DNA from: an uncultured Pelagibacteraceae bacterium
Lineage (GTDB): Bacteria > Pseudomonadota > Alphaproteobacteria > Pelagibacterales > Pelagibacteraceae
Direction of reading: 5' to 3'
NCBI GenBank assembly: GCA_902565385.1
Contig: CACFEW010000005.1
Location: 1-42,253, forward strand
Length of the DNA: 42,253 nucleotides
The translations under genes were made by a program, and so were the position numbers. This document shows positions 1-42,253 of the stretch, piece after piece (position 1 is the first letter of the stretch; each line of letters opens with the position of its first letter). Below the pieces are notes generated by a model. The model made no database searches. It was given only the letters and a program-made list of their open reading frames with translations, and was not told where the DNA came from.

Positions 1-149
1 AATATGAAAAGTGGAAACATACAGACCTTACAATAGACGCTGTAAAAGGAATTGGAGGCATGTTTTCATTAGACAATGGAACGGGAAGAAGATTTTTAAC
101 AAAATCTGAAATATGCCTTGTAGTGGATAACGAAAATCCAAATCATTAA
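1..149 (+). CDS. C-terminal end of an unidentified protein (cut by window edge)
   Basis: An open frame enters from the left edge (codons in phase with base 3) and ends with TAA at 147-149, giving 48 residues that finish in NENPNH. The piece is hydrophilic, with a Gly-rich stretch (GIGGMFSLDNGTGRR). I do not recognise the family. The next gene starts 21 bases downstream on the same strand, so the two may be co-transcribed, but too little is present to infer a function. Confidence 0.55.
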   Translation, partial: YEKWKHTDLTIDAVKGIGGMFSLDNGTGRRFLTKSEICLVVDNENPNH

Positions 150-170
150 TAAAAAGTACAAAAACATTTA

Positions 171-644
171 ATGTCAGTCTTTCTGAGCTCTCAAAAAATC
201 ATTAAAGATTGGATAGATTATAATGATCATATGAATGTATCATATTATCTTTTGATCTTTGATAAATATGGAGCAGACACTTTAAACAATATATTCAAAA
301 TGGGAGAACATTCAGCAAAAACAACTGGCAAAAGCACGATGATTGTAGAGTCAAATATTACCTATAATCAAGAGCTCAAAGTTGATGATGAGGTTGATGT
401 TAATCTAATTTATTTTGATCACGATAAAAAAAGACTGCAATATAAAATGGAAATGGTTCATAAAGAAAAAAAGTTTCTCGCATCAACTATAGAAGTTCTC
501 GCTTTATATGTTGATCTAAATAGTAGAAAAGTTTCTGAATTTGAAGATGAAAAAGTAAAAATTATGGATGATTTTATCCAAAAACATTCTTCAAAATTTA
601 ATAATGAAAATCTTAAATTTTCCTCAAAATTAAAAAAAAATTAA
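171..644 (+). CDS. Hotdog-fold acyl-CoA thioesterase (4HBT-like)
   Basis: A 157-residue protein with the single-hotdog thioesterase pattern. An N-terminal D-Y-N-D-H-M motif (about residues 17-22, IDYNDHMN) matches the catalytic D-x-N-x-H-M region of 4-hydroxybenzoyl-CoA thioesterase-like enzymes. It is followed by the long hotdog helix (YYLLIFDKYGADTL) and a strand-rich second half. Such enzymes cleave acyl-CoA thioesters in the cytoplasm. Members close to carnitine or betaine genes act on betainyl- or carnitinyl-CoA, and a GBBH-like dioxygenase lies about 4 kb away, so that is a possible substrate class, but only by inference. The start is ATG, 21 bases after the preceding stop, with no strong Shine-Dalgarno. 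It ends convergently with the GYD gene across a hairpin at 645-675. Confidence 0.75.
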   Translation: MSVFLSSQKIIKDWIDYNDHMNVSYYLLIFDKYGADTLNNIFKMGEHSAKTTGKSTMIVESNITYNQELKVDDEVDVNLIYFDHDKKRLQYKMEMVHKEKKFLASTIEVLALYVDLNSRKVSEFEDEKVKIMDDFIQKHSSKFNNENLKFSSKLKKN

Positions 645-675
645 TATAACTTCCAGTCCGTAGCCGGAAGTTATA
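645..675 (-). terminator. Intrinsic terminator of the GYD-domain gene
   Basis: A perfect 10-base inverted repeat (645-654 TATAACTTCC and 666-675 GGAAGTTATA) with an 11-base loop lies between the convergent genes ending at 644 and 684. Read on the minus strand, the hairpin is followed within a few bases by a run of nine T, the normal layout of a rho-independent terminator for the gene at 684-1001. On the plus strand no T-run follows, so it probably acts mainly in one direction. Confidence 0.7.
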
Positions 676-683
676 CCAAAAGA

Positions 684-1001
684 TTATTGACCCGGGGCTT
701 TGTAACCAATTTTACTAGCTTTTGTTGTAGCTTTTGTAAAATCAATTGCCTCAAGCATTGTTAAGTTTTTTACAGCTCCTGATGCTTCAACAACCAATTT
801 AATTGCTGCAAAATCATCAAAACTTGGAACTTCAGTAACAACTATAAAATCATAAGAACCTCTAACGATATCCATACTATGCATTGTTCCACCCATAGCT
901 TTTGTTAATTGTTCTACAACAGCTTTTCTATCACTTGTTGGATCTTTTAAAAAACCCTGAAAAGCTTTTTCAGTGTAATTACCCATTATATATGCTTTCA
1001 T
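684..1001 (-). CDS. GYD domain protein
   Basis: A 105-residue protein fitting the GYD family (small dimeric alpha/beta proteins). It starts with KAYIMGNYTEKAFQGF, has the diagnostic R-G-S-Y-D-F-I-V-V segment at about residues 47-55 (the GxYD signature), and a VPSFDDFAA helix start typical of the family. The biochemical role of GYD proteins is not established. The fold resembles ferredoxin-like antibiotic-biosynthesis-monooxygenase barrels. Start ATG at 1001 is preceded by a clear AGGAG ribosome-binding site. The gene is monocistronic, with its own terminator at 645-675 and a divergent promoter region shared with the aldehyde dehydrogenase gene. Confidence 0.8.
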   Translation of the reverse strand: MKAYIMGNYTEKAFQGFLKDPTSDRKAVVEQLTKAMGGTMHSMDIVRGSYDFIVVTEVPSFDDFAAIKLVVEASGAVKNLTMLEAIDFTKATTKASKIGYKAPGQ

Positions 1002-1071
1002 CTTGAACTCCTTTTTTTAATAAGAGTATCATCTAATCAGAGATAATTAATGTGTAAAAATTACATAGTAG

Positions 1072-1085
1072 ACACAACTTATAGT
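1072..1085 (+). promoter_or_regulatory. Possible operator half-site shared with the taurine promoter
   Basis: The 14-mer ACACAACTTATAGT occurs here, 17 bases before the aldehyde dehydrogenase start, and again at 29529-29542 in the tauA/aminotransferase divergent promoter. There it is part of a perfect dyad. Here the right arm is degenerate (AGTAATG against AGTTGTG, 5 of 7). It also contains TATAGT, so it may simply hold a -10 element. A shared regulator is an inference. Confidence 0.3.
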
Positions 1086-1102
1086 AATGCTAAATTGAAT
1101 TT

Positions 1103-2545
1103 ATGTACGAAAAATTTGGACAATTTATCGATGGTAAATGGCAAAAATCATCAGATGGAGGAACTTACGAAGTAATTAATCCAGCAAATGAAGAAGTTTT
1201 GGGAAAAGCCTCTAAAGCTACGCCTGAGGATGTTGATAGAGCATTAAAGTCTGCTGCAAAAGGATTAGAAGTCTGGAAAAAAACTGCTCCTTGGCAAAGA
1301 TCTTACATCATCAGAAGAATAGCAGACAAAATGAGAGAGAAACAAGATGTGCTTGCTAAATGGATGACATTAGAAGTTGGAAAACCTTTCGCAGAAGCTA
1401 AAGGTGAAGTAGGAGGTGCTGCAGATATTTTTGAGTGGAATGCCGAAGAAACAAAAAGAATTTATGGACAAACTGTTGAAAGTAGATTTGAGGATACAAG
1501 AGTACATGTTTACTATCAACCAGTTGGTGTTGTTGCAGCATTAACACCTTGGAATTTTCCTGCGGTATTATCTGCTAGAAAAATTTCAACTGCATTAGCG
1601 GCTGGCTGTTCTGTTATAGTTAAACCCGATGTAATAACTCCAGGAATTGTAATGGAGATGGTTGATATATGTAGAGAATGTGGTGTCCCACCAGGCGTAG
1701 TGAATCTTTTATCAGGTGATCCACCAAGTATCGCTCAACAATTGATAGCTTCAGATATAGTTAAAAAAATTTCTATAACCGGGTCATCGAGAGTTGGAAA
1801 GCTAATATTGAAACAAGCCGCAGATAAAGTTCAAAGAGTAACAATGGAGTTGTCAGGTCATTCGCCTTTTATTGTATTTGATGATGCTGATGTAAAAAAA
1901 GCAGCTGATATGGCAATTGCTGCTAAATTTAGAAACAATGGTCAAGTTTGTATATCGCCAAACAGATTTTATATTCACGAAAGAAAAAAGGACGAATTTG
2001 TAAATTTATTTATTGAGAAAACAAAAAAATTGAAAATAGGTGACGGTATGGATCCCTCAACTCAATTGGGTCCATTAACCACAAAAAAGAGGCTAAACGA
2101 AATAGAGGAATTAGTTGAAAAAACTAAAGAAGAAGGTGCAAAAGTTTTACTTGGTGGAAAAAGACCCTCTGGGTTTAATAAAGGTTTTTATTATGAACCT
2201 ACAATATTTGATGATGTAAAAGATGATTTTACGATAATGAAACAAGAGCCTTTTGGGCCATTGGTACCAATGTTATCATTTAAATCTTTCGATGATGTAA
2301 TTAAAAGAGCTAATAATCATGAGCTTGGTTTATGTAGTTATGTATGTACCAACTCAATGGAGACAGCACATCTTGCATCAGAACAATTAGAGACAGGTTC
2401 AGTCGCTGTTAACACACCTATGGTAGCTATTGCTGAAGCACCTTTTGGAGGAATTAAACAAAGTGGTTATGGACGTGAAGGTGGGTCAATGGCAATAAAA
2501 GATTATCTAAACATTAAATATACTCATCTTGGAATTAAAGGTTAA
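1103..2545 (+). CDS. NAD(P)-dependent aldehyde dehydrogenase, succinate-semialdehyde dehydrogenase-like
   Basis: A 480-residue cytosolic aldehyde dehydrogenase of normal family length. The catalytic cysteine is Cys283 in GQVCISPNR and the general base is Glu249 in MELSGHSP. PWNFP and the Rossmann segment ITGSSRVGK are present. The ELSG variant replaces the commoner ELGG. The sequence style (FIVFDDADV, PFGGIKQSGYGREGG) is closest to succinate-semialdehyde-type enzymes that oxidise small omega-oxo acids to the carboxylate. It is followed immediately by an FAH-family gene, a pairing seen in pathways degrading sugar acids or aromatic meta-cleavage products. A motif shared with the taurine promoter lies upstream, so sulfoacetaldehyde is a conceivable substrate, but this is speculative. 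The family is firm and the substrate unknown. Confidence 0.85.
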   Translation: MYEKFGQFIDGKWQKSSDGGTYEVINPANEEVLGKASKATPEDVDRALKSAAKGLEVWKKTAPWQRSYIIRRIADKMREKQDVLAKWMTLEVGKPFAEAKGEVGGAADIFEWNAEETKRIYGQTVESRFEDTRVHVYYQPVGVVAALTPWNFPAVLSARKISTALAAGCSVIVKPDVITPGIVMEMVDICRECGVPPGVVNLLSGDPPSIAQQLIASDIVKKISITGSSRVGKLILKQAADKVQRVTMELSGHSPFIVFDDADVKKAADMAIAAKFRNNGQVCISPNRFYIHERKKDEFVNLFIEKTKKLKIGDGMDPSTQLGPLTTKKRLNEIEELVEKTKEEGAKVLLGGKRPSGFNKGFYYEPTIFDDVKDDFTIMKQEPFGPLVPMLSFKSFDDVIKRANNHELGLCSYVCTNSMETAHLASEQLETGSVAVNTPMVAIAEAPFGGIKQSGYGREGGSMAIKDYLNIKYTHLGIKG

Positions 2546-2548
2546 TTG

Positions 2549-3394
2549 ATGAAACTTTTAAGGGTTGGTGAGCATGGTAATGAAATACCTGCAATTATTG
2601 ACAATCAAAATAATTTTCGAAATTTATCAAATATTTTAAAAGATTTTACACCAGAGAATTTGAATTTTGAAAATTTAGATAAAATAAAAAAGCTAGATTT
2701 AAATTCTCTTCCATTGATTGAAAGCACCAAAAGAATTGGACCATGTGTAATAAAACCAGCAAATTTTATCGCAATAGGTTTAAATTATAAGGCTCATGCT
2801 GAGGAAACAAATTCTGATGCTCCAAAAGAGCCAATTGTTTTTAATAAATCTCCAAATTGCATTGTCGGACCAAATGATAATATTGTAATACCAAAAAATT
2901 CAAATTCTTTAGATCACGAAGTTGAAATTGCAATTATTATTGGAAGTAAAGCCAAATACGTTAAAGAGGATGAAGCTCAGAAACATGTACTAGGTTATTG
3001 TATCTGTAATGATATAAGTGAGAGGGAATGGCAAAAAGATAGAGGCGGTCAATGGGTAAAAGGTAAATCTGGAGACACTTTTGGTCCATTGGGTCCGTAT
3101 TTGGTAACAAAGGATGAAATTGATAATCTATTTAATTTAAATTTATCTTTAGATCTTAATGGAAAAAGAAGACAAACAGGAAATACTAGTCTAATGATAT
3201 TTAATTTTAATTTTTTGATTTCACATATCAGTCAATTTATAACTTTAATGCCAGGTGATATTATCACAACAGGTACACCTGCGGGAGTGGGGATGGGAAT
3301 GAATCCACCAGATTATTTAAAAGATGGTGATGAAATGATTTTAAAAGTAGACAATCTTGGGGAACAAAAATTGAAAGTTGTTAAAGAAAAGTAA
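2549..3394 (+). CDS. Fumarylacetoacetate hydrolase (FAH) family protein
   Basis: A 281-residue FAH-superfamily enzyme. These use Mg or Mn for hydrolysis, hydration, isomerisation or decarboxylation of 2-oxo or dienol acids. Visible marks are AIGLNYKAHAEE, the metal-site segments LDHEVEIAI and CNDISERE, GKSGDTFGPLGP, and the C-terminal TTGTPAGVGMGM. A TTG immediately upstream (2546) is also possible, but ATG at 2549 is the better start. It lies 3 bases after the aldehyde dehydrogenase stop and overlaps the next gene by one base (TAATG), so the genes are translationally coupled. Together with the dehydrogenase it could process a 2-keto-3-deoxy acid or hydroxymuconate-like intermediate. The exact reaction cannot be assigned. 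Confidence 0.85.
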   Translation: MKLLRVGEHGNEIPAIIDNQNNFRNLSNILKDFTPENLNFENLDKIKKLDLNSLPLIESTKRIGPCVIKPANFIAIGLNYKAHAEETNSDAPKEPIVFNKSPNCIVGPNDNIVIPKNSNSLDHEVEIAIIIGSKAKYVKEDEAQKHVLGYCICNDISEREWQKDRGGQWVKGKSGDTFGPLGPYLVTKDEIDNLFNLNLSLDLNGKRRQTGNTSLMIFNFNFLISHISQFITLMPGDIITTGTPAGVGMGMNPPDYLKDGDEMILKVDNLGEQKLKVVKEK

Positions 3395-4101
3395 TGATTG
3401 AATTAATTATTGCATTTGGAGCTGGATTGATAAGTTTTTTATCACCATGTGTTTTACCACTCATACCTGGTTATATTTCTTATATTTCTGGAAGTTCTAT
3501 AGATGAACTTGTTGATAAAAAGAACATCAATTTATTTCCAATTATTCTATTTACAGTTGGCTTTTCTTTAGTCTTTATAACTTTTGGAGCAGCTTCAACT
3601 TTTCTTGGACAAATTTTTCTGGAGAATTCTTATGAATTAAGAATAGCCGCAGGACTAGTTATAATAATCTTATCACTTCATATAATTGGAATAATAAATT
3701 TAAAATTTTTAAATTATGAAAAGAGAATTCAAACAAATATTAACAAAAGTGTATTTAGCCCAATATTAATAGGAATGGCATTTGCATTTGGTTGGACACC
3801 ATGTATTGGGCCTATTTTAGGATCTATTTTAGTTTTAGCTGCAACTGAGGAAAGTTTAAGCCAAGGAATATTATTGTTATCTTTTTATTCTATTGGATTA
3901 GCTATTCCGTTTATTTTATCAGGTTATTTAATACAAAGGTTCCTGATCTTTTCAAAAAATTTTAGAAAGAATATTAATTTAGTATCAAAAATAGGTGGAA
4001 TAATTCTACTAATTACTGGTATTTTGATATTAACTAATCAATTGCAAGCCTTGGGATATTATTTATTAAATATTTTTCCATTCTTACAAAATTTTGGGTA
4101 A
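3394..4101 (+). CDS. ccdA: CcdA/DsbD-type cytochrome c biogenesis thiol transporter
   Basis: A 235-residue inner-membrane protein with about six hydrophobic helices, the size of CcdA, the minimal form of the DsbD membrane domain. Two cysteines that pass reducing equivalents across the membrane sit in characteristic contexts: the first helix SFLSPCVLPLIPGYISY (Cys near residue 18) and the mid-protein AFGWTPCIGPILGS. The family moves electrons from cytoplasmic thioredoxin to periplasmic apocytochrome c or other thiol proteins. A Tat-exported MsrB at 13258 is one possible periplasmic client, by inference only. The start overlaps the preceding stop by one base and the next gene begins 8 bases after its stop. 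Confidence 0.88.
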   Translation: MIELIIAFGAGLISFLSPCVLPLIPGYISYISGSSIDELVDKKNINLFPIILFTVGFSLVFITFGAASTFLGQIFLENSYELRIAAGLVIIILSLHIIGIINLKFLNYEKRIQTNINKSVFSPILIGMAFAFGWTPCIGPILGSILVLAATEESLSQGILLLSFYSIGLAIPFILSGYLIQRFLIFSKNFRKNINLVSKIGGIILLITGILILTNQLQALGYYLLNIFPFLQNFG

Positions 4102-4109
4102 ATTAAATT

Positions 4110-4691
4110 ATGAAAATTTATCAAATAGATTCTAGTGCTAGAAAAGATGGTTCAACTTCAAGAGCTTTAGCAAAAAAACTTTTAGATAAAATAAAAAAAC
4201 CTGATGATGAAGTTATTTATAGAGATCTAAATGATGAAATGGTTTTTGTGTCCAATTTAACAGAGTCGGGGATGAAAATAGATCCAAAAGATCAAACAGA
4301 GACACATAAAAAAATGTTCAAACTTTCAGATACACTTGTAAAAGAATTAAAAGAGAGTGATATTATAATCATTTCTGCTCCAATTTATAATTATGGACCT
4401 CCAGCAACTTTAAAAGCCTGGTCGGATCTTGCAGCAAGAGTAGGGGAAACCTTTAGATTTAAACCCAATGGAAGAAGGGAAGGGTTACTAAAAAATAAGA
4501 AAGCTTATCTAGTAATTACTTCGGGTGGGACAAAGCTAAATAGCAATGAGGATTTTCTAACTCCTTGGTTGAAGTTTATTTTAAATTTTTTTGGCATAGA
4601 AAAGGTAGAGGTAGTAAGTGCCGATCAAATGTCCCTAGATTATGAAAAATCAATAAAAGAGGCTGAGAAACAGATAGAAAATTTATCCTAA
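4110..4691 (+). CDS. FMN-dependent NADH-azoreductase-like flavodoxin-fold oxidoreductase
   Basis: A 193-residue member of the AzoR / NAD(P)H quinone reductase family. It has an N-terminal FMN phosphate-binding loop (DSSARKDGSTSRALAKKL), the isoalloxazine-binding segment SAPIYNYGPPATLKAWSDL and the later VITSGGT. Members transfer two electrons from NAD(P)H through FMN to quinones, azo compounds or other electrophiles, and natural substrates are usually quinones. It is the last gene of the plus-strand run that starts at 1103. Its last 4 bases overlap the convergent dioxygenase gene. Family assignment is firm and physiological role open. Confidence 0.82.
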   Translation: MKIYQIDSSARKDGSTSRALAKKLLDKIKKPDDEVIYRDLNDEMVFVSNLTESGMKIDPKDQTETHKKMFKLSDTLVKELKESDIIIISAPIYNYGPPATLKAWSDLAARVGETFRFKPNGRREGLLKNKKAYLVITSGGTKLNSNEDFLTPWLKFILNFFGIEKVEVVSADQMSLDYEKSIKEAEKQIENLS

Positions 4692-5788
4692 TAATTAAAT
4701 TTTTTTTTTAAATGTTTAAGTCTTCCTTCGGTACTATCATAATCAATATAACATCCCTGAAGAAAACGATTTCCTTCATTAGCATCATAAGTGGTTCTGC
4801 CATGCAATAATCTATAGTTATCCATCATTAACAAATCCCCTGGGAGTAGTTTAAATTCTATTCTATAATTTTCTGAATTATAGAGTTCAGATATTTTTTT
4901 TCTTGCAGAATAAAATAAATCTAATTTTTCTTTGTCAATTAATGGGACAAAATCTAATCTTGGACTAAAACGTACTTGTTTAAAATTACCGTTTTCATCC
5001 AACTGAATCATTTCAGCCCAATCTTCTAAAATCACACTTTCATCAATAAATTGAAAACGTATTTTTACCTCCGTTAAAATTTTATAATATTCTGGAAAAT
5101 CTTTTTTAAGTTTCTCAGAAACAGTATATCCATCAACTAGAGTTGATAAACCGCCCGTAACCTCATTTTCTATACAATGAAGCATTTGAATACATGGCAC
5201 AGGATTTCTATATGGATTATCAGTATGAGGAGCCAAAGGCAAAGAGGTGTAAGCTAAGTCATTTGGATTTGGTTTTGATTTTACATTAAAGAATTCACCA
5301 AAGTTTGTGCGTCTCACACTTCCTATAGAATTTGCAAAGTTTATAATAAAATTATTTTTTGTTGGCACATTTTTAAAAATTACAAAGCCATATTGATAAA
5401 AATTAATCAAGGCTTTGTACATTTCATCTGTTTCAAATAAATTTTCTTTGAATTTGAAAGTATTTTGATCTCTAAATGAAGAGTCCCACTTTATTTTTTC
5501 AATTTGTTTCACATCATTAATATTTGAAAATTCTTTAAAAATATCAACTATAGCAATTTTTGTTGAAGCCCCGTCATTGAATTTAATTTCTAAAAAATTA
5601 CTATTTAAGCTTAAATCTTTGATTTGAATGTTTTCTGATAATTGAGTTGGGTCAAATAATCTTTGTTGAGTAGACTTGTCAACAAATTTTTCTCCGTTAA
5701 CTCTTTCTCTAAGCCAAAATGGGTGGATCTCTTTTTTATGACCCTTATTTTCAAAAAATACTTTGTTATCTTTTAACTCTAATTTCAT
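4688..5788 (-). CDS. Gamma-butyrobetaine hydroxylase-like Fe(II)/2-oxoglutarate dioxygenase
   Basis: A 366-residue protein with two domains: an N-terminal GBBH-like (DUF971-type) domain at about residues 5-80, and a TauD/TfdA double-stranded beta-helix domain at about 110-360. The iron facial triad is visible as His188 and Asp190 (PHTDNPYR) and distal His329 (LLHGRT), with the 2-oxoglutarate-binding Arg341 (NRFLQG). Family members hydroxylate gamma-butyrobetaine, trimethyllysine or trimethylaminoethylphosphonate. The N-terminal domain lacks the CxCxxC zinc-binding cysteines found in animal BBOX (the WLRERVNGEKF region has none), so the substrate may differ. It is monocistronic and divergent from the phosphatase gene at 5854. 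A role in quaternary amine use fits the dimethylglycine dehydrogenase-type gene at 33638, but they are not linked. Confidence 0.8.
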   Translation of the reverse strand: MKLELKDNKVFFENKGHKKEIHPFWLRERVNGEKFVDKSTQQRLFDPTQLSENIQIKDLSLNSNFLEIKFNDGASTKIAIVDIFKEFSNINDVKQIEKIKWDSSFRDQNTFKFKENLFETDEMYKALINFYQYGFVIFKNVPTKNNFIINFANSIGSVRRTNFGEFFNVKSKPNPNDLAYTSLPLAPHTDNPYRNPVPCIQMLHCIENEVTGGLSTLVDGYTVSEKLKKDFPEYYKILTEVKIRFQFIDESVILEDWAEMIQLDENGNFKQVRFSPRLDFVPLIDKEKLDLFYSARKKISELYNSENYRIEFKLLPGDLLMMDNYRLLHGRTTYDANEGNRFLQGCYIDYDSTEGRLKHLKKKFNY

Positions 5789-5853
5789 GTATTTTTAAAT
5801 CATTATTTAAAATTTTGCTTTAATCAATAGTAATAAAATAGTATTAGAGCGTT

Positions 5854-6657
5854 GTGCAAATTTTAAAATCATCAGATTATAAACTTTATTCTAAGTTCAT
5901 TGAAAGTTTAGCTAAGAAATTAACTAGATTTTATTACTCTAAATTAAATAAACCCTTTAAAGTATCGAATAAACTTAGAAGCGGTTATGACCCTGTAACA
6001 ACTGCTGACAAGGCTTTTGAACGATTCATTAGAAATGAGATTAAAAAAAGGTTTCCAAATCACCAAATTATAGGTGAAGAATTTGGCTATAAAAAAACTA
6101 AAAGTGATTATTCATGGGTTATAGATCCCATAGATGGAACTCGATCATTTGTGATAGGAAATCCAACTTGGAGTAATTTGATATCTTTAAATTATAAAGG
6201 TAACCCAGTCGTAGGTCTTGCAAATTTTCCAATTCTTAAAAAGTTTTATTTTAATACCTCATTTAATTCTGCGTATGTTTCAGAAAATGGAAAGAAAAAG
6301 AAAATACTTGTAAACCAAAAAGCAACTTATTCTAAAATGAAATTGTCAGCAGCTTTTCACGGCAGTCTGTCATTAAATAAACAAAAAAAAATTCCTCAAA
6401 TTTTAAGAAGAATGCAATTTCCCTGCTCGGATGCTTTAAGTTATTCTCATTTTGCTGAGGGTAAACTTGATGTTGTTATTCAATGTGGAAATAAAATTTG
6501 GGATATTCATGCCTTAATACCAATTATTGAGGCTGCAAAAGGGATTGTCTCGACTTGGAAAAATGATGATGCCAAGAAAGCTGGAAATATTATTTGCTCA
6601 TCTAATAATAATTTACATAAAAAAATGCTTAAAATTTTAAAACCAGTTTCTAGCTAG
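5854..6657 (+). CDS. hisN: Inositol monophosphatase-family phosphatase, probable histidinol-phosphatase
   Basis: A 267-residue member of the Li-sensitive, Mg-dependent phosphatase family. The three metal-binding motifs are visible: GEEFG (about residues 73-77), the signature DPIDGTRSF (about 90-98), and WDIHALIPIIEAAKG (about 211-225). Alphaproteobacteria commonly use this type (HisN) for the histidinol-phosphate step of histidine synthesis, and the TRSF variant of the usual TxNF is common in that subgroup. The start is GTG at 5854. An in-frame TAG at 5845 excludes anything longer. The 3' end overlaps the SMR gene on the other strand by 8 bases. Inositol monophosphatase or 3'-phosphoadenosine nucleotidase activity cannot be excluded. 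Confidence 0.75.
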   Translation: MQILKSSDYKLYSKFIESLAKKLTRFYYSKLNKPFKVSNKLRSGYDPVTTADKAFERFIRNEIKKRFPNHQIIGEEFGYKKTKSDYSWVIDPIDGTRSFVIGNPTWSNLISLNYKGNPVVGLANFPILKKFYFNTSFNSAYVSENGKKKKILVNQKATYSKMKLSAAFHGSLSLNKQKKIPQILRRMQFPCSDALSYSHFAEGKLDVVIQCGNKIWDIHALIPIIEAAKGIVSTWKNDDAKKAGNIICSSNNNLHKKMLKILKPVSS

Positions 6658-6985
6658 TTTTACCCAAAGTATTTAAAATAATTACACCAATAATTATTAA
6701 ACTTATTCCAATAATCCCATAAAGGTTTGGCATTTGCTGATATTTGAAAACACCAAACAGTGTTACTGCAGTAATCGTTAAACCTCCATATGTTGCGTAT
6801 GTAAAACCAACTGGGATAATATTCATAGCTTTAGATAAACAAAAAATACAAGCAACTATAGATATGATACAAAAAATACTTGGCCCAATTATTGTAAATC
6901 CATTAGTTGATTTTAAAAAACCATTTGAAGTTATTCCAAGAAGTATTGCTAAAGCTAAAAAGATATAACCAGATAAATTTGCCAT
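6650..6985 (-). CDS. Small multidrug resistance (SMR)-type membrane protein, partner 1
   Basis: A 111-residue, four-helix inner-membrane protein of the SMR family (EmrE/SugE size), with the conserved IPVGFTYATYGG segment and a C-terminal IIGISLIIIGVIILNTLG helix. Aligning its Lys-Ser-x-Asn-Gly-Phe-Thr block to EmrE puts a glycine (ILLGITSNGF) where EmrE has the essential proton-coupling Glu14. The start ATG at 6985 is 3 bases after the stop of the neighbouring paralogue and its AGGA site lies inside that gene's end, so the pair is translationally coupled. Paired SMR genes usually encode heterodimers. Because the glutamate is missing, proton-driven drug export is doubtful. The substrate is unknown. 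Confidence 0.8.
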   Translation of the reverse strand: MANLSGYIFLALAILLGITSNGFLKSTNGFTIIGPSIFCIISIVACIFCLSKAMNIIPVGFTYATYGGLTITAVTLFGVFKYQQMPNLYGIIGISLIIIGVIILNTLGKTS

Positions 6986-6988
6986 AAA

Positions 6989-7324
6989 TTATCCTGTTTT
7001 ACCCAGTAGATTAACAATTAAGACTCCTGATATAATTAATATCAAACCAATGATTGTGAATAGATCAGGCACTTGATTGAATTTATATAATCCAACAATT
7101 GAAGTCGCTACTATGCATAAACCAGCAAAAGATGCGTAGGTAATACCAACAGGTATAGTTTTCATCACTATTGAAAGAGTAAACATGCAACCAATTATTG
7201 TGATTGCAGTAATTAAACTAGGAACTAACAATGTGAAACCATTTGCACTTTTTGCAAAACTATTTGCTGCAGTTCCTAATATGACAGCAAGTATAAGAAT
7301 TAGAAAAGCTATAATGTTACTCAC
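6989..7324 (-). CDS. Small multidrug resistance (SMR)-type membrane protein, partner 2
   Basis: A 111-residue, four-helix paralogue of the adjacent gene (shared IPVGxTYA, LIIxGVxIxNLLGKT and SxNGFT blocks). It starts with GTG at 7324. As in its partner, the position of EmrE Glu14 is a glycine (VILGTAANSF). The two genes are 3 bases apart. I infer a dual-topology or antiparallel heterodimer, as in other paired SMR systems. Transport of polyamines, quaternary compounds or a lipid-linked metabolite is possible, but nothing in the sequence identifies the cargo. It is co-oriented with the run of small genes that starts at 10440. Confidence 0.8.
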   Translation of the reverse strand: MSNIIAFLILILAVILGTAANSFAKSANGFTLLVPSLITAITIIGCMFTLSIVMKTIPVGITYASFAGLCIVATSIVGLYKFNQVPDLFTIIGLILIISGVLIVNLLGKTG

Positions 7325-7339
7325 AAATAAAAGATATTC

Positions 7340-7561
7340 TTATTTGGTAATTTTATCTACAAATTTTTTAATCGGGGGACCTACAAGAAGGGCAGCAATT
7401 ATTGCAATTGGAAGACTTACTGACCATGCTTTAAAAAAACGGTCGACATACTCATTATCCATTCCAGTATTTATATAAGTAATTATTAGTGTCATTAAAA
7501 GACTCATCCCAAATCCCATAACTAATATAAATAAAAGGTTAGAATATTTTTTTGGAAACAT
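7340..7561 (-). CDS. DUF2798 small membrane protein
   Basis: A 73-residue protein with two predicted membrane helices (about residues 8-30 and 44-62). The MxPKKYxxxxF opening, the central RFFKAWSVSLPIA and the PPIKKFVDKI tail match the DUF2798 family, whose function is unknown. It starts at ATG 7561, directly after the stop of the TPR gene, and lies 15 bases upstream of the SMR pair, so it probably belongs to the same transcript. Confidence 0.72.
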   Translation of the reverse strand: MFPKKYSNLLFILVMGFGMSLLMTLIITYINTGMDNEYVDRFFKAWSVSLPIAIIAALLVGPPIKKFVDKITK

Positions 7562-7563
7562 TT

Positions 7564-8112
7564 TTAAATACTTTGTTTCTGCAATTCAATTTGAAGCTTT
7601 TCCATCATAATCATAGGAGACTTCAAAAACGGATGAACTTTATGAGCTTCAATGTAACTATCAATAGCTTTTTCGTAGTTTTTTAAAGCTGTTTGAACTA
7701 AACCTTGGCCTGTTAGTGCACCGAAATGTCTTTTTTCTATCAAAAGCACTTTATCAATATCAGCTTGTGATAGCTCGTATTTACCCATTAAATATAATAC
7801 CGTTGCTCTTTTATTCCAGGCCTCTGCCCAATTAGGATCAAGTTTAATGACTTCAGTAAATTTATCATATGCAGCATCAAGTTTATTCTCCATCATTGCA
7901 GATGAACCATCAGCTAATAACTTTGTTAAATTATTTTTAGTTGGATGAGTAGTCCAAAGATCCCAAATTTTATCCTCTATTTTTTTTGAATTTTCAAAGT
8001 TTAAAGCACTTTTTAATTGAACAAATAATTTATCAATTTCTTTTTTATTATCGTCAGCCAATAAAGGCGATGAAAATAAGAAAAAAATAAAAATGAATGA
8101 AATTTTTTTCAC
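7564..8112 (-). CDS. Periplasmic TPR protein
   Basis: A 182-residue protein with an N-terminal Sec signal peptide (KK, then a hydrophobic core ISFIFIFFLFSSPLLA, cleavage probably after LLA). It is followed by an alpha-helical body with about three tetratricopeptide repeats at residues 68-165 (for example KFTEVIKLDPNWAEAWNKRA and LMGKYELSQADIDKVL). TPRs mediate protein contacts, so this is likely a periplasmic scaffold or adaptor, partner unknown. GTG at 8112 abuts the stop codon of the upstream NTF2-like gene with no gap, which indicates translational coupling. Confidence 0.75.
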   Translation of the reverse strand: MKKISFIFIFFLFSSPLLADDNKKEIDKLFVQLKSALNFENSKKIEDKIWDLWTTHPTKNNLTKLLADGSSAMMENKLDAAYDKFTEVIKLDPNWAEAWNKRATVLYLMGKYELSQADIDKVLLIEKRHFGALTGQGLVQTALKNYEKAIDSYIEAHKVHPFLKSPMIMMEKLQIELQKQSI

Positions 8113-8433
8113 TTACTTAGACATTGGAGTAGCGCCAGTTTCTAAACTAACAATTTTTCCGTCTTTATATCTATAAACCGCCATTACAGCTTCAACATTT
8201 CCGTCATTAAATGTAACAAAAGAATGGTGTACACCCACTTCATCATTTTCATATACAACCCTAGTTTTATCTTGATTGATATCTCCACTCATTGCCCATT
8301 TTATAACATCAGCTTTTCCTAAAGAATTTCCAGATTTATGCATCGTGAATTTAAAATCATCATGCAAAAGTTCATTCATAGTTGCCTCATCTTTTTTGTC
8401 TATTGCATCAGTATATCTTTTTAATATCGACAT
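8113..8433 (-). CDS. NTF2-like (SnoaL-type) protein
   Basis: A 106-residue cytosolic protein with the cone-shaped NTF2/SnoaL pattern: an N-terminal helix pair (ILKRYTDAIDKKDEATMNELLHDDFKF), then alternating strands ending in MAVYRYKDGKIVSLETG. The family includes isomerases, hydrolases and ligand-binding proteins, and no catalytic residue can be assigned confidently. Its ribosome-binding site (AAAGGAGT) lies inside the last codons of the upstream DUF1330 gene and the stop-to-start gap is one base, so translation is coupled. Confidence 0.7.
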   Translation of the reverse strand: MSILKRYTDAIDKKDEATMNELLHDDFKFTMHKSGNSLGKADVIKWAMSGDINQDKTRVVYENDEVGVHHSFVTFNDGNVEAVMAVYRYKDGKIVSLETGATPMSK

Positions 8434-8434
8434 T

Positions 8435-8722
8435 TTATACTCCTTTAATTATTATTCCGTTACCAATTGAGTTTTCTAAACGGATTTGTTTAATTGGTTT
8501 GTATTCATCAGAGTTATACCACTCTAAAGCTTTTTCATAACTTGGAAATTTAATAACAACTGTTCTAGGATATGCCCAAGTTCCTTCTAATACTTTTGTT
8601 TCACCACCTCTAACAATATATTCTCCACCAAATTTTTCAGCAATCGGTTTCACTTTTTCTACGTACTCTTTATATTCCTCAGGTTTTTTTACCTCTATGT
8701 TGAATATTGCAAACCCAGACAT
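8435..8722 (-). CDS. DUF1330 family protein
   Basis: A 95-residue protein with the DUF1330 pattern: a first strand AIFNIEVKKPEEYKEYV, then AEKFGGEYIVRGGE, a strand pair around EGTWAYPRTVVIKFPS, and the helix YEKALEWYNSDEYKPIKQIR. The fold is a ferredoxin-like dimeric alpha/beta barrel. The function is not established for the family. The start overlaps the stop of the upstream membrane-protein gene by one base (TAATG). It is one of several small barrel-type proteins in this operon. Confidence 0.8.
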   Translation of the reverse strand: MSGFAIFNIEVKKPEEYKEYVEKVKPIAEKFGGEYIVRGGETKVLEGTWAYPRTVVIKFPSYEKALEWYNSDEYKPIKQIRLENSIGNGIIIKGV

Positions 8723-9138
8723 TAAGTGTAAATTTTATCAGCTAAACCGTAGCATAAAATTGCACTCATAATTGTAAATACAAACGGTGCAATAACACCC
8801 TCGTTTGTAGTTTTTTCATTCACACCTGTTTTATTTATTTTAATAGAATAAAAATTACATAAAAAAATACATAGGTTATTTATAAAAACTAAATTTAAGA
8901 ATCCCCATGTGTTTTCCAAACCCCCAGGTCTTATAAAACCTACATAGATTGACATTAAAAATACAGCGAGCATAAATGCTCCTGCCATTCTAATCATTAT
9001 TGCTCCACTTGGATCTATACCAAATCTTTCCATGAAGCTTTTAGTGCCAAAAATAGTTTGAAATGCGTAAACACCAACTCCAATAAAGTGAACTAAATAA
9101 ATTATTAAATAAAATATCCCATTAAATTTTTCTAACAT
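8722..9138 (-). CDS. Four-helix membrane protein of unknown function
   Basis: A 138-residue protein with four hydrophobic segments (about residues 6-27, 45-65, 77-97 and 114-135) and a short polar loop, KINKTGVNEKTTNEG, between the third and fourth. I do not recognise a family. It begins at ATG 9138 with an AGGAG site 8 bases upstream in the gap after the 9147 gene. It overlaps the DUF1330 start by one base. The context suggests a membrane partner for the small soluble proteins of the run, but this is only inference. Confidence 0.65.
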   Translation of the reverse strand: MLEKFNGIFYLIIYLVHFIGVGVYAFQTIFGTKSFMERFGIDPSGAIMIRMAGAFMLAVFLMSIYVGFIRPGGLENTWGFLNLVFINNLCIFLCNFYSIKINKTGVNEKTTNEGVIAPFVFTIMSAILCYGLADKIYT

Positions 9139-9146
9139 TTTTTCTC

Positions 9147-9461
9147 CTAATCGTTAAAAACCATTCTCATTTCATCCTGAATTGTGCCTTCTTTAAAAAC
9201 ACCCTTCATTTTTTTCTGAAGTTCAATGAATTCAGGATCAGCTGACATGTTTGTATCATTTTCAAATGCTTTATCAGTAAACTGCTCGCCCACAAGTGTT
9301 TCTCTTACCGTCCTTGGGTTACCACCAATTTGAAATGAAAAGTAAACTTCATGATCTGGATAATGTTTTTTTCTAACTTTTGCCAAACCTTTAGAGATTT
9401 CCATAGCTTCATCAAGTTTATCATCGTAAACACCAATGGTTCTTGTATAGATTGCTTTCAT
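9147..9461 (-). CDS. Small alpha/beta protein of unknown function
   Basis: A 104-residue soluble protein, rich in charged residues, opening with the strand KAIYTRTIGVYDD, a helix KLDEAMEISKGLAKVRKKHYP and a second strand HEVYFSFQIGG. This beta-alpha-beta start and the size resemble dimeric ferredoxin-like (ABM/NIPSNAP-type) barrels, but I cannot place it in a named family. No catalytic motif stands out. It has a modest Shine-Dalgarno (AGAG) and lies 11 bases after the 9473 gene. Confidence 0.6.
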   Translation of the reverse strand: MKAIYTRTIGVYDDKLDEAMEISKGLAKVRKKHYPDHEVYFSFQIGGNPRTVRETLVGEQFTDKAFENDTNMSADPEFIELQKKMKGVFKEGTIQDEMRMVFND

Positions 9462-9472
9462 AAATTTCTCTT

Positions 9473-9760
9473 TTAAGCGTTATAGTCCATCACTTGGTCA
9501 GTACACTCAGTAAATTTATGTGGCTCAAAGAAATCATTCATTTGACCCAATTGATTATTGATATCCGCTTCACTGTTAGCTTTCCACCAACAAAACATTT
9601 GCATTGTATCACCTGGAGTGTTCCAAGTCATTTGACATGCTGCTTTATCACTTGTCATTGATTTAACAATGTCTTCCATTTTCATTGAAGCTACTGTTTC
9701 ACTAAATTTTTCTTTCATTTCTTTCGATTTGAAAGTGTGAGTTACCATATAGTTTTTCAT
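9473..9760 (-). CDS. Small alpha/beta protein of unknown function
   Basis: A 95-residue protein opening with a strand KNYMVTHTFKS, then a helix KEMKEKFSETVASM, a strand pair around AACQMTWNTPGDTMQMFCWWKA and a helix with ADINNQLGQMNDFFEPHKF. The pattern fits a dimeric alpha/beta-barrel protein of the GYD/ABM size class. Three cysteines are spread through the chain without a metal-binding spacing. It is preceded by an AAGGA ribosome-binding site. It is probably a distant paralogue of its neighbours in fold only. Confidence 0.6.
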   Translation of the reverse strand: MKNYMVTHTFKSKEMKEKFSETVASMKMEDIVKSMTSDKAACQMTWNTPGDTMQMFCWWKANSEADINNQLGQMNDFFEPHKFTECTDQVMDYNA

Positions 9761-9773
9761 TTTTTCCTTTCAG

Positions 9774-10058
9774 TTATTTTGCTTTGGTTAAATGATAAAC
9801 TGAGTAACTATCTAATACTGCTGACATAATAGGTTTTGATACTTCAGTTCCCTCTATAAATTTATATAGAGCTGCCTCGTCAGTACAAAAAATCTTAAAC
9901 ATAACGGTGCTTTTATCTGGTGTTACTGTTCCAATTGTTTTTTCTACTACTGCAACTTTTGCTCTTTCTGCTAAACCTTCAGGTGATTGCATAAATCCCA
10001 TAAATTTTTCAAACATTCCCTCTTTTAATTTAGCTACTACTAACATTTCTTTTTCCAT
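9774..10058 (-). CDS. Small ABM-like alpha/beta protein of unknown function
   Basis: A 94-residue protein with the order strand (EMLVVAKLKEG), helix (MFEKFMGFMQSPEGLAERAKV), strand (KTIGTVTPDKSTVMFKIFCTDE), helix (AALYKFIEGTEVSKPIM), strand (SYSVYHLTK). This is what a ferredoxin-like antibiotic-biosynthesis-monooxygenase-type barrel looks like. No cofactor-binding residues are obvious. It has a GGGAG site before ATG 10058 and lies 10 bases after the secreted protein gene. Confidence 0.62.
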   Translation of the reverse strand: MEKEMLVVAKLKEGMFEKFMGFMQSPEGLAERAKVAVVEKTIGTVTPDKSTVMFKIFCTDEAALYKFIEGTEVSKPIMSAVLDSYSVYHLTKAK

Positions 10059-10068
10059 AAATTTCTCC

Positions 10069-10440
10069 CTAATATAAAGTTTGAACTACTTTTTTTACTC
10101 TTTCAGCTCCATTAGGAACCAAAGCTTCAACAAACGTATGACATTTGTCAGTTTTAGCTTTGTCGTATTTTGAGCCATAATGTTTATCTACTGCTTTGTT
10201 TACTCCAGCATCCCAATCTTTTTCTTGAATACCTATTTCAAGAGCATATGTTTTAAGAACTTTTACAGTTGAAATTGATTTTTCTTTCATTCCGTACTCA
10301 AATTTTTCACCTGATGGAAGAAAGTAGTTAGCCATATAAATACCAACACAATCCCATGCTTTTGATTTATCTTTGTCACTCATTCCTGCATTTGCAGATG
10401 TAAAAATGAAAAATGACAAAACTATAATAATTTTTTTCAT
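10069..10440 (-). CDS. Small secreted protein of unknown function
   Basis: A 123-residue protein with a clear Sec signal peptide (KKIIIVLSFFIFTSANA, cleavage after ANA at about residue 18). The mature part is about 105 residues, helical, with two cysteines (WDCVGIYM and DKCHTF) that could form a disulfide in the periplasm. I do not recognise a family. It is the first gene of the minus-strand run down to 6650, starts at ATG 10440 with a GAGGA site, and is separated from cysK by a hairpin at 10474-10493. Confidence 0.68.
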   Translation of the reverse strand: MKKIIIVLSFFIFTSANAGMSDKDKSKAWDCVGIYMANYFLPSGEKFEYGMKEKSISTVKVLKTYALEIGIQEKDWDAGVNKAVDKHYGSKYDKAKTDKCHTFVEALVPNGAERVKKVVQTLY

Positions 10441-10473
10441 AATTCCTCGACGTTAATTAATATTAATATAAAA

Positions 10474-10493
10474 ATGTAACTGTTTTGTTACAT
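10474..10493 (-). terminator. Possible intrinsic terminator after cysK
   Basis: A perfect 7-base inverted repeat (ATGTAAC / GTTACAT) with a 6-base loop lies 16 bases after the cysK stop. On the minus strand it runs into TTTTT (the first T belongs to the stem). The stem is AT-rich and short, so it is a weak terminator, or alternatively an operator for the small-gene run that starts at 10440. Confidence 0.4.
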
Positions 10494-10508
10494 GCCTGGT
10501 ATGCGTTA

Positions 10509-11510
10509 TTATAACCAGCTAGGAATAGGGAGGTTTTTTTCCTTTAAAAAGGATTTATTAAACATCTTTGAGTTGTATTTATCTGATCTATCACAGAGAA
10601 TTGTTACAATTGTTTTTCCTGGACCTAGCTCTTTTCCTAATCTAATTGCACCTGCAATATTTACTCCACAACTAGTTCCTAAACTTAACCCCTCATGCTG
10701 TATTAAATCATAAAGCACGGGTAAAGACTCTAGATCACTGATTGAAAAAGCACCATCAATTTTAGCTTCAGCAAAGTTTTTAGTTATTCTGCTTGAACCA
10801 ATACCTTCAGTTATTGATCCACCCTCAGCTTTAAGTTCACCATTCATGATATGATTATAGAGTGCAGAGCCTGTTGGATCTGACAAATAAATTTTTATAT
10901 TCTTATTTTTTTCTTTTAAAAATTTACTTACACCACCGATGGTGCCTCCAGTTCCTGATGCGCAGACAAAGCCATCTACTTTACCACCAGTTTGTTCCCA
11001 AATTTCTGGCCCAGTCGTTTCGTAATGACCTTTTGCATTAGCAGTGTTATCAAATTGGTTTGCCCAAACTACACCCTTGTTATTTGTACTTTTTAATTCT
11101 TCAGCAAGACGACCCGCAACTTTTACATAGTTACCATCATCTTTATAAGGCTTGGGCGGCACCAGTCTAAGATCTGCACCGATATTTTTTAAAGTATCTT
11201 TTTTTTCTTGGGTTTGGTTGTCATTCATTACGATTATTGTCTTATAACCTAAGGAATTTCCTAAAAGACATAAACCTATCCCAGTGTTACCTGCAGTACC
11301 TTCAACAACGATTCCACCTTCCGAAATTAATTTCTTTTCTTGTGCATCTTTTATTAGCGCAAGAGCAGCTCTATCTTTAACGGATCCACCTGGATTTAGG
11401 TACTCCGCTTTTCCATAAATATTACATCCAGTGATCTCAGAGGCTGCTTTTAATTTTATTAAAGGTGTATTGCCAACCGACTCAATAAAGTTATTTTTTA
11501 TTTGTGACAT
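10509..11510 (-). CDS. cysK: Cysteine synthase (O-acetylserine sulfhydrylase)
   Basis: A 333-residue PLP enzyme of fold type II that joins O-acetylserine and sulfide to make cysteine. The PLP lysine is Lys45 in GGSVKDRAA. The substrate loop GTAGNTGIGL and the phosphate-binding SGTGGTIGG are present, as is the GTSCGVN segment near the C-terminus. Its start overlaps the cysE stop by one base (TAATG), giving a cysE-cysK operon for the complete serine-to-cysteine route. CysE and CysK form a complex in many bacteria, in which the CysE C-terminal tail enters the CysK active site and ends in Ile. Here CysE ends in ...TDKDKD, so such docking is not evident. Confidence 0.9.
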   Translation of the reverse strand: MSQIKNNFIESVGNTPLIKLKAASEITGCNIYGKAEYLNPGGSVKDRAALALIKDAQEKKLISEGGIVVEGTAGNTGIGLCLLGNSLGYKTIIVMNDNQTQEKKDTLKNIGADLRLVPPKPYKDDGNYVKVAGRLAEELKSTNNKGVVWANQFDNTANAKGHYETTGPEIWEQTGGKVDGFVCASGTGGTIGGVSKFLKEKNKNIKIYLSDPTGSALYNHIMNGELKAEGGSITEGIGSSRITKNFAEAKIDGAFSISDLESLPVLYDLIQHEGLSLGTSCGVNIAGAIRLGKELGPGKTIVTILCDRSDKYNSKMFNKSFLKEKNLPIPSWL

Positions 11511-12079
11511 TAATCTTTATCTTTATCAGTAACAGCGTAAGGTTGAAATCCTTTTGTAGCATCACCAACTCTTGTAGCTGGAATTCCTACCATTATTGAT
11601 TTCTCAGGAACATTTTTAGTAACCACTGCATTTGCACCGATTAAAGAATTTTTGCCAATTATTATTGGTCCTAAAATTTGAGCACCGGATCCAACAACAA
11701 CATTATCTTCTAAAGTTGGATGTCTTTTAGTATTTCTTTGATCATTAGTGTTTATACTTGGAGCAATTCCACCTAATGTAACATTATGATAAATAGTAAC
11801 ATTATTTCCAATTTCAGACGTCTCGCCGATTACAACTCCCATACCGTGATCAATAAATAAATTTTTTCCAATCTTTGCCTTTGGATGAATTTCTATTCCT
11901 GTTAAAAATCTTGAAAATTGAGAAATGATTCTTGCAACTAAATCAAATTTTGCTATCGCAAAAAAATTTGCAATTTTATGAAAAAAAATAGCCTTAACCC
12001 CTGGATAAGTTAAGATAAGACTTAACTTAGATTTTGCCGCAGGATCTCTGTCTATTATAGATTGTAAAAAATCATTCAT
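11510..12079 (-). CDS. cysE: Serine O-acetyltransferase (short form)
   Basis: A 189-residue left-handed beta-helix acetyltransferase. The catalytic core is plain: [33 protein letters not shown] with the active His/Asp region, then hexapeptide rungs and [11 protein letters not shown]. The protein is about 80 residues shorter than E. coli CysE because most of the N-terminal helical domain is missing, as in the short EpsC-like forms. It acetylates serine with acetyl-CoA to give O-acetylserine for the coupled cysK. Start ATG 12079 has no strong Shine-Dalgarno. The tail lacks the terminal isoleucine that inhibits and docks into CysK in the classical complex. Confidence 0.9.
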
Positions 12080-12151
12080 CTAATTTTGTCAGCTTGATAA
12101 AAATAATTAATGTCTATATAGTGCTTTTAAACAGTATTTAAAGGAGAAATA

Positions 12152-12562
12152 ATGTACAAAAATACTAATTGTTTTCATCTAGCAATCCCATGTGGAGATC
12201 TAGAAACAGCAAAAAAGTTTTATAGTGAAACTTTGGGCTGCCGACTTGATAATTCAGCACAAGAGTGGGCTGATGTTGACTTTTGGGGAAATGAATTAAC
12301 TCTCCATGCAAGTGAGCATAAACTAGATAACGAAAGACACGATGTAGATATGGGTAACGTTTCTGTTCCACACTTTGGAGTTCATTTATCAAGAAAAGAT
12401 TTTGATACTTTAAAAAATAGATTAAAAGAAAAAGGTGCAAAGTATTATGATGAACCTTATCTAAGATTTAAAGGAACAAAATACGAGCAAGAAACATTTT
12501 TTGTAAAAGACCCTAACGAAAATATTCTAGAGATCAAAACTTTAACTGCTAATCCAGAATAA
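12152..12562 (+). CDS. VOC (glyoxalase-like) family protein
   Basis: A 136-residue vicinal-oxygen-chelate protein. Two beta-alpha-beta-beta-beta modules are seen: NCFHLAIPCGDLETAKKFYSETLGC near the N-terminus and VPHFGVHLSRKDFDTLKNRL in the middle, ending in the typical FVKDPNENILEIK. The His in FHLAI, the His in HFGVHL and the Glu in LEIK are candidate metal ligands. The family spans glyoxalases, dioxygenases and resistance proteins, and the substrate is unknown. It has an excellent AAAGGAG ribosome-binding site before ATG 12152, the strongest in the area. The LysE-type gene follows after 11 bases. Confidence 0.82.
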   Translation: MYKNTNCFHLAIPCGDLETAKKFYSETLGCRLDNSAQEWADVDFWGNELTLHASEHKLDNERHDVDMGNVSVPHFGVHLSRKDFDTLKNRLKEKGAKYYDEPYLRFKGTKYEQETFFVKDPNENILEIKTLTANPE

Positions 12563-12573
12563 TTTTAGTTTAG

Positions 12574-13188
12574 ATGGAATACCTGGTATTAGGTTTTATT
12601 ACCGGGCTTAGTTTAATCCTAGCGATTGGTGCTCAAAATATCTTTGTAATAGAACAAGGTCTTAAAAAACAGTATGTTTTTTTAGTCTGTTTAATTTGCT
12701 CATTTTCAGACCTAATTTTAATATTTTCAGGCATTCTTTTATTCCACTTTTTTCATCAATATTTTAATATATTTGTAGAGCTAACTTTAAACATCTGTTT
12801 AATAATTTTTTTAATCTATTTCATATATTCAAAAATTAAATCTTTTAGTGTTAGTGCTAATTTCAATATTGAAAAAAAAGAGATTACTAGTGCTAAGATT
12901 ATATTAAAGACACTTGGTTTCACCTACCTAAATGCACATGTTTATTCTGATACAGTTTTCTTTTTAGGAAATTTTTCAAAAAATTTTTTATTTGATGAAA
13001 AAATTTATTTTGGTGTAGGCGCTTCTATAGCATCTTTTATATTTTTCTTTTTACTTGGTTATTCATCGGTATATTTTTCAAGATATGCTCAGAGTGATAA
13101 AACATGGAAATATATTAATGGATTCATTATTAGCTTTATGTCTTTGCTCACAATTTATATAATTAAAGAAACGGCATATTTTCTTTAG
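12574..13188 (+). CDS. LysE/ArgO-type amino-acid exporter
   Basis: A 204-residue inner-membrane protein with about six helices. The N-terminal GLSLILAIGAQNIFVIEQGLKK segment is the LysE/ArgO signature, closer to LysE/ArgO than to RhtB. These proteins export basic amino acids (lysine, arginine) and prevent toxic accumulation. A central polar loop (about residues 85-110) separates the two halves, as in the family. No LysG-type regulator is adjacent. Confidence 0.82.
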   Translation: MEYLVLGFITGLSLILAIGAQNIFVIEQGLKKQYVFLVCLICSFSDLILIFSGILLFHFFHQYFNIFVELTLNICLIIFLIYFIYSKIKSFSVSANFNIEKKEITSAKIILKTLGFTYLNAHVYSDTVFFLGNFSKNFLFDEKIYFGVGASIASFIFFFLLGYSSVYFSRYAQSDKTWKYINGFIISFMSLLTIYIIKETAYFL

Positions 13189-13257
13189 TTAAAAGCATTT
13201 TTGAGTGACAATTATAGCGCATGTTAAAATCTCAATTTCAAATTAATCTTATTTATT

Positions 13258-13716
13258 ATGCTTTTAAGAAGAAAGTTTTTAAAATTGTTAGGTCTCTCTA
13301 TACTTTTTGTGTCATTACCTTATCAATTCTTAAAATCAGCAACAAAAAAACTTATTAATCCTGATCTTAGTAAAGCTCAAAAAGATATAATGTTTAATGA
13401 AAGCACTGAGAGACCATTTACCAGTGAATTACTAAAAGAAAAAAGAGATGGATTTTATCATTGTGCAAATTGTGGAGCAAAGTTATTTTCATCAAAAGCA
13501 AAATTTGATAGTGGAACGGGTTGGCCTTCCTTTTCTGAGGCTTTGCCAGGAGCTTTTAAAACTAAGATTGATTATTCTTTTGGAATGAAAAGAATTGAAT
13601 ATCATTGTGCAAATTGTGGTGTACATCATGGCCACGTTTTCTTAGACGGACCTACTGCTACTGGAAAAAGATTTTGTAATAATGGATTGTGTTTAATTTT
13701 TGTACCAGAGAATTAA
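13258..13716 (+). CDS. msrB: Peptide-methionine (R)-S-oxide reductase with Tat signal
   Basis: A 152-residue MsrB that repairs methionine-R-sulfoxide in proteins. The catalytic cysteine is Cys140 in KRFCNNG. Two CxxC pairs (CANCGAK and CANCGVHHGH) bind zinc, and SGTGWPSF is the substrate region, with Thr where some MsrBs have the recycling Cys. The N-terminus is a twin-arginine signal (RRKFLKLLG at residues 4-12 followed by a hydrophobic stretch), so the enzyme should be exported folded to the periplasm. Reduction there would need a periplasmic thiol donor, for which the CcdA-like protein at 3394 is a candidate by inference. The stop overlaps the convergent dehydrogenase by 4 bases. Confidence 0.88.
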   Translation: MLLRRKFLKLLGLSILFVSLPYQFLKSATKKLINPDLSKAQKDIMFNESTERPFTSELLKEKRDGFYHCANCGAKLFSSKAKFDSGTGWPSFSEALPGAFKTKIDYSFGMKRIEYHCANCGVHHGHVFLDGPTATGKRFCNNGLCLIFVPEN

Positions 13717-14999
13717 TTAGAAAAACCATATTTTCTAAGTCTTACATCTCCTGTTCTCGCATGAGCTTCCATTCCCTCATATCTAGAAATTCTAGCTGCA
13801 GCAGCACCAACTAATTTAGTAGATTCTTTTGTCATTCTTTGAAAGCTTAAAGTTTTAATAAATTTTCCAACAAATAATCCGCCAGTGTATCTTCCTGCAC
13901 CTTTAGTTGGTAAGATATGATTTGTACCAGAACATTTATCGCCATATGCAACAGTTGTTTCTTCACCCACAAACAACGAACCATAATTTGTTAATCTTTC
14001 ATGAAACCATTCTAAGTTTTCGGTCTGTACTTCTAAATGTTCAGGTGCATATTCGTCACTAATTTTCACTATTTCTTCATCAGTGTCACAAAGAATTACT
14101 TCACCATAATCTCTCCACGCTGCTTCAGCACTTGTTCTTGGAACTTCTGGAAGTTCTGCAATTAATTCTGGAACTCTTTTCATTACTTTTTCGGCTAATT
14201 CTTTACTAGTTGTATAAAGCCAACATGGTGAGTTATATCCATGCTCAGCTTGTCCTACTAAATCTACCGCAACAATTTCTGGATCAGCTTTAGCATCAGC
14301 TATAATTCCAATTTCAGTTGGTCCTGCAAACAAATCAATACCAACTTTTCCATACAAAATTCTTTTAGCCTCAGCCACAAATTGATTTCCTGGACCTACA
14401 ATTATATCTGCTGGGGGATTTTTGAATAATCCATTGGTCATTGCTGCAATTGCAGGAACTCCTCCTAAATTTAAAATAACATCTGCACCGCAAAGATCAG
14501 CTGTGTATACAATAGTAGGGTGGGCACCAACACCTTCTTTAGGAGGACTACATGCAATAATATTTTTTACTCCAGCAACTTTTGCTGTAGTTACACTCAT
14601 TACAGCAGATGCAATATGAGCGTATCTTCCACCCGGGATGTAGCAACCTGCTGTATTAACAGGCACTAATTTTTGACCTGCATACAAACCATCAGAAAGT
14701 TCTACTTCAAAATCTTGTCCATAATTTTTAAGTTGTGCTTCAGCAAATTTTCTAACTCTTTCAAATGAAAATTGAATATCATCTTTGGTTTTTTGATCTA
14801 AAGTTTTTTTAATTTCCTCAATTTTATCTTTTGATACTATGATGTCTCCATCATACCTATCGAATTTTTTAGTTAAATCGATGCAGCCTTGTTCTTTTGT
14901 TGTTTCGATATTTTTTAATAAATCTTGAACTATTCCAGTTGTCTTATTATCGTCAGTGGATGAAGTTTTTGGAGACTTTTTTAAATAAGTAATGGCCAT
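13713..14999 (-). CDS. Histidinol-dehydrogenase-family enzyme, HpsN-like (sulfopropanediol 3-dehydrogenase)
   Basis: A 428-residue zinc- and NAD-dependent dehydrogenase of the HisD family. General family marks are PGGRYAHIASAVMSV, VGPGNQFVAEAKR, AGPTEIGIIAD and AEHGYNSP. Several segments differ from true HisD and match, from memory, the HpsN branch that oxidises 2,3-dihydroxypropane-1-sulfonate (DHPS) to sulfolactate: an ITYLKK start, GSLFVGEETTVAYGDKCSGTNH, and PTKGAGRYTGG in place of the HisD PTYGY...SSLG region. No histidine-pathway genes flank it. The taurine module elsewhere in the window makes an organosulfonate role plausible. The alternative is a genuine HisD. It starts at ATG 14999. 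Confidence 0.72.
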   Translation of the reverse strand: MAITYLKKSPKTSSTDDNKTTGIVQDLLKNIETTKEQGCIDLTKKFDRYDGDIIVSKDKIEEIKKTLDQKTKDDIQFSFERVRKFAEAQLKNYGQDFEVELSDGLYAGQKLVPVNTAGCYIPGGRYAHIASAVMSVTTAKVAGVKNIIACSPPKEGVGAHPTIVYTADLCGADVILNLGGVPAIAAMTNGLFKNPPADIIVGPGNQFVAEAKRILYGKVGIDLFAGPTEIGIIADAKADPEIVAVDLVGQAEHGYNSPCWLYTTSKELAEKVMKRVPELIAELPEVPRTSAEAAWRDYGEVILCDTDEEIVKISDEYAPEHLEVQTENLEWFHERLTNYGSLFVGEETTVAYGDKCSGTNHILPTKGAGRYTGGLFVGKFIKTLSFQRMTKESTKLVGAAAARISRYEGMEAHARTGDVRLRKYGFSN

Positions 15000-15061
15000 T
15001 AATACATTTTTATAATTGATAAATTATTTAAGACAAATTTAATTTTATTGCAATCAAACAT

Positions 15062-15973
15062 TTAATCTAGGGCAACAACAGCTGCAGCTATTGATGCTAG
15101 TCTAGCAGGTGCTTCATCGGAGCGGCTAGTAATTACCACAGGTACTTTACCACCTACAACTACTCCTGCAGCACATGCACCACTAAAATATATTAACATT
15201 TTTACCAATGCATTACCTGTCTCAACACTCGGCACTAATAAAACATCAGCAATTCCCGCAACATCATTTTTAATGCCTTTAATAGTTGCAGATTTTCTTG
15301 ATATGCTGTTATCAAAAGCCAAAGGCCCAAATACATCAGCATTTAAATTTTCTTTTTTTGCAAGATTTGTAATTTCTTCAGCCTCTTTAGAACTTGGAAC
15401 ACTTTCCAAAACTTCTTCGGTTGCAGACAATACTGCAATTTTTGGTCTTTCGATTCCAATTCTATGAGAAAAATTAATTACATTTTTTAAGATATGCATT
15501 TTAGTTTTTACATTAGGTAATACATTTAAAGCACCATCAGTAATTATTAAGGGTTTGTCATCCTTTTCTAACGTCATATGCCAGATATGACTTAACCTCG
15601 TTTTGCCCAACAAGTTGTACTCTCTTTTTAAAACTTCTTTCATTAAAATATCTGTATGAATATGTCCTTTGACTATAATTTTTATTTTTCCTTCACTCGC
15701 GAGTTTTGCAGCAATAGCTGCAGTATTATTTTCAACTGGTTCATTAATAATTTCAAATTTAGAAATATCCCATTTTAAATCCAATGCACATTTTAAAATT
15801 TCTTTTTGATTACCAATAAAAATTGGATTTATAAGATTTTCCTTTACAGCATCTAACACAGACATCATTGGAAGCGGTTTTCCCGCATTAACAATACCTG
15901 CATTCATAACTTTTTGGTTGTGCGCTTTGTTTAATAAATTTTCAGGACAGATTATTTGTTTATTAGATAACAT
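15062..15973 (-). CDS. Phosphate acetyl/butyryltransferase
   Basis: A 303-residue member of the Pta/Ptb family that interconverts acyl-CoA and acyl phosphate. Recognisable parts are the GIVNAGKPLPMMSVLDAV opening, LIITDGALNVLPN, FGPLAFDNSIS, ADVLLVPSVETGNALVKML and the C-terminal PVVITSRSDEAPARL. The length is that of the short Pta/Ptb form without MaoC or DRTGG domains. ATG at 15973 is preferred, with a TTG at 15988 giving five extra residues. It follows the HpsN-like gene's start at 14999 by 62 bases on the same strand. In sulfonate degraders a Pta of this kind conserves acetyl phosphate released by Xsc, which fits the tau module, but Xsc itself is not in this window. Confidence 0.8.
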   Translation of the reverse strand: MLSNKQIICPENLLNKAHNQKVMNAGIVNAGKPLPMMSVLDAVKENLINPIFIGNQKEILKCALDLKWDISKFEIINEPVENNTAAIAAKLASEGKIKIIVKGHIHTDILMKEVLKREYNLLGKTRLSHIWHMTLEKDDKPLIITDGALNVLPNVKTKMHILKNVINFSHRIGIERPKIAVLSATEEVLESVPSSKEAEEITNLAKKENLNADVFGPLAFDNSISRKSATIKGIKNDVAGIADVLLVPSVETGNALVKMLIYFSGACAAGVVVGGKVPVVITSRSDEAPARLASIAAAVVALD

Positions 15974-16023
15974 CTTCAAAATATACAACTATATTGTTAA
16001 TTTTAAATATCAATCGAAAAATC

Positions 16024-16743
16024 TTATTTTTTCTTCAAAAGAACTTTTTCCAAGAAACAGTAAAGCATAGTAAAAATATACATAGAGCCAATTTCTTTAA
16101 TCTGAAATTTTGATTTTCCAAATTTTCTTCCAATCCAATTTATAGATATGATTTTATATTTATATTTTCTGGTAATAATCTTTAATGGAAGTTCTAAAAA
16201 AATATTAAAATTTTCAGATACGATTGGAAACAATTTCAAGATCGTTTTTTTTTTGTACATTTTAAAAGCATTAGTAAAATCGTTGTAATTCGAGAGAAAT
16301 AAAACTCTTATAAAATTGTTTGCGACTCTATTAATTATTAGTTTTAAAAATGGGTAATTAGTTACATTAGAATTTTTTGAAAATCGAGTGCCAAACACAG
16401 CGTCTAATTCTGGATTATTTTTTATACATTTATAGTATCTAATTATATCATTAACATCGTCCGATAAATCACACATAAACAAACATACATTTTCTTTTTT
16501 TGATTTTATTATTCCAAGCTCAACAGCTTGCCCTAAGCCCTTTTTTTTATTTTTAAAAACCCTTATCCTATTGTGATTTTTTTCGAATTTCTTTAATTTT
16601 TGATAAGTGTTATCTTCGCTAAAATCGTCGATAAATATAATCTCATAATTATTAATCTTTCTTTTTAAAGTATTTAATTTTTTAACAGTATGATCAATTT
16701 GATTAGTCTCATTATATGCAGGAATAATTATTGATAAACTCAT
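16024..16743 (-). CDS. GT2 glycosyltransferase, dolichol-phosphate mannosyltransferase-like
   Basis: A 239-residue family 2 (GT-A) transferase. It has the nucleotide-binding IIPAYNET at the N-terminus, FIDDFSEDNT, the NKKKGLGQAVELGI segment typical of polyprenyl-phosphate sugar synthases, and a metal-binding D-L-S-D-D region (about residue 93) where most DPM1-like enzymes have DADLQ. It lacks the C-terminal membrane helices of GtrB-type proteins, although its last 25 residues are hydrophobic. It would make a polyprenyl-phosphate-linked sugar on the cytoplasmic face. The divergent membrane protein at 16766, only 22 bases away, could be the GT-C enzyme using that donor. Confidence 0.78.
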   Translation of the reverse strand: MSLSIIIPAYNETNQIDHTVKKLNTLKRKINNYEIIFIDDFSEDNTYQKLKKFEKNHNRIRVFKNKKKGLGQAVELGIIKSKKENVCLFMCDLSDDVNDIIRYYKCIKNNPELDAVFGTRFSKNSNVTNYPFLKLIINRVANNFIRVLFLSNYNDFTNAFKMYKKKTILKLFPIVSENFNIFLELPLKIITRKYKYKIISINWIGRKFGKSKFQIKEIGSMYIFTMLYCFLEKVLLKKK

Positions 16744-16765
16744 TTGAAACTTTAAAACAGTATTT

Positions 16766-18550
16766 ATGAAAATTCAAAAAGAAAAAATATTATTCATCAT
16801 ATTTTTTTTGATATCAATTTTTATAGGATATTTTATTTGGGAATTAATAGAACTAGAATTTAAAGATATAGGAATTATTGGAGAGTATTCAAAAAAAAAT
16901 CACCATGCTTTAAATGATATTTTGAGATATTTTGTCTTTTTATTATTACCTTCATTAATATTTATTTCTTATAAGTATCATAAAAACCCAAATTTTTTAT
17001 CAGATATAAAAAAATTTTTCTTCTCACATGAAGAAAACATTTTTGAGGGAAGCTTCAAATTAAATCTATTTGCTATTTTTTTTATATTTGTACTTTTAGC
17101 AAGTTTTTTATCTGTCAATCTTTCATCATCTTTAATTGACAGTTATCACGAAGGACAACGAATGAGTTCAGCATATAAAAATTTACTTGATGGCTCTTTA
17201 TGGTCTGGCTCTTATGTAACAGTCGGTATATTTTATGAAACATTGTCCTCATCAATATTTTGGAAATTTTTCGATCACGTTAGTATCGGTATAGCAAGAT
17301 ATACTGATATTATTTATACTTTCATTTTTAAATTACTTTCAATATTTTTCATTTATTTTTTAGCAAAATTAACCAATTTTGACCAAAATAGAAAAATTAT
17401 TTTTTTTTTAATAAACTCTTTATTGTTTGTTTCATTATCTAGTTACGATGACATTGGATCAATATCTTATAGAGAAATCCCAATAATTTTATTGTCAATT
17501 TTATTTATTTTCTTAATTTCAAAGAAAAATTCATTTTTAGCAATTTTTTTTATTTCAGCTTTGACATTAATATCAATGTTTTGGGGTGTTGATCGAGGTT
17601 TGATTTATAATATTCTAACAATAATAATCCTCGTTTATTTATTTTTTTTAAAACGTTATTTAGACTTTTTTTTACTATTATCATTCATTATAATTATTTG
17701 GACATCTTTTTTCTTAATCTCAAAAAATGAATTTCAACATTTTATTCAAAATACTTATTTAATTTATAAAGAGATGGCTTATGTTCACGGATTAGTTCAT
17801 CCATTACCATTTAGTGATGAACCTAACTCTACTAGAGCTACAAAAACAATTTTATTGATTTTAATTTGTATATTGATCTCAATTAGCACGATCTTTAAAA
17901 TAAAATATCCTATAAATTTTAAAAAAGTTATATTTTTTCTTACTTTAGTTTCAATTGGTAGTTATCTATACGCACTTGGAAGATCTGACGGCCCTCATAT
18001 CAAAAACTCTTTTGGTTTTCCGATAATAACAGTGTCAATTTTTTTAACATACTTCATTTTAAAAAAAATAAAGATCATTTCAAATTTAAATTTTAATATC
18101 ACAAGTTTAATTTTAGTAGTATATTTAATATTCTCTTCAGAAATAAAAATACCAAATATTTTTTCAATAAAAGAGAGATTAAGCTATTATTTTTACGTTG
18201 AAGATAAAGAATATTTGAGTCAGAGCGAAAAAGAATTGATAAATTTTTTAAAACCAAAACTTCAATCTTTTGAGTGCATTCAATTATTTAGTAATGATGC
18301 AGCTTTATATTATCTTCTTAGAAAAAAAAGCTGTACTAAATTTTATTTTGTTTGGAGTGCATCATCTATATTTAATCAAAAAAAATTTATAAATGAGTTA
18401 AGAAACGTAAATTTTATTATTACTGGTGGTACAAAAAATGATTGGGATTATTCTTTAGAAGAAAAACTATATTTAGTAGACGAATATATTAAGATGAATT
18501 TTAAAAAAAAGGAAAGTTATCAAAGTTGGAATATTTTAATCAAAGGTTAA
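16766..18550 (+). CDS. Polytopic membrane protein, GT-C glycosyltransferase-like
   Basis: A 594-residue inner-membrane protein with roughly a dozen hydrophobic helices and a soluble C-terminal tail of about 100 residues (from about residue 490). An acidic motif after an early helix (IDSYHEGQRMSSAYKNLLDG, about residues 127-145) is where GT-C enzymes carry the catalytic acid loop. The family cannot be named from the sequence alone. Its position next to a DPM-like GT2 gene and within a glycan island supports a lipid-linked-sugar transferase. Its last 15 bases overlap the convergent Ldh_2 gene. Confidence 0.6.
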   Translation: MKIQKEKILFIIFFLISIFIGYFIWELIELEFKDIGIIGEYSKKNHHALNDILRYFVFLLLPSLIFISYKYHKNPNFLSDIKKFFFSHEENIFEGSFKLNLFAIFFIFVLLASFLSVNLSSSLIDSYHEGQRMSSAYKNLLDGSLWSGSYVTVGIFYETLSSSIFWKFFDHVSIGIARYTDIIYTFIFKLLSIFFIYFLAKLTNFDQNRKIIFFLINSLLFVSLSSYDDIGSISYREIPIILLSILFIFLISKKNSFLAIFFISALTLISMFWGVDRGLIYNILTIIILVYLFFLKRYLDFFLLLSFIIIIWTSFFLISKNEFQHFIQNTYLIYKEMAYVHGLVHPLPFSDEPNSTRATKTILLILICILISISTIFKIKYPINFKKVIFFLTLVSIGSYLYALGRSDGPHIKNSFGFPIITVSIFLTYFILKKIKIISNLNFNITSLILVVYLIFSSEIKIPNIFSIKERLSYYFYVEDKEYLSQSEKELINFLKPKLQSFECIQLFSNDAALYYLLRKKSCTKFYFVWSASSIFNQKKFINELRNVNFIITGGTKNDWDYSLEEKLYLVDEYIKMNFKKKESYQSWNILIKG

Positions 18551-19549
18551 TTCCTTAATACTTTTAAGAATATTTTTTGGTATTTTAATTTTCTTTTTTG
18601 AGTTTATTTTGAATCTCTTAAATTTATTTTCTCCTGGGTATAAGATTTCTTTAATATTTTTAATTTTAGGCAATTTTTTAATTAATTTAACATTTTTTTT
18701 TATTCTATCATTGTAATCTTTTACAAATAAGTTTGGTTTGAAAACAAAAAATAAATGTCCAACATTCTGCGGTCCAGTAAAATCATCAAAGGGATCTTTT
18801 ACCTTGCCTCCATGATTTGCTCCAGTAAGCACCCCGCTTAATATATCGACCATCCATGCCAAACCTGATCCTCTAAAATCTCCTATTGGTAACTGAACAC
18901 CTTTTAATGCTTTTTTTGCATCTGTTGTTGGTTTACCAAACTTATCCAATGCCACTCCTTTTGGTAATTTTTTATTATTGATTTCTGCAAATCTGATTTT
19001 TCCCCTATTAATTTTTGAGATTGAAGTATCTAAAATGAAAGGTGCCTTATAATTTGTGGGCGTTCCAAAACAAATAGGATTTGTTCCAAATAGACTTTTA
19101 ATAGCTCCAAACGGAGCTACAGCTGGAGGTGCATTAGTAAAGATCATTACGACTAAATTTTTTTTGACGGCCTTTTCAGCATAGTACCCAGATAACCCAT
19201 AATGATTACTATTTTTAGTAGCTACAAGACCAATTCCAGTTTTTTTTGCATTTTTAATTGCTGTTTTGATAGAAATATCTGCAGCAACAAATCCAATACT
19301 ATTATCAGCATCCACGTGAGAAATCGAAGATGAAATTTTTTTTATTTTAATATTAGGTTTTGGGTTTATTAATCTCTTTTTTATTCTTTCACAATACATC
19401 TTCAGTCTTGATAACCCATGACCGTGGGCTCCTACAAGCTCAGCATTAATTAGGGCTTCAGCTGATATTTTTGCATGTTGTGAATTTAATTTGTGTTTCT
19501 TAAAAATATTATAAACCAAATTATAAATTTTATTATTTTTGGTTTTCAA
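18536..19549 (-). CDS. Malate/L-lactate dehydrogenase (Ldh_2) family oxidoreductase
   Basis: A 337-residue NAD(P)-dependent oxidoreductase of the Ldh_2 family, a fold unrelated to classical Rossmann lactate dehydrogenases. The catalytic-region motif VGAHGHGLSRLKMY (about residues 34-47), SNHYGLSGYYAE and the C-terminal GSGLAWMVDILSGVLTG are present. Members reduce 2-oxo acids, diketogulonate or cyclic imines, or oxidise ureidoglycolate. The start is TTG at 19549, inside the end of the upstream epimerase gene (17-base overlap), and fits the family's N-terminus. It ends an operon with two SDR epimerases, a GT2 and a radical SAM gene, which suggests a sugar- or sugar-acid-modifying role here rather than central metabolism. 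Confidence 0.82.
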   Translation of the reverse strand: MKTKNNKIYNLVYNIFKKHKLNSQHAKISAEALINAELVGAHGHGLSRLKMYCERIKKRLINPKPNIKIKKISSSISHVDADNSIGFVAADISIKTAIKNAKKTGIGLVATKNSNHYGLSGYYAEKAVKKNLVVMIFTNAPPAVAPFGAIKSLFGTNPICFGTPTNYKAPFILDTSISKINRGKIRFAEINNKKLPKGVALDKFGKPTTDAKKALKGVQLPIGDFRGSGLAWMVDILSGVLTGANHGGKVKDPFDDFTGPQNVGHLFFVFKPNLFVKDYNDRIKKNVKLIKKLPKIKNIKEILYPGENKFKRFKINSKKKIKIPKNILKSIKELTFD

Positions 19550-20582
19550 TTAGTTCCTCAATGATTTTTTTTGTGTCATATCTTTGTTTCCATTTAGGAT
19601 AATGTTTTTTGAATTTAGTTGTATCTGATATGTACCAAATATGATCACCTACTCTTGGTGTCTTTAATATTTTTCTCTTGATTATAATTTTAGATATTTT
19701 TTCAACATGATCTAAAGCTTCAATTATCGAACAATTAGAGTACCTTCCACCTCCCATATTATACACCTCGCCGTTTTTAGGTTTTTTGTAAAATTCCCAA
19801 AAACTATTTACTAGATCATAACTATGTAAATTATCTCGAACTTGTTTACCTTTATAACCAATTAAATTATATTTTTTTTGTTGTAAGCTTGCTTTAACTA
19901 AATAAGATAAAAATCCGTGAAGAGTTGCACCACTGTGATTTGGGCCAGTTATACATCCTCCTCTAAAGCATACCGTCTTTAAGCCGACATTTTTTCCATA
20001 TTCCTGAACAATTAAATCAGCATAAGTTTTAGAAACTCCAAAAAAACTATGTGTTGCATTATCAATTGAGAAATTTTCTTTAATACCTTTATAATTTTTA
20101 TCACTTTTTTTTAATTCCCATCTAGTATTTTTCTCATAAATTTTAAGTTTATTAGGATTGTCTCCATAAACTTTATTAGTCGACATAAATATAAAAGGTG
20201 CATTTGGTGAATATTTTTTGGTTAATTCTAAAAGATTAAGTGTGCCCGAGGCATTTACATTAAAATCTAAAAAAGGAAATTTCTTTCCATAATCATGAGA
20301 TGGTTGGGCTGCACAGTGAATTATTACTGATATCCTTTTTGAATACTTTTTGAATATTCTATTTAAACCATCCATATTTCGAATATCCAAATTATAATTT
20401 TTAAAATTCTTATTTCTCTTTAATAGTTGCATCTTTAGCCAAGAAGTAGAGCCGTCTTTTCCAAAAAAAAATTTTCTTAAATTATTGTCTATTCCTATTA
20501 CCTCAAAGCCTTTATCATGAAAAAAATTCACAGCTTCTGATCCAACTAACCCGGTTGATCCTGTTACAACTGCTATTGACAT
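19533..20582 (-). CDS. Extended SDR sugar epimerase/dehydratase, CDP-paratose 2-epimerase-like
   Basis: A 349-residue nucleotide-sugar SDR. The NAD-binding TGSTGLVG is at residues 7-14, and the expected DIRN, CAAQPSHDY and STNKVYGD segments follow. FRGGCITGPNHSGA and GYKGKQVRDNLHSYDLV are typical of the CDP-paratose/tyvelose epimerase branch. The usual catalytic Tyr-x-x-x-Lys is Phe-Gly-Val-Ser-Lys, so the tyrosine is a phenylalanine. I believe this replacement recurs in a subfamily with HSxFGxSK, so this is not necessarily inactivation. The start overlaps the upstream epimerase stop by one base. The exact sugar is unknown. Confidence 0.82.
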   Translation of the reverse strand: MSIAVVTGSTGLVGSEAVNFFHDKGFEVIGIDNNLRKFFFGKDGSTSWLKMQLLKRNKNFKNYNLDIRNMDGLNRIFKKYSKRISVIIHCAAQPSHDYGKKFPFLDFNVNASGTLNLLELTKKYSPNAPFIFMSTNKVYGDNPNKLKIYEKNTRWELKKSDKNYKGIKENFSIDNATHSFFGVSKTYADLIVQEYGKNVGLKTVCFRGGCITGPNHSGATLHGFLSYLVKASLQQKKYNLIGYKGKQVRDNLHSYDLVNSFWEFYKKPKNGEVYNMGGGRYSNCSIIEALDHVEKISKIIIKRKILKTPRVGDHIWYISDTTKFKKHYPKWKQRYDTKKIIEELIENQK

Positions 20583-21604
20583 TAAAAGTATTTATTTATT
20601 TTAGATTTATTATTTTTTAACCATAAAAAAGTATCCATCACAACTTTAAATATATTTCTTTTTGGCTTCCAACCATATGTTTTTGTAACTAAATAATTGC
20701 TAGTTATAAAATAGGGGATATCATAAATAGATGTTTTAGAAATTTTATTGAATTTAATTTTATTACTAGTTATTTTTTCACATATTTTTGTCAGTTGTAT
20801 TAAAGAAGTATTACTTTTTTTTGAGCCACCTACTGTAAATATTGTGTTATTTATCTTATTAAATTTTTTAATTTGCAATAATATTAATTCACATAAGTCA
20901 TATATATGCAATACATCTCTAATTTGATTACCTAATCCACCATAGCCAATATATTTCATTTTTTTATTTTTATAATGACTCCATATCCACAAACTTACAA
21001 AACCTTGATCTTGCTTTCCAAATTGTAAAGGCCCAGAAATAACTCCACATCGATTTATTATATATTTCGTACCAAATGCATATGAAAATTCTTCAACTAG
21101 CATTTCTGATGATAATTTGCTCATACCATATATCGTTTTTGGGCCCTGAATATTATCTTTTTCTCCAAAAGTTTTACTGATTTTTAATTTCGATTTGATA
21201 ATTTTTTTTTTTACAATATTGTTCATTTCTTTTATTGGGTAAACTCTGCTACTTGAAAGAAAAATAATTCTTGATTTATCTTTTTTTACTTTCTTTAAAA
21301 TATTTAATGTTCCTATTAAATTTGTATTTATAACTTTATCGATATCTTTTTTTGAAACTTCAACAGCTGCTTCTGCACAACAATCAATAATTAAATCATA
21401 TTTGGGTAATTTTTTTATTTTATTAAAATTATAAACATCAAAATTAAAATTTTTGATTTTTTTTACTTTTAATAAACTCAAATTATATTTAGAACCTTTT
21501 CTAGAAAGATTATCTAAAGTATCTACTTTAAAACCTTTGGAATTAAGAAATAAAGCTAAATTAGTTCCCACAAAACCACAACCGCCTGTAATCAAAATTT
21601 TCAT
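20582..21604 (-). CDS. Extended SDR nucleotide-sugar epimerase/dehydratase
   Basis: A 340-residue SDR with a perfect N-terminal ITGGCGFVGTNLA NAD-binding motif followed by DNLSRKGS, the same opening as CDP-tyvelose epimerase. SSSRVYP and the catalytic Y-G-M-S-K are present, with GKQDQGFVSLWIW and NQIRDVLHIYDL in the substrate half. It is a paralogue in fold and branch of the next gene, but keeps the catalytic tyrosine. The two genes overlap by one base and probably act in sequence or on related nucleotide sugars. The start overlaps the GT2 gene's stop by 4 bases (ATGA). Confidence 0.82.
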   Translation of the reverse strand: MKILITGGCGFVGTNLALFLNSKGFKVDTLDNLSRKGSKYNLSLLKVKKIKNFNFDVYNFNKIKKLPKYDLIIDCCAEAAVEVSKKDIDKVINTNLIGTLNILKKVKKDKSRIIFLSSSRVYPIKEMNNIVKKKIIKSKLKISKTFGEKDNIQGPKTIYGMSKLSSEMLVEEFSYAFGTKYIINRCGVISGPLQFGKQDQGFVSLWIWSHYKNKKMKYIGYGGLGNQIRDVLHIYDLCELILLQIKKFNKINNTIFTVGGSKKSNTSLIQLTKICEKITSNKIKFNKISKTSIYDIPYFITSNYLVTKTYGWKPKRNIFKVVMDTFLWLKNNKSKINKYF

Positions 21605-22452
21605 TTTCGTGATTTTTTATAGTAAATATGTTCTAATACAATAAATTTTATTAAAATTGCAAAATTTATAGATATAAAATTAAACTCAAATTTAATTAAA
21701 TTTTGAAAAGATCTTTGAAAAAAAAATTTTGTTTGCTTGAGAGATAACTTAAAAGTTCTGTAAAAAGAGGGCCTTTTTGTTTTATAACCAAATGAATGAT
21801 AACGCCAAACTCTATTGCTTAAAGTATTTATATCATCATCTTGCAAGTGTTTTGCTAATGCATCAGAGCAATATCTCATTTTTAAGTGCTGATAACCTTT
21901 AATCTTATTAGAGTAATCAATATCCTCTCCATTTGTATTTAGACTTTCATCATAACCTTTGACAGTGTCCCATACAGATTTATGTTGAATGGTGTTACAA
22001 CCATATAAAAAAGGTGGATTTTCAAAAGATTTATCACCCCAATTTTGACTATAATATTTTGCTCTCCATGCATTGAATTTATTTTGAATTAATTCTTCGA
22101 TCATCTTTCCCCCACAAATAATATTTTCAGACTGCTCAAAATTTTGAATCATTACCTCTAACCAATTTTTTTCTAAAACTACATCAGCATCTATTGATGC
22201 TACTATTTTATTTGAACTATTTTTGACTCCAAGATTTCTATTATACCCTAGTCCTTTGTTCTCTTCGTTATTGATTATATTTACATCTTTAAATTCTTTA
22301 ACAATATCTAATGTAAAGTCATTTGAATTATCATTAATAACTATGATCTCGTCAAACTGATAAGATTGATTTTGAATTGAAGTTAATGAGTTTCTAATAG
22401 TCTTTTCAGCATTAAAGGCTGGTATATAAATACTTACACTTGTTTTATTCAC
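21601..22452 (-). CDS. GT2 family glycosyltransferase
   Basis: A 283-residue GT-A transferase with SVSIYIPAFNAEKTIRNSL at the N-terminus, INDNSNDFTLDI, and a metal-binding SIDADVVLEKNWLEVM segment (Asp-x-Asp at about residue 92). A later NGEDIDYSNKIK carries the likely catalytic base region (ED). The C-terminal 40 residues are hydrophobic and amphipathic and may sit on the membrane. It starts with GTG at 22452, 7 bases after the radical SAM gene, and overlaps the next SDR by 4 bases. Donor and acceptor are unknown. Confidence 0.82.
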   Translation of the reverse strand: MNKTSVSIYIPAFNAEKTIRNSLTSIQNQSYQFDEIIVINDNSNDFTLDIVKEFKDVNIINNEENKGLGYNRNLGVKNSSNKIVASIDADVVLEKNWLEVMIQNFEQSENIICGGKMIEELIQNKFNAWRAKYYSQNWGDKSFENPPFLYGCNTIQHKSVWDTVKGYDESLNTNGEDIDYSNKIKGYQHLKMRYCSDALAKHLQDDDINTLSNRVWRYHSFGYKTKRPSFYRTFKLSLKQTKFFFQRSFQNLIKFEFNFISINFAILIKFIVLEHIYYKKSRK

Positions 22453-22459
22453 AAATTTC

Positions 22460-23809
22460 TTAATTATCTTGCAAACTTTTTACTAAACTTTGCCACTTTT
22501 TCCCTCCATCTTTCTGTCTATCATATTCAGTATTGATGTTTGCGCCTGGATAATTTTTTAAATCTTTGTTATTTAATGTGTGAAGAGGAGTTCCTTCTAT
22601 TTCAGCTGTTCCAGACTCTTGAACAGTATTAAAATTAGTTTTTTTTATAAACTCTTTAGTTTCGAGCATTTGAGCTTTTGTTTCACCCGGTAAGCCGTAG
22701 GTAAATGTTCCATGAACTGACATATCTAAGCTTCTTAAATGATCAACTAATTTGTTAGTATAATTTAGATCAAGATGTTTGTTAACAATCTTATCAACTA
22801 CATATTGGCTTCCTGACTCAATTCCTATTTTTACACCTTTACATCCGTTGTCTCTCATTATTTTCCAATTTTCTTTTTTACAAGTATCTGCTCTACACAT
22901 TGCAAACCACGGGATATTATATTTACCTGCAATTTTACTTATTTGAACTGTATGTTTGTTTCCAATATTAAAAGTATCATCATCGAAATATATCGCTTCA
23001 AATTTATAATCTTTTGTTAGTTTATCTAAAAAGCCTTCCATATATTCAGCAGTGTATTGTCTTACAGATCTTTTATTTTCACCATCTGGATCATTTCCTG
23101 TCATTGTTGCAGGCCATACACAGAAAATACATTTAAATGGACAACCTCTGCTAGTTAGAATGTGGGCTTGAGGTGATAATTGGTTCATTGGAATTGGATT
23201 TCCATCAAAATATTTATCATAAATATTCTCGTCATAATAAGGAAATGGAGAGTTATTCATTTCTTCTAAAGTTAAAAGATCATGTTCTATTAAACCATTT
23301 TTTCCATTAATTACCTTCATTACATTTTTTTCAAATTCACCTTTTAAAATTGCATGAATAATATCGCTATCCCATTTTTGAGAGGAAGTAGAAATGGGCC
23401 CTGCAACAATTATTTTTAAATGAGGATATTTCTTTTTAATTTGCTTAATTAGTTTGTAATCGTGATCCCAAGATGGTGTTGCACTTTCAATTAAAAAGTA
23501 TTCAATTTTTTTTTCAATTGAATCTAAATATTTATAAAAACTCTCATAAGATTCTGATAAAGCAATACTGTCTCTAAAAAAAACTTCTTTATCTCCCATC
23601 ATTTTAGAAGCATAGGTAGTTGCGTAGCCCAAAAAATAAGGGTAAGGGATGTAGTCTTTTGCTCTTGGATTATCTGGTGTGCATCTTCCAAGGTACGTAA
23701 ATGGCCACCTAGACCCTGATCTTACACCTCTTCGCCACCTTTTTTTTCTTAAAAAACCTCTACTCTCTTTATCTTCCCACCACGGAGGATTACTAAACAA
23801 AATTGACAT
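22460..23809 (-). CDS. Radical SAM protein with B12-binding-like N-terminal domain
   Basis: A 449-residue radical SAM enzyme. The [4Fe-4S] cysteines are Cys223, Cys227 and Cys230 in SRGCPFKCIFCVWP. The following YFDDDTFNIG, MCRADTC and GVKIGIESGS segments are typical of the class B type. Residues 1-200 form a B12-binding-like domain (IIVAGPISTS, ILKGEFE), but no DxHxxG cobalamin-ligand motif is visible, so cobalamin may bind base-off without a protein ligand or not at all. It heads a minus-strand operon with a GT2, two SDR sugar enzymes and an Ldh_2 enzyme. A role in radical modification (methylation, rearrangement or dehydration) of a surface sugar is inferred from context. Confidence 0.82.
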   Translation of the reverse strand: MSILFSNPPWWEDKESRGFLRKKRWRRGVRSGSRWPFTYLGRCTPDNPRAKDYIPYPYFLGYATTYASKMMGDKEVFFRDSIALSESYESFYKYLDSIEKKIEYFLIESATPSWDHDYKLIKQIKKKYPHLKIIVAGPISTSSQKWDSDIIHAILKGEFEKNVMKVINGKNGLIEHDLLTLEEMNNSPFPYYDENIYDKYFDGNPIPMNQLSPQAHILTSRGCPFKCIFCVWPATMTGNDPDGENKRSVRQYTAEYMEGFLDKLTKDYKFEAIYFDDDTFNIGNKHTVQISKIAGKYNIPWFAMCRADTCKKENWKIMRDNGCKGVKIGIESGSQYVVDKIVNKHLDLNYTNKLVDHLRSLDMSVHGTFTYGLPGETKAQMLETKEFIKKTNFNTVQESGTAEIEGTPLHTLNNKDLKNYPGANINTEYDRQKDGGKKWQSLVKSLQDN

Positions 23810-23872
23810 AATAAGCTCTAGTTATAGTTTATTTTGATATCAATCAACTAAAGATTTATAAACTTATCATAA

Positions 23873-24757
23873 ATGAGAGTATTTGACACCACTACATTTT
23901 TTGAGGAAAAATTAATGATGGACCTAAGGTTCAATATTCTTGATCCTTTTGTAGATAAATTCATAGTTTGTGAGGCCACATTTTCACATAGCGGCAAAAA
24001 AAAAGAAATAAAATTTGATAAAAAAGATTTTCCAAAATTTGAAGATAAAATCGTTCATATAATTATAAAAGAAGATCCAGTTGAAAAAACACACAATCAA
24101 AATAATAACCCAAACTTATTAAGAAAAAATAGTATCAAAAGAATAGAGACACAAAGAAATTATATTAACAAGGCATTAGGGAATGCAGATAAAGATGATT
24201 ACGTAATTTATAGTGACAATGATGAGATACCAGATTTATCTAAAATAGATTTTAAATCTAATAAAGCTAAAGTTATGATATTTAAACAAAAATTATTTTA
24301 TTATAAGTTTAATCTTGCTTATCCAAAAATAGATTGGTTTGGTTCAAAGTCTTGCAAGATAAAAGATTTAAAAAACATTTCATGGTTAAGAAACATAAAA
24401 AATAGGAAATATAATTTTTTTAGATTAGATACTTTATTTTCTGAGATGAAATATATGGATTTAAAAATTATTGAAAATGGAGGTTGGCATTTTACTAATT
24501 TAAAAACTCCAGAGGAATTATTAAGAAAATACTTAAATGATGAAATGCATTCTGAATTTGAATTAAAAAACGATGATTTAAAGGATATTGAATATAAAAT
24601 TAAAAATAAATTTATAAACTACGATCACTTATCAGACACAAAGTCTTCAAATGAAAAAAAACAAAATAATAGATTTGATTTAACAAAAGTAAATTTAGAT
24701 ATTTTACCTGATTATATTCTAAATAATTTAGAAAAATATAAATCTTGGATAGATTAA
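23873..24757 (+). CDS. GT17 (MGAT3-like) family glycosyltransferase
   Basis: A 294-residue protein matching the GT17 pattern known from eukaryotic beta-1,4-mannosyl-glycoprotein N-acetylglucosaminyltransferase and its bacterial relatives. It has an N-terminal DTTTFFEEKLMMDLRFNILD, VDKFIVCEATFSHSGKKK, a central acidic motif YSDNDEIPDLS (candidate metal-binding D-x-D at about residues 115-117) and GGWHFTNLKTPEELLRKY. It is cytosolic with no membrane helix. It starts at ATG 23873, divergent from the radical SAM gene. In this island it probably adds a sugar to a lipopolysaccharide or other surface glycan. Confidence 0.8.
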   Translation: MRVFDTTTFFEEKLMMDLRFNILDPFVDKFIVCEATFSHSGKKKEIKFDKKDFPKFEDKIVHIIIKEDPVEKTHNQNNNPNLLRKNSIKRIETQRNYINKALGNADKDDYVIYSDNDEIPDLSKIDFKSNKAKVMIFKQKLFYYKFNLAYPKIDWFGSKSCKIKDLKNISWLRNIKNRKYNFFRLDTLFSEMKYMDLKIIENGGWHFTNLKTPEELLRKYLNDEMHSEFELKNDDLKDIEYKIKNKFINYDHLSDTKSSNEKKQNNRFDLTKVNLDILPDYILNNLEKYKSWID

Positions 24758-24805
24758 ATCAGGCTTTACTACTTGATTAAAAAATAATTAAAACTATAAG
24801 AAATT

Positions 24806-25693
24806 ATGTCAAAAAAAAATACCATTTTAGTGACTGGCGGGGCAGGCTTTGTTGGTTCAAATTTGATAGGTTATTTATTAAAAAAAACTAGTTATCATAT
24901 TATTAGTATAGATAATTATTCATCAGGTTTTAAAAAGAATCATCTTAAAAATAAACGGATTAAATACATCAAAGCGAATACTAAGGATATTGTAAAGATA
25001 ATTAGTAATCCAAAAAAAATTAAAGTAGTTTTTCATTTTGGAGAATTTGCAAGAATTTATCAAAGCTTCATTAATATGAATGAATGTATAGACTCCAATA
25101 CAGTTGGAACAAATTCAGTATTTAATTTTTGTTTGAAAAATAGTATTAAACTTATCTACTCTGCAACATCAGCCTCATTAGGAAATAAAGGAAATGATAA
25201 AAATCTTTCTCCATATGCTTTTACAAAAGCAAAAAATTTAGAATTATTAGAAAACTTAAAAAAATGGTTTAATTTTAAGTTTGAAGTGATCTACTTTTAT
25301 AATGTTTATGGTCCAAAACAAATATCTAAAGGAAAAATGTCCACAGTGATTGGCATATTCGAAGAGGCTTATAAAAATAAAAAACCTTTACCAGTTGTTA
25401 AACCAGGGTCACAATCTAGAAGATTTACTCATATAGATGATACTATTGAAGTGTGTTATTTTGCCTGGAAAAAAAATTTATCACGACATTATAGTATTTC
25501 TAGTAAAGAAATTTATTCAATTATAGATGTTGCCAAAATGTTTAAATCTAAGATAAAATTTTTAAATAAGAGACCAGGTGAAAGATATGCATCTGCATTA
25601 ACAAAAATGAATTTATCAAATAAAGTTTATCGCTACTATGGTAAAATTAAACTCTCAAAATATATTAGTGATTTTTTAAAAAAAAATAGTTAG
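24806..25693 (+). CDS. UDP-glucose 4-epimerase-like extended SDR
   Basis: A 295-residue nucleotide-sugar epimerase-type SDR with VTGGAGFVGSNLIGYLL (NAD-binding), IDNYSSG, FHFGEFARIYQS in place of the usual HxAA segment, SATSASLG, and the catalytic P-Y-A-F-T-K. SRRFTHIDDTIE and the GERYAS tail follow the family layout. It is somewhat shorter than GalE (about 330-340). It is probably a 4-epimerase or decarboxylase-type enzyme making a sugar for the adjacent GT17. It overlaps the tauC stop by 4 bases on the opposite strand. Confidence 0.8.
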   Translation: MSKKNTILVTGGAGFVGSNLIGYLLKKTSYHIISIDNYSSGFKKNHLKNKRIKYIKANTKDIVKIISNPKKIKVVFHFGEFARIYQSFINMNECIDSNTVGTNSVFNFCLKNSIKLIYSATSASLGNKGNDKNLSPYAFTKAKNLELLENLKKWFNFKFEVIYFYNVYGPKQISKGKMSTVIGIFEEAYKNKKPLPVVKPGSQSRRFTHIDDTIEVCYFAWKKNLSRHYSISSKEIYSIIDVAKMFKSKIKFLNKRPGERYASALTKMNLSNKVYRYYGKIKLSKYISDFLKKNS

Positions 25694-27615
25694 CCTTTAC
25701 CTCTCCAAGGTATTGTTTTATCGATTATTTTTCTTAGAGTAATATCAAATAACAATCCAAGCATTCCCATGATAAAGATTGTTATCCAAATTACCTCATA
25801 TTGAAAATATTTTTTGGCTACATTTTCGACAAAACCAATACCAGTAGTACCAGCTAAAAATTCTGCAGCTACCAGGGTTCCCCAACACATACCCACTGCA
25901 ACTCTAATACCAGTAAGTATCTCTGGTAATGAGTTAGGAAAAATAACATGTCTTAATATTTGTCTTTTTGATGCTCCTAATGAGTGAGCTGCATGGATTT
26001 TTGATAATTGTGTACCTGACGCGCCCGCTCTTGCAGAAATAATCATTATAGATAAAGAAACCATAAATAATAAGAACACTTTTCCAGTATTATCAATTCC
26101 TAAGACTGAAATTATAAGTGGAGCCCATGCAAGAGGAGGAACAGGTCTATAAAGTTCAATTAAAGGATCAAAAAAACCTTTTGCAAATCTATTCAATCCC
26201 ATAAATAGACCAAGTGGTACACCAATTAATATTCCAAAAACCAAACCAAGAAACACTCTTAAAAAAGAATCCCAAATATGACCATAAGGAACAGGCACTT
26301 TAAATAAATTAAAATCTCCTGTAACAATTTTTAGAACACCACCTTTGAAGTTTTGTTTAACTATTCCATCTTTACTATGAACAGGATATTCACCTGGCAA
26401 AATATCTGCAATCCAGTCTGGCAAAATAAAGCCAATCATTTTGCTTACATCAACCATTTGTATCCACAATAGAGGAATATCTTTATAACCCACACTGGGT
26501 TTTGACATTAATATAAATTTATTGAAAGTATCGGATGGTTTAGGTAACCATCTACCTGAACCTTGTTCTGAACAACTTGGACCACTAGCAACGATAGTTC
26601 CTGCAGGAAATAAGAAAATATCAATTAATCTCAATCCACCTTGTTCTTTTTTTTGAGCATTGTCAAATTTAACAATTGCTGCCTGCATTTGATCTAATGC
26701 ATTTGGAGGGTAGATACTTGCAAATTCAATTCTTCTTGCAATTTTCACAATATTTTTTGCATATGTTGAAGCCACTTCCTCACTATCACTTAAATTTTTT
26801 CTATAAGATTTAATTTCCTCTTTAAGTTCTTTAATCTTATTTTTAAATTGAGGGTTGTGATTTCTTAATTTAAAAAACTCATCACTGATTAAATTTAATT
26901 CTTGGGCAGCAGTATGAAACTTTAAACCTCTATAAGTTGCAGGCACTAAAGGCACTTCTAATGTATTTTCAATAGAACCTGAGCCTGCATCTACTTTAGT
27001 TATACCCCAACCACCTTCTTCCTCTACTGCTTTTAGTCTTTCATTTAGCTCTTGCTCTGTTTCAAATGGATAATCAGATTTTTGGAAATTTTCAGTTAAT
27101 AGATTAATTTTTCCAGTGATATCTTCTATTTTTTGTTGTGTCTCAATCTCTAATAAATCTTCATTTGTAAGTAATGGGATAAGTTGATTAGTTTTACTTA
27201 TATAGCTAACTAGTATCGTTTTTTGTTGGCTATTTAGTTCTTCAGAATTTTGAATCTCATTTTGAATTAATTTTAAATTTTTATTCTCTTTTTTGATTTG
27301 TGAAGTACTCTTGAACTCTCTTTCCTCAATTGGAAATTGATATTTTAAACCAAGCAAAGAGTCATTAACTTTTGCAACTTGGCATAGCTCGTTGGCAGAT
27401 TTTGGGTAAAATCCTTTAGCAATATCCCAAGAATAATAGAGCCAAATTAAAAGTAAAAAACTACTTCCAACAATTACCCAGTGAGTACCCCCTAATGCTC
27501 TCTCTGGATTTCCAAAAACTGCATCTACTTTTTCAGTTTTTATTAATCTTCTTCCATAAAGAATACAGCCGATTACAGCAAAAAATATTAAAAAAGTTAA
27601 TATTTGAGTTAACAT
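25690..27615 (-). CDS. tauC: Taurine/sulfonate ABC transporter permease with long N-terminal extension
   Basis: A 641-residue protein. The C-terminal part (about 440-641) is a normal BPD-type permease: HIWDSFLRVFLGLVFG, PVPPLAWAPL and the EAA loop AAHSLGASKRQILRHV at about 542-557. TauC/SsuC proteins are about 260-280 residues. Here there are about 440 extra residues: two membrane helices (about 5-21 and 47-64) and then a large polar region, with long charged helices likely to form coiled coil (about 95-310), presumably periplasmic. The reading frame is continuous. The start ATG directly follows the tauB stop, so the genes are coupled. Taurine as substrate is inferred from tauA/tauB similarity and the aminotransferase and alanine dehydrogenase next door. 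The extension has no assigned role. Confidence 0.82.
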   Translation of the reverse strand: MLTQILTFLIFFAVIGCILYGRRLIKTEKVDAVFGNPERALGGTHWVIVGSSFLLLIWLYYSWDIAKGFYPKSANELCQVAKVNDSLLGLKYQFPIEEREFKSTSQIKKENKNLKLIQNEIQNSEELNSQQKTILVSYISKTNQLIPLLTNEDLLEIETQQKIEDITGKINLLTENFQKSDYPFETEQELNERLKAVEEEGGWGITKVDAGSGSIENTLEVPLVPATYRGLKFHTAAQELNLISDEFFKLRNHNPQFKNKIKELKEEIKSYRKNLSDSEEVASTYAKNIVKIARRIEFASIYPPNALDQMQAAIVKFDNAQKKEQGGLRLIDIFLFPAGTIVASGPSCSEQGSGRWLPKPSDTFNKFILMSKPSVGYKDIPLLWIQMVDVSKMIGFILPDWIADILPGEYPVHSKDGIVKQNFKGGVLKIVTGDFNLFKVPVPYGHIWDSFLRVFLGLVFGILIGVPLGLFMGLNRFAKGFFDPLIELYRPVPPLAWAPLIISVLGIDNTGKVFLLFMVSLSIMIISARAGASGTQLSKIHAAHSLGASKRQILRHVIFPNSLPEILTGIRVAVGMCWGTLVAAEFLAGTTGIGFVENVAKKYFQYEVIWITIFIMGMLGLLFDITLRKIIDKTIPWRGKG

Positions 27616-28413
27616 TTAATTATCTTTCCCCATAATTTCCTCTTCCATGTTCCAGATCATTTCAAGAATTTCCTCTCGTTTTTGAGAAAATTCTTTGTTT
27701 TTTTTAATTTCTCTTAAATCTTCTTTTAATCCCATTGAAGCAAATGGCAGATTATATTCTTTATGTATCCTTCCTGGTCTTGGAGCCATTACATATAATC
27801 TTTCCCCAAGAAGCAAGGCCTCTTCAACTGAATGTGTAATCAGAATAATTGTTTTGCCAGTTTCTTTCCAAATTTTTAAAACTAGGGACTGCATTTTTTC
27901 TCTTGTAAGAGCATCAAGAGCTCCCAATGGTTCATCCATTAAAATCAAATCTGGATTATTGATTAGACATCTTGCAAGAGCAACTCTTTGCTGCATTCCT
28001 CCAGATAGTTGATAAGTTGGAGTGTTTCCAAAGCCTTTTAATCCAACAATCTCTAACCATTCATCAACTTTTTTTTGAGTTTCAACCGGATCTTCTTTTT
28101 TCATTCTTAATCCAAAGTTGACATTTTCAGCAACTGTTAGCCATTCAAACAACGCACCTTGCTGAAAAACCATTCCTCTTTCAACGCCTGGTCCATCTAT
28201 TTCTTTATTATTTAGAGTAATACTTCCTGAAGTTGGTCTGATAAATCCTGCAGTAATGTTTAGCAATGTGGTCTTTCCACAACCAGACGGCCCAAGAACT
28301 GTAAGAAGTTCTCCTTTTTTGAGAGTAAAATTTAAATCTTTTAATGCGTGAACAGTTTCTCCTTTAGGAGTTTTAAAAATCATATTTAGATTTTGTGAAA
28401 CTAAATCACTCAT
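27616..28413 (-). CDS. tauB: Taurine/sulfonate ABC transporter ATPase
   Basis: A 265-residue ABC ATPase of the TauB/SsuB/NrtD group. The Walker A is GPSGCGKTT (about residues 38-46), the Q-loop FQQGALFEW, the signature LSGGMQQRVALARCL, the Walker B LILMDEPLGALDALT and the H-loop THSVEEAL. ATP hydrolysis drives import by the adjacent permease. It lies between tauA and tauC, 88 bases after tauA with a hairpin in between that may lower its expression relative to the binding protein. Confidence 0.88.
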   Translation of the reverse strand: MSDLVSQNLNMIFKTPKGETVHALKDLNFTLKKGELLTVLGPSGCGKTTLLNITAGFIRPTSGSITLNNKEIDGPGVERGMVFQQGALFEWLTVAENVNFGLRMKKEDPVETQKKVDEWLEIVGLKGFGNTPTYQLSGGMQQRVALARCLINNPDLILMDEPLGALDALTREKMQSLVLKIWKETGKTIILITHSVEEALLLGERLYVMAPRPGRIHKEYNLPFASMGLKEDLREIKKNKEFSQKREEILEMIWNMEEEIMGKDN

Positions 28414-28446
28414 AAAGAGACTTTATATTTGAATTTTTAATAAAAA

Positions 28447-28480
28447 AATAGGCACCAATTTATTACAATTGGCGCCTATT
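28447..28480 (-). terminator. Hairpin after tauA (terminator/attenuator)
   Basis: A 14-base inverted repeat (28447-28460 and 28467-28480) with a 6-base loop lies 22 bases after the tauA stop. One pair is mismatched on the plus strand but forms G-U on the minus-strand transcript. On that strand the hairpin is followed by a run of seven T. Its position between tauA and tauB suggests partial termination, giving more binding protein than membrane components, as is usual in ABC import operons. Confidence 0.7.
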
Positions 28481-28501
28481 AAAATTTAAATTACCCTTAG
28501 A

Positions 28502-29443
28502 TTATAAAGGTAAGAAACTAGTATCTACATTTCCTCTTGGTGTTCCCATTCCTTTTAAGAATGCATCAAGATTTCCACTTTCCATAGATTGTTTAGTTTC
28601 TTCAGGTGTTAGAAATTTAAAGCCACTTAAAGTTTCTTTCATATCAGCAACTTTCATTTCAGAAGCTTTTGACATTGAGTTCATATCGCTTTTACCAGCT
28701 CTATATCTCGCATTAGCTTCATGAGTTACTTCAATAAAAGTTCTTAGCATACCTGGATTTTCCTTCATAAACTTAGTAGTTACTGAAGTGATATCGATCC
28801 CTAAGATACCTGCGTCTCTAGCTTCTTGAACTGTAAGCAATCTAGATCCAACCGCAGTTGCAGCTTTAATTGAGTTACCACCAAATAAACATGCCATTAC
28901 AACATCACCACTTACTAAAGCAGCAGCACCTTCTTCAGGGTCCATTTGAATGATGTCCATTTTTTTTCTATCCGCACCAACAACTTTCATACTTTCATCA
29001 AAAACGTATTCAGCCATTGTACCTAGTGGAACAGCAACTTTTTTCCCTTCAAGTTCTGTAGCGTTAGCTTTTGTTATACCTGAAGCATTAGATGTTACAC
29101 ATGTTGTACCACCCATTCCGTATTCCATAGCAATATCTACAAGTTTGATAGGAGCTTTTGATTTAACAGCGTTAATGAATGGAACTAACCCTTGAGAGTA
29201 AGAGATATCAATATCTCCAGCTAACATAGCATCAGTCATTGCACCACCATTAGTAAAGTTTGTCCACTTAACAGGAACCCCAAGAGCTTTAGCGAAGTTT
29301 TTCTTCATCATATCCTCTAGATTTGGGCTTGGCCACTCTAAGAAGTATGCAACTCTAACTTCATTAGCTGCTGAATTAGCAACTGAAATTGAAAGATTAA
29401 GAGCTACAAAACATCCAAGAATAAAACTAATTATTTTTTTCAT
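28502..29443 (-). CDS. tauA: Taurine-type ABC transporter substrate-binding protein
   Basis: A 313-residue periplasmic binding protein of the TauA/SsuA/NMT1 type. It has a Sec signal peptide (KKIISFILGCFVALNLSISVANSA), then EVRVAYFLEWPS, GDIDISYSQGLVPFINA, LEGKKVAVPLGTMAEYVFDE and a C-terminal helical lobe. ATG at 29443 is chosen over an in-frame TTG at 29476, because a strong GGAAGAGG ribosome-binding site sits right before it and the signal peptide then starts properly. It captures taurine or a related sulfonate for tauBC. The promoter region is shared with the divergent aminotransferase. Confidence 0.85.
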   Translation of the reverse strand: MKKIISFILGCFVALNLSISVANSAANEVRVAYFLEWPSPNLEDMMKKNFAKALGVPVKWTNFTNGGAMTDAMLAGDIDISYSQGLVPFINAVKSKAPIKLVDIAMEYGMGGTTCVTSNASGITKANATELEGKKVAVPLGTMAEYVFDESMKVVGADRKKMDIIQMDPEEGAAALVSGDVVMACLFGGNSIKAATAVGSRLLTVQEARDAGILGIDITSVTTKFMKENPGMLRTFIEVTHEANARYRAGKSDMNSMSKASEMKVADMKETLSGFKFLTPEETKQSMESGNLDAFLKGMGTPRGNVDTSFLPL

Positions 29444-29529
29444 TTTTCCTCTTCCTTGTTTATTTATATGTTTCAATTTTAAGATTAAATTGACCTATAT
29501 GTAAAACAAAAAAATGCTAATTCTAGTTA

Positions 29530-29546
29530 CACAACTTATAGTTGTG
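29530..29546. promoter_or_regulatory. Perfect dyad in the tauA/aminotransferase divergent promoter
   Basis: CACAACT-TAT-AGTTGTG is a perfect 7-3-7 inverted repeat roughly midway between the divergent tauA and aminotransferase starts. It has the size of a GntR/LacI-type operator. Its left part recurs before the aldehyde dehydrogenase at 1072. A TTGTCA box (minus strand, 29545-29550) overlaps it and could be the tauA -35. A regulator such as TauR is expected, but none is encoded next to it. Confidence 0.5.
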
Positions 29547-29619
29547 ACAATTATTTTGGTGGTTTATTGGACTTAATTAGTCTAAGGATTCATTAATTAA
29601 TCGTTTATAAAATTTTAAT

Positions 29620-30966
29620 ATGAGCTCAGAAAAAAGAACATCTGTACCTAATTCTTTAAATGAACATTGGATGCCATTTACATCTAATAAAGATTTTAAA
29701 GAAAATCCAAAACTTATAGTGGAAGCTAAAGGTGTATATTTAAAAAATCACCAGGGTAAAACTCAAATTGATGCTAGCTCAGGATTATTTTGTAATCCTT
29801 TAGGACATGGTAGAAAAGAAATTATAGAAGCTATAACAAATCAATTACAAACATTGGATTATTGCCAACCCTTCCAACAAGGTTTTGGTGGATCTTTTGA
29901 ACTAGCAACTAGAATTTCAAAACACACTCCAGGAAACTTAAATAAAATTTTTTACACAATTTGTGGATCTACTGCAGTTGAAACAGCAATTAAAATTAGT
30001 ATTGCTTACCATAAAGCAAGAGGAGAAGGACAAAGATTTAGATTTGTCGGAAGAGAACGTGCATATCATGGGATGAATATAGGAGCAACATCAGTAGGCG
30101 GCATGATTAATAATGTCAAAGCTTATGCAAGTGTTTTGATGCCAGGCGTTGTTCATATGAGACATACACATTTAGATGAACATAAATTTATATCAGGTCA
30201 ACCTGAAACTGGCGCTGAAATTGCTAATGACTTAGAAAGAATTTGTAATAATTTTGGTTCAGAAAATATTGCAGCTTGTATTGTTGAACCAATTGCTGGA
30301 TCAACAGGAACTTTAGTTCCACCAGTTGGATATTTACAAAGATTAAGAGAACTTTGTGACAAACATAAAATTCTTTTGATTTTTGATGAAGTTATTACTG
30401 GATGGGGAAGAACTGGTTCAGCTTTTGGAGCTCAAGAGTTTGGTGTAACACCTGACATAATGACTATGGCTAAAGCAACAACTAATGGGATAGTTCCATT
30501 TGGTGTGGTTGCTTGTAAAGAGGAGATTTATGATGCAGTTATGGATAATTCTCCAAAAGGTGCGATAGAATTATTTCATGGTTATACTTATTCAGGAATA
30601 CCAGTTTCTGTTGCAGCAGCATTAGCTGTTCAAGATATTTTTGAAAAAGAAGATATTTTCAATAGAGCAAAAGAGCTTGCTCCTTACTTCCAAGAAGGAC
30701 TATTTTCACTAAAAGACATTGATGTAGTGGATAACATTAGAGGCTATGGAATGATGGGTGGTATAGATATTAAAACTGATGGGAGACCTGGTAAAGCAGG
30801 CTTAGCAACTTTTAAACATTGTTATGATGCTGGAGTAAATTTCAAAGCTACAGGTGATTGTTTAATTATAGCACCGATGTTTATTTGTGAAAGAAAACAT
30901 ATTGATGAAATTATTGAAAAATTGAGAACCGGAATAACTAATTACGCAAAAAGTAAAAAGAATTAA
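29620..30966 (+). CDS. tpa: Class III omega-amino acid:pyruvate aminotransferase, probable taurine:pyruvate aminotransferase
   Basis: A 448-residue PLP aminotransferase. The PLP lysine is Lys285 in MAKATTNG, with the preceding IFDEVITGWGRTG (Asp for the pyridine nitrogen) and SYHGMNIGATSVGG-like regions. The sequence resembles beta-alanine:pyruvate and taurine:pyruvate aminotransferases (HWMPFTSNKDF opening, ELFHGYTYSG). With taurine it would give sulfoacetaldehyde and alanine. Context favours this: tauABC is divergent from it and alanine dehydrogenase follows within 9 bases to regenerate pyruvate and release ammonium. Beta-alanine or another omega-amino acid remains possible from sequence alone. 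Confidence 0.75.
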   Translation: MSSEKRTSVPNSLNEHWMPFTSNKDFKENPKLIVEAKGVYLKNHQGKTQIDASSGLFCNPLGHGRKEIIEAITNQLQTLDYCQPFQQGFGGSFELATRISKHTPGNLNKIFYTICGSTAVETAIKISIAYHKARGEGQRFRFVGRERAYHGMNIGATSVGGMINNVKAYASVLMPGVVHMRHTHLDEHKFISGQPETGAEIANDLERICNNFGSENIAACIVEPIAGSTGTLVPPVGYLQRLRELCDKHKILLIFDEVITGWGRTGSAFGAQEFGVTPDIMTMAKATTNGIVPFGVVACKEEIYDAVMDNSPKGAIELFHGYTYSGIPVSVAAALAVQDIFEKEDIFNRAKELAPYFQEGLFSLKDIDVVDNIRGYGMMGGIDIKTDGRPGKAGLATFKHCYDAGVNFKATGDCLIIAPMFICERKHIDEIIEKLRTGITNYAKSKKN

Positions 30967-30975
30967 ATTTCGTTA

Positions 30976-32094
30976 ATGAGAATTGGCGTACCTAAAGAAA
31001 TTAAACCTCAAGAAAATAGAATAGGCTTAACACCAGATAGTGTAAAAACTCTTGTCTCTGAAGGACATGAAGTATTAGTAGAAAACAATGGAGGCTTTGA
31101 AGCAGGTTTCGACAATGATCAGTACAAAAATGCCGGTGCTAAAATTATTGAAAAAGCCACTGATATTTTTAATGATGCTGAAATAATTGTTAAAGTTAAA
31201 GAACCCCAAAAAGTTGAGGTTGAAATGATTAAAGAAAATCAAATCATATACACTTATTTACATCTGGCTGCTGCAAAAGAATTGACAGAGGGTTTGGTAA
31301 AATCAAAAAGTATTAATATAGCCTATGAAACCATTACTGATGATAATGGAAGGCTTCCTTTACTTGCACCAATGAGTGCTGTAGCAGGACGTATGTCAGT
31401 TCAAGCAGGAGCACATTGTTTAGAAAAAAACCAAAAAGGTAGAGGAGTATTATTGGGTGGAGCTCCTGGTGGTGAACCAGCGAATGTTTTAATTTTAGGT
31501 GGAGGTGTAGTAGGAGAAAATGCTGCAACTATAGCAACTGGCATGAAAGCAAAAGTTCATGTTATAGATAAATCAGAGGCAAGACTAAAACAATTAGTTG
31601 AAATGTTTGGAGATAAAATTATTCCAGAACAAAGTGATAAGATAAATTTAAAAAAGTTGGTAGCTGAAGCAGATTTAATAGTAGGAGGAGTTTTAATTCC
31701 TGGAGCAGAGGCGCCTAAATTAGTCACTAAAGATATGTTAAAATTAATGAAAAGAGGCTCAGTTATTGTTGACGTTGCAATTGATCAAGGTGGTTGTGTA
31801 GAAACAAGTAAACCGACAACTTTTAATGATCCAACTTTTATAGTTGATAATGTTGTTCATTATTGTGTAGCTAACATGCCAGGAGGAGTTCCCAGAACCT
31901 CAACTATTGCATTAAATAAAGCAACACTTCCTTATTTAGTCAAATTAGCTAACAAAGGTTATCAAAAAGCTCTTAGTGAGGATAAAAATTTTTTAGCAGG
32001 ATTAAATGTTTACAAGGGTCATGTGACTTATAAAGCTGTTGCAGATGTATTTGGACATGAATATGTTAACCCAGGAGATGCGATCAAAAACTAA
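30976..32094 (+). CDS. ald: Alanine dehydrogenase
   Basis: A 372-residue NAD-dependent alanine dehydrogenase, full family length. It opens with RIGVPKEIKPQENRIGLTP, has YLHLAA with the substrate His, the Rossmann motif LGGGVVGENAA in the middle, and VDVAIDQGGCVET with NMPGGVPRTST near the end. It oxidises L-alanine to pyruvate and ammonium. Immediately downstream of the aminotransferase, it would recycle the alanine formed there, so that taurine nitrogen is released as ammonium. It starts at ATG 30976. Confidence 0.93.
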   Translation: MRIGVPKEIKPQENRIGLTPDSVKTLVSEGHEVLVENNGGFEAGFDNDQYKNAGAKIIEKATDIFNDAEIIVKVKEPQKVEVEMIKENQIIYTYLHLAAAKELTEGLVKSKSINIAYETITDDNGRLPLLAPMSAVAGRMSVQAGAHCLEKNQKGRGVLLGGAPGGEPANVLILGGGVVGENAATIATGMKAKVHVIDKSEARLKQLVEMFGDKIIPEQSDKINLKKLVAEADLIVGGVLIPGAEAPKLVTKDMLKLMKRGSVIVDVAIDQGGCVETSKPTTFNDPTFIVDNVVHYCVANMPGGVPRTSTIALNKATLPYLVKLANKGYQKALSEDKNFLAGLNVYKGHVTYKAVADVFGHEYVNPGDAIKN

Positions 32095-32102
32095 TTAAAT
32101 AT

Positions 32103-32207
32103 ATGTTTATGGTTTCCATTAAAGACATTAATCCAGGAGAAGAGCTAAACGCAAATTACAATCTTTATACTTATCCAAAAACTGGAGTTGGTTTGCAGAT
32201 GTTATAA
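32103..32207 (+). pseudogene. Remnant of a SAF-domain-like C-terminus
   Basis: In the 134-base gap after ald there is a 34-codon frame (ATG 32103, TAA 32105-32107 as the last codon at its end, 32205-32207) that reads VSIKDINPGEEL, then NYNLYTYPKTGVGL. The KDIxxGEEL...N...P.TGxGL pattern resembles the SAF domain at the C-terminus of NeuB/SpsE-type sialic acid synthases. The GEEL-Y part alone could also suggest the end of a SET domain. No upstream coding for the rest of such a protein exists, because ald occupies it. It is probably a decayed gene end or a chance short frame. Confidence 0.35.
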
Positions 32208-32228
32208 AATTAATTGTTATAACTTAAG

Positions 32229-33629
32229 ATGCAAAAAATTAATAAAAATTATGTTATATTATTAATAATAATTTTTTTTGGTTTATTTTATAGATTTTAT
32301 CAATCAAATTTTGATGATTACTGGTTTGATGAATATTTTGGTTTTTGGGTTTCAGATTCCCGACTTGATTTCTTAGAAACATTTGAAAGAAGCTTTGGCC
32401 CTGGTAAAGGACAAAATTTATTTTTTGATTTTGTATTAAAATATATTTATCTATTATTTGGATATTACCCTGAAAATGGCAGATATTTTACAGTGTTTCT
32501 AAGTTCACTAGCAATTCCACTTTTGACATATTTATCTTATCAAATTGACAAAACTAAAAGTTATTTATTAACAGCATTTTTAACATCGCATTGTTGGTAT
32601 TTAATAAGCTATTCGCAAGAAGTAAGATGTTACTCTTTAAATTTTCTTCTAGCTATTTTGAGTTTTATAATTTTTTTAACTTTTATTAAATCTAAAAATC
32701 AAAATTTTAAAAAATATATTCATATTTGTTTTTTTTATATTTTAGTAAATTTAATAGGTTTAATAAATCATGTATTTTTTGGACTTATAATAATGTCTCA
32801 TTTTTTCTTTTCTTTTAATTTTATTGATGAAAAAGAAAAATTTAAAATCTTAATTATAAATTTTGTTTTAATCGGGACAATTTACTTGTTTCTTATGTTC
32901 CCTTTTTTAATAAAAAATTTAAATACAAGTGATTTTTGGATAACTCAAGTAGATTTTGAGTTTTTCTTTTCGTATTTTTTTCCAAGATTTTTTGGCTCTA
33001 AGATTATGGGCTATATATATTTAATTTCATTGATATATTTAATTATTAAATCAAAAAACCTAATTTTCCAAAAAAAATCTATCTATCAATTATTATTCAT
33101 TGTATTGATCTCATCATATTTTTTTCCGCTTATTTATAGCTTATTCAAAATACCAATATTAATTGATAGATATATAATTTTTGTTTTAATCCCAATTATT
33201 TTGTTAATTTCAATACTAACATTTAAACAATCTCGAAAGGTTAGGAATTATTTGGTTATTTTAATTGTTATAACAACATTTAGTAATAATTATTTAGAAA
33301 TATTTAAAAGGGTTAATACAAAACCTGAGTTTAATAAATCATTTTCTTTCATTTTATCAAATGAACCTGGGGATATAAAAATATTAGCAAAAAATGAAAA
33401 AAATCATCTTTGGTTATTAAATTATTTAAATAAAATCAGCTATTCAAAATATCAAAATTTAAATTTTTTAAATTATAATGATTTCGGAAAAAATGATAGA
33501 TTATGGATTTTGTGTCATTTACCATCAAATGGTTTTAAATGTAATTCTGATAAGATTAATAACGACTATATTATAACTTTGGATAAATCATTTTCTTTGA
33601 TAAAGGTTTTTTTGTTTGAGAAGAAATAA
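32229..33629 (+). CDS. GT39-like (PMT/ArnT-type) membrane glycosyltransferase
   Basis: A 466-residue inner-membrane protein with about ten hydrophobic helices. The first periplasmic loop has DDYWFDEYFGFW (about residues 29-40), the acidic motif that in PMT/ArnT-type GT-C enzymes carries the catalytic aspartate. It is followed later by NGRYFTVFLSSLAIPLLTYL, the common R-x-x-x family helix. A short soluble tail follows the last helix. These enzymes use polyprenyl-phosphate sugars and transfer them in the periplasm to lipid A, lipid carriers or proteins. It stands alone between ald and the flavoprotein gene. Confidence 0.75.
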   Translation: MQKINKNYVILLIIIFFGLFYRFYQSNFDDYWFDEYFGFWVSDSRLDFLETFERSFGPGKGQNLFFDFVLKYIYLLFGYYPENGRYFTVFLSSLAIPLLTYLSYQIDKTKSYLLTAFLTSHCWYLISYSQEVRCYSLNFLLAILSFIIFLTFIKSKNQNFKKYIHICFFYILVNLIGLINHVFFGLIIMSHFFFSFNFIDEKEKFKILIINFVLIGTIYLFLMFPFLIKNLNTSDFWITQVDFEFFFSYFFPRFFGSKIMGYIYLISLIYLIIKSKNLIFQKKSIYQLLFIVLISSYFFPLIYSLFKIPILIDRYIIFVLIPIILLISILTFKQSRKVRNYLVILIVITTFSNNYLEIFKRVNTKPEFNKSFSFILSNEPGDIKILAKNEKNHLWLLNYLNKISYSKYQNLNFLNYNDFGKNDRLWILCHLPSNGFKCNSDKINNDYIITLDKSFSLIKVFLFEKK

Positions 33630-33637
33630 AAAATTTT

Positions 33638-36082
33638 ATGAATAAAAATATACCAAGTAGCACCAAGGTGGTTGTAATAGGTGGAGGTGTGGTTGGGTGT
33701 TCATGCGCATACCATATTGCAAAATTTGGTTGGAAAGATGTAATTTTATTAGAAAGAGATCAACTTACATCAGGAACTACTTGGCATGCAGCTGGCCTGG
33801 TAAGTCAATTAGGCCCTACAGCAGCGGTTACCAAAATTCGAAAATACACTTTAGACTTATACAAAAAATTAGAAAAACAAGTTGATCATTCAGCAGGATT
33901 AAGATTAAACGGTGCACTTTCAATTGCTGAGAATAAAGGTAGATGGCAAGAGCTTCAAAGACAAGCAACAACTGCACAACTTTTTGATGTTGATGTTAGA
34001 ATTTTAGATAAAGAACAAATCAAAAAAGATTATCCAATTGTAAATACTGATGAAGTTTTAGGAGGAATTTTAATGCCAGGCGACGGTGCTGCAGATCCAT
34101 CTGGAGTAACACATATGTTAGCAAAAGCGGCAAGAATGGAAGGGGCAAAGATTTTTGAAAAATCTCCCGTTGATGAGATCATAACTAAAAATGGAAAAAT
34201 TTCTGGTGTAAAAGTAAATGGTCAAAAAATTGATTGTGAGTATATAGTTTTAGCATCAGGAATGTGGTCCCGCCAAATTGGGGAAAAAGCTGGAGTAAGC
34301 ATTCCTCTTTATCCAGCAGAACACTTCTATATTATCACTGAGCCGATTGAAAATCTTTCTAAAACCTTACCAGTAATAAGAGACTTTGATAACAGAACTT
34401 ATATAAAAGAAGATGCTGGAAAAATATTAGTTGGAATTTTTGAGTCTCAATCAATCCCAGCATGGGATAAAATTAATAAAGTTCCAGAAGATTTTTCCTT
34501 TGGAGAATTTCAAGAAAATTTTGAGCATTTTGAGCCTTATTTAGCTACAGCAATTAAAAGATTTCCAGTTTTAGAAACAGCAGGAATTAGAAAATTTTTT
34601 TCAGGTCCTGAGTCTTTTACTCCAGATACAAATACATTGCTTGGAGAAGTACCAGAAGTAAAAAATTTTTTTGTGTGTTGTGGTTTAAATAGTATTGGAA
34701 TTGGAAGTGGAGGAGGTGTTGGTAAAGTTACAGCTGAATGGTTGATTAATGGACATATTAATGAGGATATTTTCTGTTATGACATTAAAAGATTTCAAAA
34801 ATTTCACTCTGACTTAGGTTTTATTAAAAAAAGAATTACAGAATCGTTAGGAGATTTATATGGAATGCATTGGCCTTTTAAACAACATAAAACTTCAAGG
34901 AATATAAAAACACTTCCATATCACGATGAATTAAAAAGTTTTGGTGCGTGTTTTGGTGTTTCTGGAGGATACGAAAGACCAATGTGGTTTGCTTTAGATG
35001 GAGAAAAAACGGAATATGAATACAGTTATAACTACCAAAATTGGTACCCTTCAGCAGAATATGAAACAAATAATGCTATTAAAAATGTTGGTTTATTTGA
35101 TTTAACCCCTTTTTCAAAATTTGAGATAAAATCTAATCAGGCTCATAGGGAATTACAAAAAATTTGTACATCTAATATTAAAAATGAGGCTGGAAAATGT
35201 GTTTATACACATATGTTAAATCCCGATGGTGGTATTGAAACAGATTTAACAGTCGTTTGTATTGAAAAAGATCACTTTAGAATAATAAGCTCTGCAGCTA
35301 CGCGAGAAAGAGATAAATTTCATATAAATAAACACCTTGCAAAAGATGTTGAGTTAAAAGACGTTACTGATGATTATTGTGTTTTCGGAGTTTTTGGACC
35401 AAAAAGTAGAGCTTTAATGAAATCAATTTCAAAAGATAATTTTGAAAATGATAATTTTAGATTTAGTACAGCAAAATATATCACTATTGAAGGAATTAAA
35501 ATTTGGACTCAAAGATTGTCATATGTTGGAGAATTAGGTTACGAATTATATGTTAAATCTAAAGATGCTAAAAAAATTTATGAATTATTAGTTAATAAAG
35601 GTAAGGATTTTAACCTCTCTAATTGTGGTATGCATGCCATGGATATTATGCGAATGGAAAGTGGATTTTTACATTGGGGACACGATATTTCACCTGAGGA
35701 AAATCAATATCAAGCAGGTTTAAATTTCACAATTAGCTATAAAAAAGAGGATGAATTTATTGGCAAAAAAGCTTTAGAAAAAATTAAAAAGGAAGAAATT
35801 AAAAGTAGATTTGCAATGTTTATTTTAAAAGATAGCAAACCAGGTGAGCCATTATTGCTTCATGATGAGCCTATTTATTTAGAAAATAAAATTATAGGTA
35901 GATCAACATCTGGCAATTATTCTTTTAATTTTAAGAAAAATTTAACATTTGGTTATATCGATAACGATATTTCAAATGATGAACTTCACAAAAAAGATTT
36001 GTTTATTGAAGTTGAGAAAAAAAAATATCGAATTGAAGCAATTAACAAACCTTTAAAACAAACTAATTTTAAAAATAATTAA
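33638..36082 (+). CDS. Dimethylglycine dehydrogenase-type FAD/folate enzyme
   Basis: An 814-residue two-part flavoprotein. The N-terminal half (about 8-400) is a DAO-type FAD domain with VVVIGGGVVGCSCAYH and SGTTWHAAGL, in which His50 matches the covalent-FAD histidine of dimethylglycine and sarcosine dehydrogenases. The C-terminal half (about 430-800) is a GcvT-like tetrahydrofolate domain with GVFGPKSRALM, RLSYVGELGYELYV and a GcvT C-terminal barrel. The family oxidatively demethylates N-methylglycines and passes the one-carbon unit to folate. This fits a glycine-betaine or choline-derived methyl economy. Its last 4 bases overlap the convergent BASS gene. Dimethylglycine and sarcosine cannot be distinguished here. 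Confidence 0.85.
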   Translation: MNKNIPSSTKVVVIGGGVVGCSCAYHIAKFGWKDVILLERDQLTSGTTWHAAGLVSQLGPTAAVTKIRKYTLDLYKKLEKQVDHSAGLRLNGALSIAENKGRWQELQRQATTAQLFDVDVRILDKEQIKKDYPIVNTDEVLGGILMPGDGAADPSGVTHMLAKAARMEGAKIFEKSPVDEIITKNGKISGVKVNGQKIDCEYIVLASGMWSRQIGEKAGVSIPLYPAEHFYIITEPIENLSKTLPVIRDFDNRTYIKEDAGKILVGIFESQSIPAWDKINKVPEDFSFGEFQENFEHFEPYLATAIKRFPVLETAGIRKFFSGPESFTPDTNTLLGEVPEVKNFFVCCGLNSIGIGSGGGVGKVTAEWLINGHINEDIFCYDIKRFQKFHSDLGFIKKRITESLGDLYGMHWPFKQHKTSRNIKTLPYHDELKSFGACFGVSGGYERPMWFALDGEKTEYEYSYNYQNWYPSAEYETNNAIKNVGLFDLTPFSKFEIKSNQAHRELQKICTSNIKNEAGKCVYTHMLNPDGGIETDLTVVCIEKDHFRIISSAATRERDKFHINKHLAKDVELKDVTDDYCVFGVFGPKSRALMKSISKDNFENDNFRFSTAKYITIEGIKIWTQRLSYVGELGYELYVKSKDAKKIYELLVNKGKDFNLSNCGMHAMDIMRMESGFLHWGHDISPEENQYQAGLNFTISYKKEDEFIGKKALEKIKKEEIKSRFAMFILKDSKPGEPLLLHDEPIYLENKIIGRSTSGNYSFNFKKNLTFGYIDNDISNDELHKKDLFIEVEKKKYRIEAINKPLKQTNFKNN

Positions 36083-36930
36083 GTTTTTCTTCTTAAGAAA
36101 AATACAAAAAGAACAGAGGTCATCATCATTATCAAAGCATATGCTGCGGTTGGAACCATATAAGTCATATTTTGCCCAAACAACTGCGTTCCTACAAAAA
36201 CAGCCAACGTCCCATTTTGTAATCCACACTCAAGAGATATACATCTTTGTTGAGCAACACCTGATGCAAAAAATTTAGCAACATAGAAACCTATGACCAT
36301 CATGGAAATATTCAGAATTAAAGCAATAGTTCCTGCTGTAGTGAGAAACATTATAATACTATCCCATTCCTGAATATAGATAGCAATAAAAACAATTGAA
36401 AATAATCCTATAGATATTTTCTCTATAATTTTCATATTATTTTCTATTAGATCACTAAAAAATTTTCTAATAATCATTCCAATTATTACCGGCACAGTAA
36501 CTACAAAAAACATTTTCAATGATATACCGAGCATTGAAACTTCTTTTTCAACATAAGTAATATCAAATAAATCAATCGATAAAAATACAATATAAGGAAC
36601 TGACACAATACTTATTAAACTGGTAAAAGCTGTAAGAGATATAGAAAGTGCAACATCACCATCTGCAAATTTAGTTAGTACGTTTGATGTTACTCCACCA
36701 GGTGCAGCTGCAATCAGCATTACTCCTAATGCTAGCTCTACCGGAGTTTTTAAAATAATTATTAATACATAACCTATAATTGGAAGAGCAATTAATTGAC
36801 AAATTAAACCAACAAAAAATTCTTTTGGATGCTGAAAGACTCTTGTGAAATCTTTTACTGTTAATGATGCACCAAGCCCTAACATTATAAGAGCTAGCGC
36901 AAATGGCGCTATTGTTGTTACTATACTCAT
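36079..36930 (-). CDS. Bile acid:sodium symporter (BASS) family transporter
   Basis: A 283-residue membrane protein with about nine or ten helices, matching bacterial BASS family size. Marks are LGLGASLTVKDFTRVFQHPK near the N-terminus, LMLIAAAPGGVTSNVLTKFADGDVALSISLTA (the conserved crossover with GGxxSNxxT), and SLECGLQNGTLAVFVGTQLFG. Members couple Na+ to uptake of organic anions such as pantoate, 2-oxo acids or sulfonated compounds. The start ATG 36930 has a good AGAGGAGT site. It is 40 bases downstream of the regulator gene on the same strand, so the regulator may control it. Confidence 0.85.
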   Translation of the reverse strand: MSIVTTIAPFALALIMLGLGASLTVKDFTRVFQHPKEFFVGLICQLIALPIIGYVLIIILKTPVELALGVMLIAAAPGGVTSNVLTKFADGDVALSISLTAFTSLISIVSVPYIVFLSIDLFDITYVEKEVSMLGISLKMFFVVTVPVIIGMIIRKFFSDLIENNMKIIEKISIGLFSIVFIAIYIQEWDSIIMFLTTAGTIALILNISMMVIGFYVAKFFASGVAQQRCISLECGLQNGTLAVFVGTQLFGQNMTYMVPTAAYALIMMMTSVLFVFFLRRKT

Positions 36931-36970
36931 GACTCCTCTGCGTAATTCTCGAAGACAATTTATTAGAGAT

Positions 36971-37948
36971 TTAAGAAATTACAAGAAGATTTAAAACCTT
37001 ACGAATAAATTTAGCTTTGTATTTAAAAATTTCTGTTTGATAAGGTAAAATTTTTTTAAAATTCACAGAAGTTAATACATATTGTTTTTTTTCATTTAGT
37101 TTTATTAAATCCTCTTTAATTAAATATTTACACTTTCTAATTATTGTTGCTCGAGGTATTTTTGTCATATCAGAAATTGACATTGCACTTATACCAGTAT
37201 TTGTACCAAGATTTCCTATGAGAATGTTATTAGTAGCAAAATAATCTAATGATGATTTTTCATTACTTGAATTTAATTGGCTTGAAACATTTAAAACCTG
37301 ATTCATGCAAACTGTCCCCCAAATATGAAAAGTTGTTAAATCTTTAAAAAATTTATGATATCCTATAATTAAAGGTATCTGCATCCTGTAAAACCATCTC
37401 CATGATAGTGAAAATTTTTTTTTTATTACATTTTCAATAGTTTTTTGATCTAGTTTTTTTGAATAAACTTTATCTTTATTTAAAGCTTGTGAAACTAAGT
37501 AAATATATTTTGCTGAAAATTTTATTTGGTTGTCAGGTTTAACAAATGGAAATGCTTTTCTATCAATAATTATTTTTTTTTTACTACGTGTTATAACACC
37601 TTCGTTTTCAAGTTCTAAAACTTTTCTTCTAACTGTTTCTTTTGGAAGATCTAATTTTTCACAAAGTTCAGTAATACTAAATTTTTCGATTTGTAGATAT
37701 GATTTCGAATAATATTCGTCATAAGAGTACTGAATATTCATTTGGTCATAAAATTGAAGAGTTTTTTCAACCAAAGAAATTACTATCATATATTTGTAAT
37801 GATCATTAAATGATGCATAAACATTATTCATCCAATTCCATTGGTGAGATATCCAATCTTTGCTTAGAGTAGAATAGTGAGACATAATAGACTCATAGAC
37901 CTGATCATCAGTGAGGGTTTTAGAAAAATCGATTTCTTGAATGCTCAT
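36971..37948 (-). CDS. Transcriptional regulator with two winged-helix regions
   Basis: A 325-residue cytosolic protein with two separate winged-helix-like segments: SITELCEKLDLPKETVRRKVLELENEGVI with the wing KKKIIIDR (about residues 92-130), and MSISDMTKIPRATIIRKCKYLIKEDLIKL with wing KKQYVLT (about 255-295). The two DNA-reading helices look related (KETVRRK, RATIIRK), suggesting an internal duplication with a helical linker. I do not know a named family. It lies upstream of the BASS transporter, is divergent from the small membrane-protein pair, and has repeats in the shared promoter (37971-38008), so autoregulation is likely. Confidence 0.65.
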   Translation of the reverse strand: MSIQEIDFSKTLTDDQVYESIMSHYSTLSKDWISHQWNWMNNVYASFNDHYKYMIVISLVEKTLQFYDQMNIQYSYDEYYSKSYLQIEKFSITELCEKLDLPKETVRRKVLELENEGVITRSKKKIIIDRKAFPFVKPDNQIKFSAKYIYLVSQALNKDKVYSKKLDQKTIENVIKKKFSLSWRWFYRMQIPLIIGYHKFFKDLTTFHIWGTVCMNQVLNVSSQLNSSNEKSSLDYFATNNILIGNLGTNTGISAMSISDMTKIPRATIIRKCKYLIKEDLIKLNEKKQYVLTSVNFKKILPYQTEIFKYKAKFIRKVLNLLVIS

Positions 37949-37970
37949 AAATTATAAAGGGAGCAGTAAA

Positions 37971-38008
37971 GACCCAAATTGGACATGTGTCAATTTAATA
38001 TTGACCCA
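37971..38008. promoter_or_regulatory. Repeats in the divergent promoter of the regulator
   Basis: Two copies of GACCCA (37971-37976 and 38003-38008), about three helical turns apart, flank a small dyad GACA-TG-TGTC at 37982-37991. They lie just upstream of the double winged-helix regulator and may be its binding sites. This is pattern only. Confidence 0.35.
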
Positions 38009-38061
38009 GTTTGAACTTTCAAGAAAATTGTTTTTTTAAAATATTATGGTTTAATAGGAAT

Positions 38062-38292
38062 ATGTCATCTAAAGGCTTTACAGGAAATACTAATAATATC
38101 GAGACCCCAAATGATATTGATGTAACTGAAAAGCCTTTAAATTCAAACAAAATTAGCTCAGGTAGAGTCGACATCAATGTTTTAAAATCAAAATTAGAAG
38201 CTGAGCAAGGTAAAGAGCTTAGAAAAAATATTTTTATTTTTTCATTTTGTGTTTTCTTATTAGGAGCTATTGGAGTCTATTTGTCACTCTAA
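38062..38292 (+). CDS. Small C-tail-anchored membrane protein, copy 1
   Basis: A 76-residue protein beginning at ATG 38062 (AGGA just upstream). A longer reading from 38011 would run through the promoter region and is less likely. Residues 1-50 are polar. They include RVDINVLKSKLEAEQGKELRK, followed by one hydrophobic helix (IFIFSFCVFLLGAIGVYLSL) at the extreme C-terminus. The DINVL-(x)n-E-x-x-K-(x)-F-helix layout recurs in the next gene, so the two are tandem paralogues. No family recognised. Topology is probably N-in with the tail in the inner membrane. Confidence 0.6.
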   Translation: MSSKGFTGNTNNIETPNDIDVTEKPLNSNKISSGRVDINVLKSKLEAEQGKELRKNIFIFSFCVFLLGAIGVYLSL

Positions 38293-38333
38293 ATTTGTTT
38301 GCCAATAAGTTTAAATAATGGTTAATTCTTAGA

Positions 38334-38543
38334 ATGAAAAATCTAAGTAGTGCATTAAAAAAAAAACTAAACTCTAAATATTTGGAAGCTGATACTCCGA
38401 GGATTTCTACTAAAAGTACTGACATAAATGTTCTTCTTAATAGAGTAAAATTTGACAGGAAACAGGAAATAAAGAAAAAGTTTTATTTTTCAGCAGCAGC
38501 ATCTACTGGACTAATTTTATTTGGATTAATTGTTTTTTCATAA
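38334..38543 (+). CDS. Small C-tail-anchored membrane protein, copy 2
   Basis: A 69-residue protein 41 bases after its paralogue. It has a basic N-terminus (SSALKKKLNSK), then STDINVLLNRVKFDRKQEIKKK and a single C-terminal hydrophobic helix. Shared with the previous gene are DINVL, the spacing to the Glu-x-x-Lys pair and the tail helix. Function unknown. The pattern of short polar helix plus tail anchor fits a small accessory subunit or regulator of a membrane complex. The TPR-glycosyltransferase gene follows 111 bases later on the same strand, after a possible terminator. Confidence 0.6.
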   Translation: MKNLSSALKKKLNSKYLEADTPRISTKSTDINVLLNRVKFDRKQEIKKKFYFSAAASTGLILFGLIVFS

Positions 38544-38554
38544 ACAATTATAAA

Positions 38555-38591
38555 TTTTCTTCTATTAAAATCCTTAATAGTAAAATTTTTT
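38555..38591 (+). terminator. Possible intrinsic terminator after the small membrane-protein pair
   Basis: An AT-rich stem, CTATTAA / TTAATAG (38562-38568 and 38574-38580, 5-base loop), is flanked by an outer ATTTT / AAAAT pairing and followed by TTTTTT. It lies 12 bases after the 38334 gene. The low GC makes it weak, but the layout is that of a rho-independent terminator. Confidence 0.4.
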
Positions 38592-38654
38592 AAAAATATT
38601 GAATAAAAGGTATTCTTATAAAGCTATTTTAAGGTTAAGTTCATAACAATCAAA

Positions 38655-40382
38655 ATGGCAGAAACTCTCAAAAAAATTATTGACTATCTTAAAAAAGATA
38701 ACTTAACAAGAGCCTTTGCTTTGTGCGAAACAAATAAGGATAAGAAAATTGAACATATAATTTTTAACATTAAAGGTGTTATTTTATTTAAACAAGAGAA
38801 ATTAGAATTAGCTAAAATTGAATTTTTAAAGTCTATTAACTTAGATGTTTCTTTTATAGACCCGTATAAAAATCTATTCAAATTAAATCTAAAATCCCAA
38901 AATTTTAAATCTGCTATTGAAAATGCTAAAAAGGTTTTAGAGCTTGATATTCAAAAAGATCCCATCTCTTACTTTAATCTAGCTTTAGCTTACGATTTAA
39001 ATAAAGATTATAAAAAAGCGATAGAACTATACAAAACTGTAGAAGCCCAAAATTTTAAAGAAAAAAAGATTTTGTTTAACAATCTTGCAAAATGTTTTTT
39101 GGGTGATCAAAATATTGATGAAGCTAAAAATTATTATCTTAAGGCATTAGAGCTTGATCAAAACGATAAATTAATTGTGAATAATCTTCTTATTCTATTC
39201 TTAAGAATAGGAGATAAAAATAATGCTGAGTATTTTTATAAAAAAGCTCAGGAGATTGATGAAAATTATATTGAATTTAAATTAAATAAGTCTGATTACT
39301 TATTATCAGAGGATAAAATTGAAGATGCCATTAAGTGTTTAAAAGCAATTATTAATGACTCAAAAAATTATATTGCTTATACGAAGTTAAGTAAAATTTA
39401 TTCAATGATAGGTGATTTTAAAAGATCTACTGAAATAATTGATAAAGCCATTGTTGAACATCCTAATCAAAAAGACTTAAAATTTACCAGAGGTATACAG
39501 CATTTGATAGAAGGAGAATTTGAAAAAGGTTGGGAATTTTATGAATTAAGAGACTCAATCATTAAATATGACTTTTACAAAAATTTAAAAACTTGGCGAG
39601 GTGAAAATTTAAAAGATTCAACTATATTAGTTACTAGTGAACAAGGAATGGGAGATATTATTCAATTCTCTAAATTTTTGATTAATTTATCTCCTTTATG
39701 CAAAAGAATAGATTTTGTACTTTATGATAAGCTTTTACCAATTTTTAAAAAAAAATTTAAAAATATTAATATTTGTAAAAAAAGCGAAATTTCTAAAAAT
39801 AAATATGATTATAAAATTTCTTTAGGTTCTCTTAATAAGTTTTTTTTTAAAGAAAAAAATTTTAATTCATCAGATCTCATAAATTTTAATGAGCTCAGAA
39901 AGAAACATTGGGAGACAATTATAAAAAACAAAAAAAAGAATATCGGTTTAATTTGGTCAGGTAATTTTTTTGGTCCTAAAGAACCCTCAAGATCAATCGA
40001 ATTGAAAAAATTAAACGAAATATTGAAACTAAATCTGAATTTTTACTCTTTCCAAAATGAAATTTGGGATAGAGATAAAAAATTTTTTAAAAATTCAAAT
40101 TTGATTGACTTTAGCAAAGAAAACTTTGTTGATATAATTAGTATAATTCAAAATTTAGATCTGGTGATTTCTACTGACACCTTTTTCTTACATTTGGCTT
40201 GCATTTGTAATAAAGAAACCTGGGGATTGATATCAGCTAATTCAGACTGGAGATGGTATGAATATTACAAATATAATCCCTATAAATCTTTAAAAATTTA
40301 TAAGCAATCAAATTATAAAAATTGGGATGATGTAGTTTATTTAATTAAAAATGATCTTAAAAATAAATTTTCAATTTCATAG
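38655..40382 (+). CDS. TPR protein with C-terminal GT9/GT-B-like glycosyltransferase domain
   Basis: A 575-residue protein. Residues 1-290 are tetratricopeptide repeats, about seven of them (for example YFNLALAYDLNKDYKKAIELYK and AKNYYLKALELDQNDKLIVNNL). After EGEFEKGWEFYELRD comes a glycosyltransferase-like domain (about 310-570) with VTSEQGMGDIIQFSKFL, IGLIWSGN and a late nucleotide-binding LDLVISTDTFFLHLACICNKETWGLIS. This order matches bacterial TPR-fused glycosyltransferases related to the heptosyltransferase (GT9) and O-GlcNAc transferase fold. The TPRs likely present a protein or glycan substrate. A role in surface glycan or glycoprotein assembly is inferred. Confidence 0.75.
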   Translation: MAETLKKIIDYLKKDNLTRAFALCETNKDKKIEHIIFNIKGVILFKQEKLELAKIEFLKSINLDVSFIDPYKNLFKLNLKSQNFKSAIENAKKVLELDIQKDPISYFNLALAYDLNKDYKKAIELYKTVEAQNFKEKKILFNNLAKCFLGDQNIDEAKNYYLKALELDQNDKLIVNNLLILFLRIGDKNNAEYFYKKAQEIDENYIEFKLNKSDYLLSEDKIEDAIKCLKAIINDSKNYIAYTKLSKIYSMIGDFKRSTEIIDKAIVEHPNQKDLKFTRGIQHLIEGEFEKGWEFYELRDSIIKYDFYKNLKTWRGENLKDSTILVTSEQGMGDIIQFSKFLINLSPLCKRIDFVLYDKLLPIFKKKFKNINICKKSEISKNKYDYKISLGSLNKFFFKEKNFNSSDLINFNELRKKHWETIIKNKKKNIGLIWSGNFFGPKEPSRSIELKKLNEILKLNLNFYSFQNEIWDRDKKFFKNSNLIDFSKENFVDIISIIQNLDLVISTDTFFLHLACICNKETWGLISANSDWRWYEYYKYNPYKSLKIYKQSNYKNWDDVVYLIKNDLKNKFSIS

Positions 40383-40401
40383 ATTGTTCAAATCATAATT
40401 C

Positions 40402-40430
40402 TTGTTTGAATGAAAAAAAATAAGTAGTAT
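40402..40430 (+). promoter_or_regulatory. Putative sigma-70 promoter of the tRNA gene
   Basis: TTGTTT (40402-40407) and TAGTAT (40425-40430), separated by 17 bases, lie 20 bases before the mature tRNA 5' end, a fitting -35/-10 pair for the tRNA. Confidence 0.45.
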
Positions 40431-40449
40431 ATATCAACGTGAATTTAAT

Positions 40450-40526
40450 GGCGGGGTAGCTCAGTTGGTTAGAGCGCGGGACTCATAAGCCCGAGGTCAG
40501 TGGTTCGATCCCACTTCCCGCTACCA
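40450..40526 (+). tRNA. tRNA-Met (CAT anticodon)
   Basis: A 77-base cloverleaf including an encoded CCA. Acceptor GGCGGGG (with G-U at both ends against TCCCGCT), then T8-A9, D arm GCTC...GAGC with AGTTGGTTA loop, anticodon loop CTCATAA with CAT, and T arm AGTGG-TTCGATC-CCACT. The anticodon stem CGGGA/GCCCG has an A-G opposition at 31-39, next to the loop. It lacks the initiator C1-A72 mismatch, so it is an elongator type. A CAT tRNA could also be the lysidine-modified Ile(AUA) species, which sequence alone does not exclude. Confidence 0.92.
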
Positions 40527-41627
40527 TTTCTTATCTATTTTGTAACCAATAGAAATTTGATTAGACGGAAATTCTAATTCTTTTTCAAAAGTTTTTTTCC
40601 AATTATTTGGTATTTTATAATCACCTCTTTCAAAGTCTAAATTTTCAGTTTTTTTAAAAAATGAACCAGAGCCCCAATTTTTAGTTTTTTTCCATATAGA
40701 AAAGTAAAAATTATTTGTATTGTTACTTAAATTATTGAAATAATAATCAAGTGTTTTTTTATCCATTTCATGAAAACAATCTACTGCAATTCCTAAATCA
40801 AAAAATTTTTCTTTCATAATTTCAATTTGATGAGGAAAAATAAATGAAATATCATTTTTTTTAATTTCATTAAGAAGATCATTCAAATTATCCAAATCTA
40901 TTAACAACTTAATTTTTTTTTGAGGAAATCTTAGCTTCATCCTTTCATATGCAATATAGATAGATGGAGGAATATCACAAATTGTATAATTAATATCTGA
41001 AGTTATTGATAATATACATTCACAAAGTCTACCTGAGCCAGCACCAATTTCTAAAATTTTATCCTTCTCAGATAAATCATAAAAATCATTTATTTTTTCA
41101 AAATCAAGAAGAGATATTATTTTATCAGTAGAAATTTTATAACCATCAATTTCAACATAAGGATGATCAAAACCACAATAAGTTTTATCATCTAAATCTT
41201 TTAAACATCTGAAATATTTTGATAGCTTTAAATTTTCAAAAAGAAGTAAACAGAGTATATTGTATGTGACACTTGTTTTATAATTAAGATTATTATGTTT
41301 TTTAAATATATTGACATCAATATTAACTTGTTTCTGGCTATCTAAATTCTTATATAGGTTTTTTATATGTTCATCGTGATAATCTAAAAATGTAAAATAA
41401 TGTGTTGATATTTCTGACCCATATTTACTTAAACCATTATTTTTTAGAGACTTAAAGTCATTAATATTTAATAAGTGCCATTGATTCGAAACGAATTTGT
41501 ATGATTTTGAATTAATGAAACTTTCAGTTATAAATTTCAGAGTTTCGTCATAGTTTCCACTATTCTTATGCTTACCCCAATAGGTCTTGAACTGAGGAGG
41601 AAATATTCTATTTAAGACTTTTTTCAT
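40521..41627 (-). CDS. Putative sugar O-methyltransferase
   Basis: A 368-residue protein. The central class I SAM-binding motif ILEIGAGSGRLCECIL (about residues 195-210) is followed by the acidic strand YTICDIPPSIYIAYERM, as in putative sugar O-methyltransferases of glycan clusters. The N-terminal 150 residues are a family-specific helical region, and GIAVDCFHEMDKKTL is the probable motif-IV area. It should methylate a surface sugar using S-adenosylmethionine. Its last tryptophan and stop codon (TGG TAG on the minus strand) are written by the CCA end of the tRNA gene on the other strand, a 6-base convergent overlap. It starts at ATG 41627. Confidence 0.75.
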   Translation of the reverse strand: MKKVLNRIFPPQFKTYWGKHKNSGNYDETLKFITESFINSKSYKFVSNQWHLLNINDFKSLKNNGLSKYGSEISTHYFTFLDYHDEHIKNLYKNLDSQKQVNIDVNIFKKHNNLNYKTSVTYNILCLLLFENLKLSKYFRCLKDLDDKTYCGFDHPYVEIDGYKISTDKIISLLDFEKINDFYDLSEKDKILEIGAGSGRLCECILSITSDINYTICDIPPSIYIAYERMKLRFPQKKIKLLIDLDNLNDLLNEIKKNDISFIFPHQIEIMKEKFFDLGIAVDCFHEMDKKTLDYYFNNLSNNTNNFYFSIWKKTKNWGSGSFFKKTENLDFERGDYKIPNNWKKTFEKELEFPSNQISIGYKIDKKW

Positions 41628-41686
41628 ACCTTATTTTTTGACAATAATTACTTTCAAAGTATTATCAAATTACAATTCAAAATTTA

Positions 41687-42253
41687 ATGAAAAAATTAAT
41701 TAAATCCTTCAAAACCTCACCTAGATATTCAATAAAATGGAGCAACTATTTCACAATTTATGAAAATCTTTTTAAAAAATTTGTAAACAAAAAAATAATA
41801 TTTGTTGAAATTGGTGTTGGAAATGGTGGATCATTATTTATGTGGAAAAAATTTTTTGGAAGCAAGGCAAGAATTATTGGAATAGAACTTAACCCTGATG
41901 CAAAAAAATTAGAAAAATTTGGTTTCGAGATTTTTATAGGTGACCAATCGGACCCTTTGTTTTGGAAAAAATTCTATAATAAAGTTGGAAAAATTGATGT
42001 CTTGCTGGATGATGGAGGGCACAAAAATATTCAGCAAATCACTACATTCATGGAATCTTACAATCATATAAAGGAAAATGGTATTATTGTAGTAGAGGAT
42101 ACTCACACGAGTTATATGAAAAAAAAAGGATTTAAAAATCCTTCAAAATATTCTTTTATAAATTTTTGCAACTTAATAATAGAAAATTTACATAGAAGAA
42201 ATCCCTCAATAAATAAAAATCTTAATATTTTATCAAAAAAGATAGAGTCTATA
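41687..42253 (+). CDS. SAM-dependent methyltransferase / CmcI-like protein (cut by window edge)
   Basis: An open frame from ATG 41687 runs 189 codons without a stop to the window end. It has the SAM-binding strand-loop FVEIGVGNGGSLFMWKKFF, the acidic strand IIGIELNPDAKKL, IFIGDQSD and a DVLLDDGGHKNIQQITTFM region followed by GIIVVEDTHTSY. The D-D-G-G/S-H motif with the later VEDTH is characteristic of the metal-dependent methyltransferases around MycE and cephalosporin hydroxylase CmcI. It is divergent from the sugar O-methyltransferase gene with a 59-base gap, and probably another glycan-modifying methyltransferase. The C-terminus is missing from the window. Confidence 0.75.
   Translation, partial: MKKLIKSFKTSPRYSIKWSNYFTIYENLFKKFVNKKIIFVEIGVGNGGSLFMWKKFFGSKARIIGIELNPDAKKLEKFGFEIFIGDQSDPLFWKKFYNKVGKIDVLLDDGGHKNIQQITTFMESYNHIKENGIIVVEDTHTSYMKKKGFKNPSKYSFINFCNLIIENLHRRNPSINKNLNILSKKIESI

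Follow-up and report, generated by a model that had tools for sequence, protein, structure and literature searches.

Five genes packed on one strand of a contig from an uncultured SAR11 (Pelagibacteraceae) bacterium raised two questions: whether all five serve one sugar pathway, and what a radical SAM enzyme would do in it. The window, which is the whole stretch of DNA analysed, was 42,253 nucleotides long. The row lay on the minus strand and began with the radical SAM gene, our main subject (RSAM; 22460-23809; 449 aa; Pfam Radical_SAM), whose product carried a C223-x3-C227-x2-C230 motif. It continued with a family 2 glycosyltransferase (GT2a; 21601-22452; 283 aa; Glycos_transf_2), two Epimerase-family proteins resembling CDP-tyvelose 2-epimerase, SDR1 (20582-21604; 340 aa) and SDR2 (19533-20582; 349 aa), and a member of the malate/L-lactate/sulfolactate dehydrogenase family (Ldh_2; 18536-19549; 337 aa). 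All five exceeded their Pfam cut-offs and the spacing between them was, in order, +7, -4, -1 and -17 bases, in agreement with the first-pass annotation, which had described these families, positions and tight packing. That annotation had read the row as a single sugar route with Ldh_2 as its keto reductase.

Several neighbors belong to the same picture. A GT17-type glycosyltransferase gene (23873-24757, plus strand; Pfam), overlooked at first pass, adjoined RSAM, and an extended SDR (SDR3; 24806-25693, plus; Pfam), found alongside GT17 in some loci, came next. A tauC-like ABC permease gene (25690-27615, minus) formed the insert border upstream of Ldh_2. The far side of Ldh_2 held two more genes overlooked at first pass, one for a membrane protein (MEM594; 16766-18550, plus), which separated Ldh_2 from pta in the window, and one for a second family 2 glycosyltransferase (GT2b; 16024-16743, minus; Pfam). 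The pta gene (PTA_PTB phosphate acyltransferase; 15062-15988, minus) is downstream of Ldh_2 in cassette-free genomes. MEM594 had no Pfam or NCBIfam match, and its predicted structure (mean pLDDT 43.9) was too poor and was set aside. GT2b showed weak, sub-cut-off NCBIfam similarity to polyprenyl-phosphate transferases, and its homologues adjoined SDR2/SDR1 in three loci (L136, L138 and L143). A sigma-70 promoter scan was uninformative (63 found, 71 expected).

The radical SAM family and its nearest relatives

RSAM matched PF04055 with 56.2 bits (cut-off 29.5). The three cysteines C223, C227 and C230 and an N-terminal signature, GxRxGSRWPxT, were invariant in 24 aligned sequences (the window plus 23 of 57 loci; near-copies, partial and intein-bearing loci were omitted), and the family is distinct and apparently undescribed. 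A structure prediction was run for RSAM and gave a model with pLDDT 90, whose top match was AprD4 (PDB 6fd2), an enzyme with a sugar substrate. The predicted fold resembled AprD4 over the whole chain (386 residues, rmsd 2.9, 19% identity; Foldseek 1.5e-17, TM 0.69), with a VIA Z of 30.5 that was the best of 1000 chains aligned (next 25.7), and the radical SAM cores could be aligned. This match to a predicted model is a likeness of fold only and does not imply the same reaction. Membership of the AprD4 family (NF033070) was rejected at 65.6 bits against an equivalog cut-off of 500. Unlike AprD4, which belongs to an aminoglycoside cluster, RSAM is found in surface-glycan or phage surroundings and has its own N-terminal signature. 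In apramycin biosynthesis AprD4 is a 1,2-diol dehydratase that works with the NADPH reductase AprD3; the likeness to the present locus lies in the pairing of a radical SAM enzyme with an NAD(P) reductase on a sugar substrate, whereas the partner SDRs here are of the CDP-tyvelose-epimerase type. The radical SAM proteins retrieved by a fold search against viral models were distant (query TM no higher than 0.58), and the three RSAMs tested had no match in PHROGs.

AprD4-like chemistry is the reading that we prefer. HpnJ, the radical SAM enzyme of hopanoid biosynthesis, suggests another, which we consider possible but improbable: RSAM would contract or rearrange the ring of a lipid- or glycan-joined sugar, GT2a would be an HpnI-like transferase and the SDRs would supply an NDP-sugar. 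HpnJ (TIGR03471) was the best NCBIfam match of RSAM, at 154 bits, and shares a C-x-F-C-x-WP sequence after the cluster motif. The annotated glycosyltransferase gene hpnI adjoins hpnJ; GT2a adjoined RSAM in all 18 SAR11 cassette loci, and elsewhere (L117 and L118) RSAM and a GT4-type glycosyltransferase domain occupied one long frame. The substrate of HpnJ is a glycoside, BHT-glucosamine, which is converted to a cyclitol ether, according to the available part of PMC12583986. However, 154 bits is far below the equivalog cut-off of 577.6, an assignment of RSAM to HpnJ itself was rejected on that score, and the one HpnJ tested joined the family through a very long branch in a tree that skipped the truncated L090 and left out L092-L095 and L128. 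The nearest solved fold was that of AprD4, no HpnJ structure being among the matches listed, and the hpnI-K-J steps, as given in the same part of PMC12583986, offer no counterpart to SDR1 and SDR2.

The nearest characterised relatives of RSAM act on sugars and not on unrelated substrates, which fits the sugar role given to RSAM in the first-pass annotation. AprD4 and HpnJ both act on sugars already attached to another group, and a nucleotide sugar is therefore only a candidate substrate for RSAM.

The same annotation had proposed that RSAM rearranges or methylates an intermediate. Methylation is not favored: a role for RSAM as a cobalamin-dependent C- or P-methyltransferase, adding a methyl branch to a sugar, appears unlikely. 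Several NCBIfam matches of RSAM were B12-dependent radical SAM methylases, and two enzymes of that class, MgmA and CysS, ranked second and third among the fold matches. Some homologues had B12-binding matches below the Pfam cut-off, including the RSAM of the close SAR11 relative G154 (20.2 bits; cut-off 32.1), but the RSAM of the window had no match to the B12-binding domain PF02310. Among the nine SAR11 genomes with RSAM, PF02310 exceeded its cut-off in only three and MetH in none, although seven of the genomes had partial MetH matches that covered the model's first quarter. AprD4, which gave the best fold match, is cobalamin-free. The DxHxxG motif was missing in 21 of 24 RSAMs, and the remaining three had it inside the radical SAM domain; this is weak evidence and not decisive, because many B12-dependent radical SAM enzymes also lack the motif.

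Cassette loci in SAR11 and the place of Ldh_2

In the window the cassette consists of RSAM, GT2a, SDR1 and SDR2 and sits between tauC and Ldh_2. Gene maps of 18 SAR11 cassette loci (L039-L056) showed a GT17 homologue (40-92%) flanking RSAM in all 18. SDR3, an FkbM gene, GT2b and MEM594 were variably present; MEM594 adjoined GT2b in the window and in L052, L053 and L056. RSAM-GT2a was kept with SDR1/SDR2 absent nearby in L051, L048 and the rho-mnmE group. Such variable, glycosyltransferase-rich cassettes resemble SAR11 flexible genomic islands and the host-recognition clusters of pelagimyophages. Radical SAM cassettes are mentioned for two pelagimyophage genomes in PMC7029224, the available part of which holds no account of the present cassette, the tauC/Ldh_2 site or the SDR pair. 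Literature searches returned no paper combining tyvelose, epimerase and radical SAM, and none combining tyvelose and Pelagibacter.

Ldh_2 was a clear member of its Pfam family (PF02615; 356.2 bits, cut-off 38.8) and reached no NCBIfam equivalog cut-off. Of the 297 genomes surveyed in the order, 198 had it (E <= 1e-60) and only 9 had RSAM. From those 198, twelve cassette-free genomes, mostly well assembled, were hand-picked for inspection; in all 12 Ldh_2 followed tauC on the same strand, and in 7 the two were no more than 20 bases apart. The first-pass annotation had overlooked this cassette-free site, where tauC is directly followed by Ldh_2. The idea of a single dedicated sugar pathway comprising Ldh_2 and the other four enzymes draws on the tight overlaps and on the 13 of 18 SAR11 cassette loci in which the five genes occurred together. 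Such recurrence speaks against a chance arrangement; yet most genomes of the order have Ldh_2 without the cassette, the gene was absent beside RSAM in all 15 stretches from outside SAR11, and L049 carried the cassette at a different site without Ldh_2. A dedicated five-enzyme pathway is therefore very improbable, and Ldh_2 was rejected as its keto reductase. Ldh_2 is an unrelated old neighbor that belongs to a tauABC-Ldh_2-pta locus. Because it lies downstream on the same strand in operon loci, it is possibly co-transcribed with the cassette there. We infer that the cassette was inserted into the SAR11 locus, and in that direction, from its patchiness and the cassette-free majority.

The SDR pair and its association with RSAM

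The first-pass assignment of both SDRs to the CDP-paratose/tyvelose epimerase branch holds, because the closest solved relatives of each were CDP-paratose/tyvelose 2-epimerases (RfbE; 1orr and 9rl0; SDR1 against 1orr, E 2.7e-33). SDR1 kept the Tyr and Lys of the YxxxK site, and Tyr159 and Lys163 were invariant in 12 of 12 aligned sequences. SDR2 had Phe in place of the catalytic Tyr (HSFFGVSK). The same replacement was found in 24 of 24 relatives among those listed, in 12 of 12 sequences of a separate alignment and in 16 of 17 SDR2 loci of a 398-genome draw, the site being unclassifiable in the 17th (L145; 42% identity). Unlike RfbE, the two proteins are divergent adjacent copies, one of them without the catalytic Tyr. 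The CDP-glucose pyrophosphorylase of the CDP-paratose/tyvelose pathway (glucose-1-phosphate cytidylyltransferase; TIGR02623) gave a mixed picture. It was above its cut-off in none of nine SAR11 cassette genomes, three of which had weaker matches; of the 7 RSAM genomes from elsewhere 5 exceeded the cut-off, as did 1 of 14 controls.

RSAM, SDR1 and SDR2 recur together as a unit. The RSAM family was patchy in Pseudomonadota and was also found in 36 phage contigs. SDR1, SDR2 and RSAM were consecutive on Azospirillum plasmids. A further 14 bacterial genomes supplied 15 stretches, 9 of which had SDR1 and/or SDR2 near RSAM; GT2a was represented in the 15 by one distant match (30%; L126). These neighborhoods were read from homology maps, because mechanical ORFs are often spurious in GC-rich genomes; a protein scanned from the L124 slice proved to be a wrong frame of this kind and had no match. 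In the 398-genome phylum draw, SDR2 was carried by 17 genomes, among them 10 of the 11 with RSAM (Fisher p = 9e-15, not corrected for relatedness, a value that overstates independence because 8 of the 11 belong to one family, f48). The count kept all 398 genomes, including G587 with RSAM in two overlapping frames, and left out four extra genomes of a class draw. SDR2 shared the contig of RSAM in 5 of the 10 genomes and was on a different contig of the assembly in the other 5. Seven genomes had SDR2 without RSAM, so the pair exists without RSAM too. On phage contigs, SDR1 was absent within 4 kb of RSAM in 33 of 36, and the RSAM gene often lay in the virion module beside methyltransferase-like and other short genes.

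A chance gathering of unrelated sugar genes in an island, with meaningless gene order, would suit the coming and going of SDR3, the FkbM gene, GT2b and MEM594, but it is scarcely credible given that RSAM recurs with SDR1/SDR2 in Azospirillum and several bacterial families in differing surroundings, and given that SDR2 accompanies RSAM across contigs. The first-pass idea of one sugar route therefore survives for RSAM, the two SDRs and the glycosyltransferases, which are linked, and fails for Ldh_2, which is not tied to them.

Proposed chemistry and its meaning

We lean, with modest confidence, towards a horizontally acquired glycan cassette (RSAM-GT2a-SDR1-SDR2, with GT17 and SDR3 opposite) placed in a flexible locus of SAR11, where tauC and the resident Ldh_2 enclose it, with a core of RSAM, SDR1 and SDR2 performing AprD4-like or related sugar chemistry. 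In a cobalamin-free reaction, RSAM would generate a 5'-deoxyadenosyl radical from SAM and with it abstract a hydrogen atom from a sugar carbon; the neighboring hydroxyl would then be lost, as in the diol dehydration of AprD4, or a related rearrangement would follow. With its intact active site, SDR1 may set or reduce the resulting keto group, as AprD3 does for AprD4. SDR2 may bind sugar and NAD as a partner of SDR1, or it may carry out a half-reaction, and GT2a would install the product in a surface glycan. The product is most likely a deoxygenated or rearranged sugar for such a glycan.

A bolder version, which we consider speculative and on balance doubtful, makes RSAM-SDR1-SDR2 an undescribed three-enzyme sugar route. 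The cobalamin-free RSAM would supply the activation lost with the Tyr of SDR2, and for that reason SDR2 could run a novel SDR half-reaction (e.g., trapping a ketyl or enol intermediate) that SDR1 would finish. Phages carry RSAM, in some cases accompanied by SDR1, in the interval from terminase to portal or adjacent to glycosyltransferase-like genes, and would use it to decorate virions or alter the host surface.

On the preferred AprD4-like reading, RSAM probably reshapes a sugar for the surface coat. To our knowledge, few sugar-acting radical SAM enzymes are known. The present family is coherent yet widely scattered across SAR11, Azospirillum, other Pseudomonadota and phages, and it is accompanied in many bacteria by an SDR pair with one Tyr-less member, so that its chemistry is testable with three small proteins. 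The position of RSAM in the virion module of phages hints at glycan modification during infection. For SAR11, the locus is a concrete example of a surface-glycan cassette within a metabolic gene row, with occupied and empty sites both visible.

Ldh_2 and its genomic home

The five minus-strand genes of the proposed nucleotide-sugar operon were all present: the radical SAM gene (RSAM, 22460..23809), a family 2 glycosyltransferase (GT2a, 21601..22452), two CDP-tyvelose-2-epimerase-like SDRs (SDR1, 20582..21604; SDR2, 19533..20582) and Ldh_2 (18536..19549), with gaps of +7, -4, -1 and -17 bases. Each family name was backed by Pfam, and both SDRs were correctly placed in the CDP-paratose/tyvelose branch, two CDP-tyvelose 2-epimerases being the closest solved relatives of both.

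The role given to Ldh_2 by the first-pass annotation, as the keto-reducing enzyme of the sugar route, was not borne out. Ldh_2 was found in 198 of 297 genomes of the order (E <= 1e-60) and an RSAM orthologue (at least 76% identity) in 9, own genome counted; in one of the nine (G165), the match spanned residues 1-387 only and an in-frame stop was present. The surroundings of Ldh_2 (20 kb) were fetched in 12 genomes, hand-picked from the 198, for which no RSAM of at least 76% identity had been reported, and an RSAM match was absent from all 12 stretches. A tauC-like permease followed by Ldh_2 on the same strand was observed in all 12; the two were at most 20 bases apart or overlapping in seven, 188 and 240 bases apart in two, and 1022, 1022 and 2045 in three. 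Further along that strand came PTA_PTB, no more than 60 bases past Ldh_2 in seven genomes and 1181-6547 bases past it in five. In the window, the tauC-like permease (25690..27615, minus strand) was 6141 bases from Ldh_2, and this space was occupied by SDR3 (24806..25693, plus strand), GT17 (23873..24757, plus strand), RSAM, GT2a, SDR1 and SDR2. The 2548 bases from Ldh_2 to PTA_PTB (pta, 15062..15988, minus strand) were occupied by MEM594 (plus strand) and a second family 2 glycosyltransferase (GT2b, 16024..16743, minus strand). At one SAR11 locus (L049), GT17-RSAM-GT2a-SDR1-SDR2 was located at a different site, past the gene homologous to window 36971-37948, and was followed by a GFO_IDH_MocA oxidoreductase instead of Ldh_2. 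The spread of Ldh_2, its row with tauC where RSAM is lacking and the L049 cassette without Ldh_2 argue, at the level of gene order, that Ldh_2 is resident at this locus and stands at the "operon end" by juxtaposition.

The row tauABC-like - Ldh_2 - PTA_PTB - histidinol dehydrogenase (13713-19549 and 25690-29476) may be an operon for the use of sulfonates or hydroxy acids; transporter models matched the tauABC-like genes under their cut-offs. In another cassette-bearing genome (L039), Ldh_2 was split into two adjacent ORFs, a possible frameshift.

Cassette loci in SAR11

A scan with one genome per species returned 21 loci, every one titled Pelagibacteraceae, and 18 of these (L039-L056; RSAM 76-98%) were cassette loci. 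RSAM, GT2a and a GT17 homologue occurred in all 18, both SDR1 and SDR2 in 14, and Ldh_2 in 16. All five genes were present in 13 of the 18 loci. No Ldh_2 match was found in the 15 RSAM stretches (14 genomes) outside SAR11. Among the 13, an extra gene separated SDR2 from Ldh_2 in three (those copies that were tested fell in the FkbM methyltransferase domain family), and GT2b and MEM594 stood between GT2a and SDR1 in two. Some of the remaining five loci were cut by contig ends. The 10-kb contig of L048 was palindromic, an inverted repeat about its centre, and is probably a whole-genome-amplification chimera.

At the remaining three of the 21 loci (L057-L059; RSAM 64-68%), each in a SAR11 genome, RSAM stood alone among housekeeping genes, flanked by homologues of rho and mnmE that were identified by eye, and the cassette SDRs and glycosyltransferases were absent beside it. 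In the tree, the 19 cassette RSAMs grouped in a single clade (99/93) whose sister was that of the rho-mnmE RSAMs. The cassette site is a flexible glycan island, since a DegT aminotransferase and a dTDP-sugar isomerase were present in some neighbourhoods. MEM594 (16766-18550), a 594-aa membrane protein, recurred beside GT2b in SAR11 islands; it had no Pfam or NCBIfam match, and no usable structure came from AlphaFold2 run on an alignment of four sequences.

RSAM and the SDR pair outside SAR11

A 13-sequence profile (E <= 1e-60) detected the RSAM family in 11 of the 398 phylum genomes and 7 of the 385 class genomes searched, with the own genome in both counts; together, the searches gave 14 other genomes and 15 places. 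SDR1 and/or SDR2 occurred in 9 of these 15 stretches, several of which stop at contig ends, and both occurred in 6. In two (L126, L127) the SDRs were 5-8 kb from RSAM. On Azospirillum plasmids, SDR1-SDR2-RSAM were consecutive with glycosyltransferases adjoining. SDR2 was detected in 17 of the 398 phylum genomes, including 10 of the 11 with RSAM (Fisher p = 9e-15, uncorrected for relatedness, with 8 of the 11 from one family); it was on the RSAM contig in five of the 10 and on another contig in five (G369, G373, G381, G413, G477). Seven genomes carried SDR2 without RSAM, and in three of them (G001, G302, G465) SDR1, SDR2 and a GT2b homologue were together, indicating that the two SDRs occur without RSAM as well and that in some lineages RSAM may have been added to them.

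The RSAM family was also encoded on 36 viral contigs (41-54% identity; many near-copies). The 4 kb around the phage RSAM held members of a family of short proteins with weak similarity to DUF7796 in 30 contigs, a Methyltransf_24-like gene in 26, terminase in 16, portal homologues in 14 and SDR1 in 3. No PHROGs match was obtained for the three RSAMs tested. The pelagimyophage paper PMC7029224 mentions radical SAM cassettes in a host-recognition island. Two phage RSAMs (L092:8001-9743, L094:1356-3095) carried a 140-aa insert within CX3CX2C, directly before the second cysteine. Because Pfam Intein_splicing matched both (30.6 and 30.9 bits, under the 35.8 cut-off), the insert looks like an intein interrupting the iron-sulphur cluster site.

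Active sites, fold and predicted chemistry

CX3CX2C and the N-terminal signature GxRxGSRWPxT were kept in all 24 aligned RSAM members, and Tyr159/Lys163 in 12 of 12 SDR1 sequences. SDR2 retained the STNKVYGD segment of tyvelose epimerases, and its catalytic Tyr was Phe in 24 of the 24 orthologues listed, those from places where no RSAM was found included, and at 16 of the 17 SDR2 loci of the phylum search; the 17th (L145) could not be resolved. Kept over such distances, the change looks functional rather than a sign of decay.

The AlphaFold2 model of RSAM was confident (pLDDT 89.7, pTM 0.90). Its best solved match was AprD4 with paromamine bound (Foldseek E 1.5e-17, TM 0.69; VIA Z 30.5, rmsd 2.9 over 386 residues), followed by the methylase MgmA (Z 25.7), and a sequence profile search gave the same AprD4 entry as best. 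The best NCBIfam match was HpnJ, with no model over its cut-off. RSAM was rejected as a member of the AprD4 or HpnJ family, its scores falling below the cut-offs. According to PMC12583986, HpnJ acts downstream of HpnI, a glycosyltransferase, and HpnK, a deacetylase, and its product is the BHT cyclitol ether. Both AprD4 and HpnJ act on sugars already linked to another group, and by this analogy a glycoside would be at least as likely a substrate of RSAM as a nucleotide sugar. A GT4-type transferase domain that scored over the Pfam cut-off shared a single long frame with RSAM in two genomes (L117, L118). Use of cobalamin by RSAM looks unlikely: although B12-binding matches under cut-off were obtained in several family members, including the RSAM of one genome surveyed (G154), the window RSAM had no B12 domain match, and across the nine SAR11 RSAM genomes MetH was over cut-off in none (partial matches in seven) and PF02310 in three.

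No paper joining radical SAM, tyvelose and epimerase, or tyvelose and Pelagibacter, was found in the literature searched. Given this, and without an NCBIfam model over cut-off or a PHROG, the RSAM family appears undescribed within the literature and models searched. The exact reaction of RSAM, SDR1 and SDR2 is a prediction, for which a core that would work like AprD4/AprD3 is the best-supported analogy; a route through CDP-sugars is possible. The three form a recurring three-enzyme core, with a transferase, and in SAR11 this core is a probably inserted cassette.
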